A stretch of 64,000 nt of DNA, from NCBI RefSeq assembly GCF_026008515.1, contig NZ_BQYM01000012.1, positions 1-64,000 of the forward strand, written 5' to 3'. The first letter of the stretch is position 1. Each line of letters starts with the position of its first letter. The notes under the pieces are model-generated. The model made no database searches. It saw only the letters and a list, made by a program, of their open reading frames with translations, and was not told the DNA's origin. Both the position numbers and the translations under genes were made by a program. The stretch is from Hoyosella levis (GTDB lineage Bacteria > Actinomycetota > Actinomycetes > Mycobacteriales > Mycobacteriaceae). Shown piece by piece: positions 1-64,000 of this stretch.

Positions 1-138
1 TCACCATCGTGACATCACTCCTTCTGGGCCCTTCATGGCCCAGTGTTCAGGATGTCCACACTCCGGGGGGAATGCCCAACGATCAGTGCCCGCGTCACCT
101 ACCGCAATCCGCAAAGGGCTCCGGCCGTCCCATCGCCC

Positions 139-263
139 ATGAGCACCGCCGATCCCAACACGGCGGGGATGACCATGCAGCCCGTCGCCGACGCCTACAC
201 CAGCTCACACGCCCCCTGCCGACGCCCTCGTCGACCCCCGCAACCGAGGCACCGTGCTGCTGA
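139..263 (+). pseudogene. Decayed 3' end of an alkylmercury lyase gene (merB remnant)
   Basis: This stretch aligns base by base with the last ~100 bases of the intact merB at 21939-22589: the segment encoding GMTVLPVTDAYHQLARPL is recognisable here as GMTMQPVADAY followed by QLTRPL in another frame. At least two single-base losses (near 197 and 217) break the frame, so no functional protein is made. It ends in a Cys-Cys-stop, like the intact gene, and lies tail to tail with a Tn3 transposase exactly as merB does in the second transposon. This shows that the left edge of the window belonged to a related mercury transposon. The upstream part of the gene, if any, lies outside the window. Confidence 0.65.
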
Positions 264-264
264 C

Positions 265-3200
265 TCAGAACAGGGTGTCGCGTACCCGCAGCGGCCGGTA
301 CCCGGTCGGGCCGAGCGCGGCGAGTTCGGCGTCGATGTCGACCTCGATCGCGCCGAAGAAGTTGATGTTCTCGCTGTGGGCGGGGCTGATATGGGCCAGC
401 ACCTCGTCATCGATGCGGCGCCCGGCACGGCGCATCTGCTCGACCGCGAGCCCGTAATACTCGGTGGTCCAGGCGATCACGGCGTTGGTGGCCAAGGTCA
501 GGCACCACGCCTGCTCGGTCTGGTCGTCGAGCTGGCGGGCGCGGATCATGCCCTCGTGCGCATAGAGCAGGTCGCGGCGCAGCGCGTGCAGGGACTCGCC
601 CTTGTTGAGCTGGCGGGAGATCTTGCGTCGATAGTCCGGATCCGACAGATACTTCGCGGCGTAGACGGTGCGCCGGACCGCGCCGTACTCCTTGAGCGCG
701 GTGGCCAGGGTGTTCTGCCGCCCGGACGCGGACAGCTTGCCGACCAGCAGCGAGGCGGTGGCGTGCCCGAACTTCAGCGACCCCGCCAGCCGCAGCAGAT
801 CGTCCCAGTGCTCGGCGATCAACTCCAGATTCGCTTTGCGGGTCATCAGCGGTCCGGCGTGCGGGAACCGGGCCTCGGTCTCGCGGCGGGGGCCGGGCCG
901 GTACAGGGTGATCCGGCCCAGGTCCCGGATCCGGGGTGAGAGCTGCATCCCGAGCAGGTCGAACAACCCGAAATTCACCAGAGTCACCCCGTGGGTGTCG
1001 GTGGCGTGTTCGGTGATCGGCAGATCCGTGGCGTTGCCCAGGATTTCATCGAGCACGTAGTGCGCTTCGCGTTTGGTGGCGACGATGATCTTCGTGCCGT
1101 AGGTGGCGTGCTGATCGGTGACATGGGTGTAGGTCGACAGCACCCGGCCGCCGTGGATGACCATCTCCCGCGCCGAAGTCGACTTACCGCGCACCGGGAA
1201 CCGCTGCCCGTCGCTGGATGACAGCGTGCCCGCACCGAACACCGTGGTCAGCGGCAACCTTTGGTGGTAGTCGATGATCGCCAGGTTCGCCGCCCGCAGC
1301 GTCTCCTCGCGGACATACCATTCCGCCGTCCACGCGAGGATGTCGTAGGAGATGCCGCAGGCCTCCGCCATCCGGGTCAAACCCAGGTTCGTCGAATACG
1401 CCAGCAGCACCGCGATGAGGTTGCGTTTCAGCTCCGGGGTGCGGGTCTGCTTGCCCGAGGCGTGAGTGAAACAGTCCAGGTAGCCGGTGCGTTTGTCCAG
1501 CTCGATCAGCAACGACACGATCGGCGCGAACGGCAGCATCTCCGTCAGCTCCGCCTTCAACGACTTCGCCTCCTCGGGGACCTCTTCGGCGGTCAACGGC
1601 GAGATCACCAGACCCCCGCCCTCGTCCACACGGACCGGGCCGTCCCCGCCGGCCAGCACCGCCTCCAGCCCTTCGACCGCCTCGTGCAGCTCATCGACTA
1701 CCGCCGCCAACCCTTCGCCGGGGTCGGCGGGTTTGCCGACCAGGCGGCAGAACTCGGCCCGCTGCGGCGCCCACTGCCCGGTAGTGAGCAGGTAGGCGGC
1801 CGGATCGGCGTAGCGGCGCGACCCCGGCACGAACACATCCCCGCTACGCAAACCGTCCCGCAACCCCAGCAGCACACACAGCTCCCAATAGTGCCGATAC
1901 GCGGTGACACTGCCCGATTTCCGGGCCTCGTCGAGATAGCCGCGCCACTTGACCGGCACGAACCCCGCCGGTGCCTCGTCGAACACCTTCCGACGTCCGG
2001 TGGCGTTCAGCTCGCGCAGCATGTCCACCGCAACCAGCAGCTCCGTCGCCGCGGTGCCGCCGGCGAACCGCACCGCCGACAACACCGCCGGAGTGAACTG
2101 CCGCAGATAGCTATACGACGAATCCAGTGCGGCCAGATGCCCGTGATCACGCGGCAGCCGCGGTTTGGCCGCCGCGATCGCCGCCCGCAACCGCTCCCAC
2201 CCGATCGCATCGCCCCGGACCAGACCGCCAACGTCTTCGTCGGGGATCTGCGGGTCATTGATGATCGCCAGCAACTCATCGAGGAGGGCCTGGCGATCCT
2301 CTCCCGTTTTGCCGCGTTCGGCCAACTGCTGCTGCATGCGCCGCTCGGCCTGGCCGAACTTCGCCGAGATCGCCTGATCGAACAGCGCCACCACCTCATC
2401 GAGCACATCGGTCGCCGACTGCGCCAGCACCGTCAACAAGATCGGATACCGGCGTTGCGGCTCTCGACGTTCGAGGGCCTGCGGGGTCAGACGCCGGCCC
2501 ATCGTGGCCAGAAACCGGCGCCGCTCGGCGGGCAGCACCGACATGTCGAGGCGGTCCGCGCCCATCCCGCGCAGGAACCCCAGCTTCTCGACCTCGGCGC
2601 GCACCGCCTGCGCCGACGCCTCCACCGGAGGCGTCGACAGCCACCGCAGCCGCGACACCCCCAGCGAGGGATCGGTGACCAGCAACGAATCCAGCTCCGT
2701 GCACCGTTCGGGTGTGAACTCGTGCGCGAGCCGGTCATAGGTTTCGGTCTGCGCCTGGTGACGGGCGTGGGCGACTCGCTCCACCACCGTGACCGGGCCC
2801 GGCCGGATCACCCGCGCCGAGATCAGGTACTCGCACGCCAGCCGGAACAGCAGCGTCGGGGAATCATGCTCCATCGCCCGCGCCAGCAAGAACTCGTCCA
2901 GCTCCTTCGACTCCAACGCCCCGGCCGCCCGCCAGCCCAGATACTGCGCGGCCAAACGTGCGTGCTCGGTGCGGGTCTTGGCGCGCCTGCCGTACGAACC
3001 GATCCCCACCGCATCCACCCGCAACTGCTCAGCCAGCCGGGCCACCGCCACCGGCGGCGCCGTAGTCAACCGGTCCGGCACAAAACCCAGCCACGGCAGA
3101 GTGCACAACGCCACCGCCAAACCCAACCGGTCCGCCGGACCCCGGCCACGACCCGGATCCACAAACGCCAGATCAGCCGGAGTCAACGTGAAAAACCGGA

Positions 3201-3276
3201 ACAACTCCTCACGGCTGATCTCCGGGAACCCCCGCAGACGCTCCAACTCCTCGTCCGCGAACACCCGCGTCGCCAC
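265..3276 (-). CDS. tnpA: Tn3-family transposase TnpA (copy 1)
   Basis: Full-length (1003 aa) DDE transposase of the Tn3 family, which carries out replicative cointegrate formation at the transposon ends. The C-terminal half contains the family blocks SSSDGQRF, THVTDQHATYG, ATDTHGVTL and GESLHALRRDLLYAHEG, which hold the expected acidic catalytic residues. The GTG at 3276 is preferred over the TTG nine bases upstream because GGAGG sits at the right distance only for the GTG, and it gives the same length as the copy at 18892. The two copies are close homologues along their whole length but differ at many positions, for example just after the first acidic block, so they are not a recent duplication. 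The inverted repeat at 3380-3426 is its right end; the left end is outside the window. Confidence 0.95.
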   Translation of the reverse strand: MATRVFADEELERLRGFPEISREELFRFFTLTPADLAFVDPGRGRGPADRLGLAVALCTLPWLGFVPDRLTTAPPVAVARLAEQLRVDAVGIGSYGRRAKTRTEHARLAAQYLGWRAAGALESKELDEFLLARAMEHDSPTLLFRLACEYLISARVIRPGPVTVVERVAHARHQAQTETYDRLAHEFTPERCTELDSLLVTDPSLGVSRLRWLSTPPVEASAQAVRAEVEKLGFLRGMGADRLDMSVLPAERRRFLATMGRRLTPQALERREPQRRYPILLTVLAQSATDVLDEVVALFDQAISAKFGQAERRMQQQLAERGKTGEDRQALLDELLAIINDPQIPDEDVGGLVRGDAIGWERLRAAIAAAKPRLPRDHGHLAALDSSYSYLRQFTPAVLSAVRFAGGTAATELLVAVDMLRELNATGRRKVFDEAPAGFVPVKWRGYLDEARKSGSVTAYRHYWELCVLLGLRDGLRSGDVFVPGSRRYADPAAYLLTTGQWAPQRAEFCRLVGKPADPGEGLAAVVDELHEAVEGLEAVLAGGDGPVRVDEGGGLVISPLTAEEVPEEAKSLKAELTEMLPFAPIVSLLIELDKRTGYLDCFTHASGKQTRTPELKRNLIAVLLAYSTNLGLTRMAEACGISYDILAWTAEWYVREETLRAANLAIIDYHQRLPLTTVFGAGTLSSSDGQRFPVRGKSTSAREMVIHGGRVLSTYTHVTDQHATYGTKIIVATKREAHYVLDEILGNATDLPITEHATDTHGVTLVNFGLFDLLGMQLSPRIRDLGRITLYRPGPRRETEARFPHAGPLMTRKANLELIAEHWDDLLRLAGSLKFGHATASLLVGKLSASGRQNTLATALKEYGAVRRTVYAAKYLSDPDYRRKISRQLNKGESLHALRRDLLYAHEGMIRARQLDDQTEQAWCLTLATNAVIAWTTEYYGLAVEQMRRAGRRIDDEVLAHISPAHSENINFFGAIEVDIDAELAALGPTGYRPLRVRDTLF

Positions 3277-3379
3277 GAACCCCAACCTCCAGCACGCCGA
3301 TCAACCCTCATCGGCAGCCAAGCCAAGCACCAACCACCCCACCGTGCACCCCGAACACGAAAACCCTGCTCTACCAGCC

Positions 3380-3426
3380 CACTACGCCATATCCGCCCGA
3401 AATTCGGCCGATACTACGGCGACCCC
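3380..3426 (-). repeat. Terminal inverted repeat of Tn3-family element (copy 1)
   Basis: Read on the minus strand this starts GGGGTCGCCGTAGTATCGG and ends in GGCGTAGTGG. It has the GGGG start of Tn3-family ends and resembles the ends at 18744 and 29522. It lies about 100 bp upstream of the transposase start, and copper-gene DNA begins soon after it, so it marks the right boundary of the first transposon. Confidence 0.7.
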
Positions 3427-3442
3427 TGTTTCCCACCACCGA

Positions 3443-3796
3443 TCAAATCCCGGGCCGGCGCGACCGGAGTTCGGCCCAGCCGCCGGTGAGGAACGGCGTG
3501 CCGCCGTAGACGAAGATCACCGTGCCCAGCACCGGCGGAATCCACATCGCGCCGGGGAAGTCCGGCATGGGGTAGCCGAGCAGGTCGGCGACCATGTGGC
3601 TGAACGCGACGACCGGCACCGACAGGATCAGACTGACCCAGAACCGCCGGCGGAACATCTCCCCGCGTGCCCCGTGCCCGGCATGCCGATCGTGACCCCC
3701 GTGCCCGGCATGCCGATCGTGACCTCCGTGCCAGGTATGAGCAGCGCCTTGTCCTCGCGAAGTCAGGGCGATGCGGCGGTATCGATGGCCCGACAC
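3443..3796 (-). pseudogene. Truncated copy of the copper P-type ATPase N-terminus
   Basis: The reading frame encodes the His-rich repeat HDRHAGHG followed by [18 protein letters not shown] and the first two membrane segments, nearly identical to residues ~60-145 of the CopB ATPase at 7406-9595. It stops after RSRRPG, where homology ends at about 3446, next to the Tn3 end at 3426. Phosphorylation, actuator and nucleotide-binding domains are all missing. The DNA matches 9172-9400 closely, with scattered differences in the His-rich part. It is a leftover of a second copB, probably cut by transposon insertion followed by deletion. The N-terminal residues before the His repeats do not match the intact protein. 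Confidence 0.8.
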
Positions 3797-3911
3797 GCTA
3801 AATACTGGATGCCGCTACGGATGTCTTGCTGTGCAGCTGTACCCGTACCCGTTGTGTCAACGCAGCGCGGGGACCGCAGCTGCTGCCGCTCGTCGCCTGA
3901 CGCATCGACGA

Positions 3912-3968
3912 GGGGTCCCGGGAGTAATGGCGCAAAACCACGAGGTTCGCGTAGTTCCTGATCGGCGG
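3912..3968 (+). repeat. Left end of a second, decayed Tn3-family element
   Basis: Begins GGGGTCCCGGGAGTAATGGC and continues with diverged matches to the left end of the mercury transposon at 18744, then the same leader sequence found before tnpA. It marks an old transposon end whose body is mostly deleted. Confidence 0.7.
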
Positions 3969-4058
3969 TGATTTCTCGGTTCGGGCTGCGGACCGGGATG
4001 GTTGGCGCTCGGCTTGGCTATTGATGAGGTTGGTCGGCGTTTTGGGAGGCTGGGGTTC

Positions 4059-4207
4059 GCGGCGACGCGGGCATTCGGGAGCGAGGAGTTGCAGCGACTT
4101 CGGGAGTTCCCGGAGATCAGTCGTGAGGAGTTGTTCCGGCACTTCACGCTGACCCCGGCTGATCCGACATTCGTTGCTCCGCAGGGCAGGGCCCTGCAGT
4201 CCGTCTT
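4059..4207 (+). pseudogene. tnpA 5' fragment (Tn3 family)
   Basis: About 50 codons match the transposase N-terminus (ELQRLREFPEISREELF, then TLTPADPTFVAPQGRA) of the copies at 265 and 18892. The start codon is mutated from GTG to GCG at 4059. The match ends at about 4207, where the sequence switches to recombinase-gene DNA. It is a dead remnant of the element whose left end is at 3912. Confidence 0.8.
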
Positions 4208-4250
4208 GGCTGGCGTGGTGCCCCGCGAGCACGGCCACACCCGCGGCGGA
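4208..4250 (+). pseudogene. Recombinase (tnpI-like) gene scrap fused to tnpA remnant
   Basis: GGCTGGCGTGGTG followed by CGCGAGCACGGCCACAC is also found in the intact tyrosine recombinase gene near 28717-28755 (encoding [11 protein letters not shown]), with a one-base insertion here. The junction with tnpA lies in a shared CTGGCG, which suggests deletion by short homology. The rest of the gene is absent; 4251-4402 shows nothing recognisable. Confidence 0.55.
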
Positions 4251-4402
4251 TGCCCTACGAAACAATCAGACCCTCTCCACCCCTGCGTTAGACATCCGGT
4301 CCACACCGACCGGGTACCGAACCGGCCGGGTTACCGAGAAGAACGCGCCCGGCGGGGTGCATCACCGGTGCCGGGTGCCGGTGACGCACCCCCACACGGC
4401 GC

Positions 4403-6010
4403 TCAGCTCCGGTAGTCGAGCCTGGTCATCATGCCCGCGTCTTGGTGGTAGCCGTTGTGACAGTGCAGCATCCAGTAACCGGGATTGTCAGCGACGAGGT
4501 TGACTTCGATCTTCTGCATCGGCAGGACGATCACGGTGTCCTTACGCGGTCCTGGGGTGCCATCGGCGCGGACGACCTGGAACGTGTGCCCGTGCAGGTG
4601 CATCGGATGCCACATCATCGACATGTTGGTGAACGTCAATCGGGCATGCTGGCCTTCCCGGACGGTCAGTGGCTCCATCTGGTCGAACATCCGGCCGTTG
4701 ATCGTCCACTGATAGCTCATCATGTCGCCACCGAGATCGGCCGTCAGGTTCACATCCGGCGGTCCCTGGGGAAGCATCACTTCACCGGTGGCCGAGAACG
4801 AGTGCACGGTGCCGACCTGCCCGGCGAGTTCGGTGGGCCGCATACCTGGATCCGGCACGGCGCCGGCGCCTGTCCGGAGCAGGGCGCGGGTCTGCGCGTT
4901 CTTACCCTCTGCCGCGGCGACGAGCGGAAAGACGCCGTCTGCGGCCGTGACGATGACGTCGTAGCGTTCGGACATTCCGACCAACAGTGCATCGACCTCG
5001 GTGGGGACCACAGGGAAGCCGTCGGTGTGGGTGACGGTCATGCGGTGCCCGGCGAGCGCGACCCGGAACGCGGTGTCGGCACCGGTGTTGATGATACGAA
5101 TCCGGATCCGCTGGCCCGGCTTGGCGGTGAACGAAGAAGGAGACTCCGGGACGCGGCCGTTGATCAGATAGAGCGGGTAGGTGACATCCCCGGCGTCACC
5201 GCCGAGAAGGTTGTCGCTCGTCCCATCGGACAAGCCGCTGGTGGGCGGCTGAGCCATGCCCGACATGCCTGATGACATGCCTGATGACATGCCCGGCATG
5301 CCGGACATACCTGGCATGCTCATCCCGGGCATGGAGCCGTGATCCATCGATCCCATCCCACCTTCGCGGAGTTCGTCGAGAATCTGTTGAGGGCTGCGAC
5401 CGACACCATCGGTCCAGTCATCGAGGACCACGATCCATTCCGCGTCGTACGACAAGGGTTCGTTGGGGTCGTCGACGATCACCGGCGCATACAGCCCGTA
5501 GTCCGTTTGCCCACCGACATGTGGGTGGGCCCAGAAGGTGCCCGAGTGCGGCACCGAGAACCGGTAGGTGAAGGACTCGCCCGGCTTGATGTCGGGGCTT
5601 GCGGGGGCGGCGCCGTCCATGTCGTTGCGCAGAGCGATGCCATGCCAGTGCACCGATGTGGGATCAGACATCTTGTTGTCGACCGTGACGGCCAGCTCGT
5701 CACCGACGCCGGCGCGGATCACCTGTCCCGGCACCGTGTCGCCGTAGGCGTAGGAACGCACTGTTGGTCCGCCGAGGTCGAGTTCTGTCATTTGCGGGGT
5801 GAGGTTGGCAGTGACGGTACGACCGGTGTGAGGGCGTTTCGCCTCGGCAGCGAGAATCGCGCTCTGCTCGACGCTCGCTGCTGTGGTGCCGGGCGTCGTC
5901 GAGGTTGTCTTGCTGCACGCGGTCAGCGCCAGACCGCCGATGCCCACCGAGGTGGCGGTGAGGAATGTTCGCCTGCTGACGCGGGGACCGAAGTTGCCGG
6001 AGGGGGTCAC
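4403..6010 (-). CDS. Tat-exported multicopper oxidase (copper resistance)
   Basis: 535-aa laccase-like oxidase. The N-terminus has a Tat signal (SRRTFL, hydrophobic stretch, then LTAC, a possible lipobox). Copper ligands are present: VHWHGIAL and AHPHV in the first cupredoxin domain, HPMHLHGHTF and HCHNGYHQDAGMM in the last. A Met-rich insert (GMSMPGMSGMPGM-type, near the middle) is typical of Cu(I)-oxidising enzymes such as CueO. It probably oxidises Cu(I) to less toxic Cu(II) outside the membrane. I chose the GTG at 6010 because AGGAGAG lies seven bases before it; an ATG at 6100 would add residues without signal character. It is a paralogue of the oxidase at 10386-11903 and is separated from the main copper operon by a transposase remnant. 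Confidence 0.92.
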   Translation of the reverse strand: MTPSGNFGPRVSRRTFLTATSVGIGGLALTACSKTTSTTPGTTAASVEQSAILAAEAKRPHTGRTVTANLTPQMTELDLGGPTVRSYAYGDTVPGQVIRAGVGDELAVTVDNKMSDPTSVHWHGIALRNDMDGAAPASPDIKPGESFTYRFSVPHSGTFWAHPHVGGQTDYGLYAPVIVDDPNEPLSYDAEWIVVLDDWTDGVGRSPQQILDELREGGMGSMDHGSMPGMSMPGMSGMPGMSSGMSSGMSGMAQPPTSGLSDGTSDNLLGGDAGDVTYPLYLINGRVPESPSSFTAKPGQRIRIRIINTGADTAFRVALAGHRMTVTHTDGFPVVPTEVDALLVGMSERYDVIVTAADGVFPLVAAAEGKNAQTRALLRTGAGAVPDPGMRPTELAGQVGTVHSFSATGEVMLPQGPPDVNLTADLGGDMMSYQWTINGRMFDQMEPLTVREGQHARLTFTNMSMMWHPMHLHGHTFQVVRADGTPGPRKDTVIVLPMQKIEVNLVADNPGYWMLHCHNGYHQDAGMMTRLDYRS

Positions 6011-6279
6011 GAAACTCTCCTGAAGAGTGTGCGGTGCGCGCCAGCATGTGGGGCGCGCTGGGAACCGAACAGCTGACCGGACTCCGTATCGGAAGGACAC
6101 AGGTCGGGTCGGATCCGATCACGTGCGCAGGACACATTTCCGGTGCAAAATCTCCACACCGGACGCTGACGGGGCCGCCACCGCCGCCACCGACCGAGGC
6201 CCGCCGCGTAGCTGCATGCGATGTCGCTGCCGGTGTTCGGCCGGGGCACTCTGTCGGGGTTCGACCTGCTGCCCGCATC

Positions 6280-6491
6280 CGCAACCGGCACGACCTGAAC
6301 TTCTACCGCCCCGAGGCGAGCGCCCGCTATCAGCACATCGATTCGCTGTTCGGCGACAACGTCCTCGACTGGGCGCTGCTCGAGACCCACCGGCCGGACC
6401 TGATGTGCACTGTCCCCTCGACCCGGGATGGACGATTGTCGTCGGTGACGCGGCTGCGCAAACTGGGCAACCATTCCCGCAATAAGGCCCG
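6280..6491 (+). pseudogene. C-terminal scrap of a different Tn3-family transposase
   Basis: The frame reads RHDLNFYRPEASARYQHIDSLFG, then LDWALLETHRPDLM, then SSVTRLRKLGNHSRNKAR. This pattern is typical of the C-terminal third of another Tn3-family transposase lineage, not the one at 265 or 18892. No start, no catalytic residues and no ends remain. It sits between the first multicopper oxidase and the rest of the copper genes, and marks an older insertion in the island. The 270 bp before it contain the oxidase promoter region and nothing else I recognise. Confidence 0.6.
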
Positions 6492-6509
6492 GATCAGTGC
6501 TCATCGGGG

Positions 6510-7367
6510 TCAGTCCAGTGGGTAGAGCGTCTGGGCGGTCGCGGCATAGGCGGTGTCGAAGTCGACGGCCAGCACGGCTTCGACCGGCCCGACCACCGCG
6601 TGTTGTTCCCAGCTCTGGCCGGTGCGGCTGCGCCAGGCGGTGCCGGTGGTGTCGACCCCCCACAGGGAGCCGTCGCTCGCGGCGGAGAGCAACGCCAGCG
6701 GCGGGGCGTCGGGCACCAGGGTGAAGGTGCGCCCGGCGTCGGTGCTGTGTTTGAGTCCGGCGGTGGTGGTCGCCCACACTCCGGTGTCGGTGACGGCGAG
6801 CGCGGCCGCGGCCAGCGGGGCGCCGGCACTCCAGGTGGCGCCGTCGTCGGTGGAGGTCAGCAGGCCGGTGCCGCCCTCGTATCCGACCAGCAGCTCTCCG
6901 TCGGTGGCCAGGGCATGAAAGTCGACTTCACCGGTCAGGGATTTCGGTGTCCAGGTGCGGCCGCCATCGAGGCTTTCGATCAGTCCCAGTGGGTTCGGGG
7001 CGGAGCTGGACGGCCCCGGATGCCCGGACGCGAAAAGGTGGTCGCTGCCGGGCACGCCGGTCAGTCCCATGAAGTCGTCGTCGGAGCCCCCGAGGCGGGT
7101 GGTGCGCCCGTCGGTGGCGAGGTCGACGAGGCCGGTGTGGGTGCCGGCCAGCACCGCCCCGCCGGGGGCCAGATGCAGACCGTGCAGGTGATCGAGCGCC
7201 GGGGCCAACGCCACCCCGGGCACCGACGACTCGACCGCCGCCACCCCGGCCCCGGACCCGGACCCGGCCGGGGTGGGTGGCTCGCCGGTCGAACACCCGA
7301 CCAGCACCGCCGCAGCAGCCACAGGGACAAGGACATGCGCCCACCGGCGCAGGGGAAAACTCCACAT
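6510..7367 (-). CDS. Secreted BNR-repeat lipoprotein (F510_1955-type glycosylhydrolase-like)
   Basis: 285-aa lipoprotein: the signal peptide ends in the lipobox VLVGC. The mature part has repeated sialidase/sortilin-like beta-propeller motifs such as SLDGGRTWTP, STDDGATWS and STDAGRTF. Proteins of this type are common in actinobacterial copper islands, where their exact task is unknown; the name glycosylhydrolase reflects fold only. The gene lies 38 bp after the copper ATPase on the same strand and is probably the last gene of the copper operon. The ATG at 7367 was chosen because it directly precedes the signal peptide; no strong ribosome site is visible. Confidence 0.75.
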   Translation of the reverse strand: MWSFPLRRWAHVLVPVAAAAVLVGCSTGEPPTPAGSGSGAGVAAVESSVPGVALAPALDHLHGLHLAPGGAVLAGTHTGLVDLATDGRTTRLGGSDDDFMGLTGVPGSDHLFASGHPGPSSSAPNPLGLIESLDGGRTWTPKSLTGEVDFHALATDGELLVGYEGGTGLLTSTDDGATWSAGAPLAAAALAVTDTGVWATTTAGLKHSTDAGRTFTLVPDAPPLALLSAASDGSLWGVDTTGTAWRSRTGQSWEQHAVVGPVEAVLAVDFDTAYAATAQTLYPLD

Positions 7368-7405
7368 GAAAAACAAACTCGTTTCGGATCGGGTCGGGTG
7401 CCGGC

Positions 7406-9595
7406 TCAGGTGCGGGCCAGGCGGGCGGGGTCGAGGTCGAGGCGGCGCAGCAGCTGAGCATTGAGCGCGACCACGATCGTCGAGACCGACATGAGGATCG
7501 CGGCCACCGCCGGGGAGATCGCGACCCCGGCGAAGGCCAGCACCCCGGCGGCGAGCGGAACGGCGATGATGTTGTAGCCGGTGGCCCACACCAGGTTCTG
7601 CCACATCTTGCGGTAGCTGGCATGCGAGAGCGCGATGATCGACAGCACCGCCCGCGGATCGTTCGCCGCGAGCACGACGCCGGCGGATTCGATGGCCACA
7701 TCGGTGCCTGCACCGATCGCGACGCCGACATCGGCGCGGGCCAAAGCGGGGGCGTCGTTGACACCGTCGCCGACCATCGCGACCGTGTGCCCGCGGTTCT
7801 GCAGTTCGGTGACCTTGGCGTCCTTGTGTTCGGGCAGCACCTCGGCGAACACCTCGTCGATACCGAGATCGGCCGCCACCGCGTCGGCGACCTGCCGCGC
7901 ATCCCCGGTGATCATCGCGACCTTCACCCCACGGGCGTGCAACGCGTCGATGGCCTGACGCGATTCCTCGCGCACGGCGTCCTCCAGCGCCACCGCCCCG
8001 AGCACCCGGTCACCCTCGGCCAGGTGCAGCACCGAAGCCCCGCGCCGGATCCACCCGGCGGTGACGGCGGTGACGTCCGCGGGCACCGACAACGACAGGT
8101 CGGTGAGCATCGCCGGTCCGCCGACCGTCACCTCGGTGCCGTCGACGATCGCGCGCACCCCGCGTCCGGGTAGCGACCGGAAGTCGGTGGCGACGATCCG
8201 CTCGCCCGCCGGGACACGACTGTCGGCGGCGGCGACGATGGCCCGCGCGACGGGATGTTCACTGTCGGCCTCGACCGCCGCGGCCAACGCCAGCACCTGC
8301 TCGTCGCTGATCCCGTCGGTCACAGCGACGCCGGTGACCTGATGCCGGCCCTGGGTCAACGTGCCGGTCTTGTCGAAGAGCACCACATCGACGGTGCGCA
8401 TGCGTTCGAGCGAGAGCCGGTCCTTGACCAGCACCCCGGCCTGGGCGGCGCGTTCGGTGGAGATCGCGATCACCAGCGGGATCGCCAAACCGAGGGCGTG
8501 GGGGCAGGCGATGACCAGCACGGTGACGGTGCGCACCACGGCCTCGTCGACGTTGCCGAGCAGCGACCACACCGTAAAGGTGACGATGCCCGCGATGGCG
8601 GCGAAGTAGAACAGGAACGCCGCGGCCTTGTCCGCCAGTGCCTGGGCGCGAGAGGAGGAGGCCTGGGCGTCGGCGACCATCCGTTGGATGCCGGCCAGGG
8701 CAGTGTCGTCGCCGACCGCGGTGATGCGCACCCGCAGCGCGCTGTCGGTGGCGACGGTGCCGGCGACCACGGTGTCCCCGACCTGCCGGGTGACCGCTTT
8801 GGATTCGCCGGTGATCATCGATTCGTCGACCTCGGCGCGGCCGTCGGTGACGGTGCCGTCGGCGGGCACTCGCGCCCCGGCGCGAACCAGCACCCGATCG
8901 CCACGGGACAGCTCCGAGATCGGCACCTCGCGGGTGCCGTCATCGGTGATCTTCTCCGCGGTGTCCGGGAGCATCGCGGCCAGGGCTTCGAGGGCGCCCG
9001 ATGCCGAGCCGAGGGCACGCATCTCGAGCCAGTGCCCGAGCAGCATGATCACGATCAGCAGCGCCAGCTCCCACCAGAAATCCAGGTTGAATCCGCCGAG
9101 TCCGAGGGTGGTGACCCAGGACGCGACGAATGCGACGCTGATGGCCATGGCGATGAGCAGCATCATCCCGGGGCGGCGCGAGCGGAGTTCGGCCCAGCCG
9201 CCGGTGAGGAACGGCGTGCCGCCGTAGACGAAGATCACCGTGCCCAGCACCGGCGGAATCCACATCGCGCCGGGGAAGTCCGGCATGGGGTAGCCGAGCA
9301 GGTCGGCGACCATGTGGCTGAACGCGACGACCGGCACCGACAGGATCAGGCTGACCCAGAACCGGCGGCGGAACATCTCCCCGTGCGCCCCGTGCCCGGC
9401 ATGTCGATCATGGCCCCCGTGCCCGGTGTGACCCTCGTGCCCGGTGTGGCCTTCGTGCCCGACATGGGCGAGGTGCTCACCGTGACCGGCGTGCGCATCA
9501 TGTTCATCGGGGGGCGGACTCTGCGTCACCGCACCGTGGTCATGCCCGGCGGATGCCGGCTCCGGGTCGTTGGGTCCGTGCTCGGGGCGCGCCAT
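7406..9595 (-). CDS. copB: Copper-exporting P1B-type ATPase, CopB class
   Basis: 729-aa membrane ATPase that exports copper using ATP. Order: a His-rich N-terminus (residues ~18-72, many GHxGH units) that probably binds metal, TM helices, actuator motif TGES, the ion-binding motif CPH (ACPHALGLA), phosphorylation site DKTGTLTQG, an HP motif (SEHPVARA), and hinge [11 protein letters not shown] rather than CPC marks the CopB (P1B-3-like) class, associated with Cu(II) or Cu(I) export. It starts at ATG 9595 with AGGAG ten bases upstream. It sits in an operon between the DUF305 protein and the BNR lipoprotein. A broken N-terminal duplicate lies at 3443-3796. Confidence 0.95.
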
Positions 9596-9641
9596 CGAGA
9601 CAAGCTCCTGACTGTAGTGGGTTGGGAAACGAACGCGGTGT

Positions 9642-10307
9642 CTACAGGGTGGTCAGCAGCTGGCGCATGGTGTCGATCTCCTGCTGCTGGGTGTCGACGA
9701 TGGTGCGGGCCATCTCGACGGCGTCGGGGAACTGTCCGTCCTCGATCTCGGTCTGCGCCATGTCGATCGCGCCTTCGTGGTGGGCGATCATCTGCTCGAG
9801 GAACAGGCGAGCGGCGTCGGTGCCCTGCGCATCGGACAGTGCCTGCATGTCCTCCTCACTCATCATCCCTTCCATCTGCATTCCCTCCATTCCCTCCATA
9901 CCGTCCATGCCCTCGTCCATGTCCATGCCGGGCATGTCGTTGTTGCCGGTTTCGGGCATCTCGGTGGGCTCGCCCCACTGCTCGAGCCAGGATTCGAGCT
10001 GCGCGATCTCCGGGCCCTGAGCGGCCTTGATCTGCTCGGCCAGCGCGGTCACGTCGGCGGGGATGTCCTGCTTGGCCAGCAGCATGTCGCTCATCTCGAT
10101 GGCCTGACTGTGGTGCGGGATCATCATCTGCGCGAACATCACGTCGGCGTCGTTGTGCGCTGCCGCTTCGTCGGCGGCGGAGGCGGTGGCCGAGGTGGTG
10201 GCGCTCGATGTGGCGGCGGTGGTGCCGGTGTCGGAGTCGCTGCACGCCGCCGCGGTGAACACCACCGCCAGCGCCATGGCGCCGACGGCGAGAGTCTTCT
10301 TGTTCAT
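9642..10307 (-). CDS. DUF305 secreted copper-binding lipoprotein
   Basis: 221-aa protein with a lipoprotein signal (AAACS) and two DUF305 repeats, each with the HHxxAI/M signature (MMIPHHSQAIEMSDML and MIAHHEGAIDMA). Between them is a Met/Asp-rich linker (MPGMDMDEGMDGMEGMEGM). DUF305 proteins of the CopM type bind copper outside the cytoplasm; the His and Met pairs make that likely here. The start at 10307 follows an AGGAAAGG ribosome site. It lies directly upstream of copB on the same strand. Confidence 0.9.
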   Translation of the reverse strand: MNKKTLAVGAMALAVVFTAAACSDSDTGTTAATSSATTSATASAADEAAAHNDADVMFAQMMIPHHSQAIEMSDMLLAKQDIPADVTALAEQIKAAQGPEIAQLESWLEQWGEPTEMPETGNNDMPGMDMDEGMDGMEGMEGMQMEGMMSEEDMQALSDAQGTDAARLFLEQMIAHHEGAIDMAQTEIEDGQFPDAVEMARTIVDTQQQEIDTMRQLLTTL

Positions 10308-10385
10308 GAGTGGATCCTTTCCTCGAACGGTCACAGACACAGGTGAACCAACGACGGGGTATCCCCGCAGCCGGCGCACCCTGGA

Positions 10386-11903
10386 CTAGGCCAGGTAGGA
10401 CACGGTGGTCATCATCCCGGCCTCCTGGTGGTAGGCGTTGTGGCAGTGCAGGGCCCATTGGCCCGGGTTGTCGGTGTCGAATTCGATCTCGACGGTGCGC
10501 ATCGGCCCGATGGTGACGGTGTCCTTGCGCAGACCGGTGTCGGTGAGCGCGAAGGTGTGCCCGTGCAGGTGCATCGGGTGGAACATGTCCGACATGTTCC
10601 GCATCCGCATACGTACCCGCTGCCCTTCGCTCACGTCCAGCGGCGGGATGTCGGGGTGGGCCCGGCCGTTGAGGGTCCACCGGTACGGCGACATGGTCCC
10701 GCCCATATCCACGCTGTGATACAGGTCGTGATCGCGCTCCGTCAGCCGCACATACTCGCGGGGCGCGAGGTCGGTGCCGAGCAGCACCCGCCGCTCCAGC
10801 TCCTCGGGCCGGGACCGTGCGGGTAGCTCGCCGACGGCGGTGCGCACCAGCGCTAGCCCGTGCCCGGTCTTGCCTTCCGCCTGCGCGAACAACGGGAACA
10901 CGCCGTCGCCGAGGGTGACGAGCACGTCGAAGCGCTCGCCCATGCCGATCAGCAGTGCGTCGGTGTCCTGCGGCACGACGGGGAAGCCGTCGGTGTGGGT
11001 GACGGTCATCCGGTGCCCGCCCAGCGCAACACGGAAGGCGGTGTCCGCGCCGGCGTTGACGAACCGGATCCGTACCCGCTGCCGCGGTGTGGCGGTGAAA
11101 ACCATCGGGTCCTCGGGGACTCGGCCGCCGACCAGGAAGTGCGGGTAGGAGACGTCCCCGGCGCCGCCGAGCAGCGGGGAGAGCATCGTATCCTCCCCCA
11201 TGTCCATGCCGTCCATGCCGTCCATGGCGCCGTGGTCCATCCCGCCCATCCCGGCATCGTCGCTCTCGCCGGTGGCGCCGATGCCGAGGTCGCGGCCCAC
11301 CTCGTCCGGGGTGCGGCCGGTACCGTCGAGCCAGTCGTCGAGCACCACGATCCACTCGTGGTCGTAGTCGCCGGGCTCGAGCGGGTCGTCGATGACCAGC
11401 GCGCCGTACAGGCCGCGGTCGAGCTGCAGCCCGGAATGCGAATGGTAGAAGTACGTGCCCGGATCCGGGACGGTGAACTCGTAGGTAAACCGGCCGCCGG
11501 CGGTGATGGGGTCCTGGGTCAACCCGGGTACCCCGTCCATGTCGTTGCTCAGCGCCAGGCCGTGCCAGTGCACGCTCGTCTCGACCGGCAGCCGGTTGTC
11601 GACCTCCACCCGCAGCAGATCCCCGGCGCGGGCCCGGAGCAGGGGTCCGGGCAGATTCTGGTCGTAGCCCCAGGTGGAGACGACGCGCCCACCGAGGTCC
11701 ACCTCGACCGGACGCGGCGTCAACCGGGCCGAGACCACTCGCTGGCCGGGGCTGCGGCGCTGCTGCTCGAGCCGGCGCACCACGCCCGACGAGGCGGTCA
11801 CCGGCGCACCGGTCGGCGATCCGGATCCGGAACAGGCCGCCAGCGCCCCGGCACCGACGAAAAGCGATCCGAGCATGAAGGACCGGCGGGTCAGTTCACC
11901 CAC
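10386..11903 (-). CDS. Tat-exported multicopper oxidase (second copy)
   Basis: About 505-aa laccase-like oxidase, a paralogue of the one at 4403-6010. It has a Tat signal (LTRRSFMLGS) with lipobox-like LAAC, copper ligands VHWHGLAL, YFYHSHSG, HPMHLHGHTF and HCHNAYHQEAGMM, and a Met/Asp-rich loop (MDHGAMDGMDGMDMGED). It probably detoxifies Cu(I). The GTG at 11903 has AGGAG seven bases upstream and overlaps the stop of the SHOCT gene by eight bases, which suggests coupled translation; ATG 11930 is an alternative. It is the second gene of the presumed copper operon SHOCT-oxidase-DUF305-copB-BNR. Confidence 0.93.
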   Translation of the reverse strand: MGELTRRSFMLGSLFVGAGALAACSGSGSPTGAPVTASSGVVRRLEQQRRSPGQRVVSARLTPRPVEVDLGGRVVSTWGYDQNLPGPLLRARAGDLLRVEVDNRLPVETSVHWHGLALSNDMDGVPGLTQDPITAGGRFTYEFTVPDPGTYFYHSHSGLQLDRGLYGALVIDDPLEPGDYDHEWIVVLDDWLDGTGRTPDEVGRDLGIGATGESDDAGMGGMDHGAMDGMDGMDMGEDTMLSPLLGGAGDVSYPHFLVGGRVPEDPMVFTATPRQRVRIRFVNAGADTAFRVALGGHRMTVTHTDGFPVVPQDTDALLIGMGERFDVLVTLGDGVFPLFAQAEGKTGHGLALVRTAVGELPARSRPEELERRVLLGTDLAPREYVRLTERDHDLYHSVDMGGTMSPYRWTLNGRAHPDIPPLDVSEGQRVRMRMRNMSDMFHPMHLHGHTFALTDTGLRKDTVTIGPMRTVEIEFDTDNPGQWALHCHNAYHQEAGMMTTVSYLA

Positions 11904-12183
11904 GGATCGGCTCCTGTCGGCCGCTGCCATCGGCCGTGCCCCTGGTCGGGGTCAGTAGCTGACGGCGTGCGACGAATTCGTCGTAGTCGATATCGCCGCG
12001 GGCGAAACGCGCTTCGAGCACCTGCAGCGGACCTGCCTCGTGTTCGGTGCCGTCTGGCCCGCTTGCGCGGTCGGTGCGGAACATGGCGGCCATCAGGTAG
12101 AGCACCACCGCCCAGAACGCGAGCATGCACACGGCCATGAGAATCCATCCGGTCAAGCTCAGCTCACCTGCCCAGCCCATCAT
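11896..12183 (-). CDS. Small SHOCT-domain membrane protein
   Basis: 95 aa with one N-terminal membrane helix (TGWILMAVCMLAFWAVVLYL) followed by a short linker and a C-terminal SHOCT motif (LEARFARGDIDYDEFVARRQ). SHOCT modules are short oligomerisation domains found at the ends of many membrane proteins; the function of such stand-alone proteins is not known. The ATG at 12183 is preceded by GAAGGGG. It is the first gene of the leftward copper operon and is divergent from the two-component system, so the 125-bp gap probably holds both promoters. Confidence 0.8.
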   Translation of the reverse strand: MMGWAGELSLTGWILMAVCMLAFWAVVLYLMAAMFRTDRASGPDGTEHEAGPLQVLEARFARGDIDYDEFVARRQLLTPTRGTADGSGRQEPIRG

Positions 12184-12308
12184 GATCGTCCCCTTCCTTC
12201 TCTTCGTGCTTCCAGCCTCGCGCACGGACCCCGGTAATCCGGTGGAGGTTGCATGAAGATTTGCTCAAGAAGTCCGGCCCGCAACGTCAGCGCCGGACGC
12301 TACTGGCG

Positions 12309-13091
12309 ATGATGGATGCCATGGACACCTCTGCGCGCACGCCCGAGACCAGCAGCGACACCGCAACGGTGCGGCGCCCGCCGACGGGGTTGCGGGCGAT
12401 GGTCGTCGAGGACGAGGCGCCGCTGGCGAACCTGGTGGGCAGCTACCTCGAACGCGACGGGTTCGAGGTCACGATCACCGGTGACGGCGCCGACGCGGTC
12501 GGCCTCGCCCGGCAGGTCGATCCCGATGTCGTGGTCCTGGATCTGGGCCTGCCACATCTGGACGGTGTCGAGGTGTGCCGGCAACTGCGCACCTTCTCCG
12601 ACGCCTACGTGGTGATGCTCACCGCCCGCACCGAGGAAGTCGACACCCTCATCGGGCTCTCCGTCGGCGCGGATGACTACATGAGCAAACCGTTCAGCCC
12701 CCGGGAGTTGACGGCCCGCATCCAGGCCATGCTGCGTCGCCCCCGCACCCACACCCCCCGGCCGGCCGAGTCTGTTCCGGGCACGCCCGCCCGCAACTTC
12801 GGTGACCTGGCCATCGACGTCGACGGCCGTGAGGTCACCGTCGGCGGCGTGCCGGTGGCACTCACCCGCACCGAATTCGACGTCCTCGCCGCCCTGTCCC
12901 AGGATCCCGCTGTCGTTCTCAGCCGGACGCAGCTGATCGAAGCGGTGTGGGGTCCGAGCTGGGTCGGGGACGAGCAGCTGGTCAACGTGCACATCGGGCA
13001 TCTGCGCCGCAAACTCGGCGACGACGCCACCGAAGGCCGCTACGTGCGCACCGTCCGCGGCGTCGGCTACCGGATGGGCACCGGACAATGA
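12309..13091 (+). CDS. OmpR-family response regulator
   Basis: About 260 aa. The receiver domain has acidic pair VVEDE, phospho-acceptor Asp in VVLDLGLPH, and the conserved Lys in YMSKPF. The C-terminal winged helix (LTRTEFDVLAAL through LRRKLGD and VRGVGYRM) is of OmpR/PhoB type. It overlaps the sensor kinase by four bases (ATGA). Because it is divergent from the copper operon it probably controls it, as CopR/CusR-type regulators do, but this is inferred from position. The start is uncertain: ATGs at 12309, 12312 and 12321 are all in frame, before a ~30-residue non-conserved tail. Confidence 0.9.
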   Translation: MMDAMDTSARTPETSSDTATVRRPPTGLRAMVVEDEAPLANLVGSYLERDGFEVTITGDGADAVGLARQVDPDVVVLDLGLPHLDGVEVCRQLRTFSDAYVVMLTARTEEVDTLIGLSVGADDYMSKPFSPRELTARIQAMLRRPRTHTPRPAESVPGTPARNFGDLAIDVDGREVTVGGVPVALTRTEFDVLAALSQDPAVVLSRTQLIEAVWGPSWVGDEQLVNVHIGHLRRKLGDDATEGRYVRTVRGVGYRMGTGQ

Positions 13092-14233
13092 ACACTCGGA
13101 TCCCCGCGTCGGGGCCGTCGCTGCGACGGGCACTGACCGGTTCGAGTTTCGGCACCCGACTGTTCCTCGCCCTGACCGTGGTGGTGGTCGGCTGCGCGGT
13201 CAGCGCCTGGCTCGTCGCCTCCGCGCTCGCGCCCGGCATCTTCCACGATCACCTCGGCCAGGCCGGCATCGACCACAACTCCAGCGAAGCCGCCCACGTC
13301 GAACAGGCATTCACCCGGGCGATCATCCTGGCCTGGGGCCTGGCCATCGCGATCGCCGTGCTCCTGGCGCTGGCGGTGAGCTGGTACTTCACCCGCCGCG
13401 TCCAACGCTCGCTGACCGCCGTGACCGCCTCCACGGCCCGGATCGCCGATGGCCACTACGACACCCGCGTGCCCAGTCCCGGACTCGGCGGCGAATTCGA
13501 CGAACTCGCCGCCACCGTCAACGAACTCGCCCGCCGGCTCGACGCCACCGAAACCACCCGGCGTCGGATGCTCGCCGACCTCGGCCACGAGATGCGCACC
13601 CCCATCGCCACCCTCGACTCCTACCTCGAAGCCCTCGACGACGGCATCCGCACCTTCGACGACGACACCCGGGCGGTCCTGCGCGCCGCCACCCACCGGC
13701 TGGGTCGTCTCGCCCAGGACATCACCGCGGTCTCGCGCGCCGAAGAACACCTCACCCGCATCCGGCCGGTGCCCACCACCACCGGCGCCCTGGTCACCAC
13801 CGCGGTGGATGCCGTGCGCGAACAGTACGACAGCAAGGGCGTTGCCGTGCACAGCCGTATCGACGACTCCGCAGCTGTGACGGTCGATCCCGACCGGCTC
13901 GGTCAGGTGCTGGGCAATCTACTCGACAACGCCCTGCGCCACACCCCCAACGGGGGCACGGTCACCGTCACCAGCAGACGAGTGGACAACGGTCATGCGG
14001 AGATCGCCGTCGCCGACACCGGTGACGGCATCACCCCCGATCACCTCGATCATCTGTTCGACCGGTTCTACCGGGCCGATGCCGCCCGCGACCGCCGACA
14101 CGGTGGGAGCGGCATCGGCCTGACCATCACCCGAGCCCTCGTCGAAGCTCACCACGGGCGTATCCAGGCGCACAGCGAGGGACCCGGCCGTGGGGCACGC
14201 TTCACCGTCGAACTGCCCACCGCCGGGTACTGA
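13088..14233 (+). CDS. Sensor histidine kinase (copper island)
   Basis: 381-aa membrane kinase. Two TM helices (residues ~20-45 and ~75-100) flank a short extracellular loop with several His (FHDHLGQAGIDH), a possible metal-sensing part. HAMP-like segment, then the phospho-His motif LGHEMRTP, N-box NLLDNALRH, G-boxes DTGDGI and GGSGIGL. It forms a two-component system with the preceding regulator (ATGA overlap). The His-containing loop and the adjacent copper operon suggest copper sensing. The region 14234-14406 after it has no recognisable gene. Confidence 0.92.
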   Translation: MNTRIPASGPSLRRALTGSSFGTRLFLALTVVVVGCAVSAWLVASALAPGIFHDHLGQAGIDHNSSEAAHVEQAFTRAIILAWGLAIAIAVLLALAVSWYFTRRVQRSLTAVTASTARIADGHYDTRVPSPGLGGEFDELAATVNELARRLDATETTRRRMLADLGHEMRTPIATLDSYLEALDDGIRTFDDDTRAVLRAATHRLGRLAQDITAVSRAEEHLTRIRPVPTTTGALVTTAVDAVREQYDSKGVAVHSRIDDSAAVTVDPDRLGQVLGNLLDNALRHTPNGGTVTVTSRRVDNGHAEIAVADTGDGITPDHLDHLFDRFYRADAARDRRHGGSGIGLTITRALVEAHHGRIQAHSEGPGRGARFTVELPTAGY

Positions 14234-14406
14234 AACACAATCCTGAGGCAAGCTGTCCGGACCGGGCCAGAGAGACGGCGCTTCTGGAAGGGCGCCGGAA
14301 CCCGGTGACGGCATCGACGTCGATCCGATCGGGGTCGGCCGAGGAGGCGGATCCCCAACCGGGCGCCGGCGGGATCGCCGCGTGCCGAGCACCGCGACGG
14401 AGCGAG

Positions 14407-14859
14407 TCATATCGCAGCACGTGCCGGGTGCTTCGGCCGGATGATCAGTACCGGACAGGGGGCGTGGTGGGCGATCTGACTCGACACCGAGCCGAGCAGC
14501 AGGTTGGTGAAGCCGCCGTGGCCGCGCGAACCCACGACCAGAAGATCTGCGTCCTTCGACGCCGTCAACAGCACGGCCGCGGCGGGCCCCTGATGGATTT
14601 CACTGCTGACGGCGACACCGTCGCAGGACACCTCCTTCAATGCTCGGGCCTGGATTCGTTGCGCCACGCGCTGAAACGCATCGAACTCCCATGGCAGGCT
14701 TTCCATACCGGCCGCTACTGCGGGAAACTGCCATCCGGTCACCACGCGGAGCTGCCCGTGGCGCAGCCGAGCTTCCGTGACCGCCCATTCCAGGGCGAGC
14801 AGTGACTGGGGTGATCCGTCCACTCCGACGACCACCTCGAATGTGTGTTCCTCGTCCAT
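14407..14859 (-). CDS. Universal stress protein (UspA family)
   Basis: 150-aa single-domain Usp. It has the N-terminal VVGVDGSPQS motif and the ATP-binding signature GSRGHGGFTNLLLGSVS near the C-terminus, followed by CPVLIIRP. Proteins of this set bind ATP and help survival under stress; the exact target is unknown. It stands alone and ends convergently with the kinase gene. Confidence 0.93.
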   Translation of the reverse strand: MDEEHTFEVVVGVDGSPQSLLALEWAVTEARLRHGQLRVVTGWQFPAVAAGMESLPWEFDAFQRVAQRIQARALKEVSCDGVAVSSEIHQGPAAAVLLTASKDADLLVVGSRGHGGFTNLLLGSVSSQIAHHAPCPVLIIRPKHPARAAI

Positions 14860-14975
14860 GGGGCACGCCTTCCCGTACTACTAAGTGACGTAGTTGCAGA
14901 CTGTCACATCAACGACGTTGACGTCTGGGTCTCGGCCGAGGACTGTCCGGTAGCCGTTGCCACCGCAATGTGCAC

Positions 14976-16715
14976 TCATCGGTCCGGCGGTGACATCACT
15001 ACGGCGCGGGCGATACGCTCGGTGTCTGCCTCGCTCCACCCTTGCGGCGCCGCGACAGCGGCCCAGGCATAGGGGATCAGGTCGGCGTAATTGTGTCCGT
15101 GCCCGGGTGGTGAGGTCTGCGCCCGGGCCAGATCGGCGGTGACCTGCCCGAAGGTCACGAAGGGGTACCAGCGCATGGCGGGGCTGCGGTCGCCGCCCGG
15201 GGGTTCGGACAGCCAGTCCGGTCGTGAGAACAGCAGCGCGGGATCCCACCACACCGTCGGATCGGAGCTGTGCTGCAGGTAGAGCACGCGCGGGGGTGTC
15301 CAGGGCTCGCTCGTGGTGTGCAACCCATTTTCGGTGGGTACCACCAGATCCTGCCGGGTGGCGGCGAATCGGATGACGAGACCGTCGGAGTAGGTCGGCA
15401 GCACCTCCGTGGTACCGGGATCGCGTCGATCTTTCACGCTGCGCCACAACCGGTCCGAGTTCGGGCCCACAAACAAGGCCCCGTCGACCGATCGGCGTAG
15501 CTCGCCGGGGCCGTCGAAGGCGGCTTCGATCGACTGCGCGCCGAGGCCCTCGCCGTAGACCACCAGGCGGGGGCGGCGGTCCGGGGGAAGCTGCGACCAC
15601 CGTTGGCGGATACCGTCGATGAGAGCGGCGCCCGCCGCGTCGGCGGCCGCCCGGTCGACCAGAAGCGAAAGCCAGCTCGGCAGGGAGGAATATTGCATTG
15701 CGGCGATGGCGGTGTCGCCGTTGTACATCAACTCCACGGAGTCGACGGCGATCGGATCGAGCTTCCCGGCCCCCGTCGTACCGGCCACGACGAGGATCTT
15801 CCGATTCCACGCCGCGGTGCGGTCGAGTTCGTCGAGGACAAGCTCGACCCGAGCGGCGGTGTCGGCAGCGGAGGCGAGACCGGCATACACCCGGATCGGT
15901 TCCCGGGCCGGGGCGCCGTTGACCGTCGCCAACTCCATCGCTGTGCGGCCGCCGCTCACGAACAACTGTCCCGGCATCCCGAGCGTGTCCCACCCCGACC
16001 GCGACACAAGACTGCCCGAACGCTCCGTTAGCTGCGGTTGGACAACGTCCGCCGCGGTACCGTCCTGGGCGCCGAAGACACGGCGGGCCGCGCCGGAACT
16101 GCCCGACCGGTCGACCTCGTCGACGGCGAACACCACCACGAGCAGCATCACGAGCGGCACAACCGCATGCGCCACGATCGGGGGTAGATGCGCTCGGCCG
16201 CGGAGCCAGTGCCCCCCACCGCGGGCCATCGTCGCCAGTCCTCGGGCGAGAAACAACACCGTTCCGAAGATCGCCGCCCCGAGCAGAGTCGTGCGCCCGT
16301 AGGGCACCGTGGCGGGCGAGGGCATCCCCACCAGTACAGCGAGATCACGTTGCCAGTCCGCGGCCGCCCACGCGGTACCGACCACCATCGCCGCGGCTCC
16401 GGCCACGACTATCAGCGGCAGGATTTTTTCCGCTCGGCGGGAGGAAAGCGGCCTCCACGACAACTTCGGCACAATCCATCGACGGACCGGGAAGGCCAGT
16501 GCCAGGCCCACGCCGTAACCCGTGGCGCCGGCGAGCCCACTGAGCACACCCTGGACGACCCATCCTCGCGGAAGCAAGGACGGGCTCAGGCTCCACGCAA
16601 GAAACACGAGCGCAAAACTCAGACCGATGACGTCCGGGCCTGCCAACATCGCCCGTCGACGTTCGCCGCGGCCGATATGACGCCGGGACCGATCGGCAAT
16701 CTCTGGTGCGGTCAC
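14976..16715 (-). CDS. Membrane-anchored alpha/beta hydrolase (Abhydrolase_9 family)
   Basis: About 579 aa. The N-terminal third has four to five hydrophobic helices (from VIGLSFALVFLAWSLS to LVMLLVVVFAV), matching the Abhydrolase_9 N-terminal region. The soluble C-terminal part is an alpha/beta hydrolase with a nucleophile elbow-like VVYGEGLGAQS, and conserved FVGPNSDRLW and LYLQHSSDPTVWW blocks. The family is common in actinobacteria and its substrate is unknown. The GTG at 16715 was chosen as the last start before the conserved region; an ATG at 16949 would overlap the divergent gene. The gap 16716-16841 to that gene must hold both promoters. Confidence 0.8.
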   Translation of the reverse strand: MTAPEIADRSRRHIGRGERRRAMLAGPDVIGLSFALVFLAWSLSPSLLPRGWVVQGVLSGLAGATGYGVGLALAFPVRRWIVPKLSWRPLSSRRAEKILPLIVVAGAAAMVVGTAWAAADWQRDLAVLVGMPSPATVPYGRTTLLGAAIFGTVLFLARGLATMARGGGHWLRGRAHLPPIVAHAVVPLVMLLVVVFAVDEVDRSGSSGAARRVFGAQDGTAADVVQPQLTERSGSLVSRSGWDTLGMPGQLFVSGGRTAMELATVNGAPAREPIRVYAGLASAADTAARVELVLDELDRTAAWNRKILVVAGTTGAGKLDPIAVDSVELMYNGDTAIAAMQYSSLPSWLSLLVDRAAADAAGAALIDGIRQRWSQLPPDRRPRLVVYGEGLGAQSIEAAFDGPGELRRSVDGALFVGPNSDRLWRSVKDRRDPGTTEVLPTYSDGLVIRFAATRQDLVVPTENGLHTTSEPWTPPRVLYLQHSSDPTVWWDPALLFSRPDWLSEPPGGDRSPAMRWYPFVTFGQVTADLARAQTSPPGHGHNYADLIPYAWAAVAAPQGWSEADTERIARAVVMSPPDR

Positions 16716-16841
16716 CCGCCGACAGTAACCGTCTGCGATCGGCCGTAGGCGCCGGCCGACTCGGCCGTGCCGGCACCGGGAACAGTCTCTGCACGTCCAC
16801 ATCCCGGTGTCGGGGCTGGGACGAGGGCAAGATAAATCGAT

Positions 16842-18788
16842 ATGAGCCGCAGTGAGCTTCCCGGCCCGACCGGATCCTCGATGACGGAACCGGGCGGCGT
16901 CCTGGCCGCCGAGGACGTGCCGTGCTCGCCGTGCGTGGCGCAACTTCATTCACCGGCCGAGGAACTGGCAGCGCTGCGCGCCGCAGTCGAGCACGAGCCC
17001 GACCCTCTGGTGACCTTGACCCATCTACTGCACCTGTGCCGTGACGAACATCCCGTGCTGTGGGAGCAGGCCGGCAACCCCGCGACCCAGGCCACCGTGA
17101 CCCAGATGCTCGAGCCCCTCCGCGCCCTCGCCCGTTCCCGTCCGGCCACCGCGGCGCTGGACCCGGCAACGCGACGCGGTCTCGTCGATGCGCTGCAGCC
17201 GGTAGGGGCAGTCGCGCCCGTGGTGGTGGCCCGGGAGCTGGCCCAGTTCCTCGACGACCATTACGGGCAATTCTTCGCCGACTCCTTCCGCCGCCGCAGC
17301 CCGTACCAGCCCGGTGTCGGAGACCCGATCCCACTCGGAGGACCCGACGTCCGGACGGTGATGGATATGCAGCCCACGGCGCCGCCCTGGCGACTGGCGA
17401 ACCGGCTGGACGAGACCCGCCACGTCCGGTTGGCCGGAGGATGGGCCACGCAGTTCCGTGTTGTGTTCGACTACAGTCTCGTCGAGACTGCCACCGAACT
17501 GATCACCACCGAAACGATCGTTGCCACCTGCCACCCCAACCGCGGCCTCACCGAATTCACCCTTCCCGACGATCCCAGCCAACCCGCGTTTCCGGTGCAG
17601 CCGGCGCATCTCGACGCACAGCGTGCGCACCTCGACCGACTCGTCCGCGACGCCGTCCGGGCCGGCGCGTCCATCGTCGTGCTGCCCGAACTGTGCGTCA
17701 CCGAAGCCCTCGCGCACGACCTGCAGAACTGGGTCAAACGAGACGACGGACCCCAGATCCTGGTGGCGGGCAGCTACCATCACGCCGACGGATCACCGCC
17801 ACGCCGCCGCAACACCGCCCTGGCCTGGATCCGTGGACACGACCGCCCGTTGATTCACGACAAGCATTCGCCGGCGGAACAACCGATCCGGGAGGACATC
17901 CAGCCCCAGGGCTGGCCCGAGGTGCGGGTGTACGTCACCGCCGAAGGGTGGCACCTGGTCCTCGCGATCTGCCGGGATCTGCTCAACCCGCAGGCAGTAC
18001 ACACTCTGGCCGAGATCGGCGCCAACGTGGTGCTGGTCCCGGCGATGAGCGAGAGCCTGGCCCCCTTCACCGGTCAGGTCGCCCATCTGGTCGGCTCGGC
18101 GCAGGCCTTCGTCGCCGTAGCAAACAACCCCGCCGACTGGGCCGGCAACGGCGCACCGCCGCCACATCGCGCTGCCCGTGCACTGTTCGGCCATCCGGGA
18201 CTCGGGCAGCAGACCCGGCAGGTGACCTCGCCCGACACGGCTCCCGGCATCGCCACCTTGCACGTGCGATCCGGACAGCTCCGATGGATCGGCACCGACT
18301 GCGAGACCTCGCCCGCGCACCGCAACAGCGTCGTGGACGACATGCCGCCGTGGGCTACCCGGCTGGCAGCCACGTTGCGACCCTACCTGCCGAACGAGAT
18401 GCCCAGCGGGGGGTCGGTCATCCTGCGCACCGCTGCCGTGCTGGTGCTGCTCACGGAGGGACCGACCGGTCCTCAGGTGCTGCTCACACAACGCACTTCC
18501 GATCTGCACGACTATCCCGGACGTCTCGTGTTCCCCGGCGGCGTCCAGGATCCTGGCGACGGCGGGCCGGTGGCGACCGCCCTGCGGGAGGCCCGCGAAG
18601 AGATCGGCCTGAACCAGGACGGTGTCCGCATTCTCGGCGTGCTGCCCGCCGTGACCGAACCCGAAACCCGGTTCCTCGTGGTCCCCGTTCTGGGCTGGTC
18701 GAATCGGCTCGGGTACCTCGGAGCGGTCAACCTTGCCGAGGTCGGGGTCCCGGTAGTAATGGCGCAAAAAACAACGAAGTTCGCGTAG
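16842..18788 (+). CDS. Nitrilase-superfamily / Nudix fusion protein, 3'-truncated by transposon
   Basis: A central carbon-nitrogen hydrolase domain shows the Glu-Lys-Cys triad in contexts VVLPELCV, HDKHSP and AICRDLL. It is followed by a Nudix domain of CoA-pyrophosphatase style: FPGGVQDPGD, then TALREAREEIGL. The ~170 N-terminal residues are unassigned. Genuine coding ends at 18743, where the Tn3 inverted repeat begins; the last ~15 codons (to 18788) are read out of the repeat. The Nudix domain therefore lacks its C-terminal strands and helix and the protein is probably impaired. The missing part is not found after the other transposon end. A fusion of amide hydrolase with Nudix domain is uncommon; the substrate is unknown. 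Confidence 0.8.
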   Translation: MSRSELPGPTGSSMTEPGGVLAAEDVPCSPCVAQLHSPAEELAALRAAVEHEPDPLVTLTHLLHLCRDEHPVLWEQAGNPATQATVTQMLEPLRALARSRPATAALDPATRRGLVDALQPVGAVAPVVVARELAQFLDDHYGQFFADSFRRRSPYQPGVGDPIPLGGPDVRTVMDMQPTAPPWRLANRLDETRHVRLAGGWATQFRVVFDYSLVETATELITTETIVATCHPNRGLTEFTLPDDPSQPAFPVQPAHLDAQRAHLDRLVRDAVRAGASIVVLPELCVTEALAHDLQNWVKRDDGPQILVAGSYHHADGSPPRRRNTALAWIRGHDRPLIHDKHSPAEQPIREDIQPQGWPEVRVYVTAEGWHLVLAICRDLLNPQAVHTLAEIGANVVLVPAMSESLAPFTGQVAHLVGSAQAFVAVANNPADWAGNGAPPPHRAARALFGHPGLGQQTRQVTSPDTAPGIATLHVRSGQLRWIGTDCETSPAHRNSVVDDMPPWATRLAATLRPYLPNEMPSGGSVILRTAAVLVLLTEGPTGPQVLLTQRTSDLHDYPGRLVFPGGVQDPGDGGPVATALREAREEIGLNQDGVRILGVLPAVTEPETRFLVVPVLGWSNRLGYLGAVNLAEVGVPVVMAQKTTKFA

Positions 18789-18802
18789 TGCCTGGTCAGC
18801 GG
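18744..18802 (+). repeat. Left terminal inverted repeat of mercury transposon
   Basis: Starts GGGGTCCCGGTAGTAATGGC and ends CCTGGTCAGCGG. It pairs with 29464-29522 with 58 of 59 matches. At 59 bp the matching segment is longer than the ~38 bp typical of Tn3-family ends. Confidence 0.93.
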
Positions 18803-18891
18803 CGATTTCTCGGTTCGGGCTGCGGGCCGGGGTGGTTGGTGCTTGGCTTGTCTGCCGATGAGGTTGGTCGGCGTGTTGGAGGCTGGGGTTC

Positions 18892-21800
18892 GTGGCGACG
18901 CGGGTATTCGCGGACGAGGAGTTGCAGCGCCTGCGGGAGTTCCCGGAGATCAGTCGTGAGGAGTTGTTCCGGTACTTCACGCTGACCCCGGCGGATCTGG
19001 CGTTTGTTGCTCCGCAGGGCAGGGGCCCTGCGGTCCGTCTGGGCCTGGCGGTGGCGTTGTGCACCTTGCCGTGGCTGGGGTTCGTGCCGGACAAGGTGCC
19101 GTCGGCGCCGCCGGTGGCGGTGGCCCGGCTGGCGGATCAGCTGAATATCGATGCAGCGCAGCTTCGTTCGTATGGCAAGCGGGCGCAGACGCGGACCGAG
19201 CATGTGCGGCTGGTGGCCCAGTATCTGGGGTGGCGGCCTGCCGGGGCGATGGAGTTGAAGGAGCTGGATGAGTTTCTGCTGGCGCGGGCGATGGAGCACG
19301 ATTCGCCGACGCTGTTGTTCCGGCTGGCGTGTGAGTACCTGATCTCGGCGCGGGTGATCCGGCCGGGCCCGGAAACGGTGGTCCGCCGGGTCGCGCACGC
19401 TCGCACGCGGGCGCAGCGGGAGACCTACGACCGGTTGGCGCGCGAGTTCACGCCGCAGCGGTGTAAGGAACTGGATGCGTTGCTGGTCGTCGACCCGTCG
19501 ATCGAGATGTCGCGGTTGCGGTGGTTGTCGACCGGCCCGGTGGAGGCGTCGGCGACCGCGGTGAAGGCCGAGGTCGAGAAGCTGGTGTTCCTGCGCAACC
19601 TGGGCGCGGATGAGCTGGACATGTCGGTGCTGCCGGCGGAGCGGCGGCGGTTCCTGGCGACGGTGGGCCGCCGCTTGACGGGCCAAGCCCTCGAACGCCG
19701 GGATCCGCAACGCCGCTACCCGATTCTGCTCACCGTGTTGGCGCAGTCGGCCACCGATGTGCTCGACGAGGTGGTGCAGCTGTTCGATCAGGCGATCTCG
19801 GCCAGGTTGAGCAAGGCCGAACGCCGGATGCGCGACGAGCTGGCCGAGCGCGGTAAGGCCGGAGAGGATCGGCAGGGGTTGCTCGACGACCTGCTGGCGA
19901 TCGTCTGTGACCTGCAGATCCCCGACGAGGAGATCGGCGGCCTGATCCGGGGCGATCGGATCGGATGGGAGCGGTTGCGGGCCGCGGTCGCGCAGGCCAA
20001 GCCTCGGCTGCCGCGCGATCACGGGCACCTGGCCGCTCTGGACAGCTCGTACTCCTACCTGCGGCAGTTCACCCCGCAGGTGCTGTCGACAGTCCGGTTC
20101 GCCGGCGGCACCGCCGCGACCGAGCTGCTGATCGGGGTGCACATGCTGCGGGAGCTGAACGCGACCGGTACCCGCAAGGTGCCCGACGACGCGCCGACCG
20201 GGTTCGTGCCGACGAAGTGGCGCGGCTACCTCGACGAGGCCCGCAAAGCCGGTAACACCACCGCCTATCGGCACTACTGGGAGCTGTGCGTGCTGCTGGG
20301 GCTGCGTGACGGGTTGCGCAGCGGGGATGTGTTCGTGCCGGGGTCGCGCCGCTACGCCGACCCGGCCGCGTACCTGCTGACCCCGCAGGCGTGGGAGCCG
20401 CAGCGTGACGAGTTCTGCCGCCTGGTCGGCAAGTCCGCTGATCCCGCTCGCGCGCTGGCGACCGCCACCGACGAGCTCGACGCCGCTATGGGCGAGTTGG
20501 AGAAGGTGCTCGCCGGCGGCGACGGGCCGGTCCGTCTCGATGAGGCCGGTGACCTGGTGATCTCACCGCTGTCGGCGGAGGATGTGCCCGCGGAGGCGAC
20601 GGCGCTCAAGGCCGAGCTGACGGAGATGCTGCCGTTCGCGCCGATCGTGTCGCTGCTGATCGAGCTGGACAAACGCACCGGCTACCTGGACTGCTTCACC
20701 CACGCCGGCGGCAAACAGGTCCGCAGCCCGGAGCTGAAACGCAACCTCATCGCCGTCCTGCTGGCCTACTCCACCAACCTCGGGCTGACCCGAATGGCCG
20801 AGGCGTCGGGCCTCTCCTACGACATCCTGGCCTGGACCAGCGAATGGTATGTGCGGGAGGAGACGCTGCGGGCGGCGAACCTGACGATCATCGACTACCA
20901 CCAAAGGCTGCCGCTGACCCCGGTCTTCGGCGCCGGCACCCTGTCGTCGAGTGATGGGCAACGGTTCCCGACCCGCGGCAAATCGGTCACCGCCAGAGCG
21001 TTGAGCCGCTATTTCGCGAACGAAGGACTGAGCACGTATACCCATGTCACCGATCAGCACGCCACCTACGGCACCAAGGTCATCGTCGCGACGAGACGCG
21101 AAGCTCACTACGTGCTGGACGAAATCCTCGGCAATGCAACGGATCTGCCGATCACCGAGCATGCGACCGACACGCACGGCGTCACCCTCGTGAACTTCGG
21201 GCTGTTCGACCTGCTCGGATTGCAGCTCTCGCCCCGCATCCGGGACCTGGGCCGGATCACCCTGTATCGGGCGGCGCCTCGGGCCCAGGTGGAGTCCGCG
21301 TTCCCGCACGCCGGGCCGCTGCTGACCCGCAAGCTGAATCTGGATCTCATCGCCGAGCACTACGACGACCTGCTCCGGCTGAGCGGGTCGCTGAAGTTCG
21401 GGCACGCCACCGCATCGCTGCTGGTCGGCAAGCTCTCCGCGTCGGGCCGGCAGAACGCCCTCGCGGCGGCGCTCAAGGAATACGGGGCGCTGCGGCGCAC
21501 GATCTACGCCGCCCGGTACCTGTCCGACCCGGGCTATCGGCGCAAGATCTCCCGACAGCTCAACAAGGGCGAATCCCTGCACGCGCTCCGCCGCGACCTG
21601 CTCTACGCGCACGAAGGCGCCGTGCGCGCGAGGCACCTGGAGGGACAGACCGAACAGGCATGGTGCCTCACGTTGGCGACCAACGCCGTCATCGCCTGGA
21701 CCACAGAGTATTACGGGCTGGCGACCGAACAGATGCGGCGGGCCGGGCGGCGCATCGACGACGAGGTGCTGACGCACATCTCCCCGGCCCACAGCGAGAA

Positions 21801-21903
21801 CATCAACTTCTTCGGCGCCATCGAGGTCGACATCGACGCCGAACTCGCCCAGCTCGGCCCCACCGGGTACCGGCCGCTGCGCGTGCGGGACACCCTGTTC
21901 TGA
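18892..21903 (+). CDS. tnpA: Tn3-family transposase TnpA (copy 2)
   Basis: 1003-aa DDE transposase that acts on the ends at 18744 and 29522. The acidic residues D688 (SSDGQ), D760 (TDTHG) and E894 (GESLH) are spaced like the catalytic triad of Tn3 TnpA. A GTG start with GGAGG upstream begins MATRVFADEEL. It is a close homologue of the copy at 265-3276 but clearly diverged around residues 690-715. It lies convergent with merB, whose stop is 35 bp away. All motifs are intact, so the element may still move. Confidence 0.96.
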   Translation: MATRVFADEELQRLREFPEISREELFRYFTLTPADLAFVAPQGRGPAVRLGLAVALCTLPWLGFVPDKVPSAPPVAVARLADQLNIDAAQLRSYGKRAQTRTEHVRLVAQYLGWRPAGAMELKELDEFLLARAMEHDSPTLLFRLACEYLISARVIRPGPETVVRRVAHARTRAQRETYDRLAREFTPQRCKELDALLVVDPSIEMSRLRWLSTGPVEASATAVKAEVEKLVFLRNLGADELDMSVLPAERRRFLATVGRRLTGQALERRDPQRRYPILLTVLAQSATDVLDEVVQLFDQAISARLSKAERRMRDELAERGKAGEDRQGLLDDLLAIVCDLQIPDEEIGGLIRGDRIGWERLRAAVAQAKPRLPRDHGHLAALDSSYSYLRQFTPQVLSTVRFAGGTAATELLIGVHMLRELNATGTRKVPDDAPTGFVPTKWRGYLDEARKAGNTTAYRHYWELCVLLGLRDGLRSGDVFVPGSRRYADPAAYLLTPQAWEPQRDEFCRLVGKSADPARALATATDELDAAMGELEKVLAGGDGPVRLDEAGDLVISPLSAEDVPAEATALKAELTEMLPFAPIVSLLIELDKRTGYLDCFTHAGGKQVRSPELKRNLIAVLLAYSTNLGLTRMAEASGLSYDILAWTSEWYVREETLRAANLTIIDYHQRLPLTPVFGAGTLSSSDGQRFPTRGKSVTARALSRYFANEGLSTYTHVTDQHATYGTKVIVATRREAHYVLDEILGNATDLPITEHATDTHGVTLVNFGLFDLLGLQLSPRIRDLGRITLYRAAPRAQVESAFPHAGPLLTRKLNLDLIAEHYDDLLRLSGSLKFGHATASLLVGKLSASGRQNALAAALKEYGALRRTIYAARYLSDPGYRRKISRQLNKGESLHALRRDLLYAHEGAVRARHLEGQTEQAWCLTLATNAVIAWTTEYYGLATEQMRRAGRRIDDEVLTHISPAHSENINFFGAIEVDIDAELAQLGPTGYRPLRVRDTLF

Positions 21904-21938
21904 CCCGCAGCGCCGGCCCGGATCGGCGGCGGCGCGAT

Positions 21939-22589
21939 CTAGCAGCAGGCGCTGGTTCCGGTGGTCGTGGTCGGGTCGGTGATCGCGTCGGCGAGGGGGC
22001 GGGCGAGCTGGTGGTAGGCGTCGGTGACCGGCAGCACCGTCATGCCTGGGAATTTCGCCTGCCAGTGGTGGGCGGCGTCGGAGGTGGCGAGGAACATCTG
22101 CGGGTTGCAGCAGGTGGCGCGGAGGTGACCGGGCTGGATCCGGTCGGGGTCGACGAAGGCCACCATCGCGGTGGCCGGTTCCAGGTCGCTGACCCCGGTG
22201 ACGGGGTCGATGGTCAGGCGCACGGTGGTGCCCGTGATCGGGCAGTCGGATTCGATGCAGGCGGGTGCGCCGATGACGGCGGGGAAGATGAGGGTGTCGG
22301 GGGCACACCAGGTGTAGAGCTGGTGGCCACCGACGCTGAACCGGTGCGGGGTCGGGTTGAGGGTCAGGCCCCAGCCGACGATCCGGCCGGCCTCGTCGTA
22401 TTCGACGTCGGCGCCGATCGGCGTCTGCGCGGGGTCGAGGTCGGGCACTCCCGCGGCGGCGGCGAGTTCGGTGACGGTGACCGGGGTGCCGTGGGCGAGC
22501 AGCCGCAGCGCGGCGCGCATCAGCGCCCGGTCCCGGCCGGCGGGCAGGATCTTGGCGAAAACGTCGGCAGTGAGGTTGTCGGTACTCAT
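21939..22589 (-). CDS. merB: Alkylmercury (organomercurial) lyase
   Basis: 216 aa. MerB cleaves the carbon-mercury bond, releasing Hg(II) for MerA. The catalytic Cys and Asp are present in WCAPDTLIFP, and the second catalytic Cys in TCCNPQMF. The protein ends in Cys-Cys. An N-terminal winged-helix-like part (TVTELAAAAGVP) is normal for the family. ATG 22589 has GAGGAG nine bases upstream. It is the last gene of the leftward operon merA-merR-merB. The open frame runs without a stop into the frameshifted merR upstream, which could give the false impression of a MerR-MerB fusion. Confidence 0.95.
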   Translation of the reverse strand: MSTDNLTADVFAKILPAGRDRALMRAALRLLAHGTPVTVTELAAAAGVPDLDPAQTPIGADVEYDEAGRIVGWGLTLNPTPHRFSVGGHQLYTWCAPDTLIFPAVIGAPACIESDCPITGTTVRLTIDPVTGVSDLEPATAMVAFVDPDRIQPGHLRATCCNPQMFLATSDAAHHWQAKFPGMTVLPVTDAYHQLARPLADAITDPTTTTGTSACC

Positions 22590-22659
22590 GGGATCGGACT
22601 CCTCGAGGGCGATCGGACAGTGACGGTGCCGACGGTAGGGTCTGTCCCCGGGGTGAGGG

Positions 22660-23075
22660 TCAAGCCCGTAGCTCGCATCCGCACGGGTCACCGGCCCAGC
22701 ACAGGTCGTCGGTGGCCAGATGCGCACGGTGTGCGGTTTCGAAGGCGTCGATGCGGTCGAGGATCTGCTCGGCATCGGGCGCAGCCGCTGCCGCGACCGC
22801 TGCAGCAGCTCGGCGAGATGGGCGCCGACCGAACGGCCGTGGTCGTCACGGTCGGTGGAGGTTAGCTGGCAGATCTCGGCGATGGTGAGCCCGAGGCCGC
22901 GCAGCTCGCCGATGAACCGCACGCACCACTCCGCGTCGTCGGTGTAGAGGCGGTAGCCGGCCGGGCTGCGGCCCAGGGTGTAGATCAGGCCGAGGTCGGT
23001 GTACTCGCGCAGCGCCTTCACCGGCACCCCGGTGCGGGCCGAGAGGTCCCCGATCGTCATGTGTCCGTTCATCAC
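22660..23075 (-). pseudogene. merR: MerR-family regulator with apparent frameshift
   Basis: The N-terminal winged helix (MTIGDLSARTGVPVKALREY, then GYRLYTDDAEWCVRF and LGLTIAEICQL) is a standard MerR DNA-binding domain. After about residue 95 the frame departs; in a neighbouring frame the expected helix and C-terminus follow (AEQILDRIDAFETAHRAHLA, then DDLCWAGDPCGCELRA and stop at 22660). A single-base change near 22780 would join them. The DPCGC segment contains Cys residues that could bind metal. As written, translation continues into merB. It may be a real mutation, tolerable because a second regulator of ArsR type is present, or a sequencing error. It lies between merA and merB on the same strand. 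Confidence 0.8.
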
Positions 23076-23094
23076 TGCCTCCCGTCCGACGGCG

Positions 23095-24531
23095 TCAGCC
23101 TGCGCAGCAGGACAGTTTGGTGACGTCGGTGGTGAAAGTCTGCGCGGTCAGTTTCAGCGCTTCGGCCATGGTCAGGTACGGCGCCCAGGTGTGGGCGAGC
23201 CGGTCGACGGTCAGACCCGCGGTCATCGCATAGGTGGCGGCGGTGATCAGGTCCCCGGCGCCGTCGCTGAGGGCGTGCACGCCCATGATCCGGCCGGTGC
23301 CGGCTTCGGCGACGATCTTGACCAGGCCGCGGGTGTCCCGGTTGACCAGCGCCCGCGGCACGCTCGACAACCCCAGCACCCGGCACTGGCAGGCCAGCCC
23401 GGCCGCGGCGGCTTGCGCGTCGGTCAGTCCGACCGAGGCGATCGCGGGGCTGGTGAACGTCACGCGCGGCACCGTGGTGTAGTCCAGGACGCGATCGGCA
23501 CCGGCCAGGGCGTTGTCGGCGACCAGGGTGCCCTGCGCGGCGGCCACGTACACGAACTGCGGATCCCCGGCCACGTCCCCGGCCGCCCAGATGCGCGGAT
23601 TGCTGCTGCGCTGGCGGTCGTCGACCACGACCGCGCCCCGCTCGTCGACGGCGACGCCGACCGCATCCAGGCCCAGCCCGGCGGTGTTGGGGCGGCGGCC
23701 GGTGGCCATCAGCACCTGCTCGGCCCGCAGCTCGGTGCTGGCGCCGCCGCCGGTGCGCACGGTCACCACCTTGTGCCCGTCGTCGGCGAGGACCTTCTCG
23801 ACGGTGGCGGCGGTGAGCACGTCGATGCGCTCGTGGGCGAAGACGGCCTCGAGCGCGGCCGAGATTTCCGGTTCCTCACCCGAGGTCAGCCGGCTACGCG
23901 CGATCACCGTGACCTTGCTGCCCAGGCGGGCGAACAGCTGGGCCTGCTCGAGCCCCACATAGCCCGCACCCACCACGATCAGCGACTCCGGCAGCTGCTG
24001 GAGGTCCATGGCGGTGGTCGAGGTCAGATACCCGGCCTCAACGAGGCCGTCGATCGGCGGAGCCCAGGGCGCGGCACCGGTGGCGATCAGATACTGGTCG
24101 GCCTCGATCACCCGTACACCGCCCTCGGCGCGCGCGACCCGCAGCACGGGTGCCTCGGCGCTGCCGTCGAACACCGCGGTGCCGGAGACGATCTCCCACC
24201 CGTAGTCGGCGGCCAGGTCGACATACTTCTCCGCCTGCAGCTGCCCGACCAGCGCGTCCTTGCCCGCGATCAGGGCGGGGAAATCCAGCGGCACCTCGGC
24301 GGGGGTGAGCCCGGGGAACCGGCCCGCCGCCTCGGCGGCGTGGCGGGCCTCGGCGGCGGCCAGCAGCGCCTTCGAGGGCACACACCCGACGTTCACGCAC
24401 GTGCCCCCGACCGTCCCGCGCTCCACCATCACCACCCGTTTGCCGAGGTTGACCGCGGCGATGGCGGCGGCGAACGCCGCCGAGCCGGAACCGATGATCG
24501 CCAGATCGGCGCGGGAATCTGTCAAGGTCAC
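23095..24531 (-). CDS. merA: Mercuric reductase
   Basis: 478-aa flavoprotein that reduces Hg(II) to volatile Hg(0) with NADPH. It shows the FAD motif IIGSGSAAFAAA, redox pair GGTCVNVGCVPSK, NAD(P) motif VVGAGYVGLEQA, FAD motif ATGRRPNTAGL with WAAGDVAGD, and the C-terminal Cys-Cys (KLSCCAG) that delivers Hg(II) to the active site. There is no N-terminal heavy-metal domain (NmerA), as in other short actinobacterial forms. The GTG start at 24531 has AGGAGG well placed. It is the first gene of the leftward operon; the operator region 24532-24653 is shared with the divergent ArsR-type gene. Confidence 0.97.
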   Translation of the reverse strand: MTLTDSRADLAIIGSGSAAFAAAIAAVNLGKRVVMVERGTVGGTCVNVGCVPSKALLAAAEARHAAEAAGRFPGLTPAEVPLDFPALIAGKDALVGQLQAEKYVDLAADYGWEIVSGTAVFDGSAEAPVLRVARAEGGVRVIEADQYLIATGAAPWAPPIDGLVEAGYLTSTTAMDLQQLPESLIVVGAGYVGLEQAQLFARLGSKVTVIARSRLTSGEEPEISAALEAVFAHERIDVLTAATVEKVLADDGHKVVTVRTGGGASTELRAEQVLMATGRRPNTAGLGLDAVGVAVDERGAVVVDDRQRSSNPRIWAAGDVAGDPQFVYVAAAQGTLVADNALAGADRVLDYTTVPRVTFTSPAIASVGLTDAQAAAAGLACQCRVLGLSSVPRALVNRDTRGLVKIVAEAGTGRIMGVHALSDGAGDLITAATYAMTAGLTVDRLAHTWAPYLTMAEALKLTAQTFTTDVTKLSCCAG

Positions 24532-24653
24532 GAGGGTGCCTCCTGGTCGGGCAACCGCTGAACCGACAACGGCTGCTATTCGTGTTGACGAATATCTACC
24601 GGAACCATATTATGCGTTTATCCGAATAGTTCAAGTCTCGTGGAGGCGATCCC
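24532..24653. promoter_or_regulatory. Divergent mer promoter/operator region
   Basis: The 122-bp gap separates merA from the ArsR-type regulator. It contains a perfect inverted repeat TATTCGT-GTTG-ACGAATA at 24577-24594. A weaker similar element (TATGCG followed by CCGAATA) lies at about 24609-24628. The region is AT-richer than its neighbours. Such repeats are typical binding sites of ArsR/SmtB dimers, so the regulator at 24654 probably represses both operons from here. Confidence 0.6.
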
Positions 24654-25040
24654 ATGGCCCGGTCCACCACCGCCACTGTCACCGTGCCCGGTGCCGAGTC
24701 GGCGTGTACGCATCTGGATACGACGGCGAAGTTTTTTCGCGCCCTGTCGGATCCGACCCGGCTCAAGCTCCTCGAATTCATCCTCGCCGGGGAGCGCACC
24801 TCCGCCGACTGCGTCGAACACGCCGGCATCTCGCAGCCCCGGGTGTCGGTACACCTGTCCTGCCTGGCCGACTGCGGGTATGTCCTCGCGCGCCGCGACG
24901 GGAAGAAACTGCGGTACTCCGTGGGTGATCCGCGGGTAGCTGACCTGGTGATGCTGGCGCGGTCGCTGGCGGCCGACAACTCCGCCGCGCTGGGCTGCTG
25001 CCCGCGCATCCCCGCCGCGGACGGTAGTGGGCGGCGATGA
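24654..25040 (+). CDS. ArsR/SmtB-type mercury-responsive repressor
   Basis: 128 aa. The winged helix spans residues ~25-95 (FFRALSDPTRLKLLEFILAG, then SQPRVSVHLSCLADCGYV). Cys residues in ACTH, SADCVEH, LSCLADC and the C-terminal GCCPR could form a thiolate mercury site. In Streptomyces the mercury regulator called MerR is in fact an ArsR-family protein, and this gene fits that pattern. It is the first gene of the rightward operon and overlaps the next gene by ATGA. Release from DNA on Hg(II) binding is the family mode and is inferred here. Confidence 0.88.
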   Translation: MARSTTATVTVPGAESACTHLDTTAKFFRALSDPTRLKLLEFILAGERTSADCVEHAGISQPRVSVHLSCLADCGYVLARRDGKKLRYSVGDPRVADLVMLARSLAADNSAALGCCPRIPAADGSGRR

Positions 25041-25360
25041 ACACACCCGACAACAAGGCGATGAACACACCCGACAACGACTCGGGCGGGTTCGGTGGTC
25101 TGCTCGCAGTGGCCGGTGGCGTGCTGGTGATGGTCGCCTGCTGCGCCGGTCCCGCCCTGATCGCCGGCGGCGTGCTCGCCGGTCTCGGCGGTGTCTTGAC
25201 CAGCCCGTGGCTGCTTGCCGCAGGCGTGCTGGTCGTGGCCGCCGCCGTCGGCTACACCCTGCGGCGCCGCGCCCGTAAGGCCACGGGGTGTTGTCCGCCC
25301 CGACCCGGATCCCCTCGGTCGGCTCCGGCCGACCGCGACCGGACGGAAACCCCGGCATGA
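25037..25360 (+). CDS. Small MerT/MerF-like mercury transport protein
   Basis: 107 aa with two membrane helices. The first carries vicinal cysteines in VACCAGPALIAGG, the hallmark of MerT/MerF-type Hg(II) uptake proteins. A second Cys pair (GCCPP) follows the second helix on the cytoplasmic side and could pass Hg(II) to MerA. The sequence repeats MNTPDN at its start owing to an 18-base direct repeat (25037-25054 and 25061-25078), so two starts are possible. It overlaps the ArsR-type gene and the thioredoxin-like gene, each by ATGA. Confidence 0.75.
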   Translation: MNTPDNKAMNTPDNDSGGFGGLLAVAGGVLVMVACCAGPALIAGGVLAGLGGVLTSPWLLAAGVLVVAAAVGYTLRRRARKATGCCPPRPGSPRSAPADRDRTETPA

Positions 25361-25968
25361 CCGTCTCGAACTCTGACACCCCGATGAGCGGTCGCGAGAC
25401 CGCGCTGACACTCCCTCGCCCCCCGCACGAAAGGCCACTGTCCTCGAATGGCCACTCTGCCACGCTTTCGCCGCCCCGCCCCGCCCTCGCCGCCGCCGCG
25501 CTGGCGCTGTCCGCAGCCCTGGCCCTCACCGGGTGCACCTCGACCGACACGACGGCGCAGGATCCGGTGGCGCCGGTGCAGGTCGACACCGTCACCGGCA
25601 CCTCCATCAGCGTGCCCGGTGACAAGCCGACCGCGTTGTTCTTCTTCTCCGTCGGCTGCGGCGAATGCGTGGGCGGCGCGAAATCGGTGGCGCAGGCGGC
25701 CGGACAACTCGGCGACAAGGCGTCGTTCGTGCTGGTCGACATGGATCCGGGTGAATCCGCGCAGACGGTGGCCGGGTTCCAGGACTTCACCGGCACCCAG
25801 GCGCTGCCCGCCGTGATCGACACCGGCGCCACCCTCACCACACGACTCTCGGTGGCGTCGCTCTCGACGCTGGTCGTGGTCGATCCGGCGGGCAAGGTCA
25901 CCTACCGCGCCACCGACCCGTCCGCCGACCAGATCACCACCGCACTGCGCGACGCGGGAGCGGCGTGA
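25357..25968 (+). CDS. Thioredoxin-fold lipoprotein with CGEC motif
   Basis: 203 aa. After ~45 poorly conserved residues there is a hydrophobic segment ending in the lipobox ALTGC, then a thioredoxin-like domain with FFFSVGCGECVGG; CGEC takes the place of the usual CxxC. Probably an extracytoplasmic thiol protein that binds Hg(II) or exchanges thiols, doing the job of MerP, which is missing from this operon. It overlaps both neighbours by ATGA. The true start may be later than 25357, since the signal peptide begins around residue 35. Confidence 0.7.
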   Translation: MTVSNSDTPMSGRETALTLPRPPHERPLSSNGHSATLSPPRPALAAAALALSAALALTGCTSTDTTAQDPVAPVQVDTVTGTSISVPGDKPTALFFFSVGCGECVGGAKSVAQAAGQLGDKASFVLVDMDPGESAQTVAGFQDFTGTQALPAVIDTGATLTTRLSVASLSTLVVVDPAGKVTYRATDPSADQITTALRDAGAA

Positions 25969-26872
25969 TGGGCGGACTGCTGGCGCTGGCGTTCACCGCC
26001 GGGATGCTCGCCCCGGTCAACCCGTGCGGATTCGCGCTGCTGCCCGCCTGGATCACCCACACCCTCGGCGACACCACCACCGACGCGTTCCCGGTCCGCA
26101 TGGCGCGCGCCCTGCGCGCCGGGACCGCGCTCACCCTCGGATTCGCGGGCACCCTCGCCGCGGCGGGCCTGGCCGTCAGCGCCGGCGCCCGCGCGCTCAT
26201 CGCCGCGGCCCCCGCCTCGGCCTGGCCGTCGGCGCGGCGCTGGCGGTGCTCGGGCTGGTCATGCTCACCGGCCGTGGCCTTGGCCTGCGCCTGCCCCGCC
26301 GCGCTCAGCGCCCGCCCCGCGCATCGATGACCACCACCGGTATGGTGGCCGCCGGTGCCGGCTATGCGGCCGCGTCGCTGTCGTGCACCTTCGGGGTGCT
26401 GCTCGCCGTGATCGCCCAAGCCCAGGCCACCGCCGGATGGGCAGCGCTGCTGGTGGTGTTCGCCGTCTACGCCGCCGGGGCCGCGACGGTCTTGCTGCTG
26501 GTCAGCCTCGCCACCGCCGCGGCGGGCACCGCTGCCACCCGCTACCTCGCGGTGCTCGCCCGCCACGGCACCCGCATCACCGCCGTCGTGCTCGTCGCTA
26601 CCGGCGCCTACCTCGTCTGGTATTGGTGGCCCGCCGCTATCGGCAGTACCGGTGGTGCCGCGATGGGCTCCACCGCCTGGTCCGCCGCGGTGAGCATCTG
26701 GATTCAAAACCACACCGGCACGGTCATCATTCTCGCCGTGGCGGCCGTGGCCGCCACGCTTGCCGCCACCGTCGTTGCCCGCAACACCCGGGCCCGACAC
26801 CGCGACGCCACCCCCGACAACGACTGCTGCGCCCCCGCACCCGCCACAATCGAGGAGAAACACGCGCGCTGA
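25965..26872 (+). pseudogene. CcdA-like membrane protein, frameshifted at a C-run
   Basis: The first frame (from 25965) gives GMLAPVNPCGFALLPAW, the Pro-Cys signature of CcdA/DsbD-type electron carriers. At 26209-26213 there is a run of five C; one more C would connect to the second frame, which continues with LGLAVGAALAVLGLVML, then SLSCTFGVLLAV (second Cys helix) and more helices, ending in CCAPAPATIEEKHAR. Intact, the protein would have about 302 residues, six or more helices and a C-terminal Cys pair. It would pass electrons to the thioredoxin-like lipoprotein made from the overlapping gene. It is either a real phase-variable or inactivating deletion, or a sequencing error. Confidence 0.8.
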
Positions 26873-26938
26873 CCGCGCCGACCGGTCGACTGCCGTACCC
26901 CTTCCAGAGCGATTCGATCGAGGAAAGGCACCGAGCAC

Positions 26939-28318
26939 ATGAGCGAACGCTACGACACCCTGGTACTCGGCGGCGGCATGGCCGGCCTGCCGCTCGCGCT
27001 GCGCGCGGCCCGGCACGGCCGCGTCGCGTTCGTGGAGAAAGAACTGCTCGGCGGGACCTGCCTCAACCGCGGCTGCATCCCCACCAAGACCATGATCGCC
27101 TCCGCCGCCGTGGCGCACCAGGCGCGCCGCGCCGCCGAATTCGGGGTCCGCCTACCCGGACCGGTCACCGTCGATTTGGCCGCCGTGGTCGACCGCAAGA
27201 ACACCATCGTCGACTCCATCCGCGCGGGCTCCTACCGCACCGTCGAGAAATCAACGGACCTCGACTTCTACCACGCCACAGGACATTTCACCGCACCCCG
27301 CACACTCACCGTCGACGGCACCGACCTGACCGCCGACCGGATCTTGCTGGTCACCGGCACCCGCAGCACCATCCCCGCCATCGACGGCCTCGACACCGTC
27401 CCCTACTTCACTTCCCGCACCCTGCTGGACCTCACCGACCTGCCCTCACATCTGCTCGTCGTCGGCGGAGGCTACGTCGGCTGCGAGTTCGCCCAAATGT
27501 TCCGGCGATTCGGCTCCGAGGTCACCCTCATCCAACGCGCCGACCGGCTGCTGCCCGGCGAGGACCCCGACATCTCCGCCGCCGTCAGAGAGGGCATGAC
27601 CGCCGACGGCATCACCGTGCTCACCGGCACCACCTGCACCGCGGCCACCGGCACCACCGGGAACATCCGGCTCGGCTGCACCGGCAGCGAAGCCGACGAC
27701 ATCACCGGCAGCCACCTGCTGATCGCGACAGGACGCACCCCCAACAGCGACAATCTCGGCCTCGAGTACCTCGGTCTCGAACCCGACCCACAGGGCTTCC
27801 TCACCGTCGACGCCTCCCTGCGCACCGACGCCGAAAATGTTTGGGCGCTCGGCGATCTGCGCGGCGGGCCCATGTTCACCCACACCGCCCGCGACGACGC
27901 CGACATCGTCTACCGCACCATATTCCGAAGCCAGGACCGCACCACAACCGGGCGCATCGTGCCTCACGCGGTGTTCACCGACCCCGAAGTCGGCGCCGTC
28001 GGGCTCACCGAACCTGCCGCCCGCGCCGCCGGCTACGACGTCGTCGTCGGGCGCCAGGACTTCACCGGCGTCGTGAAAGCCCGCGCCATCGGCAACACCC
28101 GCGGCCTGGTCAAATTCGTCGCCGACGCCGCCACCGACCGTATCCTCGGCTGCCACATCGCCGGACCCGACGGCGGGAACCTCGTTCACGAGGCCGTCAT
28201 CGCCATGACCACCGGCGCCACCTACACCCAACTCGCCCAAGCCATCCACATCCACCCCACCCTCGCCGAAGCGGTCAACACCGCCGCCGGCGGCGTCCAC
28301 CGCGAAATCGGCGCATAG
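26939..28318 (+). CDS. Second MerA-like flavin disulfide oxidoreductase
   Basis: 459-aa pyridine nucleotide-disulfide oxidoreductase: VLGGGMAGLPLAL, redox pair GGTCLNRGCIPTK, VVGGGYVGCEFAQ, ATGRTPNSDNL, ALGDLRGGPMF, and the His-containing end IHIHPTLAEAVNTAA. Unlike the merA product at 23095 it lacks the C-terminal Cys-Cys pair, so it is not a standard mercuric reductase. Candidates are a mycothione reductase-like or other thiol-recycling enzyme that restores reducing power. It closes the rightward mercury operon, with a 66-bp gap to the CcdA-like gene containing a GAGGAAAGG ribosome site. Confidence 0.85.
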   Translation: MSERYDTLVLGGGMAGLPLALRAARHGRVAFVEKELLGGTCLNRGCIPTKTMIASAAVAHQARRAAEFGVRLPGPVTVDLAAVVDRKNTIVDSIRAGSYRTVEKSTDLDFYHATGHFTAPRTLTVDGTDLTADRILLVTGTRSTIPAIDGLDTVPYFTSRTLLDLTDLPSHLLVVGGGYVGCEFAQMFRRFGSEVTLIQRADRLLPGEDPDISAAVREGMTADGITVLTGTTCTAATGTTGNIRLGCTGSEADDITGSHLLIATGRTPNSDNLGLEYLGLEPDPQGFLTVDASLRTDAENVWALGDLRGGPMFTHTARDDADIVYRTIFRSQDRTTTGRIVPHAVFTDPEVGAVGLTEPAARAAGYDVVVGRQDFTGVVKARAIGNTRGLVKFVADAATDRILGCHIAGPDGGNLVHEAVIAMTTGATYTQLAQAIHIHPTLAEAVNTAAGGVHREIGA

Positions 28319-28372
28319 ACACCCCATGAGCATCGCCCGGTACTCGGGTGAGGCCATTTTCCGACTGCCACG

Positions 28373-28457
28373 GATAACACCCTGTTATCTGTAGCATCAT
28401 GACATCCGGCCTGCGCCGACTCCGCTCCGGCGGTGCGCGACGCGGACCTGTTATCTG
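28373..28457. promoter_or_regulatory. Candidate recombination (resolution) site for the TnpI-like recombinase
   Basis: A perfect inverted repeat GATAACA-CCC-TGTTATC lies at 28373-28389. A third copy of the half-site, CCTGTTATCTG, lies at 28447-28457 as a direct repeat of 28381-28391, 66 bp further on and just before the recombinase start. A core with inverted arms plus extra direct copies is the layout of the Tn4430 internal resolution site used by TnpI. The assignment is inferred; it could also be an operator. Confidence 0.5.
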
Positions 28458-28485
28458 CGGCAAGCCCAGTGAGGGAGGTACCACC

Positions 28486-29436
28486 GTGCCGTCCGGGATC
28501 ACCGTCCGCGCCGCCGGCGACAGCTTCCTCGACTCGATCGGCTCCCCGAACACCCGCCGCGCCTACGGCATCGCCGTCGACAAGACCACCGCCACGCTCG
28601 GCGAGACCCGGCGGCTGGCCGACGTCGCCGACGATGAGATCGGTGAAACCCTCGAAACCCTGTGGGGCTCCTCAGCAGTCAACACCTGGAACGCCCGCCG
28701 CGCCGCGGTCGCGTCGTGGCTGGCGTGGTGCCGCGAGCACGGCCACACCGCCCCGGCGGTCCCGGCCTGGGTGAAACGCTCCACTCCACCGGACTCCACC
28801 ACCCCGGTGCACTCGCGCACCGCGATCGACCGGCTCATCGCCCGCCGCGACATCGACCTCCGGGAGAAGACGCTGTGGCGGATGCTCTACGAAACCTGCG
28901 CCCGCACCGAGGAACTGCTCCAGGTCAACATCAAGGACCTCGATCTGGCCGGGCGGTGTTGCCCGGTGAAGTCCAAGGGCGCCAAGCCCCGCACCCGCCG
29001 CCGCGGTGCCACCTACCACGAGTACGCGCACGAGCTCGTGTACTGGGACGCGGGCACCGCCCGGCTCCTGCCACGCCTCACCAAGGGCCGCACCCGCGGA
29101 CCGCTGTTCGTCACCCACCGCCGACCGGGCCCCGGAAAGGCCGCCGCCGACCGGGACATCTGCCCCGACACCGGGCTGGCCCGGCTGTCCTACGGCCAGG
29201 CCCGCGCCGTGCTGGATGCCGCCACCGCGACGAATGGGCCCGGCACCGGTTGGGATCTGCACGAACTTCGGCATTCCGGCCTGACGCATCTCGGCGAGGC
29301 CGGTGCCAGCCTGGTGGAGCTGATGGCCAAGTCCCGCCACCGCAAACCCGAGAACCTACGCCGCTACTTCAAACCCTCACCGGCAGCCATGCGCGGCATC
29401 ACCAGCCTCATCGGCCCCGACCGCAGCCACCGATAG
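28486..29436 (+). CDS. Tyrosine recombinase, TnpI-like resolvase of the transposon
   Basis: 316 aa. An N-terminal SAM-like core-binding part ([11 protein letters not shown], then [17 protein letters not shown]) is followed by the catalytic domain: Arg in CARTEELL, the [10 protein letters not shown] motif, a basic SRHRKPENL and the nucleophile Tyr in LRRYFKPS. It sits 28 bp inside the right inverted repeat of a Tn3 element, and no serine resolvase is present, so it most likely resolves cointegrates. The GTG at 28486 has GGGAGG at good distance; an ATG at 28399 would lie inside the repeats of the presumed site. Confidence 0.88.
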
Positions 29437-29463
29437 CGGCCACCAACAAGAGCGTCCGTCTAC

Positions 29464-29522
29464 CCGCTGACCAGGCACTACGCGAACTTCGTTGTTTTTT
29501 GCGCCATTACTACCGTGACCCC
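29464..29522 (-). repeat. Right terminal inverted repeat of mercury transposon
   Basis: The minus strand reads GGGGTCACGGTAGTAATGGC and onward, identical to 18744-18802 except at the seventh base. It ends 32 bp before the PIN-domain gene. Confidence 0.93.
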
Positions 29523-29554
29523 TACCTGCCCACCGGCTTGTAGCCTTGCCACCC

Positions 29555-30169
29555 ATGAGCCTGGGACGGTGGCGCGCGCTGGTCGACTCGAACGTGTTGT
29601 ACTCGCGAACCCTCCGGGACTGGATCGCGCTGATGTACCTCGCCAAGGCCAACACCTGCTTCGACATCCTCTGGACCGAGGACATCATGGCCGAGGTCAT
29701 CTACCACCTCCGCAAGAACCATCCCCATCTCGCCGATGAGCAAGTCGGCGGCGTTCGCAGGAGACTGGCCGCCACCTTCGCCGCGGGCGCGGTCACCGGA
29801 TACGCCATCGACCCCAGCGCCCACTATCCCGACATCTACGACGCCCACGTCCACTGCGCTGCCGTCCATGCGCGGGCCGACTACATCATCACCCTCAACG
29901 CCAGCGACTTCGAAGGCATCGACGACCAGCCCTACGAGGTCTACTCCCCCGATGACTTCCTCGTCCTCATCGACGATTCCGCACCGGAGATCGCCCATGA
30001 GGCACTCCACAAGCAAATGCGCTACCACCTCGGCAAGGGCAGCCCATTCTCGCTTCCCCGCAGCCTGGTCGCCGCTGGGGCACCCGTCTTCGCCGACCGC
30101 ATCCGCCAGCACGCGCAGCACCTCGACATCGCCGCGCTCGAGCGAGCCACCACGCTACGAGCCCGCTGA
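29555..30169 (+). CDS. PIN-domain protein (possible toxin or RNase)
   Basis: 204 aa. The PIN fold acidic residues are visible in ALVDSNVLYS, TEDIMAEV, HCAAVHARADYIITLNASDF and the following loop. Proteins with this C-terminal extension are usually paired with a small DNA-binding partner encoded upstream, but here only 32 bp separate the ATG from the transposon end, so any partner gene has been cut away. RNase activity and a toxin role are family inferences. The ATG at 29555 fits the start of the conserved domain. Confidence 0.75.
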   Translation: MSLGRWRALVDSNVLYSRTLRDWIALMYLAKANTCFDILWTEDIMAEVIYHLRKNHPHLADEQVGGVRRRLAATFAAGAVTGYAIDPSAHYPDIYDAHVHCAAVHARADYIITLNASDFEGIDDQPYEVYSPDDFLVLIDDSAPEIAHEALHKQMRYHLGKGSPFSLPRSLVAAGAPVFADRIRQHAQHLDIAALERATTLRAR

Positions 30170-30272
30170 GCAGCGAGAAGGACCACCAACCCCAAGCCGG
30201 TGCCGATCGAGCACGAGGCAGCACGGGTCCCGTCCTGCTGGCATGACCGTCGTGCGCAAGTAGGCTCGCGCT

Positions 30273-30854
30273 GTGGTGGACACCAAGCAGACGAAAACCA
30301 TCGGCGAGCACCACGTCGCAGCGGAGCTCGCGCGCCGGGACTGGGCACCGGCGCTGACCCGGGATGGGCTGGAGCGGACCGACATCCTCGCGGTGCTCGC
30401 ACGGGGCGAGAACCGCCGCATGGTCGAGATCCAGGTGAAGACAGCACGGGGACCGGTCCAGGACTCCATGAGCTGGCCGCTCGGTGCGAAGTCCCAAGGC
30501 CCGAGCCTGCATGGACGCGAGTACTTCGTCATGGTGGCCGTGCCGGTCGATCACGAGGAGAAGCCGCGATGCTTCATCGTTCCCCGCTCCCACGTGGCCG
30601 CGGCGGCATGGATCCAGCACATGGATTGGCTCACCGAACCAGGGATCCCAGCAGGCAAGCGCAACGCACCGGTAGATCGCTCGCGAGTGCCCCTGACCAT
30701 CTTCGCCCCGTACGAGCAACGCTGGGACCTGCTCCTGATCGATGACAGGGATGCCCCCATCCTCCTGCCCCGGCGCTTCCGGAGCCTCGCCCAGGAGCAA
30801 CGAGTCGGACTGCCGCCAGGGCACCCCTGGCGCGAGCAGCTCCCCTATTGGTGA
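30273..30854 (+). CDS. PD-(D/E)xK nuclease-like protein of unknown function
   Basis: 193 aa. The N-terminal 60 residues have the pattern of a restriction-endonuclease-like fold: IGEHHVAAELARRDW, then an Asp in RTDILAVLA and EIQVKT, which resembles DUF4365-type proteins. The rest (VPLTIFAPYEQRWDLLLIDD) is unassigned. GTG start at 30273. It stands between the PIN protein and the partition genes; a role in plasmid or phage conflict is possible but not shown. Confidence 0.55.
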   Translation: MVDTKQTKTIGEHHVAAELARRDWAPALTRDGLERTDILAVLARGENRRMVEIQVKTARGPVQDSMSWPLGAKSQGPSLHGREYFVMVAVPVDHEEKPRCFIVPRSHVAAAAWIQHMDWLTEPGIPAGKRNAPVDRSRVPLTIFAPYEQRWDLLLIDDRDAPILLPRRFRSLAQEQRVGLPPGHPWREQLPYW

Positions 30855-30893
30855 TCCGCCCCGCAGAGCTTTATCCGCGGAGCCCCGCAGAAT

Positions 30894-31493
30894 CTAGGCC
30901 TTGTCCATGCCGAGGTACCAACGCAGCGCCTGCTCGACCAGCGCGCTGCGCGATCCCGCGCCCCACTGCTCGACCAGCCCATCAAGGACGGCCACATCCG
31001 CTGGGATGATCCCCGACAACGGGATCCGTGCCGGGGCCGCCGCATGACGGCGCCGCCGCGGCCGCGAGCCGTCCGCCCGCTGGAACAAGCCCGACCCAGC
31101 AGGCTCCGGGCGTGCCCAATGCCTCGCGAGCTGCTCGGCATGCGCCTCCACCGCGTCCAGGACCACGACACCGAACGAGCGCGCGCGCTCGGGGTGTCGC
31201 TCCCGCTCCCTGGCGGTCAAGCGTCTCAGCGCTGCATGCACCTCCGGTGCGATCACCACCTCCGGGGCACCCGTGCGCGGCCGCGCCACCGTCCTCGCCG
31301 GGCTCACGGCCGGGGCCGGGGCCGGGGCGGCGTCCGCGGACCGTGAGCCCCCAGCCTCGCCCCGCTGCTCCTCGACTGGCGCGGGGGCAGGGGCAGGGCG
31401 TCGCAGCGGCGTGGGTGCCGGCGGCAACAACGAATCAATGTCGCTATCAAGGGCATCCGGGGAGAACGCCGCGCGACGACGCTGGGTGCTCAT
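30894..31493 (-). CDS. Presumed ParB-type partner of ParA
   Basis: 199 aa. The N-terminal half is Pro/Ala-rich and low in complexity. Two short regions resemble helical DNA-binding segments: APEVHAALRRLTARERERHPER, written here in part as VHAALRRLTARER, and a C-terminal VLDGLVEQWGAGSRSALVEQ, which looks like a ribbon-helix-helix or short helix motif. Its start overlaps the parA stop by four bases (ATGA), the usual position of the centromere-binding partner in plasmid partition operons. No ParB nuclease-like domain is present, so it is assigned by context. Confidence 0.55.
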   Translation of the reverse strand: MSTQRRRAAFSPDALDSDIDSLLPPAPTPLRRPAPAPAPVEEQRGEAGGSRSADAAPAPAPAVSPARTVARPRTGAPEVVIAPEVHAALRRLTARERERHPERARSFGVVVLDAVEAHAEQLARHWARPEPAGSGLFQRADGSRPRRRRHAAAPARIPLSGIIPADVAVLDGLVEQWGAGSRSALVEQALRWYLGMDKA

Positions 31494-32407
31494 GCCACTC
31501 CCCCGCTCACTCGGTCTGACTCGCGCTGGGCGATCCGCTGCAGGATCTCCCGCGTCAACGCCTGGTAGTCAGAAGCCAGGCCCGAGGGATCCCTCGACCA
31601 CATCCGCCGCTCCCCGGCCACCTTGTGCCGCAGCTGCTGGATACGGGTGCGCTGGTTCTCCTCCGCAGCAGCCACGAGCTCGGCGGGCGTGAGGTGCCGC
31701 GATCGCAGGTCCACTGCTGCGGCCCGGTCCGACCGCACCATCGTCTCGAACGGTGCCGCGCCGCTGCCGGCGAGCAGGTCCTCGATCTGCTCGAGCGCGT
31801 CACGATTGCGCACTGTCGCCCGCGGATTGATGTCGAACAGCACCACCCCGAGCAGCTCGATTCCCCCGCCGGACTGCCGTACCCGCAGGTACCGCCGCGC
31901 CAGCAGCTCCACCCCCGACAAGCTCGCATCATCATCGCGGGTCGGCACCACCAGGTACGACGCGCTGCCCAGCAGCGCATCGAGCAGAGGCGCATCGCCA
32001 GGCCCGGAGTCGATCAGCACGAGGTCATAGCCCTCGCGCTGCTGCAGGTCCGCCAGCGCCTCGGCCAGGTTGGCCCGCATGTCCAGGCCCGTCTGGGCCG
32101 CGACCGTCGCCGCCGCCCCGACCAGCGCGAGCGCTGTGCCCCCGGGCAGCAGGTCCAGGTTCTCCCGGGCGCCGCGCACCGGCTCGAGCGGCTGCCCATG
32201 CTGCAGGGCCATGCTCAGCCCGCGGCCATTGTCCCCCTCGACGCCGAGGTCGGAGTTGGTCGCGTTGGCCTGCTGGTCGGCATCAACGACCAGCACCCGC
32301 CGCCCGGTCGAGGCCACCATGCTCGCCACCGACGTCACGATCGAGGTCTTGCCCACGCCGCCCTTCTGGTTCGCGACGAGGACACTGCGCAAAGGCTGTG
32401 CATCCAT
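31490..32407 (-). CDS. parA: ParA-type partition ATPase
   Basis: 305 aa. The deviant Walker A box QKGGVGKTS is followed by VVDADQQANAT and the Walker B-like VLIDSGPGDAP. Such ATPases move low-copy plasmids or chromosomal origins along the nucleoid together with a ParB-like protein, here encoded downstream with an ATGA overlap. ATG 32407 was chosen because it lies shortly before the conserved region; the upstream extension is Arg-rich and unlikely. Its presence suggests that this part of the window is or was a plasmid. Confidence 0.92.
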   Translation of the reverse strand: MDAQPLRSVLVANQKGGVGKTSIVTSVASMVASTGRRVLVVDADQQANATNSDLGVEGDNGRGLSMALQHGQPLEPVRGARENLDLLPGGTALALVGAAATVAAQTGLDMRANLAEALADLQQREGYDLVLIDSGPGDAPLLDALLGSASYLVVPTRDDDASLSGVELLARRYLRVRQSGGGIELLGVVLFDINPRATVRNRDALEQIEDLLAGSGAAPFETMVRSDRAAAVDLRSRHLTPAELVAAAEENQRTRIQQLRHKVAGERRMWSRDPSGLASDYQALTREILQRIAQRESDRVSGGVA

Positions 32408-33122
32408 GCCCCCGACAGTACGTCCACTCCCCCGCCGCCACCGACGGTGACACGACCCTGCCACCGACTCGTGCACGGACAGTTACCCAATCGTGCCCCT
32501 GGGCCCGGCCACGGCCCCGGTCAAGACATTCCCAGCTGTCCTATCCACATTCCTAGCCGCTGCCATGCAACACGCCGTGGCGCAGGCCGGATGCACGCAC
32601 AAGGCAACAGTCGTTGCTCGATACGGCTCAGTCTCCCAGTCAGCCGCCATGCCACCATCCGCGACGATGGGCGATTTCCATGCCAGATGGAAGTACAACC
32701 GACAGTCTCTAATGGCTACCTGTCCACAGGGCGGGTAGATGATCGGAAGAACCTACCTGGCGAAGGCCGGATGGAAGACGTCGTACCAGAGCGTAGGCAT
32801 GGCCATACCACAGTCCGTAGCCATGATCGGTAGGCAGCCCCTAGAAAAGGACATACGCAGGGCGGTCCAACGCTCGGAAAAACGATCAGCCTGGCCGCCA
32901 TGTCCATGCACTGCACGCAAGCCAGGGGAAGGGACGTGTGAACGATCTCCTGCAAGCACCGCACGAGGACCGTTCATAAGCCCATGCGCATGGCCCTAGT
33001 CATGGGTATGTGTATGGGCTTAGGCATGGACCTATCTATGGCATCAGGCTAGGCCATAGTCCATCCCGATCGCCAGGACGAGAAACCGATCATGGCGCGG
33101 GACGCGCACCCGACCAGCAGGA
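32408..33122. other. Non-coding region upstream of parA with palindromes (possible partition site)
   Basis: About 700 bp with no supportable gene. It is full of short ATGG/CCAT words, and its densest part (32971-33062) has TAAGCCCAT at 32977-32985 and its exact inverse ATGGGCTTA at 33014-33022, with partly matching inner sequence, making an imperfect palindrome of 46 bp. The position between parA and an integrase, with inverted repeats, suits a centromere-like (parS) site or a replication origin. I cannot tell which. Confidence 0.45.
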
Positions 33123-34163
33123 TCAGTATCCACGCAGGTGGCGCGTCGCGTTATCGCCCAGGTCAGCGGTGGCATGGACATACCGATCCAGCATCTCATA
33201 GGACGCATGGCCGGTCTGCTGGCGGATCAACCGCGCCGGAACGCCGCGGCGCGCCGCGGTCGTGACGAACCCCGAGCGCAGCGAGTGCGCGGCATACACC
33301 GCCCCATCCTCCCCGATCGCGACCAGGGCGGACTTGACCACCCGGGACACCGTCGCGGGGGACAGCCGCGCCATCCGGTCACCATTGCGGGTGCCCGAGG
33401 TGTTGGTGAACAACGGTCCCGGTTCCGGTCCGCGCACCACCAGCCACTGCTTGAGCGCCTGCACCGGGCAGGTGTCGGTGCCCTGGTAGTTGACCGGTAT
33501 CTGCCGCCCCCGCCCCCGCTGGTCGGTCTTCGATGTCCGCAGCGAGACGACCATCCCATCATCGCCCTCATCATCGAAGACCACGTCCGCGGCGTCGAGG
33601 GCGACGAGCTCCGAGCGACGCAGCGCCCCGTAGAAGCCCAGCAGCAGCATCGCTTTGTTCCGGATCCCCAGGGCAGTGGCCGGCAACGCTCGGGCCGCCG
33701 CATCGAGCTTGCCCAGCGACAGTGCCCGCGGCCTCGACGAGCCAGCCTTCTGCGCGCGAGCGATGAAATCCAGCGTCCGCGCGATCAGGTTCTCCCCCTC
33801 GCCATACTGGGGCCACCGCGCCCCCTCCGCGGCGTGCCAGGCCTTCAGGCCCGCGACCCGCCGTGCCAGCGTCACCGGGCGCAGCAACCGATCACCGGCG
33901 GCGCGTGGAACCGAGGGATCGCCGTGGTAGAGCAGGTAGCCGATCACCACCTGCTCGGACGCGGGCAGAGCCACGAGATCCCGTGCCGCGCACCACTGCT
34001 CGAACACCACCCGGTCCGATTCATATGCCCGGTCCGTCGCCGGCGCGCGCAGCGCCCGGCGCATCCGCGCGCCATAGGCGGCGCGGAACTGCTCATCGGT
34101 GGAGCCAGCGAGCACGATGGGCAGGCCCGCGGAGCGGCCCGGGGGAGGGGCGGCAGCACTCAT
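33123..34163 (-). CDS. Tyrosine recombinase / integrase
   Basis: 346 aa. An N-terminal core-binding domain (DRAYESDRVVFEQWC) is followed by catalytic residues in GALRRSELVAL, AHSLRSGFVTTAA, TGHASYEMLDRYVHA. All key residues (R, H-x-x-R, H, Y) are present. It belongs to the XerC/D-like group found on actinobacterial plasmids and integrative elements, and may act in dimer resolution or integration. No tRNA gene or attachment site was found next to it. Confidence 0.93.
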   Translation of the reverse strand: MSAAAPPPGRSAGLPIVLAGSTDEQFRAAYGARMRRALRAPATDRAYESDRVVFEQWCAARDLVALPASEQVVIGYLLYHGDPSVPRAAGDRLLRPVTLARRVAGLKAWHAAEGARWPQYGEGENLIARTLDFIARAQKAGSSRPRALSLGKLDAAARALPATALGIRNKAMLLLGFYGALRRSELVALDAADVVFDDEGDDGMVVSLRTSKTDQRGRGRQIPVNYQGTDTCPVQALKQWLVVRGPEPGPLFTNTSGTRNGDRMARLSPATVSRVVKSALVAIGEDGAVYAAHSLRSGFVTTAARRGVPARLIRQQTGHASYEMLDRYVHATADLGDNATRHLRGY

Positions 34164-35146
34164 GATGGAACACGACCTCTGGCGAGCGACGGCGGGGGAG
34201 CGGGGCTATCGGGAGAGCCAGCCCGCAGGAAGCGAGGCCCTCCGGGGCCAGGCTAGCGGGGAGCACTGACATTCCAGCGACGCCGGTCTCCCGGCGAGCC
34301 CCGCCCCCCACACGAGCATCACGTTACGAAATAGTCGATGGGTGACGGTACGGGGGAGCGGGGGCATGCTCGCGGCGTCGAATGGACGATAAGCATCCCT
34401 TATCGACCATTGCTAGTGCCTGGGCCCCACTGCCGCGCTGTCGCCCCGCCTGGGGCAACCCTTGCCGGTCCCGCGTGATCGCTCCAGGACACCTCTCTCT
34501 TCTGCCCGATAAAAGACCATCGATTATCCCGGGTCACGCTGCGCCTATATGGACCAGGTTTTCCTGCGCCCCTTCCTGGGTGGTTTGCATCGAGAATATT
34601 AGCTCGAGATCAAAAAACCGAAGATTTTCGATGGGAAACTCGGCTATTGAGGTTTGACATCCAACCCTCGATGGCGAAATATGCCAAAATATACCGAGCG
34701 GTCTACTGGGCAATTAGGGCAAGGTATTTGGGTCAGGAAAATCGTGACGGTTTTGACCCGTCTATAGGGTTGGCAAATGGCCCTCGGAAGTCCCCCGTTT
34801 GGTCCGGTGAGTATTTCCTTCGGGAAATACTGATCCTAATATCCAGCAAATATGCGGATGATGGTCGCCCGTTGATAAATAGGCTCTGACCTGCGCATAG
34901 TGGCTTCATTGAGGTTTGCTTCGGTGGCCGGGGGCGGCGCTAGGCGAGCGCTCCGACGCCCCTGTTTTGGGCTACTGAAAAGATTCTTCAAAGAATGGCT
35001 TGCGTGCCCCGCTGGCTGCATGTACGGTATCTTTTATACCGCCCACGACGGAAAGTCTCGGGCACCCCCCTAATTCCTGCAGGGCTCGCCCTGTGCCCAT
35101 AACACGGCGACGCATAGGCGTCGCGGACGCGCAAAGGATCACACCC
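34164..35146. other. AT-rich non-coding segment with several perfect hairpins
   Basis: Nearly 1 kb without a convincing gene; 34560-34900 is strikingly AT-rich for this DNA. Inverted repeats: AATGGACGATAAG-CATCC-CTTATCGACCATT at 34381-34411 (one mismatch), GTATTTCC-TTCG-GGAAATAC at 34811-34830 (perfect, with a UUCG-type loop), GGTCA/TGACC flanking 34733-34758, and GCGACGC-ATAG-GCGTCGC at 35107-35124 just before the next gene. It may be a replication origin or encode a structured RNA. The 80-codon frame at 34647-34889 has no homology that I recognise. Confidence 0.5.
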
Positions 35147-35545
35147 ATGAAGATGACACCACTGGAGTTCGCCCAGGCCGCCCGCCAGCTCAAGGCGCGC
35201 GCGGGCACCCGGGCCTGGACCCTGGCCGACGCCGAGATCCTGCGGGAGGCGCTGCGCCAGGCCACGGGCCGACGAGTGAACCTCACCCAGTCCGCCCTCG
35301 CCGGACTGACACTGGCCCTCCGCCATGAGGGCATGGGCGTGTTCCCCCCGCTCGATCAGCTCGAGCGGGGACAGCTCACACGGATCTACCACGCCCGCAA
35401 CATCAAGGGAGACACCACCCTCGAGCGGCTCCTGCTCGTCCTGCTCCACCCCGGACCGGAGACCGATACCGAGCTGGGAGCCGATCTGCTCAAGCTCAAG
35501 GGCCAATGGGAATGGGGCCCCCGCCGCATCGACCCCGCAGCCTGA
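35147..35545 (+). CDS. Hypothetical protein
   Basis: 132 aa, mostly helical by composition, charged, with no signal peptide or membrane segment. Begins MKMTPLEFAQAARQLKARAG; contains GDTTLERLLLVLLHPG. I do not recognise a family. A hairpin at 35107-35124 lies in its leader. It is followed at 72 bp by the NYN-domain gene on the same strand, so the two are probably co-transcribed. Confidence 0.6.
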   Translation: MKMTPLEFAQAARQLKARAGTRAWTLADAEILREALRQATGRRVNLTQSALAGLTLALRHEGMGVFPPLDQLERGQLTRIYHARNIKGDTTLERLLLVLLHPGPETDTELGADLLKLKGQWEWGPRRIDPAA

Positions 35546-35617
35546 CCACCACCGACTCCTGCTCCCTGGGCCAATAAGGTCCCACGCCCAAGCCACCGCA
35601 CGGAAGGACCACCACGA

Positions 35618-36211
35618 ATGAGCACAACCACACCCCGCAAGGTCGGAGTCGTCTACGACTGGGAGAACACCATCCGCACCTCTACCGACGTCCGCCCCTA
35701 CGGCCACGACCACCGGTGCCGCCAGACCGACCCCCTGGCCCTGGCCCACATCCTCGTCGAGCGCGCCGGGGCAGGACTCGGGGTCCGCGCAGAGCTGGCA
35801 CAAGTCTTCATCGCCGCGGGCATCCATTCCCCCTTCCAGAACCGGCGCCAATGGCAGGCCCGGCACTACGAGGCACGCCGCTGGAACAGCCACAAGCTCA
35901 TCCACGCCGAGACCCGCGAGCTGGTCTACGGCGAGGGAACCTGCCGGGAGAGCGCGGCCATCGACCAACTTGTCGCCGACAAGACCCTCGAGCTCTCCCG
36001 CAGCAGCGAGCTCGACCTGCTGATCGTGTTCACCAACGACAGGGGCATCGCGCGCGCCACCCACGATGCGTTCCGCTTCGGGCGCTGCAAGATCAACGCC
36101 GCAACCTGGTCGGACAAGCCCAGCGTCCTGTTCCGCAAGGGCCTCTACGTCCACCACCTGACCGAGCAGGACTACCTGCGCAGCTCGACCCCGTCGCCCA
36201 TCGCGGCGTAG
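35618..36211 (+). CDS. NYN-domain (PIN-like) putative ribonuclease
   Basis: 197 aa. The start KVGVVYDWENTIRTS has the Asp and Asn of NYN domains (D-x-E-N); SSELDLLIVFTNDRGIARA supplies further conserved acidic residues of this PIN-like fold. NYN proteins are metal-dependent RNases in several processing and defence systems. The ATG follows GGAAGGACC. The preceding hypothetical gene may be its partner. Confidence 0.7.
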   Translation: MSTTTPRKVGVVYDWENTIRTSTDVRPYGHDHRCRQTDPLALAHILVERAGAGLGVRAELAQVFIAAGIHSPFQNRRQWQARHYEARRWNSHKLIHAETRELVYGEGTCRESAAIDQLVADKTLELSRSSELDLLIVFTNDRGIARATHDAFRFGRCKINAATWSDKPSVLFRKGLYVHHLTEQDYLRSSTPSPIAA

Positions 36212-36240
36212 CGCACCCCGGCACCACCACCGATGGCCCG

Positions 36241-37245
36241 CTAGCCCCTGGGGCCATCGGTGGTGGCCGCCACCACCGAACGGAGGAAGCGACGGCGCTG
36301 GCGCTCGCCGGCCTGCCCCGCCGCACCCATGGTGACCTCCAGCGTCCTGCGCAACGGATGCGGGGAACAAGCGATCGCATCATTGCGCCGAGCCAGCCGC
36401 CCGATCTCGTCCTCCGTGGGCGGGCGCGCTCCCTTCGACAGGTTGCACGGAGCGCACGCCAGCACGAGATTCCACACATGATTGAGGTCCGGGCCACGCC
36501 AGCTTCCCGTCCGCATCCACGCGAACGGGAACACGTGATCGACATGCACGTCCGGCCCCAGCGACGCGAAGTCCTTGCGGCAATAGAAGCACTCTCCATG
36601 CTGGAATCCCGCGATGCCCCCGCGCAACGAGGTCACCGCGACCCGCCGCGCGGGGGCGACCAACACGCCCTTCTCCGCATCGACTGCCATTCCGGAACCG
36701 ACCAGGCCACGGCCTATCCCCGCGTCGAACGAGGCCTCGACGATCGACCATCGTGAATCAAGCTCCTCGGCAAGCACTCCCGAGCCAGGGGCCAAGTCAC
36801 GCAGCTCCGGCGAGAACCGCACCACTCGCCGAGCGCCGCGCCCCTCGAGCTCGTAGAACGAATGAGCCACCCGTCCCAGATCACGGAGATTATGGAACTT
36901 CTGCATGACCATCCCCGGCATCGAGCTCATCGCGGCATCGACGAGAAGCTCGCTCGGTCCGCCCTGCTCGCGGGACGCATCACGCTCGCGCGCGAGGACT
37001 GACAGGAAGTCCTGCTCGCCGAGCTCCACCGCGGACGGAGCCTGGCTAGCGGGGGAGGGGCGCTCGAGCATCCTCGCCGAATACGCTGTGGCCAGGTTCC
37101 GCAACGACACGGCCTCGGCACCACTGCTGGCGAGGTCGAGCAGGGCGGCGCCCAGCGCGAACTTGTAGGTCCTGGTATTGACCCCCATCAGGATCGCCAG
37201 GCGCCAGGAAGTACGCGCAGTGGGCTCGTCGCGGTAGAACTGCAT
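36241..37245 (-). CDS. HNH-endonuclease domain protein
   Basis: 334 aa. The C-terminal third holds an HNH domain with zinc-binding cysteines: CFYCRKDF, VHVDHVFPF, LNHVWNLVLACAPCN. The N-terminal ~220 residues are unassigned. It is divergent from the MazG-like gene 30 bp away, with a shared promoter. Such HNH proteins of about 330 aa with N-terminal helical parts occur in actinobacterial accessory regions; a defence role is possible. ATG 37245 gives the start MQFYRDEPTART. Confidence 0.75.
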   Translation of the reverse strand: MQFYRDEPTARTSWRLAILMGVNTRTYKFALGAALLDLASSGAEAVSLRNLATAYSARMLERPSPASQAPSAVELGEQDFLSVLARERDASREQGGPSELLVDAAMSSMPGMVMQKFHNLRDLGRVAHSFYELEGRGARRVVRFSPELRDLAPGSGVLAEELDSRWSIVEASFDAGIGRGLVGSGMAVDAEKGVLVAPARRVAVTSLRGGIAGFQHGECFYCRKDFASLGPDVHVDHVFPFAWMRTGSWRGPDLNHVWNLVLACAPCNLSKGARPPTEDEIGRLARRNDAIACSPHPLRRTLEVTMGAAGQAGERQRRRFLRSVVAATTDGPRG

Positions 37246-37275
37246 GATCCAAGTATGCAAAGGAGCACCGACAGC

Positions 37276-37584
37276 ATGGGCAAGCTGGTCCGCGACAAGA
37301 TCCCCGCCATCATCCGAGCGAGTGGCGGAGATCCGGTCACCAGGGTGCTGGGCGCCCGCGAGTACGAGCAGGCACTACGCGACAAGCTCGTCGAGGAGAC
37401 CACCGAGCTGCGCGAAGCCGACACCGCGGACGATCGGATCGCCGAGGCCGCCGATGTCCTCGAGGTCCTCACAGCCCTCGTAGCCCTCGACGGCCACGAT
37501 CTCGCCGACATCGTCGAGGCAGCCCGGCACAAAGCCGCCCACCGCGGAGGATTCGTCGATCGCACATGGCTCGAGCAGGCATGA
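37276..37584 (+). CDS. MazG-like pyrophosphohydrolase
   Basis: 102 aa, begins MGKLVRDKIPAIIRASG; contains the KLVEETTELRE and EAADVLEVLTAL motifs of the all-alpha NTP pyrophosphohydrolase (MazG/HisE-like) fold, with acidic residues that bind Mg2+. Small stand-alone enzymes with the LVRDKIP start hydrolyse nucleoside triphosphates and occur on phages and plasmids. AGGAG ten bases upstream supports the ATG at 37276. It overlaps the next small frame by ATGA. Confidence 0.85.
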   Translation: MGKLVRDKIPAIIRASGGDPVTRVLGAREYEQALRDKLVEETTELREADTADDRIAEAADVLEVLTALVALDGHDLADIVEAARHKAAHRGGFVDRTWLEQA

Positions 37585-37781
37585 GCACCCCCGATGGCTC
37601 CTGGCGGCTCGGGGCCAGCGCGCCGACCAGCATGGAGTTCCACGACACCCGGCAAAGCAACTCGTGCGGCCTGGAGATCGCTCGAAAACCACGGCCCATG
37701 ACCGTAGTACTTGCGACTTGGCAGCCCCAAGCGGCTACGTGGCGCGGATGTGACAAGGTCTGGCTTGCTGCGATGCCTTGA
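37581..37781 (+). CDS. Possible small protein
   Basis: 66-codon frame starting MSTPDGSWRLGASAP, with its start overlapping the MazG-like stop (ATGA). No recognised domain. The overlap is the only evidence for translation; it could be a chance frame. Confidence 0.3.
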   Translation: MSTPDGSWRLGASAPTSMEFHDTRQSNSCGLEIARKPRPMTVVLATWQPQAATWRGCDKVWLAAMP

Positions 37782-37924
37782 TGGACACGTTGCCGGGGCT
37801 GCTCGCCAGTCGCGCTAGCGCAGAGGTAACGCGGAGCACACCTCCGGCGATATACGGCTACAATACGCGTTGATCTCGCCGCCAAGTCAGCGAGACTTGG
37901 GGCCGCAACAGGGGGAGCAAGTGC

Positions 37925-39037
37925 ATGCCGCGCGCATCAACCATGGTAGGTATCGGGGCCGCGGTCCTTCTTGCCGGCGGGCTCGTGATCACACCGACAG
38001 TCGAGGAAGAGCCCAGCAGCGCGGCGGTGGAAACCACGCAGTCCCAGACCACCACGCCAACGCCTGCACCGACCACTACCAGCGCACCGCCGGCGACCAC
38101 TGAGGCACGTGCCGATGATGCGCAAGCCAGCAGCCGCGACAGCGGCAACCGCATCCCCGATGATGCACCGGACGAGCTGCGCCGCGCCTACCAGCAGCTC
38201 GCCTCGCTCGAGGTCAAGGGCCGCGCCCCCAAGACCGGGTACGACCGCGACCTGTTCGGACCGTCCTGGACCGATGACGTGAGCGTCGAGGCCGGCCGCA
38301 ACGGGTGCGATACCCGCAACGACATCCTGCGCCGCGACCTCGACAACATCATCATCAAGTACAACAGCAATGGATGCGCCGTGCAGTCAGGCACCCTCGA
38401 CGGCCCCTACACCGGCCAGGCGATCTCCTTCGAGCGGGGCGGCGACACCACCGATGTGCACATCGACCACGTCGTAGCGCTGTCCGACGCATGGCAGAAG
38501 GGCGCCCAGCAATGGAGCCCGTCCACGCGGCAGGACTTCGCCAACGACCCGCGCAACCTCCTCGCTGTCGATGGCGGAGCGAACATGCAGAAATCCGACG
38601 GTGACGCCGCGACCTGGCTTCCCGCGAACAAGGCATTCCGCTGCACGATGGTCGCGATGCAGGTCAACGTGAAGGCCAACTATGGGCTGTGGGTGACCCA
38701 GGCCGAGCACGACGCGATCGAGCGGGTGCTCGACTCGTGCGAGGGGATCTCCTTCCCGGGACCGGTCCCCGGGATGATGCGCGACCGCGAGGCCGAGCCC
38801 CCAGTTCCCGTCCGCGCGCCAGAGCCGGAGCCGGTGTACACGCCGGAGCCGGAGCCTGTCTATACCCCAGCACCCGAGCCGGTGTACACGCCGCCGCCAG
38901 CCCCCGCGCCATCCAGCGTCTATTACGCGAACTGCAGCGCGGTCAAGGCGGCCGGAGCCGCTCCGATCCGTATCGGTGAACCCGGGTACAGCACCAAGCT
39001 CGACCGCGATGGCGACGGCATCGGCTGCGAGAACTAG
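37925..39037 (+). CDS. Secreted HNH nuclease with Excalibur domain
   Basis: 370 aa. An N-terminal signal or membrane anchor (GIGAAVLLAGGLVITP) is followed by a Thr/Pro/Ala-rich linker. The HNH (DUF1524/GmrSD C-terminal-like) domain has VHIDHVVALSDAWQKGA, DPRNLLAVDGGANMQK and NKAFRCTMVAMQ. Three PEPEPVYTP-type repeats form a wall-spanning linker, and the end is an Excalibur Ca-binding motif (YYANCSAVKAAG, then DRDGDGIGCEN). It is probably an exported nuclease acting at or outside the cell surface, on incoming DNA or in nutrition. A small membrane protein follows at 17 bp. Confidence 0.88.
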   Translation: MPRASTMVGIGAAVLLAGGLVITPTVEEEPSSAAVETTQSQTTTPTPAPTTTSAPPATTEARADDAQASSRDSGNRIPDDAPDELRRAYQQLASLEVKGRAPKTGYDRDLFGPSWTDDVSVEAGRNGCDTRNDILRRDLDNIIIKYNSNGCAVQSGTLDGPYTGQAISFERGGDTTDVHIDHVVALSDAWQKGAQQWSPSTRQDFANDPRNLLAVDGGANMQKSDGDAATWLPANKAFRCTMVAMQVNVKANYGLWVTQAEHDAIERVLDSCEGISFPGPVPGMMRDREAEPPVPVRAPEPEPVYTPEPEPVYTPAPEPVYTPPPAPAPSSVYYANCSAVKAAGAAPIRIGEPGYSTKLDRDGDGIGCEN

Positions 39038-39054
39038 AAAGAGAGGAAACCACC

Positions 39055-39297
39055 ATGATCGGAAAGCTCCTTGCCGCGCTGTCCTGGACCGGATTGGTCT
39101 TCTTCGGCCTGGCGACTTTGGGCGGAGTGGTTGCGTGGCTGGGCGAGGGTGACCCGGCAGGACCTGGGATGACGATGGTAATGCTGTCGTTCACGATGCT
39201 GTTCGGGTTCTTCCTGCTGCGCCGTCGCGAGAACAGGGCCAAGGCGATTGCCAGCACCGCGCAAGCGCCGGTTCACCCAGGCAGTGATCGATACTGA
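39055..39297 (+). CDS. Small two-helix membrane protein
   Basis: 80 aa with two hydrophobic helices (LLAALSWTGLVFFGLATLGG and MTMVMLSFTMLFGFFLL) and a basic tail. The ribosome site AGAGAGGAAACC is good and it begins 17 bp after the secreted nuclease gene, so they are co-transcribed. It may anchor, export or protect against the nuclease; no family recognised. The 39298-39485 gap shows nothing else. Confidence 0.6.
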   Translation: MIGKLLAALSWTGLVFFGLATLGGVVAWLGEGDPAGPGMTMVMLSFTMLFGFFLLRRRENRAKAIASTAQAPVHPGSDRY

Positions 39298-39485
39298 ACC
39301 ACGAGGCGAAACGACCAGGGCAGAGTCTCCTTCTGGGTATTCTCTGCCGACCGACCTGAACCCAGGTCTCGCCAGGCCCTCGGTCCGGCATCGGCCGCCT
39401 GCCGTAGGCAATGCTGGTAGCCGGGCACCGGCCTAGGATCTAAACAACAGCAACGCAGAGACTGCGAGACCCGAGAAGGTAGGCC

Positions 39486-39974
39486 ATGACCAACACGGCA
39501 ACCACTGGGAACGGCGTCTGGATGTTCGTCAACAACCCGCACGTCACGACGGGATGGCCGGATCCACACGGCATCAGCGACTCCTACGACATCGTGACTG
39601 CGCCGGATACGGAAAGCTATTCGGTTGGACGGGGCATCAAGCTGATCGGCCCCGGCGATATCGGACTGGTGTACCGGGCTGACCGAGGCGCGCAGATGAG
39701 GAAGAAGGGCAAGATCGTTGCGGTTGCCCGCATAACCTCAACGCCACAGGAAGCCAGCGACGGAAACACCTACGTCGAGTGGGAGCTCTGTAGGCTCCCA
39801 CCGGAGGCATGGATCGATGAACAGCAAATGCTGGCCTCTGGGAACTGGACCTATGATGTGCGCCCATTTGGTGGAAGCCACCAAGCGCCAGCAAGCAGGG
39901 TCAGGCCCGATCAGTGGGAGTGGCTGAAGAGAACCTTGCCGAGCGCGGTCGTCGATTGGTTGAAGATGCCGTAG
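39486..39974 (+). CDS. Hypothetical protein, possibly EVE/PUA-like
   Basis: 162 aa. The pattern WMFVNNPHVTTGW, then SYSVGRGIKLIGPGDIGLVYRADRG and KGKIVAVARITSTPQEA recalls EVE domains (PUA-like fold), which read modified bases, but the similarity is weak. C-terminal VRPDQWEWLKRTLP is also seen in stand-alone proteins of this kind. It lies in the accessory region upstream of the reverse transcriptase, on the same strand. Confidence 0.45.
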   Translation: MTNTATTGNGVWMFVNNPHVTTGWPDPHGISDSYDIVTAPDTESYSVGRGIKLIGPGDIGLVYRADRGAQMRKKGKIVAVARITSTPQEASDGNTYVEWELCRLPPEAWIDEQQMLASGNWTYDVRPFGGSHQAPASRVRPDQWEWLKRTLPSAVVDWLKMP

Positions 39975-40152
39975 CCTGCCGGTCCACTGCATGGTCGGTG
40001 CCACCGCAGCGGCAACACGCGGCTACTTCGCTGCCGTCGCGCCTCGGCTCAATGCCAGGCAAGGCCGCTCCCGACACTGAGACACTCCTTGCGCGAGCAA
40101 CAGATCGCTGGTGGCATGAGGTGATCCACAAATATAGCCGATAACATATATT

Positions 40153-40347
40153 ATGTCATATACAGTGTGGATGCCGGAGGTCGACCGATGGCCAGCACGC
40201 CGCGATGGGTTGCGCGGTGCGTATCAAGGAGCCGACGCAGAGCGAGCATTTTGGCGGGGAGCCTGTCGACAGCCTGACGATCATGCGCTGGAAGTTGTGG
40301 TGTGGCTGTCCCGATCGGCCTACGGGGACATGATGTTTGACCGATGA
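40153..40347 (+). CDS. Possible small protein upstream of the reverse transcriptase
   Basis: 64-codon frame, MSYTVWMPEVDRWPARR to SAYGDMMFDR, preceded by an AT-rich segment with a short palindrome ACATA-TAT-TATGT (40144-40156) that could be a promoter. No family recognised and no good ribosome site, so it may be a chance frame. The rest of 39975-40400 holds nothing else I can support. Confidence 0.25.
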   Translation: MSYTVWMPEVDRWPARRDGLRGAYQGADAERAFWRGACRQPDDHALEVVVWLSRSAYGDMMFDR

Positions 40348-40399
40348 CTCCGCGAAACCGTCGTTCGTGAACCAACGTAGAGCGCGGGCTTCTCGAGAG

Positions 40400-40580
40400 T
40401 AGAATCTAGAGTAGGTTCCCAGAGGGACTAGGCATCGAGCCGATTTGGAGCAGATCACGGTTGATCACCACCTGCCCCAGTGGGGCCGTCTTCGCAAGTT
40501 GACTGCCCGCGTGAAGCACATTTTGCCTGGACTCGAAGCCGGAGTTGGGGCTGGGCGCACCGCTCAGCCCCAACTTTTTT
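40400..40580 (+). ncRNA. Candidate structured RNA preceding the reverse transcriptase
   Basis: The ~180 bp directly upstream of the RT contain short perfect stem-loops, GATCA-CGGT-TGATC (40453-40466) and GCCCC-AGT-GGGGC (40474-40486), and end in an intrinsic-terminator hairpin with six T (40543-40580). A TAGAAT at about 40401 could be a -10 box. Retrons and several defence RTs carry their template RNA in this place. The boundaries are guesses, and the region can also be read as an open frame continuous with the RT. Confidence 0.4.
40543..40580 (+). terminator. Strong intrinsic terminator-like hairpin just before the RT start
   Basis: Perfect 11-bp stem AGTTGGGGCTG / CAGCCCCAACT with a short loop, followed by TTTTTT ending two bases before the ATG at 40583. 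It would end a short upstream transcript and limit RT expression to read-through. Confidence 0.75.
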
Positions 40581-40582
40581 CG

Positions 40583-42139
40583 ATGACGAAAGAGATTCTT
40601 GTGTGGTGGGAGCTTGATCAGCGGGTCCGCGAGGCGTCGATCCGCCTCATCGAAGAGCATGAGACGTACGCGAAGTCCGTCTATGATGAGAACACTCGGC
40701 GCCGTAGGCGCAGCTCTGGAACCCCCGCGATGCTCCCAGTCAGGCGCCCAGAGACGTGGAATCTCGATCCTGGTTTCAACCCCTATATCGTCCGATCCCG
40801 GCATCGGCGCATCGCCCATGCGATTGCAGGGCGGCTAAGGGACCGAAGCTACTCCCCCAGGCCTCCGGCTGGATTCAGCGTCCCCAAACCGTCCGGTGGT
40901 GAGCGGGTCGTGAGTACATTCCAGATCGCAGACGAAGTGATCTCCAACCGTCTGTTTCGATCTTTGATGAGGAAGAACCTCGGACGGCTGAGCGCACGGG
41001 CGTACGCCTACCGGCCTGATCTCGGTCCACACGATGCTATTTCCTACGTCTCTACTGAATTTAAACGGGAGCACCGTTTGTTCGTTGCGGAGTACGACTT
41101 TAGCAAGTTTTTCGACACGGTTGACCATGGATTTCTACTAGAAACGCTCGATACGATGGGAATCGTGAGAACCCCGCTTGAGCAGCATATAATCGAACGC
41201 TTCCTTGAAGCCCCTGAAGCATTGGTCGAAACAGCAGGCAACCCCGTCTCCGGGCCACCGCGAAGGCAGGGTATTCCACAAGGAACATCTGTGAGTCTTT
41301 TCCTCGCCAATGTTGCTGCATCTGAACTTGACCGTGCCCTAGAGAGAATTGGTGTAGGTTTCGTCCGATATGCGGATGATACCTTGATATGGGGCACGGA
41401 CTACGGGCGCGTTAGTGAGGCTGCCTCCATTCTTTACGAAGCATCAAGCCGAATCGGCTCTCCGATAAACTCGGGGAAGAGCCTGGGTATAAGGCTGCTA
41501 TCCAAGGAGGAGACCGTTCATGTCGAGATGTCCTCGACAAAGAGTGTTGACTACCTGGGTCATTGCATCGGATTACGCAAAGTGCGCATGAAAGATTCTT
41601 CGGTCGATCGCATTAAAAAAAGGATCGGCGATCTGATATTTACCAATCTAATTCTTGAGCCACTTAACGGAACGCAGCAAGAAAGTCGCCTTAGTGATGT
41701 TGATCGAGACTATGTAACTTTAATCTGGCAGCTCCGTCGTTACCTCTACGGTCCGCTAACTGAGAAGGATGTTCGCCGGTTTCAGGCAGGCGCGATTCCG
41801 CCGATGGCCTTCGAAGGGGTCATGTCGTTCTTTCCTCTGATGGACGATGATGACAGTCTCCGCGAGCTTGATGAGTGGATCGCGGCACGCCTCTGGCTCG
41901 CGATGAGAAAGCGAGCTCGCCTACTCCGTGCGACTGGTTTGGCGGTCCCGCTCCCTCATGCGATTCCGAAGCATCAACTGATCGGCTTCACCTCAAAGTC
42001 CTCGCGCACCGGCGACACTGTGGACTTGCGGATGCCTAGTCTTCGCAAGATCGCAAGGGTCATTAGACTGGCAGTCTCCACTCACGGTCTTGGTGTTGTC
42101 TCGGGCCAAGCGCCCCTCTATCTCTACGGCGAGGACTAG
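40583..42139 (+). CDS. Reverse transcriptase of unassigned class (possible defence RT)
   Basis: 518-aa RNA-directed DNA polymerase. Catalytic-domain motifs: fingers with FSVPKPSGGERVVST (~98-112), YDFSKFFDTVDH (171-182, first catalytic Asp), GIPQGTSVSLFLANV (230-244), the active-site YADD (263-266), NSGKSLGIRLL, and VDYLGHCIGL. The C-terminal ~150 residues include a helical thumb-like LDEWIAARLWLAMRKRARLL reminiscent of the maturase thumb, but no maturase, HNH or intron structure follows. It lacks the VTG motif of retron RTs and the altered motif of diversity-generating RTs. The gene is AT-richer than its surroundings, a sign of transfer. ATG 40583 directly follows a terminator hairpin; a TTG-started frame from 40445 is the alternative. 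A phage-defence role is inferred from class and context. Confidence 0.88.
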   Translation: MTKEILVWWELDQRVREASIRLIEEHETYAKSVYDENTRRRRRSSGTPAMLPVRRPETWNLDPGFNPYIVRSRHRRIAHAIAGRLRDRSYSPRPPAGFSVPKPSGGERVVSTFQIADEVISNRLFRSLMRKNLGRLSARAYAYRPDLGPHDAISYVSTEFKREHRLFVAEYDFSKFFDTVDHGFLLETLDTMGIVRTPLEQHIIERFLEAPEALVETAGNPVSGPPRRQGIPQGTSVSLFLANVAASELDRALERIGVGFVRYADDTLIWGTDYGRVSEAASILYEASSRIGSPINSGKSLGIRLLSKEETVHVEMSSTKSVDYLGHCIGLRKVRMKDSSVDRIKKRIGDLIFTNLILEPLNGTQQESRLSDVDRDYVTLIWQLRRYLYGPLTEKDVRRFQAGAIPPMAFEGVMSFFPLMDDDDSLRELDEWIAARLWLAMRKRARLLRATGLAVPLPHAIPKHQLIGFTSKSSRTGDTVDLRMPSLRKIARVIRLAVSTHGLGVVSGQAPLYLYGED

Positions 42140-42411
42140 CCTCTCCCACTCGCATGAGGCGAGCAAGCCCAATACCGCTGCCACGCGGACGAGGTCCAGC
42201 GACGGTGGGCGGAAATCCTGAGGCGGTGTGGCGGGCGGGCCCGCTCGCCGCGCTCGGTCGCGGCGAGCCAGGCGCGGACGAAGTCCACGCGGAAGGCCAG
42301 GGGGAACTTGCGGGCGCCGCTGGCGGTGCAGCCGGGCGGGGCAAGTAGTGCCTCATAGAGTGGTGTCGAGCGGTGACCGAGATCGTCGATTGCCACGAAC
42401 AGCGCGGTCAC
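42136..42411 (-). pseudogene. Possible fragment of a transposase helix-turn-helix gene
   Basis: The minus-strand frame contains GARKFPLAFRVDFVRAW and ATERGERAR, resembling the N-terminal helix-turn-helix part of IS transposases; a later LRIS..RRWTS pattern appears shifted. No complete gene and no ends. Weak evidence. Confidence 0.25.
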
Positions 42412-42417
42412 CGTGTG

Positions 42418-42540
42418 GTCCGTCGGCTATCCCAAGTCCTGGCCGACGCGTCTGCCGATCTGACGCGTCAGCTTCTGCAAGCATTGGTCAACGCTCTGTT
42501 GTCCGCCGGCGCGGTCCCCGGCAGGCGATGTGGCGAGGGA
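42418..42540 (+). pseudogene. Remnant of an IS256-family transposase N-terminus
   Basis: VLADASADLTRQLLQALVNALLSAGA is the typical start of IS256-family (Mutator-like) transposases (consensus-like ADLxRxLLxxxxxALMSAEAD). After it the frame degenerates (VPGRRCGEG in place of AVCGAxYGE) and the GNAT gene begins. Only this scrap remains, marking a former insertion sequence between the RT and the acetyltransferases. Confidence 0.5.
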
Positions 42541-42555
42541 AAAGGGAGTGTTCAC

Positions 42556-42969
42556 ATGATCCGTGCTCTCGACGAGGACGAGATGGTGGGTCCCGAGCTC
42601 GCCCACCTGGTATGGCTATCCACTGCGGCCAATGATGAGAAGCTGGGCAGGATCCTGCGCGAAGTGTTGCCGGGCCTCCTGCTCATCGGTGTGTTTGAGC
42701 ACCGCCGTCTCGTGGCCTTCGTGGCGCTGGACGCCGGTTCCGAGATGATCGTGATCAGGTATATCGCGGTCGATGAGAAATGGCAGGGGCGCGGGCATGG
42801 GCGCTCGCTCGTCAGCGCTGCCCGCGAGATGGTGCCTGGTCGAGGCCTCTGCGCGGAGACCGACGACGACGCTGTGGGCTTCTACCGGCGCATCGGGTTC
42901 ACCGTGACAGAAATGGCACGTGATCCGCGGTGGCCCGAGCGCCAGCGCTACGCTTGCGCGCTAGCGTAA
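42556..42969 (+). CDS. GNAT-family N-acetyltransferase
   Basis: 137 aa. Acetyl-CoA binding motif EKWQGRGHGRSLVSAA, preceded by VIRYIAVDE, and the C-terminal CAETDDDAVGFYRRIGFTV typical of GNAT enzymes. ATG 42556 has GGGAG nine bases upstream; longer in-frame starts run into the IS remnant. The substrate is unknown. The stop is followed by a GC-rich inverted repeat (42971-42992). Confidence 0.88.
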   Translation: MIRALDEDEMVGPELAHLVWLSTAANDEKLGRILREVLPGLLLIGVFEHRRLVAFVALDAGSEMIVIRYIAVDEKWQGRGHGRSLVSAAREMVPGRGLCAETDDDAVGFYRRIGFTVTEMARDPRWPERQRYACALA

Positions 42970-43163
42970 TCAGCGCGGGGCTGGCCCCGCTGGCGAATCT
43001 GGTTCGAGGGCGACACACTAACGGCATCACCCGATCATGAGATCGATTCGACACGTCACGATCGCCCCGCATCGGTCGGTGAGGTAGTGCGCGCACTGCT
43101 GGCACCGCAGCGCTTCGGGTCGCTACAACCGCGACGCCACGAGAGGCGGACTACGCTCGATCC

Positions 43164-43700
43164 GTGACCATCCCTGGCGACGAGGCCGATGCGTGCCATT
43201 CGACGGCGGAGCCATTCTCCCCGCCCGGCGAGCGTTCACGGAGGCCTCCGCTAGCGATCACCGGCGCGCCCGAGCCCATGGACGTGGCGAGGCTGCGCTG
43301 GCAGTGGGCCCGGGAGTCCGACCCGGGCATCGGGCTGTGGTCGCACGACCATGGCTTCATCGCGTCGGTTGAGCAATGGGCCAGCCAGGCGCATCGCACG
43401 GTCTGGACCGCGGGGTTCGCGGGGCATGCTGTCGGGATGGTGTGCATGACCGAGCATTCCCGCATGCCCAGCCCGCGGGCCGCAGCGGCGGGTCGCTGGG
43501 GCTATCTCGGGCACCTCTATGTCGATCCCGGCCACCGGGGGCACGGCATCGCGACCACGCTCGTCGAGCATGTCCTGCATGCTGCTGACCGCCGCGGCTA
43601 TAGCAAGGTCATCCTTTCTCCCACCGAGCGCTCCATCGCTGTCTATGAGCGGTGTGGCTTCTCCCGTCGCAACGATCTGATGATTCGCCGCCGCGCGTGA
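43164..43700 (+). CDS. GNAT-family N-acetyltransferase
   Basis: 178 aa with a ~35-residue unconserved N-terminus. The core contains LGHLYVDPGHRGHGIATTLVEHVL (acetyl-CoA loop RGHGIA) and SPTERSIAVYERCGFSRRNDLM. It is similar to acetyltransferases that modify amino acids or small antibiotics; the substrate is unknown. GTG start at 43164. It is not closely related to the preceding GNAT. Confidence 0.88.
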   Translation: MTIPGDEADACHSTAEPFSPPGERSRRPPLAITGAPEPMDVARLRWQWARESDPGIGLWSHDHGFIASVEQWASQAHRTVWTAGFAGHAVGMVCMTEHSRMPSPRAAAAGRWGYLGHLYVDPGHRGHGIATTLVEHVLHAADRRGYSKVILSPTERSIAVYERCGFSRRNDLMIRRRA

Positions 43701-43797
43701 TGGCCGAGCAGGGCTGTGCGGGGCGTCCGCCGAACCGGAGCGCGAGGGCTGGTCGTCATAACAGGCGCAAGGCGTCCTCGAGCATGCGGTGCCCTAC

Positions 43798-44448
43798 TCA
43801 CTGCGATGTTTCCTTCGTGGCGCTGGTGAGCAGCCGGTAATGCGGCTTCAACGCTGCGGCTGCCTCGGTATAGCGCTGCGTGGTTGCGATGGATTCGTCG
43901 CCGAGCATCCTGGCCAGGGCGTGGATGGTGATGTCAGGGCGGTTCGCCATGGTCGTGGTGAAGGTATGGCGCAACGTGTGAGTGAGTGCCCCGATGGATC
44001 GCTCGGGTTCTATCCCGGCACGCTTGTAGGCTCGCTGCACGCGGTGCTGAAGGGTTCCCTGGATCAGCCGCAGCTCGTCACGGTTGATGAACAGCGGGTC
44101 GCGCGAGTGGAACCCGTTCCACGGCGGGGAATCGCCGGGGGCGCGCCTGCTCGCGCCGAACCGGGCCGCACGGGTGGAGAGGCAGTCCGCGAGGATCGCG
44201 GTGAGCGGTGGGGATGCGTGCGCGATGCGGTCCTTGCCGCGCACGTGGATGCGCAGCTCGGTGGGCGCATCGGGGTGGGGTTGCAGATCCCCGATGTTGA
44301 GGCCGCGCAGCAATGCGAGAGCGGTGGTGGCGAAATCCCGCTCCGGCCAATCGTCGGATCTCCCCGAGGCAGGGGAGCTGGTGGCGAGGCTCTCGATGAG
44401 CCGCTGGACCGCATCACAAAAATGGGCGCGGACGGCAACACCGCCCAC
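43798..44448 (-). pseudogene. N-terminally truncated tyrosine recombinase
   Basis: 216 residues cover only the catalytic domain: Arg in LLRGLNIGDL, LTHTLRHTFTTTMA, and LGDESIATTQRYTEA with the nucleophile Tyr. In the last block the usual His after Gly is Asp (GDES), which is tolerated in some families. The core-binding domain is missing and its 5' end runs directly into the edge of the polyketide cluster (17 bp from its last gene), so it is likely a broken integrase at the junction. Confidence 0.7.
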
Positions 44449-44464
44449 GCCCCATCAACCCGGC

Positions 44465-45304
44465 TCACCTGGTCGGTGGCCCACACGACGCCAGCACGCG
44501 GTCCAGCACCGCCTCGTGGTGGGCGCGAGCGGCGAGCCCGAGGCTGACGTTGTGCCCCGCACCGGCCAGGAACGAGTCCTCGACGAGCGCTTGTGGGAAG
44601 CGCCTGCGGAGCTGCTCCCGGTCATATGGCGTACAGGCCCACCAGCCCTCGTGCTCGGCGAAGCTGAAGTGCACGGGACAGGTGACCCCGGGTGCCACGT
44701 CTGCCAGCGTCCGGTGCCAGCGGGGCACGTCGGCGCGCTCCGCCGCCGGGAACGGCTGGGTGATGTTGCGGGCGGCGTGCAGGAAGGTCCCGCTCGGGTA
44801 GTTGCGCACCGGACCCCAGTGCAGGTGCATCGCGCTGCGGGCGTTGTGGTGGGTAACCATCTCGACGGGTACGGCGTAGCGCTCGCCGACGCCACAGGTC
44901 TCCAGACGGCGCACACCGAGGTCAGGGTGCCGTGCCGCCAGGGCAAGTGCGACCTTCCCTCCGAAGGAGTGCCCATAGACCGCCAAGCCGGCCGAGGCCC
45001 TACCAAGCAACCCGTGCAGCGCCTCGGCCACCACGTCCGACTGGCCAAGGACGCCGAGCCCGACAGGGAAGCAGGCCCGGGAGGCGCCGTAGCCCGGGCG
45101 GTCCAGCGCCAGGACGCTCAATCCGCGCCGCGCAGCCGCGTCGAGCAAAGACCGGTCGTGCCCCGCGGCGTCGAAGTAGGCCGCGCTCATGGCGGCCCCG
45201 TGTAGCGCAACCACCATCCCCCGGGACGGGCCGTCCGGCTCCGCGAGCAGGCCGGAGAGGACCCCGCCCCGTACTCCGAGCAGCACCTCGCGTCGTGGCT
45301 TCAT
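44465..45304 (-). CDS. Alpha/beta hydrolase of the polyketide cluster
   Basis: 279 aa. Oxyanion region VVALHGAAMS, ALDRPGYGAS, nucleophile elbow YGHSFGGKVAL and a C-terminal His in AGAGHNVSLG form the expected triad. It overlaps the carboxyltransferase gene by ATGA and is the last gene of the operon. It may hydrolyse a lactone, ester or thioester intermediate of the aromatic polyketide; the step is not evident. Confidence 0.85.
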   Translation of the reverse strand: MKPRREVLLGVRGGVLSGLLAEPDGPSRGMVVALHGAAMSAAYFDAAGHDRSLLDAAARRGLSVLALDRPGYGASRACFPVGLGVLGQSDVVAEALHGLLGRASAGLAVYGHSFGGKVALALAARHPDLGVRRLETCGVGERYAVPVEMVTHHNARSAMHLHWGPVRNYPSGTFLHAARNITQPFPAAERADVPRWHRTLADVAPGVTCPVHFSFAEHEGWWACTPYDREQLRRRFPQALVEDSFLAGAGHNVSLGLAARAHHEAVLDRVLASCGPPTR

Positions 45305-46896
45305 CGCGGTAGGTTCACGTGCTTGCGGTTGCGGCGCTCGCCCTTCGCAGCCAGGACCTCGAACGCCGCGGCGACGGTGGCCCGGGTCTCCACCGGGTCG
45401 ATCACGTCGTCGACGAGACCGCGCTCGGCGGCGTAGTAAGGATGCATCAGCTCGTCGCGGAAGGCTGCGGCCCGCGCACGCTCCTCCGCGGCGGGATTCG
45501 CGCAGCCCGCGATCTCGCGCCGGTAGATAACCCGCGCCGCCGCCTCCGCTCCCATCACGGCGATCTCGTTGCTCGGCCAGGCGAAGCAGAAGTCGGCGCC
45601 GATGGAGCGCGAGTCCATGACGATGTACGCCCCGCCGTACGCCTTGCGGAGGACGAGCGAGACCCGCGGCACCGTCGCCTGGCAGTAGGCGCTCAGTAGC
45701 TTGGCACCGTGCCGGATGATCCCGCCGTGCTCCTGATCGACCCCGGGCATGAAGCCGGGCACGTCGACGAGAGTGAGCAGGGGGATGTTGAAGCTGTCGC
45801 AGAACTGCACAAAGCCCGCCCCCTTCTGACTGGACTCGAGGTCCAGTACACCGGCGCGGTGGATCGGCTGGTTCGCCACGATGCCGACGGTGCGGCCACC
45901 GATCCGCGCGAAGCAGGTGACCAGATTCCGGGACCAACCGGGATGGATCTCGAGGTACTCCCCGTCGTCCACGATCTCCTCGATCACGGCGAGCACATCG
46001 TATGCCGTGCTCGCCTCCGCGGGCACGATGTCGAGCAGTCGGTGGTTGGGTCGGTCGACCGGGTCGGTGCTGGCGTAGCACGGCGGCTGCTCGCTGCTGT
46101 TCTGCGGCAAGAAACCAAGCAGGTAGCGGGCATCCTCCAGGCACGCCTCCTCCGACTCGTAGGACCGGTGGGCCACCCCGGACATGGTCGCGTGCACCCG
46201 CGCTCCGCCGAGGCTCTCGACGTCGACCTTCTCGCCAGTCACCGTGCCGACCACGTCCGGACCGGTGACGAACATCTGGGACGTGCTCTCGACCATGAAG
46301 ACGAAGTCCGTCAGGGCCGGGGAGTACGCCGCGCCACCCGCACAGGGACCGAGCATCAGCGAAAGCTGCGGGACCCGCCCGGAGGCCTCGGTGTTGCGGA
46401 CGAAGATGCCGCCGTAGCCCGCGAGCGCCGTCACGCCCTCCTGGATGCGGGCACCCGCCCCGTCATTGAGTGCGATCAGGGGCGCCCCGGCCTGGATCGC
46501 GAGGTCCATCACCCGGTGGATCTTCTGCGCGTGCGCCTCGCCCAACGAGCCGCCGAAGAGACGGAAGTCGTGGCCATAGACGAACACCGAACGGCCGTGC
46601 ACCTTGCCGTAGCCCGTTACCACGCCGTCGGTGGCGGGACGGCGGCCCGCCAGGGATGCCGACTCTGCACGGTGCTGACGGAACATCTCCAACTCGTGGA
46701 AGGTGCCTGGGTCGAGCAGGAGCTCAAGCCGCTCGCGGACGGTGAGCTTACCGCGCTCGTGCTGGCGCTCCGACGACGGATCGTCGATGCAGCGCACGTG
46801 CGCACGGCGACGGTGGAGATCGCCGACCCGATCCGCGATCGAGTCGGGCGTGCAGGCGAAGGGCTCCGCCACGGGGGTCTGGATCAACGCGGTCAT
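45301..46896 (-). CDS. Acyl-CoA carboxylase carboxyltransferase (beta) subunit
   Basis: 531 aa. A tandem crotonase-fold carboxyltransferase of the AccD/PccB type, with GGSLGEAHAQKIHRVMDLA, GARIQEGV, LGPCAGGAAYSPALTDF and a C-terminal-domain FLPGVDQEHGG-like block (PGFMPGVDQEHGGIIRHGAK). It moves the carboxyl group from biotin to acetyl-CoA to make malonyl-CoA. With the biotin carboxylase/BCCP subunit at 57547 it gives the cluster its own extender-unit supply, as JadJ-type enzymes do in jadomycin biosynthesis. GAGGAG precedes ATG 46896. Confidence 0.93.
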   Translation of the reverse strand: MTALIQTPVAEPFACTPDSIADRVGDLHRRRAHVRCIDDPSSERQHERGKLTVRERLELLLDPGTFHELEMFRQHRAESASLAGRRPATDGVVTGYGKVHGRSVFVYGHDFRLFGGSLGEAHAQKIHRVMDLAIQAGAPLIALNDGAGARIQEGVTALAGYGGIFVRNTEASGRVPQLSLMLGPCAGGAAYSPALTDFVFMVESTSQMFVTGPDVVGTVTGEKVDVESLGGARVHATMSGVAHRSYESEEACLEDARYLLGFLPQNSSEQPPCYASTDPVDRPNHRLLDIVPAEASTAYDVLAVIEEIVDDGEYLEIHPGWSRNLVTCFARIGGRTVGIVANQPIHRAGVLDLESSQKGAGFVQFCDSFNIPLLTLVDVPGFMPGVDQEHGGIIRHGAKLLSAYCQATVPRVSLVLRKAYGGAYIVMDSRSIGADFCFAWPSNEIAVMGAEAAARVIYRREIAGCANPAAEERARAAAFRDELMHPYYAAERGLVDDVIDPVETRATVAAAFEVLAAKGERRNRKHVNLPR

Positions 46897-47252
46897 CAGT
46901 TCTCCTCGGGGGTGGGGTGAGTGAGCTGCTCGGTCGACGACGGCGGGAGCCGCATGGAAAGGAGGCCGGGCGACGAGGTCGAGTCCGGTGACCACGTCGA
47001 GGTGCGGCCGTGCGCGCGCAGGGCACGCCTCTTGTTCTCGTGCAGACGTGAGTCGAGCAGGCCGGCGTGGGAGGACGGCAGACCCCGCTGGACGCCGGTG
47101 CCTACGCGGCGCGAGGACACCGCGACGGCACTGGTGGCCAGCGTCTCGCGCAGGCTCGTCTTGTCGAGGAGCGCGCCATCGACAAGGGCATAGCCCACCT
47201 TGAGCGTCTCGCCATAGGTCCAGCACAGCGCAGCGGCCAGGAAGATGCTCAT
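46896..47252 (-). CDS. Small hypothetical protein in polyketide operon
   Basis: 118-codon frame beginning MSIFLAAALCWTYGETLKVG, whose start overlaps the MFS gene stop (ATGA) and whose stop touches the carboxyltransferase start. The first ~50 residues look protein-like; the Ser/Arg/Pro-rich second half does not. Possibly a small pathway protein or a small carboxylase subunit, but no family is recognisable. Confidence 0.4.
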   Translation of the reverse strand: MSIFLAAALCWTYGETLKVGYALVDGALLDKTSLRETLATSAVAVSSRRVGTGVQRGLPSSHAGLLDSRLHENKRRALRAHGRTSTWSPDSTSSPGLLSMRLPPSSTEQLTHPTPEEN

Positions 47253-48556
47253 CGCGAACCTCCGTCGGGAGTGATGAGGGCGACCGCCGCAGCCACGAGA
47301 AGCGCGCCTCCGGCGGCGGCGAGAGACGGAGACAAGGTACGGGCGAGCGCGGTGCCGGCCAGACCGAGCGGGACGGCCAGGGCCGCGCCGGACTGGACTA
47401 GGACCTGATAGCCGCCCAAGGCCCCAGTGCGCAGGCCGGGCGGGATCGCGGCGACGGCGCGGAGGTTCAACGGCACGAAGCCGAACACGAACGCAAGACC
47501 GACGAGCGTCGACAACCCGGCCACGACCGGAACCGACCAAGGGGCAAGCAGCGCGCCGAGAAGGTACGCCGTACCCGCACAGGCTGCGGACGCCGCGACC
47601 AGCAGGGCCAGTGGGACCCGGCGGACCAACACCCCCGTCAGTGGGACGGCGAGCGCCATCCCGAGTCCGACCGGCGCAGCCGCCAGAGCAGCGACCGGCA
47701 CGGGCCCGGTCACGTACAGCTGTTGCTGCGCGGCCGCGAAGAAGAGCAGGAATGAGCCGTTGAACAGGCCTGCGGTCGCCGCGTTCGTGGCGAAGGATCG
47801 GGAAGCGGCGGCCGGGAGCGCGGCTCGCAGGGGCGCTCGGACCAGCACGACGACGGCACCCGCGGCGAGCAGCCCCCCGCCGACCCGCACTGCGGCTGGG
47901 ACGGGAGCGAGAGCCGCCACGATCCCTACGGCCACGGGTATGACGACCGCGACGGCGATGCCGGACGACTGACCGGGCGCGGAGGGGTTGGCGGGCATCC
48001 AGCGCGCGGCGGCCGCAGCGAGGCCGAGTGCCACCGGAGCGGGCCAGCACGCGGCAAGCTGCCAGGACGCGCCCAGCAGCGGAGCAGTGACGAGCAGCCC
48101 AGCGACGAAGCCGCCGCCACCGACCAGGCTGTAGAGCCGGGTCGCGCGCTCCCGATCGGCCGGGTTGGCGAAGGCCTGAGCGAGGACCGCGTTGCCGAGC
48201 GGGGTGGTGAGCCCGGCGCTGAGACCCTTTGCCAGGCGGGCGACGACGAGTGCGGCGGCACCTCCGGCCAGGGCCGAAAGCACGGTCGCGACGGCGAAGA
48301 CGACCAGCGCGACGACGAGGACGGTGCGTGTCCCGAAACGCTCGGCCACCGGCGCCGCGACCGGGATGCCCGCGACGAAACCGAGTGGGAAGGCTGCGGC
48401 GACTAGCGCGATGTCGCCCGGGCCCAGTCCTACGTCTGCGGTGATCGCTGGGAGCAGAACGAACAACGAGGAGACCTCGACCGTGTCGATCAGGAGGTTT
48501 CCCGCGACGACGGCGAGGACGCCCCAAGGAGCCGCGCGCAGCCCGTTTGTGGTCAT
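47249..48556 (-). CDS. MFS transporter (probable product exporter)
   Basis: 435 aa with about 12 to 14 hydrophobic helices. Starts WGVLAVVAGNLLIDTVEVSS; the loop 2-3 signature appears as APVAERFGTRTVL. Inside a biosynthetic operon it most likely exports the product and confers self-resistance. It lies 6 bp after the oxygenase-reductase gene. Confidence 0.88.
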   Translation of the reverse strand: MTTNGLRAAPWGVLAVVAGNLLIDTVEVSSLFVLLPAITADVGLGPGDIALVAAAFPLGFVAGIPVAAPVAERFGTRTVLVVALVVFAVATVLSALAGGAAALVVARLAKGLSAGLTTPLGNAVLAQAFANPADRERATRLYSLVGGGGFVAGLLVTAPLLGASWQLAACWPAPVALGLAAAAARWMPANPSAPGQSSGIAVAVVIPVAVGIVAALAPVPAAVRVGGGLLAAGAVVVLVRAPLRAALPAAASRSFATNAATAGLFNGSFLLFFAAAQQQLYVTGPVPVAALAAAPVGLGMALAVPLTGVLVRRVPLALLVAASAACAGTAYLLGALLAPWSVPVVAGLSTLVGLAFVFGFVPLNLRAVAAIPPGLRTGALGGYQVLVQSGAALAVPLGLAGTALARTLSPSLAAAGGALLVAAAVALITPDGGSR

Positions 48557-48562
48557 CGATGC

Positions 48563-50833
48563 CTACCCGAGGACCGTGCCACCGCTGGCGTCGACGACGG
48601 TGCCGGTGATCCAGCCCGCTTCATCGGAGGCCAGGAAGCTCACCGCCGCCGCGATCTCCGCCGGGTCGCCGACCCGGTTGAACGGCGAGAGGCTGCCCAT
48701 CATGGCGACTGCGGCCGGGTCGTCGAAGATCGCACTGCCGTTGTCGGTGATCCCGGGAGCCACGGCGTTGACTGTGATGCCCCGCTGCGCGACGCCCTTG
48801 GCGAGGTGTCGGGTGAGCTGCTCGATGGCACCCTTCGTCATGGCGTAGGCAATCTCATCCGGGTTCGCGATCTTGGTCAGCCCGGTGGAGATGTTGATGA
48901 TCCGGCCGTTGGCCGGCATGACCCGCAGCACCTCCTGAGTGAGGAAGAAAGGCGCCTTCACGTTGACCCGCACCAGCTCGTCGAAAGCGTCCTCGCTGGT
49001 ACCGTCGAAGGAAGTCCCGCCCATCACCCCAGCGTTGTTGATCAGCACATCGACCTGCGCGCTCCCGGTGCGGTCGGCGAACTGCTGCGTGGTCTCGGCC
49101 ACCAGATCGCGCAGCCGGGTGGTGTCGTCGAAGGCGGCGACCACGCTGAAGGCAGCGCCCCCGAAGGACTGGATCTCCGCGACCACCTCGGCCGCTTGCT
49201 CGACACGGCGGGCGCAGTGCACTGCGACAACCGCACCCTCGCGCGCGAGGTCGAGTGCGATGCCGCGTCCGATGCCACGGCTGGCGCCGGTGACGAGGCA
49301 GCGCTTCCCAACGAGCCGTTGGCCACGGGGGGCCGGTCGGCCGGTGATCGCGGCCCGCACGACGGAGGGGACGGCGACGGTGGTCATGGTGCTCCTGAAA
49401 GTCTCGGTGAGGATCTCGGCCAGGGTGACCGGATCGCGATCGGTCCACGTCACAACACCGTCGGGGAGGACGAGGGCTGCCCGCAGACCGGCCAGGGCAG
49501 CTACATGGGGGCCGGTGGGCTCGCCGACGAGCACCACGCAGCCACTCGCGGTGACGCGTCCCCAGACCTGCTCCCCTGCTCGGTCGCGGCACCACAGGAC
49601 GGCGCGGCCTGCTCGCAGCGACGAGGCAACCGATGCGGACCTACCGTCGGGGCCGGTGACGTCGAACGCGCCGATGACGCGTCCGGAGCGGTCACCGGAC
49701 GGAAGCGCACCGGTGCCGGAGACGACACCGGCTATGTCCCGGTGCACCGATTCCAGCTGCAGCAGCTCGGCCATCATGCCGCGCTGCGGCTCGAGGTCAT
49801 TCTCGCTAAGCAGCAGGTGTGCCTGGGCACCGACGTTCAGTGCCGCGCGGCGCGCCCGCGCGACCGCGTCGGTGGAGTAGTCGTCGAGGATCGCCTCGTC
49901 GGCCGCACATCGGTGGATGGCCGCGAGCCGCCAGGCCAGCCGGGCCGCGTCATCGAGGCCGAGGTTCAGCGGCAGGCCACCGGCAGGCATCAGCCGGTGG
50001 CCCGCGTCGCCTGCCAGCACAACCCGCCCCGCACGGAAGTGGCGGGCCCATTGCGCGGCGTCGGTGAAGGCATCGATCCAGCCAGGCCTCGCTGCGCTGA
50101 TGTCTTCCCCCGTGAGGGAGTCCCACAGCTCGCAAACCTCGGCGAAGTCAACCTTCTCGGTGTCGTCAGGCTTGGAGCCGTGGCGGTAGGCCATCAGCCG
50201 CGTCTCGCCGGTGGGCAGGCGTGCGGCGGTGACCATGCCGCCCTCCACCACCTCGAAGCGGCGGAGCGCGACCTCGATTCCGGTCACGTCGGCGCGCACC
50301 AGACGGCGGTTGCCCGCGCGACCGTCGAGCTCGATACCAGCGAGACGTCGTACCGTGCTGTCCTCGCCGTCGCAACCGACGAGGTGACCGGCACGCAGCT
50401 CTACCCGCGCGGTCTCCGTGGCGAGGTCGGCCCGTACCTCGCTGCCGGTGTCATCCAAGCCGGTGAGGACCACACCCCAGCGGACGGCTACCCCGGCCTC
50501 GTCGAGCTCGGCGATGAGGGCAGCCTCCAGCTCGGTCTGCGGACACTTCCACTGCCCGGCGAACGGTGTCCCGTCCTCGAGCGGAAGCGGCAGCCCTGCG
50601 AAGTGGCCCGAAGGGAGATGCGGCAGGTCGTTGAGTCGGCTCAGCAGCCCTCGCGCGCCGAGGAGCTGCATCGTGCGAGCGTTCAGGGTGGTGGCGCGGG
50701 ACTCCGCGCGCGGAGCCGTCCGGGCATCTATCACGGCGACATCGACGTCGGCCCGCCGAAGGTCGAGCGCGAGCAGGAGGCCGACCGGACCCGCGCCGAC
50801 GACGAGGACATCGTGGCTCGCGTGCCGGGTCAC
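48563..50833 (-). CDS. Bifunctional FAD monooxygenase / SDR reductase (PgaM-like)
   Basis: 756-aa fusion. Residues 1-~480 are an aromatic hydroxylase: VVGAGPVGLLLALDL (FAD), CDGEDSTVRRLAG, VVLAGDAGHRLMPAGGLPLN (normally GDAAH). Residues ~483-756 are a short-chain dehydrogenase: VTGASRGIGRGIAL, NNAGVMG, YAMTK. The same fusion (PgaM, CabM) is characteristic of angucycline clusters and carries out C12b oxygenation/dehydration and C6 ketoreduction. An internal ATG at 49387 preceded by AGGAG lies exactly at the domain border, as in pgaM, where a separate reductase is also made. It overlaps the aromatase gene by ATGA. Confidence 0.92.
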   Translation of the reverse strand: MTRHASHDVLVVGAGPVGLLLALDLRRADVDVAVIDARTAPRAESRATTLNARTMQLLGARGLLSRLNDLPHLPSGHFAGLPLPLEDGTPFAGQWKCPQTELEAALIAELDEAGVAVRWGVVLTGLDDTGSEVRADLATETARVELRAGHLVGCDGEDSTVRRLAGIELDGRAGNRRLVRADVTGIEVALRRFEVVEGGMVTAARLPTGETRLMAYRHGSKPDDTEKVDFAEVCELWDSLTGEDISAARPGWIDAFTDAAQWARHFRAGRVVLAGDAGHRLMPAGGLPLNLGLDDAARLAWRLAAIHRCAADEAILDDYSTDAVARARRAALNVGAQAHLLLSENDLEPQRGMMAELLQLESVHRDIAGVVSGTGALPSGDRSGRVIGAFDVTGPDGRSASVASSLRAGRAVLWCRDRAGEQVWGRVTASGCVVLVGEPTGPHVAALAGLRAALVLPDGVVTWTDRDPVTLAEILTETFRSTMTTVAVPSVVRAAITGRPAPRGQRLVGKRCLVTGASRGIGRGIALDLAREGAVVAVHCARRVEQAAEVVAEIQSFGGAAFSVVAAFDDTTRLRDLVAETTQQFADRTGSAQVDVLINNAGVMGGTSFDGTSEDAFDELVRVNVKAPFFLTQEVLRVMPANGRIINISTGLTKIANPDEIAYAMTKGAIEQLTRHLAKGVAQRGITVNAVAPGITDNGSAIFDDPAAVAMMGSLSPFNRVGDPAEIAAAVSFLASDEAGWITGTVVDASGGTVLG

Positions 50834-51813
50834 GACACCGTTCCCTCGGCCCAGGCCTTGGCCCTGTTGAGGGTCATCAGGCTGTTGGTGCTGAGCGCGT
50901 CCTGAACGTAGGTACGGGCGGTCTCCACCGTCGCGTCGGCACCCAGGATCCGGGGGATCGCCTCGGGGTTGAGCAGCACCACGTGACGCGAGCTGACCCG
51001 CGCTCCCCCCGCTCCGTCGTCAACGAAGCGCCACTCGCCGTTGTGCACTGTCATCAGCGGCGGCAGGGTCGTCTGCTTGTAGACGATCCGATCCGGCGCG
51101 AAACAGATCCGGTACGACCGGGTCGTGTGGGTCGAGCCGTCCTTGGCGACGGTGTCCATCTCTAGGGTCTGCACCCCTGGCTCGGGCTCGTCGAGCCGCA
51201 CCTGCGCGACGTGGCCCAGACGCTCCTTCCAAGCACCGGCCTCATTGACGAAATCGAAGCAGGCGGCGGCCGGGCCGGCCACTTCCACCGCGTCCTCGAA
51301 CTCCAGCAGCAGCCCCGTGCTGTCATCGCTCGCCTCGGCGTTGCGCTTCAGCGCAGCCAGCTCCGACCGGCTGTTGCCGTCGACCGCGCGGACGATCCAG
51401 TCCAGGGACTCCGGGTCGTCGCCGACGGCGGCGAAGTCGTGGAGCAGTCGCACGACGCACCCCGTTGCTTCGCTGCCGGGCTCGACGATCCAGGTACCGC
51501 CCATCGAGGCGACCGGGTGCTGGGAGCGCTCCTGGCGGAAGCGGATCGTGCGCCGATCGGGGTCCAGGTCCCGGCGCGAGCGCCAGCTCTTCACGGCGTC
51601 GTTGGCGGTCGCCCAGATGTGGATGCGTTCCGCGCGACCGCCGAGGTCCTCACGGTCGAGATGAACGGTCGGCGGGAACAGGCGCGGCCAGCTCTCGACG
51701 TCGGCCAGCAGGCCGTAGACGTCCTCGGCGGGACGGGTGATCTCGATAGTGTGCTCCATGGTGGTGACGCCGTCCACGGTCACGGCATCCGGCGGGGTGA
51801 CGGTCTCGGTCAT
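50830..51813 (-). CDS. Di-domain polyketide aromatase/cyclase
   Basis: 327 aa containing two START-like (Bet v1-fold) halves: HTIEITRPAEDVYGLLADVESWPRLFPPTVHL and, from ~residue 180, a second half with GPAAACFDFVNEAGAWKERLGH (shortened here as ACFDFVNEAGAWKERL). Di-domain ARO/CYC enzymes close and aromatise the first ring of reduced aromatic polyketides. GAGGAG before ATG 51813. It sits between the ketoreductase and the PgaM-like gene, as pgaL does. Confidence 0.92.
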   Translation of the reverse strand: MTETVTPPDAVTVDGVTTMEHTIEITRPAEDVYGLLADVESWPRLFPPTVHLDREDLGGRAERIHIWATANDAVKSWRSRRDLDPDRRTIRFRQERSQHPVASMGGTWIVEPGSEATGCVVRLLHDFAAVGDDPESLDWIVRAVDGNSRSELAALKRNAEASDDSTGLLLEFEDAVEVAGPAAACFDFVNEAGAWKERLGHVAQVRLDEPEPGVQTLEMDTVAKDGSTHTTRSYRICFAPDRIVYKQTTLPPLMTVHNGEWRFVDDGAGGARVSSRHVVLLNPEAIPRILGADATVETARTYVQDALSTNSLMTLNRAKAWAEGTVS

Positions 51814-51839
51814 CGAAAGCTCCTCAGGTCGACAGGGGG

Positions 51840-52637
51840 TCAGAAGTTGCCGAGGCCGCCGCAGACGTTGAGCGCCTGCGCGGCGACCGCGGCCGCACTG
51901 GGGCTGGCGAGGTACCCGACGAGACCGGCCACCTCCTGCGGGGTGGCGTAGCGGCCGAGCGGGATCTTGGCGGTGAATCGGGCGAGGATCTCGTCCTCGC
52001 TGGTGTCCCAGGCCGCAGCGTATCCCCGCCGGACTCGGGCGGCCATCGGCGTTTCGACGTACCCGGGGCACACGGCGTTCACGTTGATCCCCTGGCCGGC
52101 GAGCTCGTTGCCGAGGGACTTGGTGAAGCCGACGAGGGCGTGCTTCGAGGCGGAGTACGGCGCGCCGAGCACGACCCCCTGCTTGCCGGCCGTGGAGGCG
52201 ATGTTGATGATCCGGCCAGCGCCGGCCGCCAGCATGCCGCCGGCGTTGAGAACCTCGCGGGTCATCCGGAAGGCGCCGTGGATGTTGACGTCGAACACGT
52301 CGAACCACAGCTCGTCCTCGAGCGCGGCGGTAGGTCCGCCGCCGCTGCGGCCGGCGTTGTTGACAAGCACGCCGACCGGGCCGAGCTCCTGCACGGCCTG
52401 CTCGACGAAGGCCGTCACGCTGTCCTGGTCCCGGACGTCGAGCCGCGCCCCCGCGACCGTGGCGCCGGTCGCTGCCAGCTCGGCGACGGTCTCTTTCACG
52501 GCGCCCTCGTCGCGGGCGCCAAGGAAGACCTCATAGCCCATCTGTGCCAGAGTGCGGGCGGACTCCAGCCCAATCCCGCTGGTCCCTCCCGTCACCAGCG
52601 CGGCGCCGGCGACTCCTCGTCGGGTCTGCATCGTCAT
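51840..52637 (-). CDS. Polyketide ketoreductase (ActIII-like SDR)
   Basis: 265 aa. NADPH motif VTGGTSGIGLESA, NNAGRSGGG, IASTAGKQGVVLGAPYSASK with catalytic Ser-Tyr-Lys, and VCPGYVETPMAARVR, the active-site lid typical of C9 ketoreductases of type II PKS. It reduces the C9 carbonyl of the nascent poly-beta-ketone, giving an angucycline- or anthracycline-type folding pattern. Confidence 0.94.
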   Translation of the reverse strand: MTMQTRRGVAGAALVTGGTSGIGLESARTLAQMGYEVFLGARDEGAVKETVAELAATGATVAGARLDVRDQDSVTAFVEQAVQELGPVGVLVNNAGRSGGGPTAALEDELWFDVFDVNIHGAFRMTREVLNAGGMLAAGAGRIINIASTAGKQGVVLGAPYSASKHALVGFTKSLGNELAGQGINVNAVCPGYVETPMAARVRRGYAAAWDTSEDEILARFTAKIPLGRYATPQEVAGLVGYLASPSAAAVAAQALNVCGGLGNF

Positions 52638-52675
52638 TGTCGTCCTCGTCTTGTTGTAGGTGTGTGGCCGGGGGC

Positions 52676-52933
52676 TTAGGCGGTCACGGCCGCAAGGGCC
52701 TCGTTGACCACCGCGGTGAGCTCGCGCGGGGTGCGGGCTTCGGAGAGCGCGGCCTCGTCGAGGACCACGCCGTACTCGCGTTCGACCAGGCCAGCGGCCT
52801 CAAGGATCGCGAGAGACTCGTAACCCAGATCTTGGAGCTCGACGTCAGCGACGTCAGCTGTCAGGTCGACATCCTCGGCGGCGCCGCCAGCGCGGTCGAG
52901 GATGTCCATCAGGATCGGAACGGTCATTTGCAT
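52676..52933 (-). CDS. Type II PKS acyl carrier protein
   Basis: 85 aa. The phosphopantetheine site is the Ser in DLGYESLAILEA, close to the canonical LGYDSLA. It carries the growing polyketide chain between the ketosynthase pair and the tailoring enzymes. ATG 52933 is preceded by GGGAG. It lies directly after the chain-length factor gene, the usual order. Confidence 0.94.
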   Translation of the reverse strand: MQMTVPILMDILDRAGGAAEDVDLTADVADVELQDLGYESLAILEAAGLVEREYGVVLDEAALSEARTPRELTAVVNEALAAVTA

Positions 52934-52992
52934 CACAAGCTCCCTTGTTGGAGTGGTAGGGGCGGCGGGGGTCGGTACGACCGGCCGACGGC

Positions 52993-54192
52993 TCATCGGG
53001 AGACGACGGCGCACGAATTGAAGCCGCCGATGCCGCGCGCCAGCACCAGCGCGTGCTCCGCGTCGTGGGAGCGCGGCGTGCCGACGACGACGTCGAGACC
53101 GAGGGCGTCTGTGCCATCGAGGCCGGGGGCGGGAGGCAGCAGACCGTCGCCGAACGACTGCAGGGCAACGACCACGTCGACCGGCGCGCCACCGGACAGC
53201 AGGCGTCCAGTGCCGGTCTTGGACACGACCACGGGAACGGCTCCGAGGACGTCTCGCAGAACGTCGGCCTCCATCTGGTCGCGCTCGGTCGTCCCGTAGG
53301 CGTCGGCCACGACGAACCCGATGTCGCCGGGCCCCAGGCCCGCGTCGGCGAGGGCGGCGATGACCGCGGCGGCGAGGTTCGGCCCACGACTGCTGCCGGG
53401 GCGGGGGTCGAAGGTCGCGGCGTAGCCGCTGAGCCGGCCGCGGACGGGCGCGTGGCGGGCGCGGGCGTGCTCGGCGTCCTCCAGCACGAGCATCGCGCCG
53501 CCCTCACCCGGCACCCATCCTGTCGCCGCGCTGCTGAACGGGCGGTAGGCCAGGTCGGGGTCAGTCGCGCTGGACAGCTCGCCCGTCATCATCAGGGCGA
53601 CCCAGGCCCACGGGCAGACGGTGGCGTCCATGCCTCCGGCGACCACGGCGACCGTGCCGTTGCGCACCTGGCGGCGTGCTTGGCCGAGCGCGTCGAGACC
53701 ACCGGCCTGGTCGGAGACGATCACCCCGCTGGGTCCCTTGAGGCCGTGCCGGATGGAGATCTGGCCGGAGTTCACCGCATAGAACCAGGCGAACGACTGG
53801 TAGGCGCTGACGTGCTTGCTGCCGTCACGCCAAAGCTTCGCGAGCTCGTTCTGGCCGAACTCGAAGCCACCGGCGGTCGATGCGGTCACCACGCCGATGT
53901 CGAACGGGTCGACCGTGTCTGCGTCGAGACCAGACTCGGCCAGCGCCTCGTCCGCGGCGGTCAGCGCCATCTGGGTCATCCGGTCGGTCTGCGGGAGCAG
54001 GCGCCGACTGAGATGGTCCTCCCCGGCGAAGCCGTCGACCTCGCCTGCGACCCGCACAGGGTAGTTCCGAGCGTCGAAGCGGGTCACCGGACCGATCGCG
54101 CGCTCCGCGCCCAGCGTGTGCTGGCGGAACTGCTTTGCGCCGATGCCCGTCGGGGCGACGACACCTAGCCCGGTGAAGACTGGTGCCATCAT
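52993..54192 (-). CDS. Chain-length factor (ketosynthase beta)
   Basis: 399 aa with a ketosynthase fold but Gln in place of the active-site Cys: [14 protein letters not shown], the hallmark of CLFs, which decarboxylate malonyl-ACP and set chain length. It overlaps the KS-alpha gene by four bases (ATGA), which ensures equal synthesis of the heterodimer. Confidence 0.95.
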
Positions 54193-55463
54193 CGCGCACC
54201 CCCTCCGCTGAGCACCATGGCGCTCTGGAAGCCGCCGAAGCCGCTGCCGACGGTGAGGACGGTGTCGATGGAACTCTCCCGCGCGGTGATCGGCACGTAG
54301 TCCAGGTCGCACTCCGGGTCGGACTCGTGCAGGTTGGCGGTCGGCGGCGCGACGTCGTGGCGGATCGCCAGCACCGAGGCGGCGATCTCGATCGATCCGA
54401 TAGCCCCGAGCGAGTGCCCGACCATCGACTTGATCGAGCTGATCGGCACGTCGTAGGCGTGCTGCCCGAGGGATCTCTTGAACGCCGCCGTCTCGTGCCG
54501 GTCGTTCTGCTTGGTGCCGGACCCGTGTGCGTTGACGTAGTCGATGGTCTCGGCCGCGATCCCCGCGAGACGCAGGGCGTTGTCGATCGCCTCGGACATC
54601 TCCGCGCCGTCGGCTCGAAGCCCGGTCATGTGGTAGGCGTTGCACCGCGAGGCATAGCCGCTGACTTCGGCCAGCACCTCTGCACCGCGGCGCCGGGCCC
54701 GCTCCCGTTCCTCCAGGACGAAGAACGCAGCGCCCTCCCCGAGCACGAAGCCGTTGCGGCTCGCGTCGAACGGCCTGGAGGCGTGCGCGGGGTCGTCGGT
54801 ACGGGGTGTGGTCGCCTTGATCGCGTCGAAGCAGGCCATCGTGATCGGTGAGATCGGTGCGTCGGTCGCCCCGGCGAAGACGACGTCCGCGCTTCCGTCG
54901 GCGACCAGCTGGGCCCCGAACCCGACGGCGTCGATGCCCGACGTGCAGCCGGTCGACACCACGTGCACCGGACCCTCCGCGCCCACCTCCCACGCGACCT
55001 CCGAGGCGAAGCTGCTCGGCACCATCTGCTGGTAGAGGAAGGGCACCGCGTAGCGATGGTCGACCTCGTGGAGGCGGCCCCCGTCGCTGACCACTCGGTA
55101 CTCCTGGTCAAGGTTCGTCGTGGCGCCAACTGCGGTGCCGAGGGAGACCCCGACCCGGTGCGGATCGAGCGCGGCGAGGTCGAGCCCGCTGCTGGCTACC
55201 GCCTCCCGGACCGCTGCGAGCGCGAGCTGGCCGGCCCGGTCGATGCGCCGGGTATCGTGGGGCCCCAGGCCGTGCGCCTCCGGCGCGAAGTCGATCTCTG
55301 CAGCGACCTGGGAACGGAACGGGCTCGGGTCGAAGAAGGTGATCCGCCTGGTCGCAGTACGCCCCGAGGTCAGCAGGGACCAGAAGGCCTCGACCCCGGT
55401 GCCACCTGCCGCCAGCACCCCGATGCCCGTAATCGCCACCCGCCTCTGGTTGTTCCTATGCAT
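54189..55463 (-). CDS. Ketosynthase alpha of minimal type II PKS
   Basis: 424 aa. Active-site Cys in [13 protein letters not shown]; His residues in [14 protein letters not shown] and [11 protein letters not shown] complete the triad. It condenses malonyl units into an aromatic polyketide backbone (length set by the CLF). GGAGG lies before ATG 55463. The cyclase gene upstream overlaps it by eight bases. Confidence 0.96.
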
Positions 55464-55797
55464 CGCCGGTGCCCTCCGCCGTCCAGTCGTAGAAGCGTTC
55501 CGCCATCGCGTCCGAGGGCGAGCGCCAGGTCGCCGGGTCATAGGCCGAGATGAAGGGCTTCAGGTCCTCGCTGATTTGCACGAACCGGGGGTCCTGCTTG
55601 GCTCCCTCGATCCGCTCACGCCCCCGGGAGTCGTCGAAGTCCTGCAGGTGGAAGTAGAGGCCGCGGTAGAAGAACAGCTGCCGACGGCGGGTGCCCATCA
55701 GGTGCGGCATCTCGCCACGGTCGAACTCGGCGAAGATGCGCTGGACGGAGCCGACAGAACCGGGCTCCATGCGGGCCACGATCAATGAGCTGGTCAT
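55456..55797 (-). CDS. TcmI-family polyketide cyclase
   Basis: 113 aa, full length for the family. Contains [19 protein letters not shown] and [19 protein letters not shown], then HxW-like [19 protein letters not shown]. In angucycline clusters the homologues (PgaF, JadI) close the last rings of the benz[a]anthracene. It overlaps KS-alpha. Confidence 0.93.
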
Positions 55798-55830
55798 GGG
55801 GTGCTCCTAGGTCTGGGTCAGTGGGATGGA

Positions 55831-57321
55831 CTACGCGGTGGCCCGGAGGGGATACGACGACGGTCCGCACCAAGCGGACAACGCCACCTCCAGGGGTTGG
55901 TCGCTGTGGGGGGCGGTCCAGGCGACGTACCCGTCGGGGCGGACCAGGAGAGCTTTCGTCCCCGAGAGGCGGTCGCTGCCGCTCTCCGGCCCGGTGTGGA
56001 CGACGATCTTGTCTGCCCACGGCTCGGCACGCTCGCGCAGCGCCGGGGAGTCGGCGAGATCGAGGAGGACGGCCTGGCCTTGGCGCAGCAGGTGAAGGGC
56101 CGCGGTCGCCCCGCCCGCGCCGTCGAGCAGCACATCGGGAACCCGTCGGCCGAGCAGCGGGTGCTCGCCGCCGCCCATGGGGTAGACGATGTCGAGCCCG
56201 CTGACCTTGGCCGCGAAGAAGCGCGCGACGTCGAGCTCGTGCACGAGCGTGCCGAGAAAGTCGCGCAGCGGCCCGGCCTCCTCGCCGCGGAGGAAGAGCA
56301 CGCCCTGGGCCCGGGTGTTGTCGAGCAGGCGCTTGCCGACCGGGTGCCGCTCGTCGTGGTATGAGTCAAGCAGCGCCTCGGGCGCGTCGCCACGGACCAC
56401 GGCGGCCAGCTTCCAGCCGAGGTTGAAGGCATCCTGGAGACTGGTGTTCATGCCCTGGCCGCCGGCGGGCAGGTGGATGTGGGCGCTATCCCCGGCGAGC
56501 AGGACCCGACCGCGACGATACTGCGTCACTTGGAAGGCCGCGTCGCCGAAGGCGCTCATCCACACCGAGGTCGACCCGGAGATGTCCTGGCCGGTGATCC
56601 GCTTCCATCCGGCCGCGACCTCACTGAACTCGGGAGGGGCGGTACGACGGCGCGGCGGCGCCTCGCGCTCGCAGACCACGATCCGGGTCGTCCCGTCAGG
56701 GAGCGGAGCGCTCATCACCATGCCGCCGTCAGTGACCTCGCCGATCATCCGGGTGGCGATCTCGGTGTCCGGGTAGATGTCGCCGAGGAACATCTCGCGG
56801 GTGGCTGGAACCCCGCGGAAGCTGAAGCCGCCGAGGCGGCGTACAGTGCTGCGCCCGCCATCGCAGCCGACGAGGTAGGCGCAGCGGCGCCGGCGTACCT
56901 CTCCTGCCGCGTCGCGGGTCTCGACCTCGACGCCGTCCGCCGTGGCCGCGAAGGCCAGCAGCTCGACACCGCGCTCGATGCGCACCCCGACCTTGAGGGC
57001 ACGGGTCTCGAGAACCGCCTCGGTCTGGTGCTGGGGCACGGTCTTGGCCGCCTGCTGGGAGCCCTCAAGGACGCTGAAGTCGACGGGGATGCCTCCGAAG
57101 TGGCCGGCGTCGGAGATCTCGATCTTCCCGAACTCTCCCAGCAGTCCCCGCTGGTCGAAGACGTCCTTGGTGACGCAGGTGAAGCCCAGGCCGCGGGACT
57201 GGCCCGTCGGGGCGTGCAGCTTTTCGACGATGACGACGTCGTCCACGCCACCGAGCCGCAGCTCGATCGCCAGCAGGAGTCCAGCCGGGCCAGCGCCGAT
57301 GATGATGACGGGGTGGTCCAT
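55831..57321 (-). CDS. FAD-dependent aromatic monooxygenase (PgaE-like)
   Basis: 496 aa. FAD motif IIGAGPAGLLLAIEL, DG motif GCDGGRSTVRRLGG, and GD motif VLLAGDSAHIHLPAGGQGMN; a C-terminal thioredoxin-like domain follows. PgaE/JadH-type enzymes hydroxylate C12 of the angucycline core and work with the PgaM-type enzyme. It is the first gene of the large leftward operon; ATG 57321. Confidence 0.94.
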   Translation of the reverse strand: MDHPVIIIGAGPAGLLLAIELRLGGVDDVVIVEKLHAPTGQSRGLGFTCVTKDVFDQRGLLGEFGKIEISDAGHFGGIPVDFSVLEGSQQAAKTVPQHQTEAVLETRALKVGVRIERGVELLAFAATADGVEVETRDAAGEVRRRRCAYLVGCDGGRSTVRRLGGFSFRGVPATREMFLGDIYPDTEIATRMIGEVTDGGMVMSAPLPDGTTRIVVCEREAPPRRRTAPPEFSEVAAGWKRITGQDISGSTSVWMSAFGDAAFQVTQYRRGRVLLAGDSAHIHLPAGGQGMNTSLQDAFNLGWKLAAVVRGDAPEALLDSYHDERHPVGKRLLDNTRAQGVLFLRGEEAGPLRDFLGTLVHELDVARFFAAKVSGLDIVYPMGGGEHPLLGRRVPDVLLDGAGGATAALHLLRQGQAVLLDLADSPALRERAEPWADKIVVHTGPESGSDRLSGTKALLVRPDGYVAWTAPHSDQPLEVALSAWCGPSSYPLRATA

Positions 57322-57546
57322 GGCAGTGGCCTTTCGCAGAGGAAACGGGCACGAGAGATTGCCTGTAAAGGCGAAAAGAATATGCTTGCATATCCCGTTC
57401 CAGTGATAATCGATGGGATTATCTGGAAATCGCGAATACACCTCATCATGTCTGTTCCGGACGAGCGATATCAAGCAAACAATGCAAGGCCTGTGTGAGC
57501 GAATAAGGCACGGATGTCAGGCGAATGTGAAGCCACCATAGACTCC
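57322..57546 (-). promoter_or_regulatory. Promoter region of the polyketide operon with two palindromes
   Basis: 225 bp of AT-rich DNA between the biotin carboxylase and PgaE-like genes. Perfect palindrome ATATGC-TT-GCATAT at 57380-57393 and inverted repeat GATAATC-GATGG-GATTATC at 57405-57423. They are likely binding sites for a pathway regulator, such as the TetR protein at 60584; the partner is not shown. Confidence 0.55.
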
Positions 57547-59409
57547 TCACTCCGTGACCAAGCGGACCAGCAGACTGCCTGCCTCGATCGCGTCGCCGGG
57601 GCCGCATTGCACCGACTCGACCCTGCCAGCGCGGGTGCTCTGCACCGGGAGCTCCATCTTCATCGCCTCCAGCACGGCCAGCGTCTGGCCTGCCTCCACG
57701 GCGTCCCCCTCGACAACGAGCAGCCGAACGACGGTGCCGTTCATCGGAGCGCGCACCTCAACGCCTTCCCCGCTGGCCTGGTGGACGGCCCGGCCCGGCT
57801 CGAACCGGCGACGCGGTGGAGGGGACAGAGCACGGGCCGGCTCGGTGCTCGGACCGTCCGCCGACCCGAGCAACCGCTCCACCCCCTCGCGGGGCAGACG
57901 GACCTGGATCCGGCGCCCGTCCACCTCGACCGCGAGGTCGAGGTGGGGGTTTGCCTGGTCGGGGCACGGCAGCTCAACTGGATGCAACGGCGGCGCGGAC
58001 ACTTCCAGGTCGGCGTCCTCCAACCATCGGGTGTGGATCCCGAGTGCGCCCCCGGGCGCGGTGAAGTCCGGGTGATCCAGCAGCGCCTCGTAGAGCGGTG
58101 CCACCGTGACCACGCCTTCGATCTCAAGCTCACGCAGCGCGCGCCGTGCCCGCCGCAGGGCGTGGTCCCGGCTGTCTCCTACCACGATCACCTTGGCCAG
58201 CAACGAGTCGAAGGCGCTGGTTACCTCGCTCCCGTGGCGCACGCCGGAGTCGACGCGGACTCCCGGGCCCATCGGCACCTGGTACACCGCCACCCGCCCC
58301 ACCGCTGGCAAGAAGCCTGCCCCGGCATCCTCGGCGTTGATGCGGAACTCGATCGCGTGGCCGTGCGACGCGGGGTCGCCCGGGTAGAGCCGGGCACCGC
58401 GAGCGAGCCTGATCTGCTCAGCTACCAGGTCGGTGCCGGTGATCTCCTCGGAGACCGGATGCTCAACCTGGAGACGGGTGTTGACCTCCAGGAAGCTCAC
58501 GGTCCCGTCCACGCCGACGAGGAACTCACAAGTGCCGGCACCGACGTACCCGGCCGCGGCGAGCAGGGCCCGCGAGGATTCCACGATGACCTTCTCAGTC
58601 AGTTCGTCGAGGAAGGGCGCTGGCGCCTCCTCCACCAGCTTCTGGCTGCGCCGCTGCAGGCTGCAGTCACGGGTGGAGACCACGACGACGGTGCCGTCGG
58701 CATCGGCGAGGCATTGGGTCTCCACGTGCCGGGGGCGCTCGATCAACCGCTCCACGAAGCACTCCCCACGACCGAAGGCCGCGGTGGCCTCTCGCACGGC
58801 GGCCGCGAACTGCTCAGGAACCTCCTCGCGGGTGTGAACCATCTTCAGGCCGCGCCCACCGCCCCCGTGGGCAGCCTTGATCACGACCGGGAGGCCGTGG
58901 CTGTCGACGAACGCCGTCACCTCCTCGACGTCCGCAACGGGGCCTGGCGTCCCCGGTGCGAGCGGGGTGCCGACGCGAGCCGCGAGCTCGCGCGCCCGCA
59001 CCTTGTCCCCGAGCCGTGCGATCACCTCGGGCGGCGGGCCGATCCAGACCAGACCGGCGGCGAGGACCGCCTCCGCGAAGCGGGCGTCCTCGGAGAGGAA
59101 GCCGTAGCCCGGGTGCACGGCATCGGCACGGGCGGCACGGGCCACGCCTACCAGCCGGGAAGCGTCCAGGTACGCCGCCGCACCGGCGGCACCGAGCGCG
59201 TAGGCCTCGTCGGCTAGTCGCACGTGCGGGCTGTCGCGGTCCTGCTCGGCGTACACCGCGACGGAGGTGATGCCGAGATCGCGACAGGTGCGCACGACCC
59301 GGAGGGCGATCTCGCCGCGGTTGGCCACCAAAACCCGCTCCACGGCAGGACCGACGCCCTCATCGAAGGTGGTCAGGAAACGCTGGCTCGGTTGCGGCAT
59401 AACGAGCAT
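57547..59409 (-). CDS. Acyl-CoA carboxylase biotin carboxylase/BCCP (alpha) subunit
   Basis: 620 aa. Biotin carboxylase domain: VLVANRGEIALRVVRTCR, HPGYGFLSED, ATP-grasp Gly-rich KAAHGGGGRGLKMV, EVNTRLQVEHPVSE. The C-terminal biotin carrier domain has LEAMKMELP, the Lys being biotinylated. It supplies malonyl-CoA with the carboxyltransferase at 45301 (JadJ-like). ATG 59409 or 59400 are both possible, with weak ribosome sites. It is divergent from the malonyltransferase gene. Confidence 0.94.
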   Translation of the reverse strand: MLVMPQPSQRFLTTFDEGVGPAVERVLVANRGEIALRVVRTCRDLGITSVAVYAEQDRDSPHVRLADEAYALGAAGAAAYLDASRLVGVARAARADAVHPGYGFLSEDARFAEAVLAAGLVWIGPPPEVIARLGDKVRARELAARVGTPLAPGTPGPVADVEEVTAFVDSHGLPVVIKAAHGGGGRGLKMVHTREEVPEQFAAAVREATAAFGRGECFVERLIERPRHVETQCLADADGTVVVVSTRDCSLQRRSQKLVEEAPAPFLDELTEKVIVESSRALLAAAGYVGAGTCEFLVGVDGTVSFLEVNTRLQVEHPVSEEITGTDLVAEQIRLARGARLYPGDPASHGHAIEFRINAEDAGAGFLPAVGRVAVYQVPMGPGVRVDSGVRHGSEVTSAFDSLLAKVIVVGDSRDHALRRARRALRELEIEGVVTVAPLYEALLDHPDFTAPGGALGIHTRWLEDADLEVSAPPLHPVELPCPDQANPHLDLAVEVDGRRIQVRLPREGVERLLGSADGPSTEPARALSPPPRRRFEPGRAVHQASGEGVEVRAPMNGTVVRLLVVEGDAVEAGQTLAVLEAMKMELPVQSTRAGRVESVQCGPGDAIEAGSLLVRLVTE

Positions 59410-59586
59410 GCTAATCGTGTGAACCGACTGATTTGTCAGGCCAAGGAGAGAATTTGGATCGACGCGACAATTGTTCCGCAATTGCGGGCGGTGAATTCTT
59501 GACCTTGGCCTGACGCAGGGCGCAGTTTCGTTAATCCTCGCCTGCGCGGGCGCTGCGAGGCATAAACCGGCAATAACCTCGGTCAC
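59410..59586. promoter_or_regulatory. Divergent promoter region of carboxylase and malonyltransferase genes
   Basis: 177-bp gap between two divergent genes. Contains CAATTG-TTCCG-CAATTG (59468-59484), a spaced repeat of a palindromic word and a candidate operator, and TTGACC at about 59499 as a possible -35 box for the rightward gene. Confidence 0.4.
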
Positions 59587-60486
59587 ATGATCGCAATTGT
59601 CTTTCCTGGCCAGGGCGCGCAGCGCCCCGGTGGCCTGGTCCCCTGGTTGGAGGTGCCCCGCTTCGCTGACGCGTTGGATCGGTTCGCCGACGCCGCGGGC
59701 CTAGACCTGGTCGCCCTCGGCACGACCGCCGATGCCGCCACGATCACCGACACCTCCGTCGCCCAGCCCCTCATCGTCGCCACCGGCATCGCCACCGCGC
59801 GCCTGCTTGACCTCGACCCGCAGCAGACGGTGTGGGCGGGCCACTCAGTCGGCGAGCTGACCGCCGCCGCACTGGCCGGTTGCCTACGGGACGAGGACGC
59901 CGTGCGCCTCGCCGCCGAGCGCGGCCGAGCGATGGCCGCCGCGAGCCAGGACGCGCCCACGGGCATGTCCGCCGTCCTCGGCGGCGAGCCGACCGAGGTC
60001 CGGGCCGTCCTGCGCGCGCTCGGGCTGACCCCCGCCAACCTCAACGGGCCCGACCAGATCGTCGCCGCCGGCACGGTCGAACAGCTCGACGCCCTGCGCA
60101 CGGCACCGCCGCACGGCGCCCGGGTGGTCGCGCTCCGGGTCACCGGGGCCTTCCACAGCGAGCACATGCGGCCCGCGCAGGAACGCTTCGCGCGCGCCGT
60201 CGCTGCCGTACGGCCAGCGGAGCCATCGGGCACCCTGCTGTCAAACGCCGACGGCATGCCGATCTCCTCCGGCGCCGAGGTGCTGGCCCGCCTGGTCCGT
60301 CAGGTGTGCGCGCCAGTGCGCTGGGACCTGACCGCGAGCAACCTCGCGACCCTAGCCCGCCACGTCGTGGAGGTCGCCCCAGCGGGGACGCTGGCGGGGC
60401 TGTTGCGGCGCAGTGCCCCCACCTTGGATGTGGTCGCGCTCCGGGGTCCGAAAGACTTGCCGGTCACCACAACCGGGCACCGCTGA
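59587..60486 (+). CDS. Malonyl-CoA:ACP acyltransferase
   Basis: 299 aa. FPGQGAQRPG, nucleophile Ser in AGHSVGELTAAAL, catalytic His in TGAFHSEHM. It loads malonyl groups onto the cluster ACP. Many type II clusters borrow this enzyme from fatty acid synthesis; here a dedicated copy is present, as in jadomycin-type clusters. Confidence 0.94.
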   Translation: MIAIVFPGQGAQRPGGLVPWLEVPRFADALDRFADAAGLDLVALGTTADAATITDTSVAQPLIVATGIATARLLDLDPQQTVWAGHSVGELTAAALAGCLRDEDAVRLAAERGRAMAAASQDAPTGMSAVLGGEPTEVRAVLRALGLTPANLNGPDQIVAAGTVEQLDALRTAPPHGARVVALRVTGAFHSEHMRPAQERFARAVAAVRPAEPSGTLLSNADGMPISSGAEVLARLVRQVCAPVRWDLTASNLATLARHVVEVAPAGTLAGLLRRSAPTLDVVALRGPKDLPVTTTGHR

Positions 60487-60583
60487 CCGTCACCCGACCT
60501 GGTGTCCAGTCGATCGGCATGCGCTCGACATGCGGTCGCGACCCATCGCTGGACACCACTAGTTCAATCCCCCGTCATATAGA

Positions 60584-61246
60584 ATGGACAATCGTGACAA
60601 CGACCTCGCAGGCCACATGACCAAGTCCCGTGACCTGCTCGATGGGGCACTGCGGACCTTCGCCCGCAACGGCTACGCCCGCAGCAGCATCGTGATGATC
60701 GCCTCCGAAGCTGGCGTCTCCACCCGCACCATCTACAACCAGTACGCCAGCAAGGCCGAGCTCTTCGAAGCCGTCATCGAGTTCAGCACCCGGCAGATGG
60801 CCGACCACCACATCGCCCTCGTCCGTGCATCCATGGTCGGCCGCTCCCTCCCCGACGCCCTCCTCGACTTCGCCGAACGCTGGGTCCGAGCCGACGGCCG
60901 ATACGCCGACCACCACGCCCTGGTCCGCCAAGTCCAGGCCGAGCGCGAGCACATCCCCCAATCCGCCCTCGACACCTGGGTCACCCTCGGCCCCCTCCGC
61001 GTCCGCGCTGTCCTCGAGGACGAGCTGCGCCGCCTCTTCGCCGAAGCCGGCGCCCCCCTGCATGACCCCGCCACCGCCGCTACCCACCTCATGCTCCTCA
61101 TAGGCGGCGACCCCATTTCCCGCGGCTTCTACCGCGCCCAACCCCTCGACGAGACCTACCTCGTTACCCTCGCCCGCGACGGCGCACGCACCTTCCTGAA
61201 GGCTTACGCCGGGGTCGACCTGGTGGCCGATGCCCACTCGCGCTGA
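60584..61246 (+). CDS. TetR-family regulator
   Basis: 220 aa. The N-terminal HTH (LLDGALRTFARNGYARSS, then EAGVSTRTIYNQYASKAELF) is followed by a ligand-binding helical domain. It sits within the polyketide cluster and probably controls the export or biosynthetic genes in response to the product or an intermediate. The upstream 97 bp are AT-richer and may contain its own site. A start at ATG 60617 (MTKSRDLL) is also possible. Confidence 0.9.
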   Translation: MDNRDNDLAGHMTKSRDLLDGALRTFARNGYARSSIVMIASEAGVSTRTIYNQYASKAELFEAVIEFSTRQMADHHIALVRASMVGRSLPDALLDFAERWVRADGRYADHHALVRQVQAEREHIPQSALDTWVTLGPLRVRAVLEDELRRLFAEAGAPLHDPATAATHLMLLIGGDPISRGFYRAQPLDETYLVTLARDGARTFLKAYAGVDLVADAHSR

Positions 61247-61294
61247 GCGGGCACCTGACCGACGGTTGCGCTCCTGGACAAGGACGGTGACGCG

Positions 61295-62050
61295 CTACGG
61301 GCGGCGGCCCCAGGTGCGGATCCCCAGCGTCGTGATGTCCTGGTAGGTGGGGTCGTCGAGCGTGGCCAGCCACGCGGTGATCAGGTCGTGGGTGAGCAGG
61401 CCGCGGCTGACCAGCGTCTCGCGCTCCACCCGCATCCGCACGTCCATCAGCGCGTTCTCGGCAGCACCCTGGCCGGGTCCGAGAGGTCGCACCGACGACC
61501 CGACGTCGAGCAGGCCGGCCCGGGCCAGCAGGGAGGGCAGGCGGCGGGCCAGGCGCAGGTTGGCGCCTGCGTTCGCGGCGGCCTGCACGTACCCCTCCAG
61601 GACCTGTCGCCCCAGGTCGGTCGCGGCGTCCTCGGCCGGCATGAAGTAGAAGTCTTCCGCGACCAGCACCCCGCCGGGCCGCAGCCACGTGCTCCAGCGC
61701 TCGAGGGCGGCCAGCGGATCCATGATCCCGGACAGGACAGCACGCACGAAGACCAAGTCGAATGTCCCAGTAGGAAGGGCATGCGTGGTGGCGTCGGCCA
61801 GCACGACCTCGCAGCGCGGCAGGTCCCGCAGCCGGCCCAGGCCAGTGTCGTCGATGTCCAGGGCGACGACATCGGCACCGAGCTCGTCGTGGAACCAGGC
61901 GCTCATCGACCCCGAGCCAGCACCCACGTCGATCACCCGCGCTCCTGCCGGCAGTGCCAGCGACCGTACGAACCGCTGGCTCTGCTCGTCGTAGTTGCGC
62001 TCCCAGGCCACCACGATATCGGCAGCCGTCACCTCAGGGGCAGTGGTCAT
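61295..62050 (-). CDS. SAM-dependent methyltransferase
   Basis: 251 aa, class I fold: motif I VIDVGAGSGSMSAWF, acidic residue in VVALDIDDTG, motif VLADATTHALP and FDLVFVRAVL. Probably an O- or C-methyltransferase that decorates the polyketide. It overlaps the ferredoxin stop by four bases, so it is in the P450-ferredoxin-methyltransferase operon. Confidence 0.88.
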   Translation of the reverse strand: MTTAPEVTAADIVVAWERNYDEQSQRFVRSLALPAGARVIDVGAGSGSMSAWFHDELGADVVALDIDDTGLGRLRDLPRCEVVLADATTHALPTGTFDLVFVRAVLSGIMDPLAALERWSTWLRPGGVLVAEDFYFMPAEDAATDLGRQVLEGYVQAAANAGANLRLARRLPSLLARAGLLDVGSSVRPLGPGQGAAENALMDVRMRVERETLVSRGLLTHDLITAWLATLDDPTYQDITTLGIRTWGRRP

Positions 62051-62268
62051 GCTGATCGACTCCTCTCGTTCTCGATGATCGAGAGCGCACCCATCGGGCA
62101 GCACTCGACCGCGTCATTGAGCTCCTGGGGCACGTCCCCGAGGAGGAGATCGGATGAAGCGCGTCGCGGCCGGTGGTCGTTGCCGACCTCCAGGTGGTCC
62201 GGCGCCATCGCGGTGCACAGTCCCGACGCGCGGCACAGTTCGAGGTCGACCTCGACCCGCCACCCCAC
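62047..62268 (-). CDS. P450-associated ferredoxin (3Fe-4S type)
   Basis: 73 aa. Cysteines in ELCRASGLCTAMAP and AVECCPMGAL; the second Cys of a 4Fe-4S set is replaced, which points to a 3Fe-4S cluster as in many actinobacterial P450 ferredoxins. It passes electrons to the adjacent P450. The GTG at 62268 has GGGAGG upstream. Confidence 0.9.
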   Translation of the reverse strand: MGWRVEVDLELCRASGLCTAMAPDHLEVGNDHRPRRASSDLLLGDVPQELNDAVECCPMGALSIIENERSRSA

Positions 62269-62269
62269 G

Positions 62270-63511
62270 TCAATCCTCCCTGCCGGTGACGACCGGCAGG
62301 CTGGTGAGTCGGCGCATGGCCCAGTTCTCGACGTACTGCGCCGGGGCCTGCGGGTCGCGCAGCTCCAACGCCGGGAACGCCTGCAGCACCTCGCGGAGGA
62401 CGATCCGGCCCTCGAGCCGGGCCAGTCCCGAGCCCATGCAGTTGTGGATGCCGTGCCCCAGCCCGAGGTGGGCCGCGCCGGAGCGACGCAGGTCGAGCTC
62501 GTCGGGACGGTCGAAGACCTCGGGGTCGCGGTTGGCGGCTGCCAGCGAGACGACGACCGGCTCACCACGTCGGATCGTGCGGCCGCGGACCACGAGGTCC
62601 TCGGTGGCGAGCCGGAAGAGGGCCGAGCTGAGTGCGCCCTCGTAGCGCAGCAGTTCCTCGACGGCACGCGCGGCGGGATCCTCCGTGTCATGCCCTGCGC
62701 GCGGCTGGTCGACGATCACGTCCCACTGCTTGCGGCTACCGAGCAGGGCATGCACGGCGTTGCCGAGGAAGGCGCGCACGGTGTCACTGCCGGCCAGGAT
62801 CATCGCCGCCACCATCGCCACCACCTCCTCCGACGACAGCCGATCACCGTCGTTGGCGACGGTCAGCAGCGAGGTGACCAGGTCCTCGGCCGGGGCCGAT
62901 CGCTTCTCGGCGACCAGTTCCTCGGCGTACGCACAAATCGCAGCGAAGCCCACCGCCGCGTCCCCGGCGTCGTCCGAGCAGGAGGGGAAGGCCTGCTCCA
63001 GTGCCGCGACCAGGTCCGCGTGACGGTCGAGCCGCAGCCCGAGGATCTCCCCCATCACCCGGCTCGAGACGGGGCCCGCCAGGTCGGCCATCACGTCGAA
63101 GTGGCCCTGCGTGGCGCAGGCCTCTATCTGCTGCCGGGTCACCTCGCGGATCCGCTCCGCCCACCTCCGCGCGTTCGCGGGCGTGAACGGACGCATGCCC
63201 AACTTTCGCAGCCGCGTGTGGTCCGGCGGGTCGACGACAGTGACCGCGCGCTCCAGGACGCTGCCCTGGCCGGCGACCAGCCCGGCCTCGACGAAATCTT
63301 CGTTCCCCCACGTTCGCCCCTCCGGGCTCAACCGGGGATCGGCCAGCAGAGCGCGGGCGTCATCGTATCGGGTGATCAGCCAGGCACGCACTTCACCTAC
63401 CGGGAAGCGGAATTCGTGGACCGGGTCGTGCGCGCGCAGCTCCGCGAGGGTGGGGAACGGGTTCTGGTAGTAGTCCGCGCTGAACAGCGGGGCCGTGGTC
63501 GTGGTGCTCAC
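62270..63511 (-). CDS. Cytochrome P450
   Basis: 413 aa. I-helix AMILAGSDTVRAF, E-x-x-R (EELLR), and the haem-binding LGLGHGIHNCMGSGLARLE with the Cys ligand. A bacterial class I P450, served by the ferredoxin just downstream. Likely hydroxylates or couples the aromatic product. GTG 63511 has GAGGAG in place. Confidence 0.95.
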   Translation of the reverse strand: MSTTTTAPLFSADYYQNPFPTLAELRAHDPVHEFRFPVGEVRAWLITRYDDARALLADPRLSPEGRTWGNEDFVEAGLVAGQGSVLERAVTVVDPPDHTRLRKLGMRPFTPANARRWAERIREVTRQQIEACATQGHFDVMADLAGPVSSRVMGEILGLRLDRHADLVAALEQAFPSCSDDAGDAAVGFAAICAYAEELVAEKRSAPAEDLVTSLLTVANDGDRLSSEEVVAMVAAMILAGSDTVRAFLGNAVHALLGSRKQWDVIVDQPRAGHDTEDPAARAVEELLRYEGALSSALFRLATEDLVVRGRTIRRGEPVVVSLAAANRDPEVFDRPDELDLRRSGAAHLGLGHGIHNCMGSGLARLEGRIVLREVLQAFPALELRDPQAPAQYVENWAMRRLTSLPVVTGRED

Positions 63512-63536
63512 GTCAGTCTCCTCAGACCTCAGGGGA

Positions 63537-64000
63537 TCAGCCGGGCAGTCCCGGCGACGGGATGGCCTCACGGCGCTCGACGCTGCGCAGGCGGAGCGCG
63601 GCGAGCACAGCGAGGAGGGAAACAACGGCGACGCTGACGAAGACCGCACGGAAACCGGTCTCGACGTCGTCCACCATCCATCGGGCGAGAATGACGGTGA
63701 ACACCGCACCGCCCAGGGCTCCGCCGAGTCGCTGCACGATGTTCACCTGGGTAGTCGCCTGGGACAGGTTCTGCGCGCTGACTGACTTGTAGGCCGCGAT
63801 GGTCGGCGGCACGGCTCCGAAGGCCAGCGCGACGCCCAAGACGAAGAGGACGAGCAGCATCACCCAGGTGTCCCCGAGCGAGGCGGGTACGGCAACCAGG
63901 GCGAGCGAACCCACGAGGCAGGCCGCCGTGCCGACGACGGCCACCGGCCCGGCGCCCTTGCGATCGACCAGGCGACCGCACCAGGGCAGTGCGAGCGCCG
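63537..64000 (-). CDS. MFS transporter, C-terminal part (gene continues beyond the window)
   Basis: The frame is open to the window edge. The visible part includes the signature CGRLVDRKGAGP and six hydrophobic helices of the second half of an MFS exporter (drug:H+ antiporter type). It is 25 bp upstream of the P450 gene on the same strand, so it is probably a second export gene of the cluster. Confidence 0.85.
   Translation of the reverse strand, partial: ALALPWCGRLVDRKGAGPVAVVGTAACLVGSLALVAVPASLGDTWVMLLVLFVLGVALAFGAVPPTIAAYKSVSAQNLSQATTQVNIVQRLGGALGGAVFTVILARWMVDDVETGFRAVFVSVAVVSLLAVLAALRLRSVERREAIPSPGLPG

What the first reader, a model, noticed from the sequence alone, without database searches (positions are those of the whole stretch)
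40583..42139. Unclassified reverse transcriptase in a plasmid-like accessory region
The 518-aa protein has all RT catalytic motifs (DFSKFFD, QGTSVS, YADD) but lacks the marks of retrons (VTG), diversity-generating RTs and group II introns (no intron boundaries, no HNH). The gene is AT-richer than neighbours and lies among nuclease, MazG-like and PIN/NYN genes. It may be a new or poorly sampled member of the unknown-group/defence RTs.
Basis: partly seen in the sequence, partly recalled or inferred. Interest (0 to 1): 0.8.

Follow-up and report, generated by a model that had tools for sequence, protein, structure and literature searches.

The report
Actinobacterial DRT9 anti-phage reverse transcriptase
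This gene is an actinobacterial member of DRT9, a known bacterial anti-virus system in which a reverse transcriptase probably copies a short run of U's in its partner RNA over and over into long poly-A DNA; the family is known, but this branch carries a divergent partner RNA and its host lacks the nuclease reported to keep the system quiet.

Summary
In detail: an intact RT gene lies at 40583-42139 (+), more likely starting at GTG 40601 (512 aa). It is not unclassified: it matches PADLOC Drt9 (UG28) at E 1.1e-175, 583 bits against 104 for the next model. Its AlphaFold model matches six solved DRT9 chains over full length (TM 0.82-0.87; at most 0.59 for the other 44 listed). It groups with 18 Actinomycetota DRT9 rows, apart from the branch of the tested PsaDRT9. 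A covariance model from ten other actinobacterial loci finds it at E 2.2e-19. Lock residues and the priming tyrosine pair (Y513/Y515) are kept. Best reading: RNA-templated, protein-primed poly-dA synthesis for abortive infection; the chemistry is inferred from tested homologs. New details: my model of 39 other-branch ncRNAs misses all 24 actinobacterial and deep-branch sources; six of 24 such loci have only U3; ExoI, the published silencer, was not found here or in 37 of 50 DRT9 hosts. New member of a known kind.

The parts
40400..40405 (+). possible -10 element TAGAAT, just upstream of the ncRNA
   Evidence: Same hexamer at the same place in L007 and L008; the sigma-70 scan called no promoter there. 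Inferred.
40409..40582 (+). DRT9-type ncRNA (predicted); 3' end about 40575-40582
   Evidence: Model R3, built without the window, L007 or L008, finds 40409-40543 at E 2.2e-19; fold z-score -3.77; 86-92% identity to L008 in the three bins of 40401-40550 against 44-68% in the bins upstream; to L007 76-86% against 56-72%.
40414..40429 (+). SL1 hairpin (GGUUCC...GGGACU)
   Evidence: Five of its pairs (40415-40428) form in 13 of 13 actinobacterial rows, four of the five with two-sided changes; in the fold of the window alone.
40431..40442 (+). 5' strand of the long closing helix (GGCAUCGAGCCG)
   Evidence: Pairs with 40528-40540 in the fold of the window alone; outer GGC/GCC kept in 12 of 13 rows; the inner part counted across rows is poorly supported (50.8% of cells paired).
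40445..40480 (+). stem-loop with the UGAUC loop
   Evidence: weaker across rows (68.2 and 71.4% of cells paired in its two helices).
40483..40508 (+). stem-loop shortly 5' of the template
   Evidence: Six of seven pairs show two-sided changes; 74.7% of cells paired.
40521..40524 (+). UUUU, predicted template for poly-dA, in an unpaired stretch
   Evidence: Last three U's invariant in 13 actinobacterial rows; a U-run at this place in all 24 deep/actinobacterial loci read; unpaired in the fold.
40528..40540 (+). 3' strand of the closing helix (UGGACUCGAAGCC)
40541..40580 (+). terminal hairpin (SL6-like) and T6 run, probably a terminator
   Evidence: 17-pair stem 40541-40577 in the fold, its 3' strand running into the T6 run 40575-40580. 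The terminator scan did not list it.
40601..42139 (+). DRT9 (UG28) reverse transcriptase, likely GTG start, 512 aa (518 aa if ATG 40583 is used)
   Evidence: PADLOC Drt9 1.1e-175; sequence of PDB 9ioa 6.9e-93; fold match; tree.
41369..41380 (+). YADD catalytic motif (residues 263-266 of P0001)
   Evidence: Invariant in the 53 rows of A5; codons checked.
42119..42127 (+). C-terminal Y-L-Y (Y513, Y515), predicted protein primers
   Evidence: Same place at the C-terminus as the SenDRT9 Y496/Y498 pair described in PMC12483538 and PMC12489045; alignments.

Best explanation
A two-component DRT9 (UG28) anti-phage system. A promoter upstream of 40409 makes an ncRNA that scaffolds the RT and holds its UUUU loop at the active site. 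The RT uses a C-terminal tyrosine (Y513 or Y515) as primer and copies the U4 again and again, slipping and realigning, into long poly-dA bound to itself. In uninfected cells the product is removed or not made; during infection it builds up and the infected cell stops, which protects the population. Shown here: gene, family, ncRNA homology within the actinobacterial branch and its conserved structure, the U-run, catalytic, lock and tyrosine residues, purifying selection. Inferred from tested homologs: poly-dA chemistry, oligomerisation, phage triggering, abortive infection. Unknown: what silences the system and what triggers it in a host without ExoI.
For: RT: PADLOC Drt9 583 bits against 104 for the next model; 68 of 74 aligned proteins match Drt9 at 1e-60, the six outgroup RTs reach only 3.4e-47 or weaker; full-length match to DRT9 sequence and structures; tree. 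K102, R108, R144 and Y29 match K98, R104, R140 and Y25 of E. coli DRT9. Y-L-Y tail. ncRNA: held-out model hit 2.2e-19; covariation score not reached by any of 500 shuffles; fold z -3.77; U-run. dN 0.135 and dS 2.2 (saturated) to L008. Mechanism in tested members: PMC12483538 (sections read), PMC12489045 (results section).
Against: I found no expression, poly-dA or phage data for this branch. The ncRNA is not found by my model of 39 known-branch ncRNAs. The model's C-terminal tail is of low confidence (pLDDT 34 in the last block), so tyrosine placement is not shown. The silencer ExoI was not found in the genome, so regulation must differ. Some relatives lack the tyrosine pair: L013, L020, L021 and L022 have one tyrosine in the last 12 residues, L023 and L074 none there.
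Confidence: 0.85

Rival explanations
1. The RT copies a longer stretch of the loop and makes a mixed-sequence tandem repeat, as DRT10 (UG17) does, not pure poly-dA.
For: UG17/DRT10 is the second-best UG-class model (91 bits); PMC12632851 (passages) describes templated, protein-primed repeats there. Some actinobacterial template runs are only U3. The window loop reads GC-ACAUUUU-GC, a possible short repeat.
Against: Drt9 scores 583 bits. The U's are the conserved part of the loop. No SLATT gene was found near the window RT, whereas DRT10 requires one (PMC12632851, passages).
Confidence: 0.06
2. A DRT9 relic: the system is horizontally acquired and no longer active in this host.
For: GC far below the window's; in three congeners no match covers the RT stretch; no ExoI found in the host.
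Against: Intact ORF, invariant catalytic residues, dN 0.135 against dS 2.2 to L008, ncRNA kept.
Confidence: 0.05
3. The RT serves a non-defence role (for example plasmid maintenance).
For: The contig looks plasmid-like; no phage data.
Against: Tested members of the family defend against phage (PMC12483538, PMC12489045).
Confidence: 0.04
4. A group II intron or other mobile-element RT.
For: TIGR04416 group II RT partial match at 121.6 bits.
Against: Below its cut-off of 300; no Rfam family in the window; fold and tree place it in DRT9.
Confidence: 0.005

Closest known systems
SenDRT9 / E. coli DRT9 (PDB 9nlv, 9nlx, 9ioa, 9vku, 9vma)
   Same: RT fold over full length (TM 0.82-0.87), catalytic, lock and N-terminal helix residues, C-terminal tyrosine pair, upstream ncRNA with stem-loops, U-rich loop and terminal hairpin.
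   Different: 32-35% identity; insertion of about 16 residues near residues 214-230; ncRNA sequence not reached by my model of the known branch; host without detected ExoI.
PsaDRT9 (Photobacterium sanctipauli, L030)
   Same: Tested anti-phage member of that species (PMC12483538); same order ncRNA-RT; 35% identity. That L030 is the tested copy rests on the species name.
   Different: Other branch of the tree; host has ExoI.
Humibacter albus DRT9-like locus (L008) and Actinomycetaceae MAG (L007)
   Same: 80% and 74% protein identity; same ncRNA with the same U4 context GCACAUUUUGCC.
   Different: No shared flanking genes found within about 4 kb.
DRT10 (UG17)
   Same: ncRNA-templated, protein-primed repeat synthesis.
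   Different: Needs SLATT, serine-primed, tandem-repeat product (PMC12632851, passages).

Membership tests
DRT9 (UG28) | RT scores best and far above others with the Drt9 model | tested here: met
   583 bits, next 104
DRT9 (UG28) | YADD active site and the K98/R104/R140 lock residues of E. coli DRT9 | tested here: met
   YADD 263-266, K102, R108, R144. K102, R108 and R144 are also invariant with the outgroup RTs, so they do not discriminate.
DRT9 (UG28) | N-terminal helix extension with Y25 contacting the ncRNA | tested here: met
   Helix 2-43 in the model; Y29 aligns with Y25
DRT9 (UG28) | C-terminal priming tyrosine pair | tested here: met
   Y513, Y515; priming itself not tested
DRT9 (UG28) | Upstream ncRNA with a conserved U-rich template in a loop | tested here: met
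   expression not tested
DRT9 (UG28) | ncRNA recognised by a model of known-branch DRT9 ncRNAs | tested here: not met
   R1: 0 of 24 sources with the window and its branch, while 7 of 9 non-training loci are found. Not a published defining feature; my own model, 11 pairs; it shows divergence.
DRT9 (UG28) | Full-length fold of DRT9 RT | tested here: met
   TM 0.82-0.87 to six DRT9 chains; at most 0.59 for the other 44 listed
DRT9 (UG28) | Phylogenetic placement with DRT9 | tested here: met
   68 rows, the window among them, on one side of a branch against six outgroup RTs; DRT2 and DRT10 sequences were not in the tree
DRT9 (UG28) | Poly-dA synthesis, hexamer, phage defence | not testable with these tools
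   Needs the bench
DRT10 (UG17) | Adjacent SLATT protein | tested here: not met
   None found in window 30001-50000 with two SLATT queries
Group II intron RT | Equivalog score above cut-off and intron RNA | tested here: not met
   121.6 of 300 bits; Rfam none
Retron | Retron RT model above cut-off | tested here: not met
   retron_St85 36.4 of 235 bits, Retron_TIR 25.1 of 600

The most novel reading that the evidence does not exclude
The Actinomycetota DRT9s form a distinct branch with its own ncRNA class (a covariance model of the known branch does not reach it), in which three uridines can suffice as template, and whose poly-dA is kept in check by something other than ExoI, in cells where the AT-DNA-binding protein Lsr2 takes the place of H-NS/StpA as the likely sink.
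Probability: 0.4. Interest if true: 0.6.

Novelty: new member of a known kind. Interest (0 to 1): 0.38.

Why it matters
The published model of DRT9 control rests on ExoI, yet in 37 of 50 DRT9-bearing genomes that I searched no ExoI domain (PF08411) was found, among them all 23 of the actinobacterial and deep branch; the 13 that have it are, by their names, all gammaproteobacterial. That makes the question of how poly-dA is silenced directly testable outside the gammaproteobacteria. Natural U3 templates in three lineages bear on the question, left open in PMC12483538, of how many uridines are needed; there deletion of one uridine abolished SenDRT9 defence.

Tried and rejected
Group II, retron and DRT10 readings were tested and rejected; DGR only through the fold ranking (8ub7 at TM 0.45). 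A model from the known branch (R1) was tried as the fairest test of ncRNA homology and failed on the window; I then built models from the actinobacterial branch (R2 includes the window; R3 leaves out the window, L007 and L008). Among held-out loci R2 reached only two near-identical Acidimicrobiia ncRNAs, weakly (L017, L018, E 0.0036); its other matches (L043 at 0.053 away from its ncRNA site, and E 0.69 or worse) look like chance, and no known-branch ncRNA was found. R3 gave L017 and L018 only E 0.96. In the R1 control two weak minus-strand matches in L039 (E 0.043 and 0.9) also appeared. Viral contigs: the first scan gave one RT locus (L004, 29% over residues 78-300), which fits a general RT model better than Drt9; the second gave none. 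No phage record had a place covering 80% of the query; two plasmid records did (L005, L006, capped at 5000 records). The terminator scan did not list the terminal hairpin. The structure given for A6 was drawn by me after seeing the sequences and agrees with the fold of the window alone, run afterwards, though an earlier fold of a longer stretch paired the 5' part otherwise; its helix 3 is weak across rows. Template positions were picked with patterns written by eye. Of the 42 rows in the second count there, L026 belongs to the deep branch and L035 was hit at a wrong place; without them 32 are U4 and 8 are U5; L039 was not located. The genome-contig scan kept 80 of 109 confirmed loci. L043 and L058 have internal stops, L025 and L073 are fragments, and L038, L047 and others were not in every set; L013/L002, L016/L003 and L068/L005 are duplicates. 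The tree is a quick search, and L006 has a long branch. dS was not computable for L007, L012 and L013. One paper search was badly framed and says nothing.

Full report
OBSERVATION. The ORF at 40583-42139 is real and intact, with all RT motifs. The likelier start is GTG 40601 (512 aa), from comparison with L007, L008 and L013 and from the T6 run that ends just before ATG 40583; this is inference. GC is 55.3% in the gene against 68.6% in the window.

FAMILY. PADLOC Drt9 matches residues 8-510 at 1.1e-175 (583 bits); the next model has 104 bits and UG17 91. The only sequence match in the PDB over nearly the full length is the 499-aa DRT9 RT (9ioa and five more entries, E 6.9e-93). An AlphaFold2 model from 53 window and locus sequences has mean pLDDT 91.4; the last nine residues are below 50. 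Foldseek ranks six DRT9 chains first (TM to query 0.82-0.87); the other 44 rows listed have at most 0.59. 68 of 74 aligned proteins match Drt9 at 1e-60; the six outgroup RTs do not (best 3.4e-47), while the divergent plasmid protein L006 does (1e-145). In a 74-row tree the window falls with L008 (Humibacter) and L007 (SH-aLRT 100) inside a 19-row clade of 18 Actinomycetota rows and the window (98); the 44-row branch with PsaDRT9 (L030) is separate (99). The tree holds no DRT2 or DRT10 sequences.

RESIDUES. By the alignment and the invariant columns, K102, R108 and R144 match the lock residues K98, R104 and R140, and Y29 matches Y25, as named in PMC12489045 (results section). The three lock residues are invariant in the outgroups too. 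The C-terminus reads LYLYGED, with Y513 and Y515 where SenDRT9 has Y496 and Y498 (PMC12483538). Not all relatives keep the pair.

THE MISSED PARTNER RNA. The 174 nt before the gene fold alone into SL1, a long closing helix, two inner stem-loops, an open stretch with UUUU, and a 17-pair terminal hairpin that runs into the T6 run (-76.2 kcal/mol, z -3.77; 1 of 200 shuffles as low). Identity to L008 is 86, 92 and 88% in the three 50-base bins of 40401-40550, and 44-68% in the bins upstream; to L007 86, 76 and 82% against 56-72%. On 13 actinobacterial sequences the named structure gives 76.3% paired cells (shuffled mean 66.1, 0 of 500 as high) and a covariation score of 0.346 (shuffled 0.177, 0 of 500; best slid version 0.173); 'further pair types' is the weakest measure (30 of 500). 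SL1 pairs in 100% of cells, the inner closing helix in 50.8%. Model R3, from ten other actinobacterial loci with RNAalifold's own structure, finds 40409-40543 at E 2.2e-19, L007 at 7.4e-19 and L008 at 3.8e-17; the next window match has E 1.3. The RNA occurs once in the genome by R2, which was trained with it.

TWO RNA BRANCHES. Model R1, from 39 ncRNAs of the other branch, finds 7 of 9 non-training loci (missing L038, whose locus is cut short, and L006), but 0 of 24 sources of the actinobacterial and deep branch at E up to 10. R1 is a weak model (11 pairs), so this shows divergence, not absence of kinship. The shared plan (SL1, closing helix just 3' of it, U-run a few bases before the 3' strand, terminal hairpin, then the RT) is seen by eye and by fold in both.

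TEMPLATE. All 24 actinobacterial and deep loci read have a U-run: 15 U4, 6 U3, 3 U5. The U3 loci are L011 and L012 (mycobacterial), L017-L019 (near-identical Acidimicrobiia) and L020 (Arachnia), so three lineages on the tree (positions chosen with patterns written by eye). In 40 usable rows of the other branch, 32 are U4 and 8 U5. PMC12483538 reports that deleting one uridine abolished SenDRT9 defence and leaves the needed number open.

HOST AND CONTROL. PMC12483538 proposes that ExoI (sbcB) removes poly-dA in uninfected cells, and reports that H-NS and StpA come down with the active RT. In the window's genome (completeness 100) no ExoI C-terminal domain PF08411 was found; the E. coli control rings. 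Many are drafts or MAGs, some are near-identical, and other exonucleases could do the work. The genome encodes Lsr2 (7.0e-28), the actinobacterial counterpart of H-NS (recalled). That Lsr2 would be the sink is a guess.

SURROUNDINGS. No gene of the window is shared with the flanks (about 4 kb) of 17 related loci. SLATT proteins occur beside L002/L013, L003/L016, L020 and L006, not beside the window RT; only two SLATT queries were used, so remote ones may be missed. The contig of 128,397 bp carries a ParA-like ATPase, integrases, Tn3 transposases and an oxidoreductase; the 31.0-44.5 kb stretch has no long match in three congeners except the nuclease gene. Plasmid or island is not settled.

PRINT. 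In the held library, DRT9 with Actinobacteria, Actinomycetota or Mycobacterium gives no paper. DRT9 with reverse transcriptase gives eight; I read named sections of two, passages of three more (PMC12632851, PMC13213688, PMC13275509), and saw three only as listings. PMC8934634 was seen in passages on UG28. Supplementary tables were not read, so actinobacterial members may be listed there.

VERDICT. A well-supported member of a known and striking family, with a divergent partner RNA and a host that does not fit the published control model. That last point is the part worth following.

Noticed in passing
window 268-3285 (-) and 18892-21900 (+): Two Tn3-family transposase genes, 82% identical in DNA, about 16 kb apart.
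   Followed up: partly
window 37925-39034 (+): Putative nuclease with GmrSD_C and Excalibur domains; 86% DNA match in one congener and kin on Rhodococcus and Gordonia plasmids.
   Followed up: partly
window 43798-44448 (-): Tyrosine-recombinase gene matching only the C-terminal part of Xer models; probably a fragment.
   Followed up: no
window 60622-61198: 577-bp stretch repeated at 100% identity at contig position 65646-66222.
   Followed up: no
window 1-77: First 77 bases recur at 100% identity on contigs C2 and C3: likely an element end where the assembly broke.
   Followed up: no
L035 350-490: DRT9 ncRNA of a Urechidicola MAG appears by eye to have a U8 run before CGUG, the longest seen.
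   Followed up: no
L003 626-1270, L020 676-1392, L002 636-1262: SLATT gene directly upstream of the ncRNA in one actinobacterial subclade, with the ncRNA between SLATT and RT.
   Followed up: partly
L043 and L058: DRT9 genes with an internal stop codon: decayed or sequencing errors.
   Followed up: no
window 29546-30166 (+): PIN_3-domain protein; no partner looked for.
   Followed up: no
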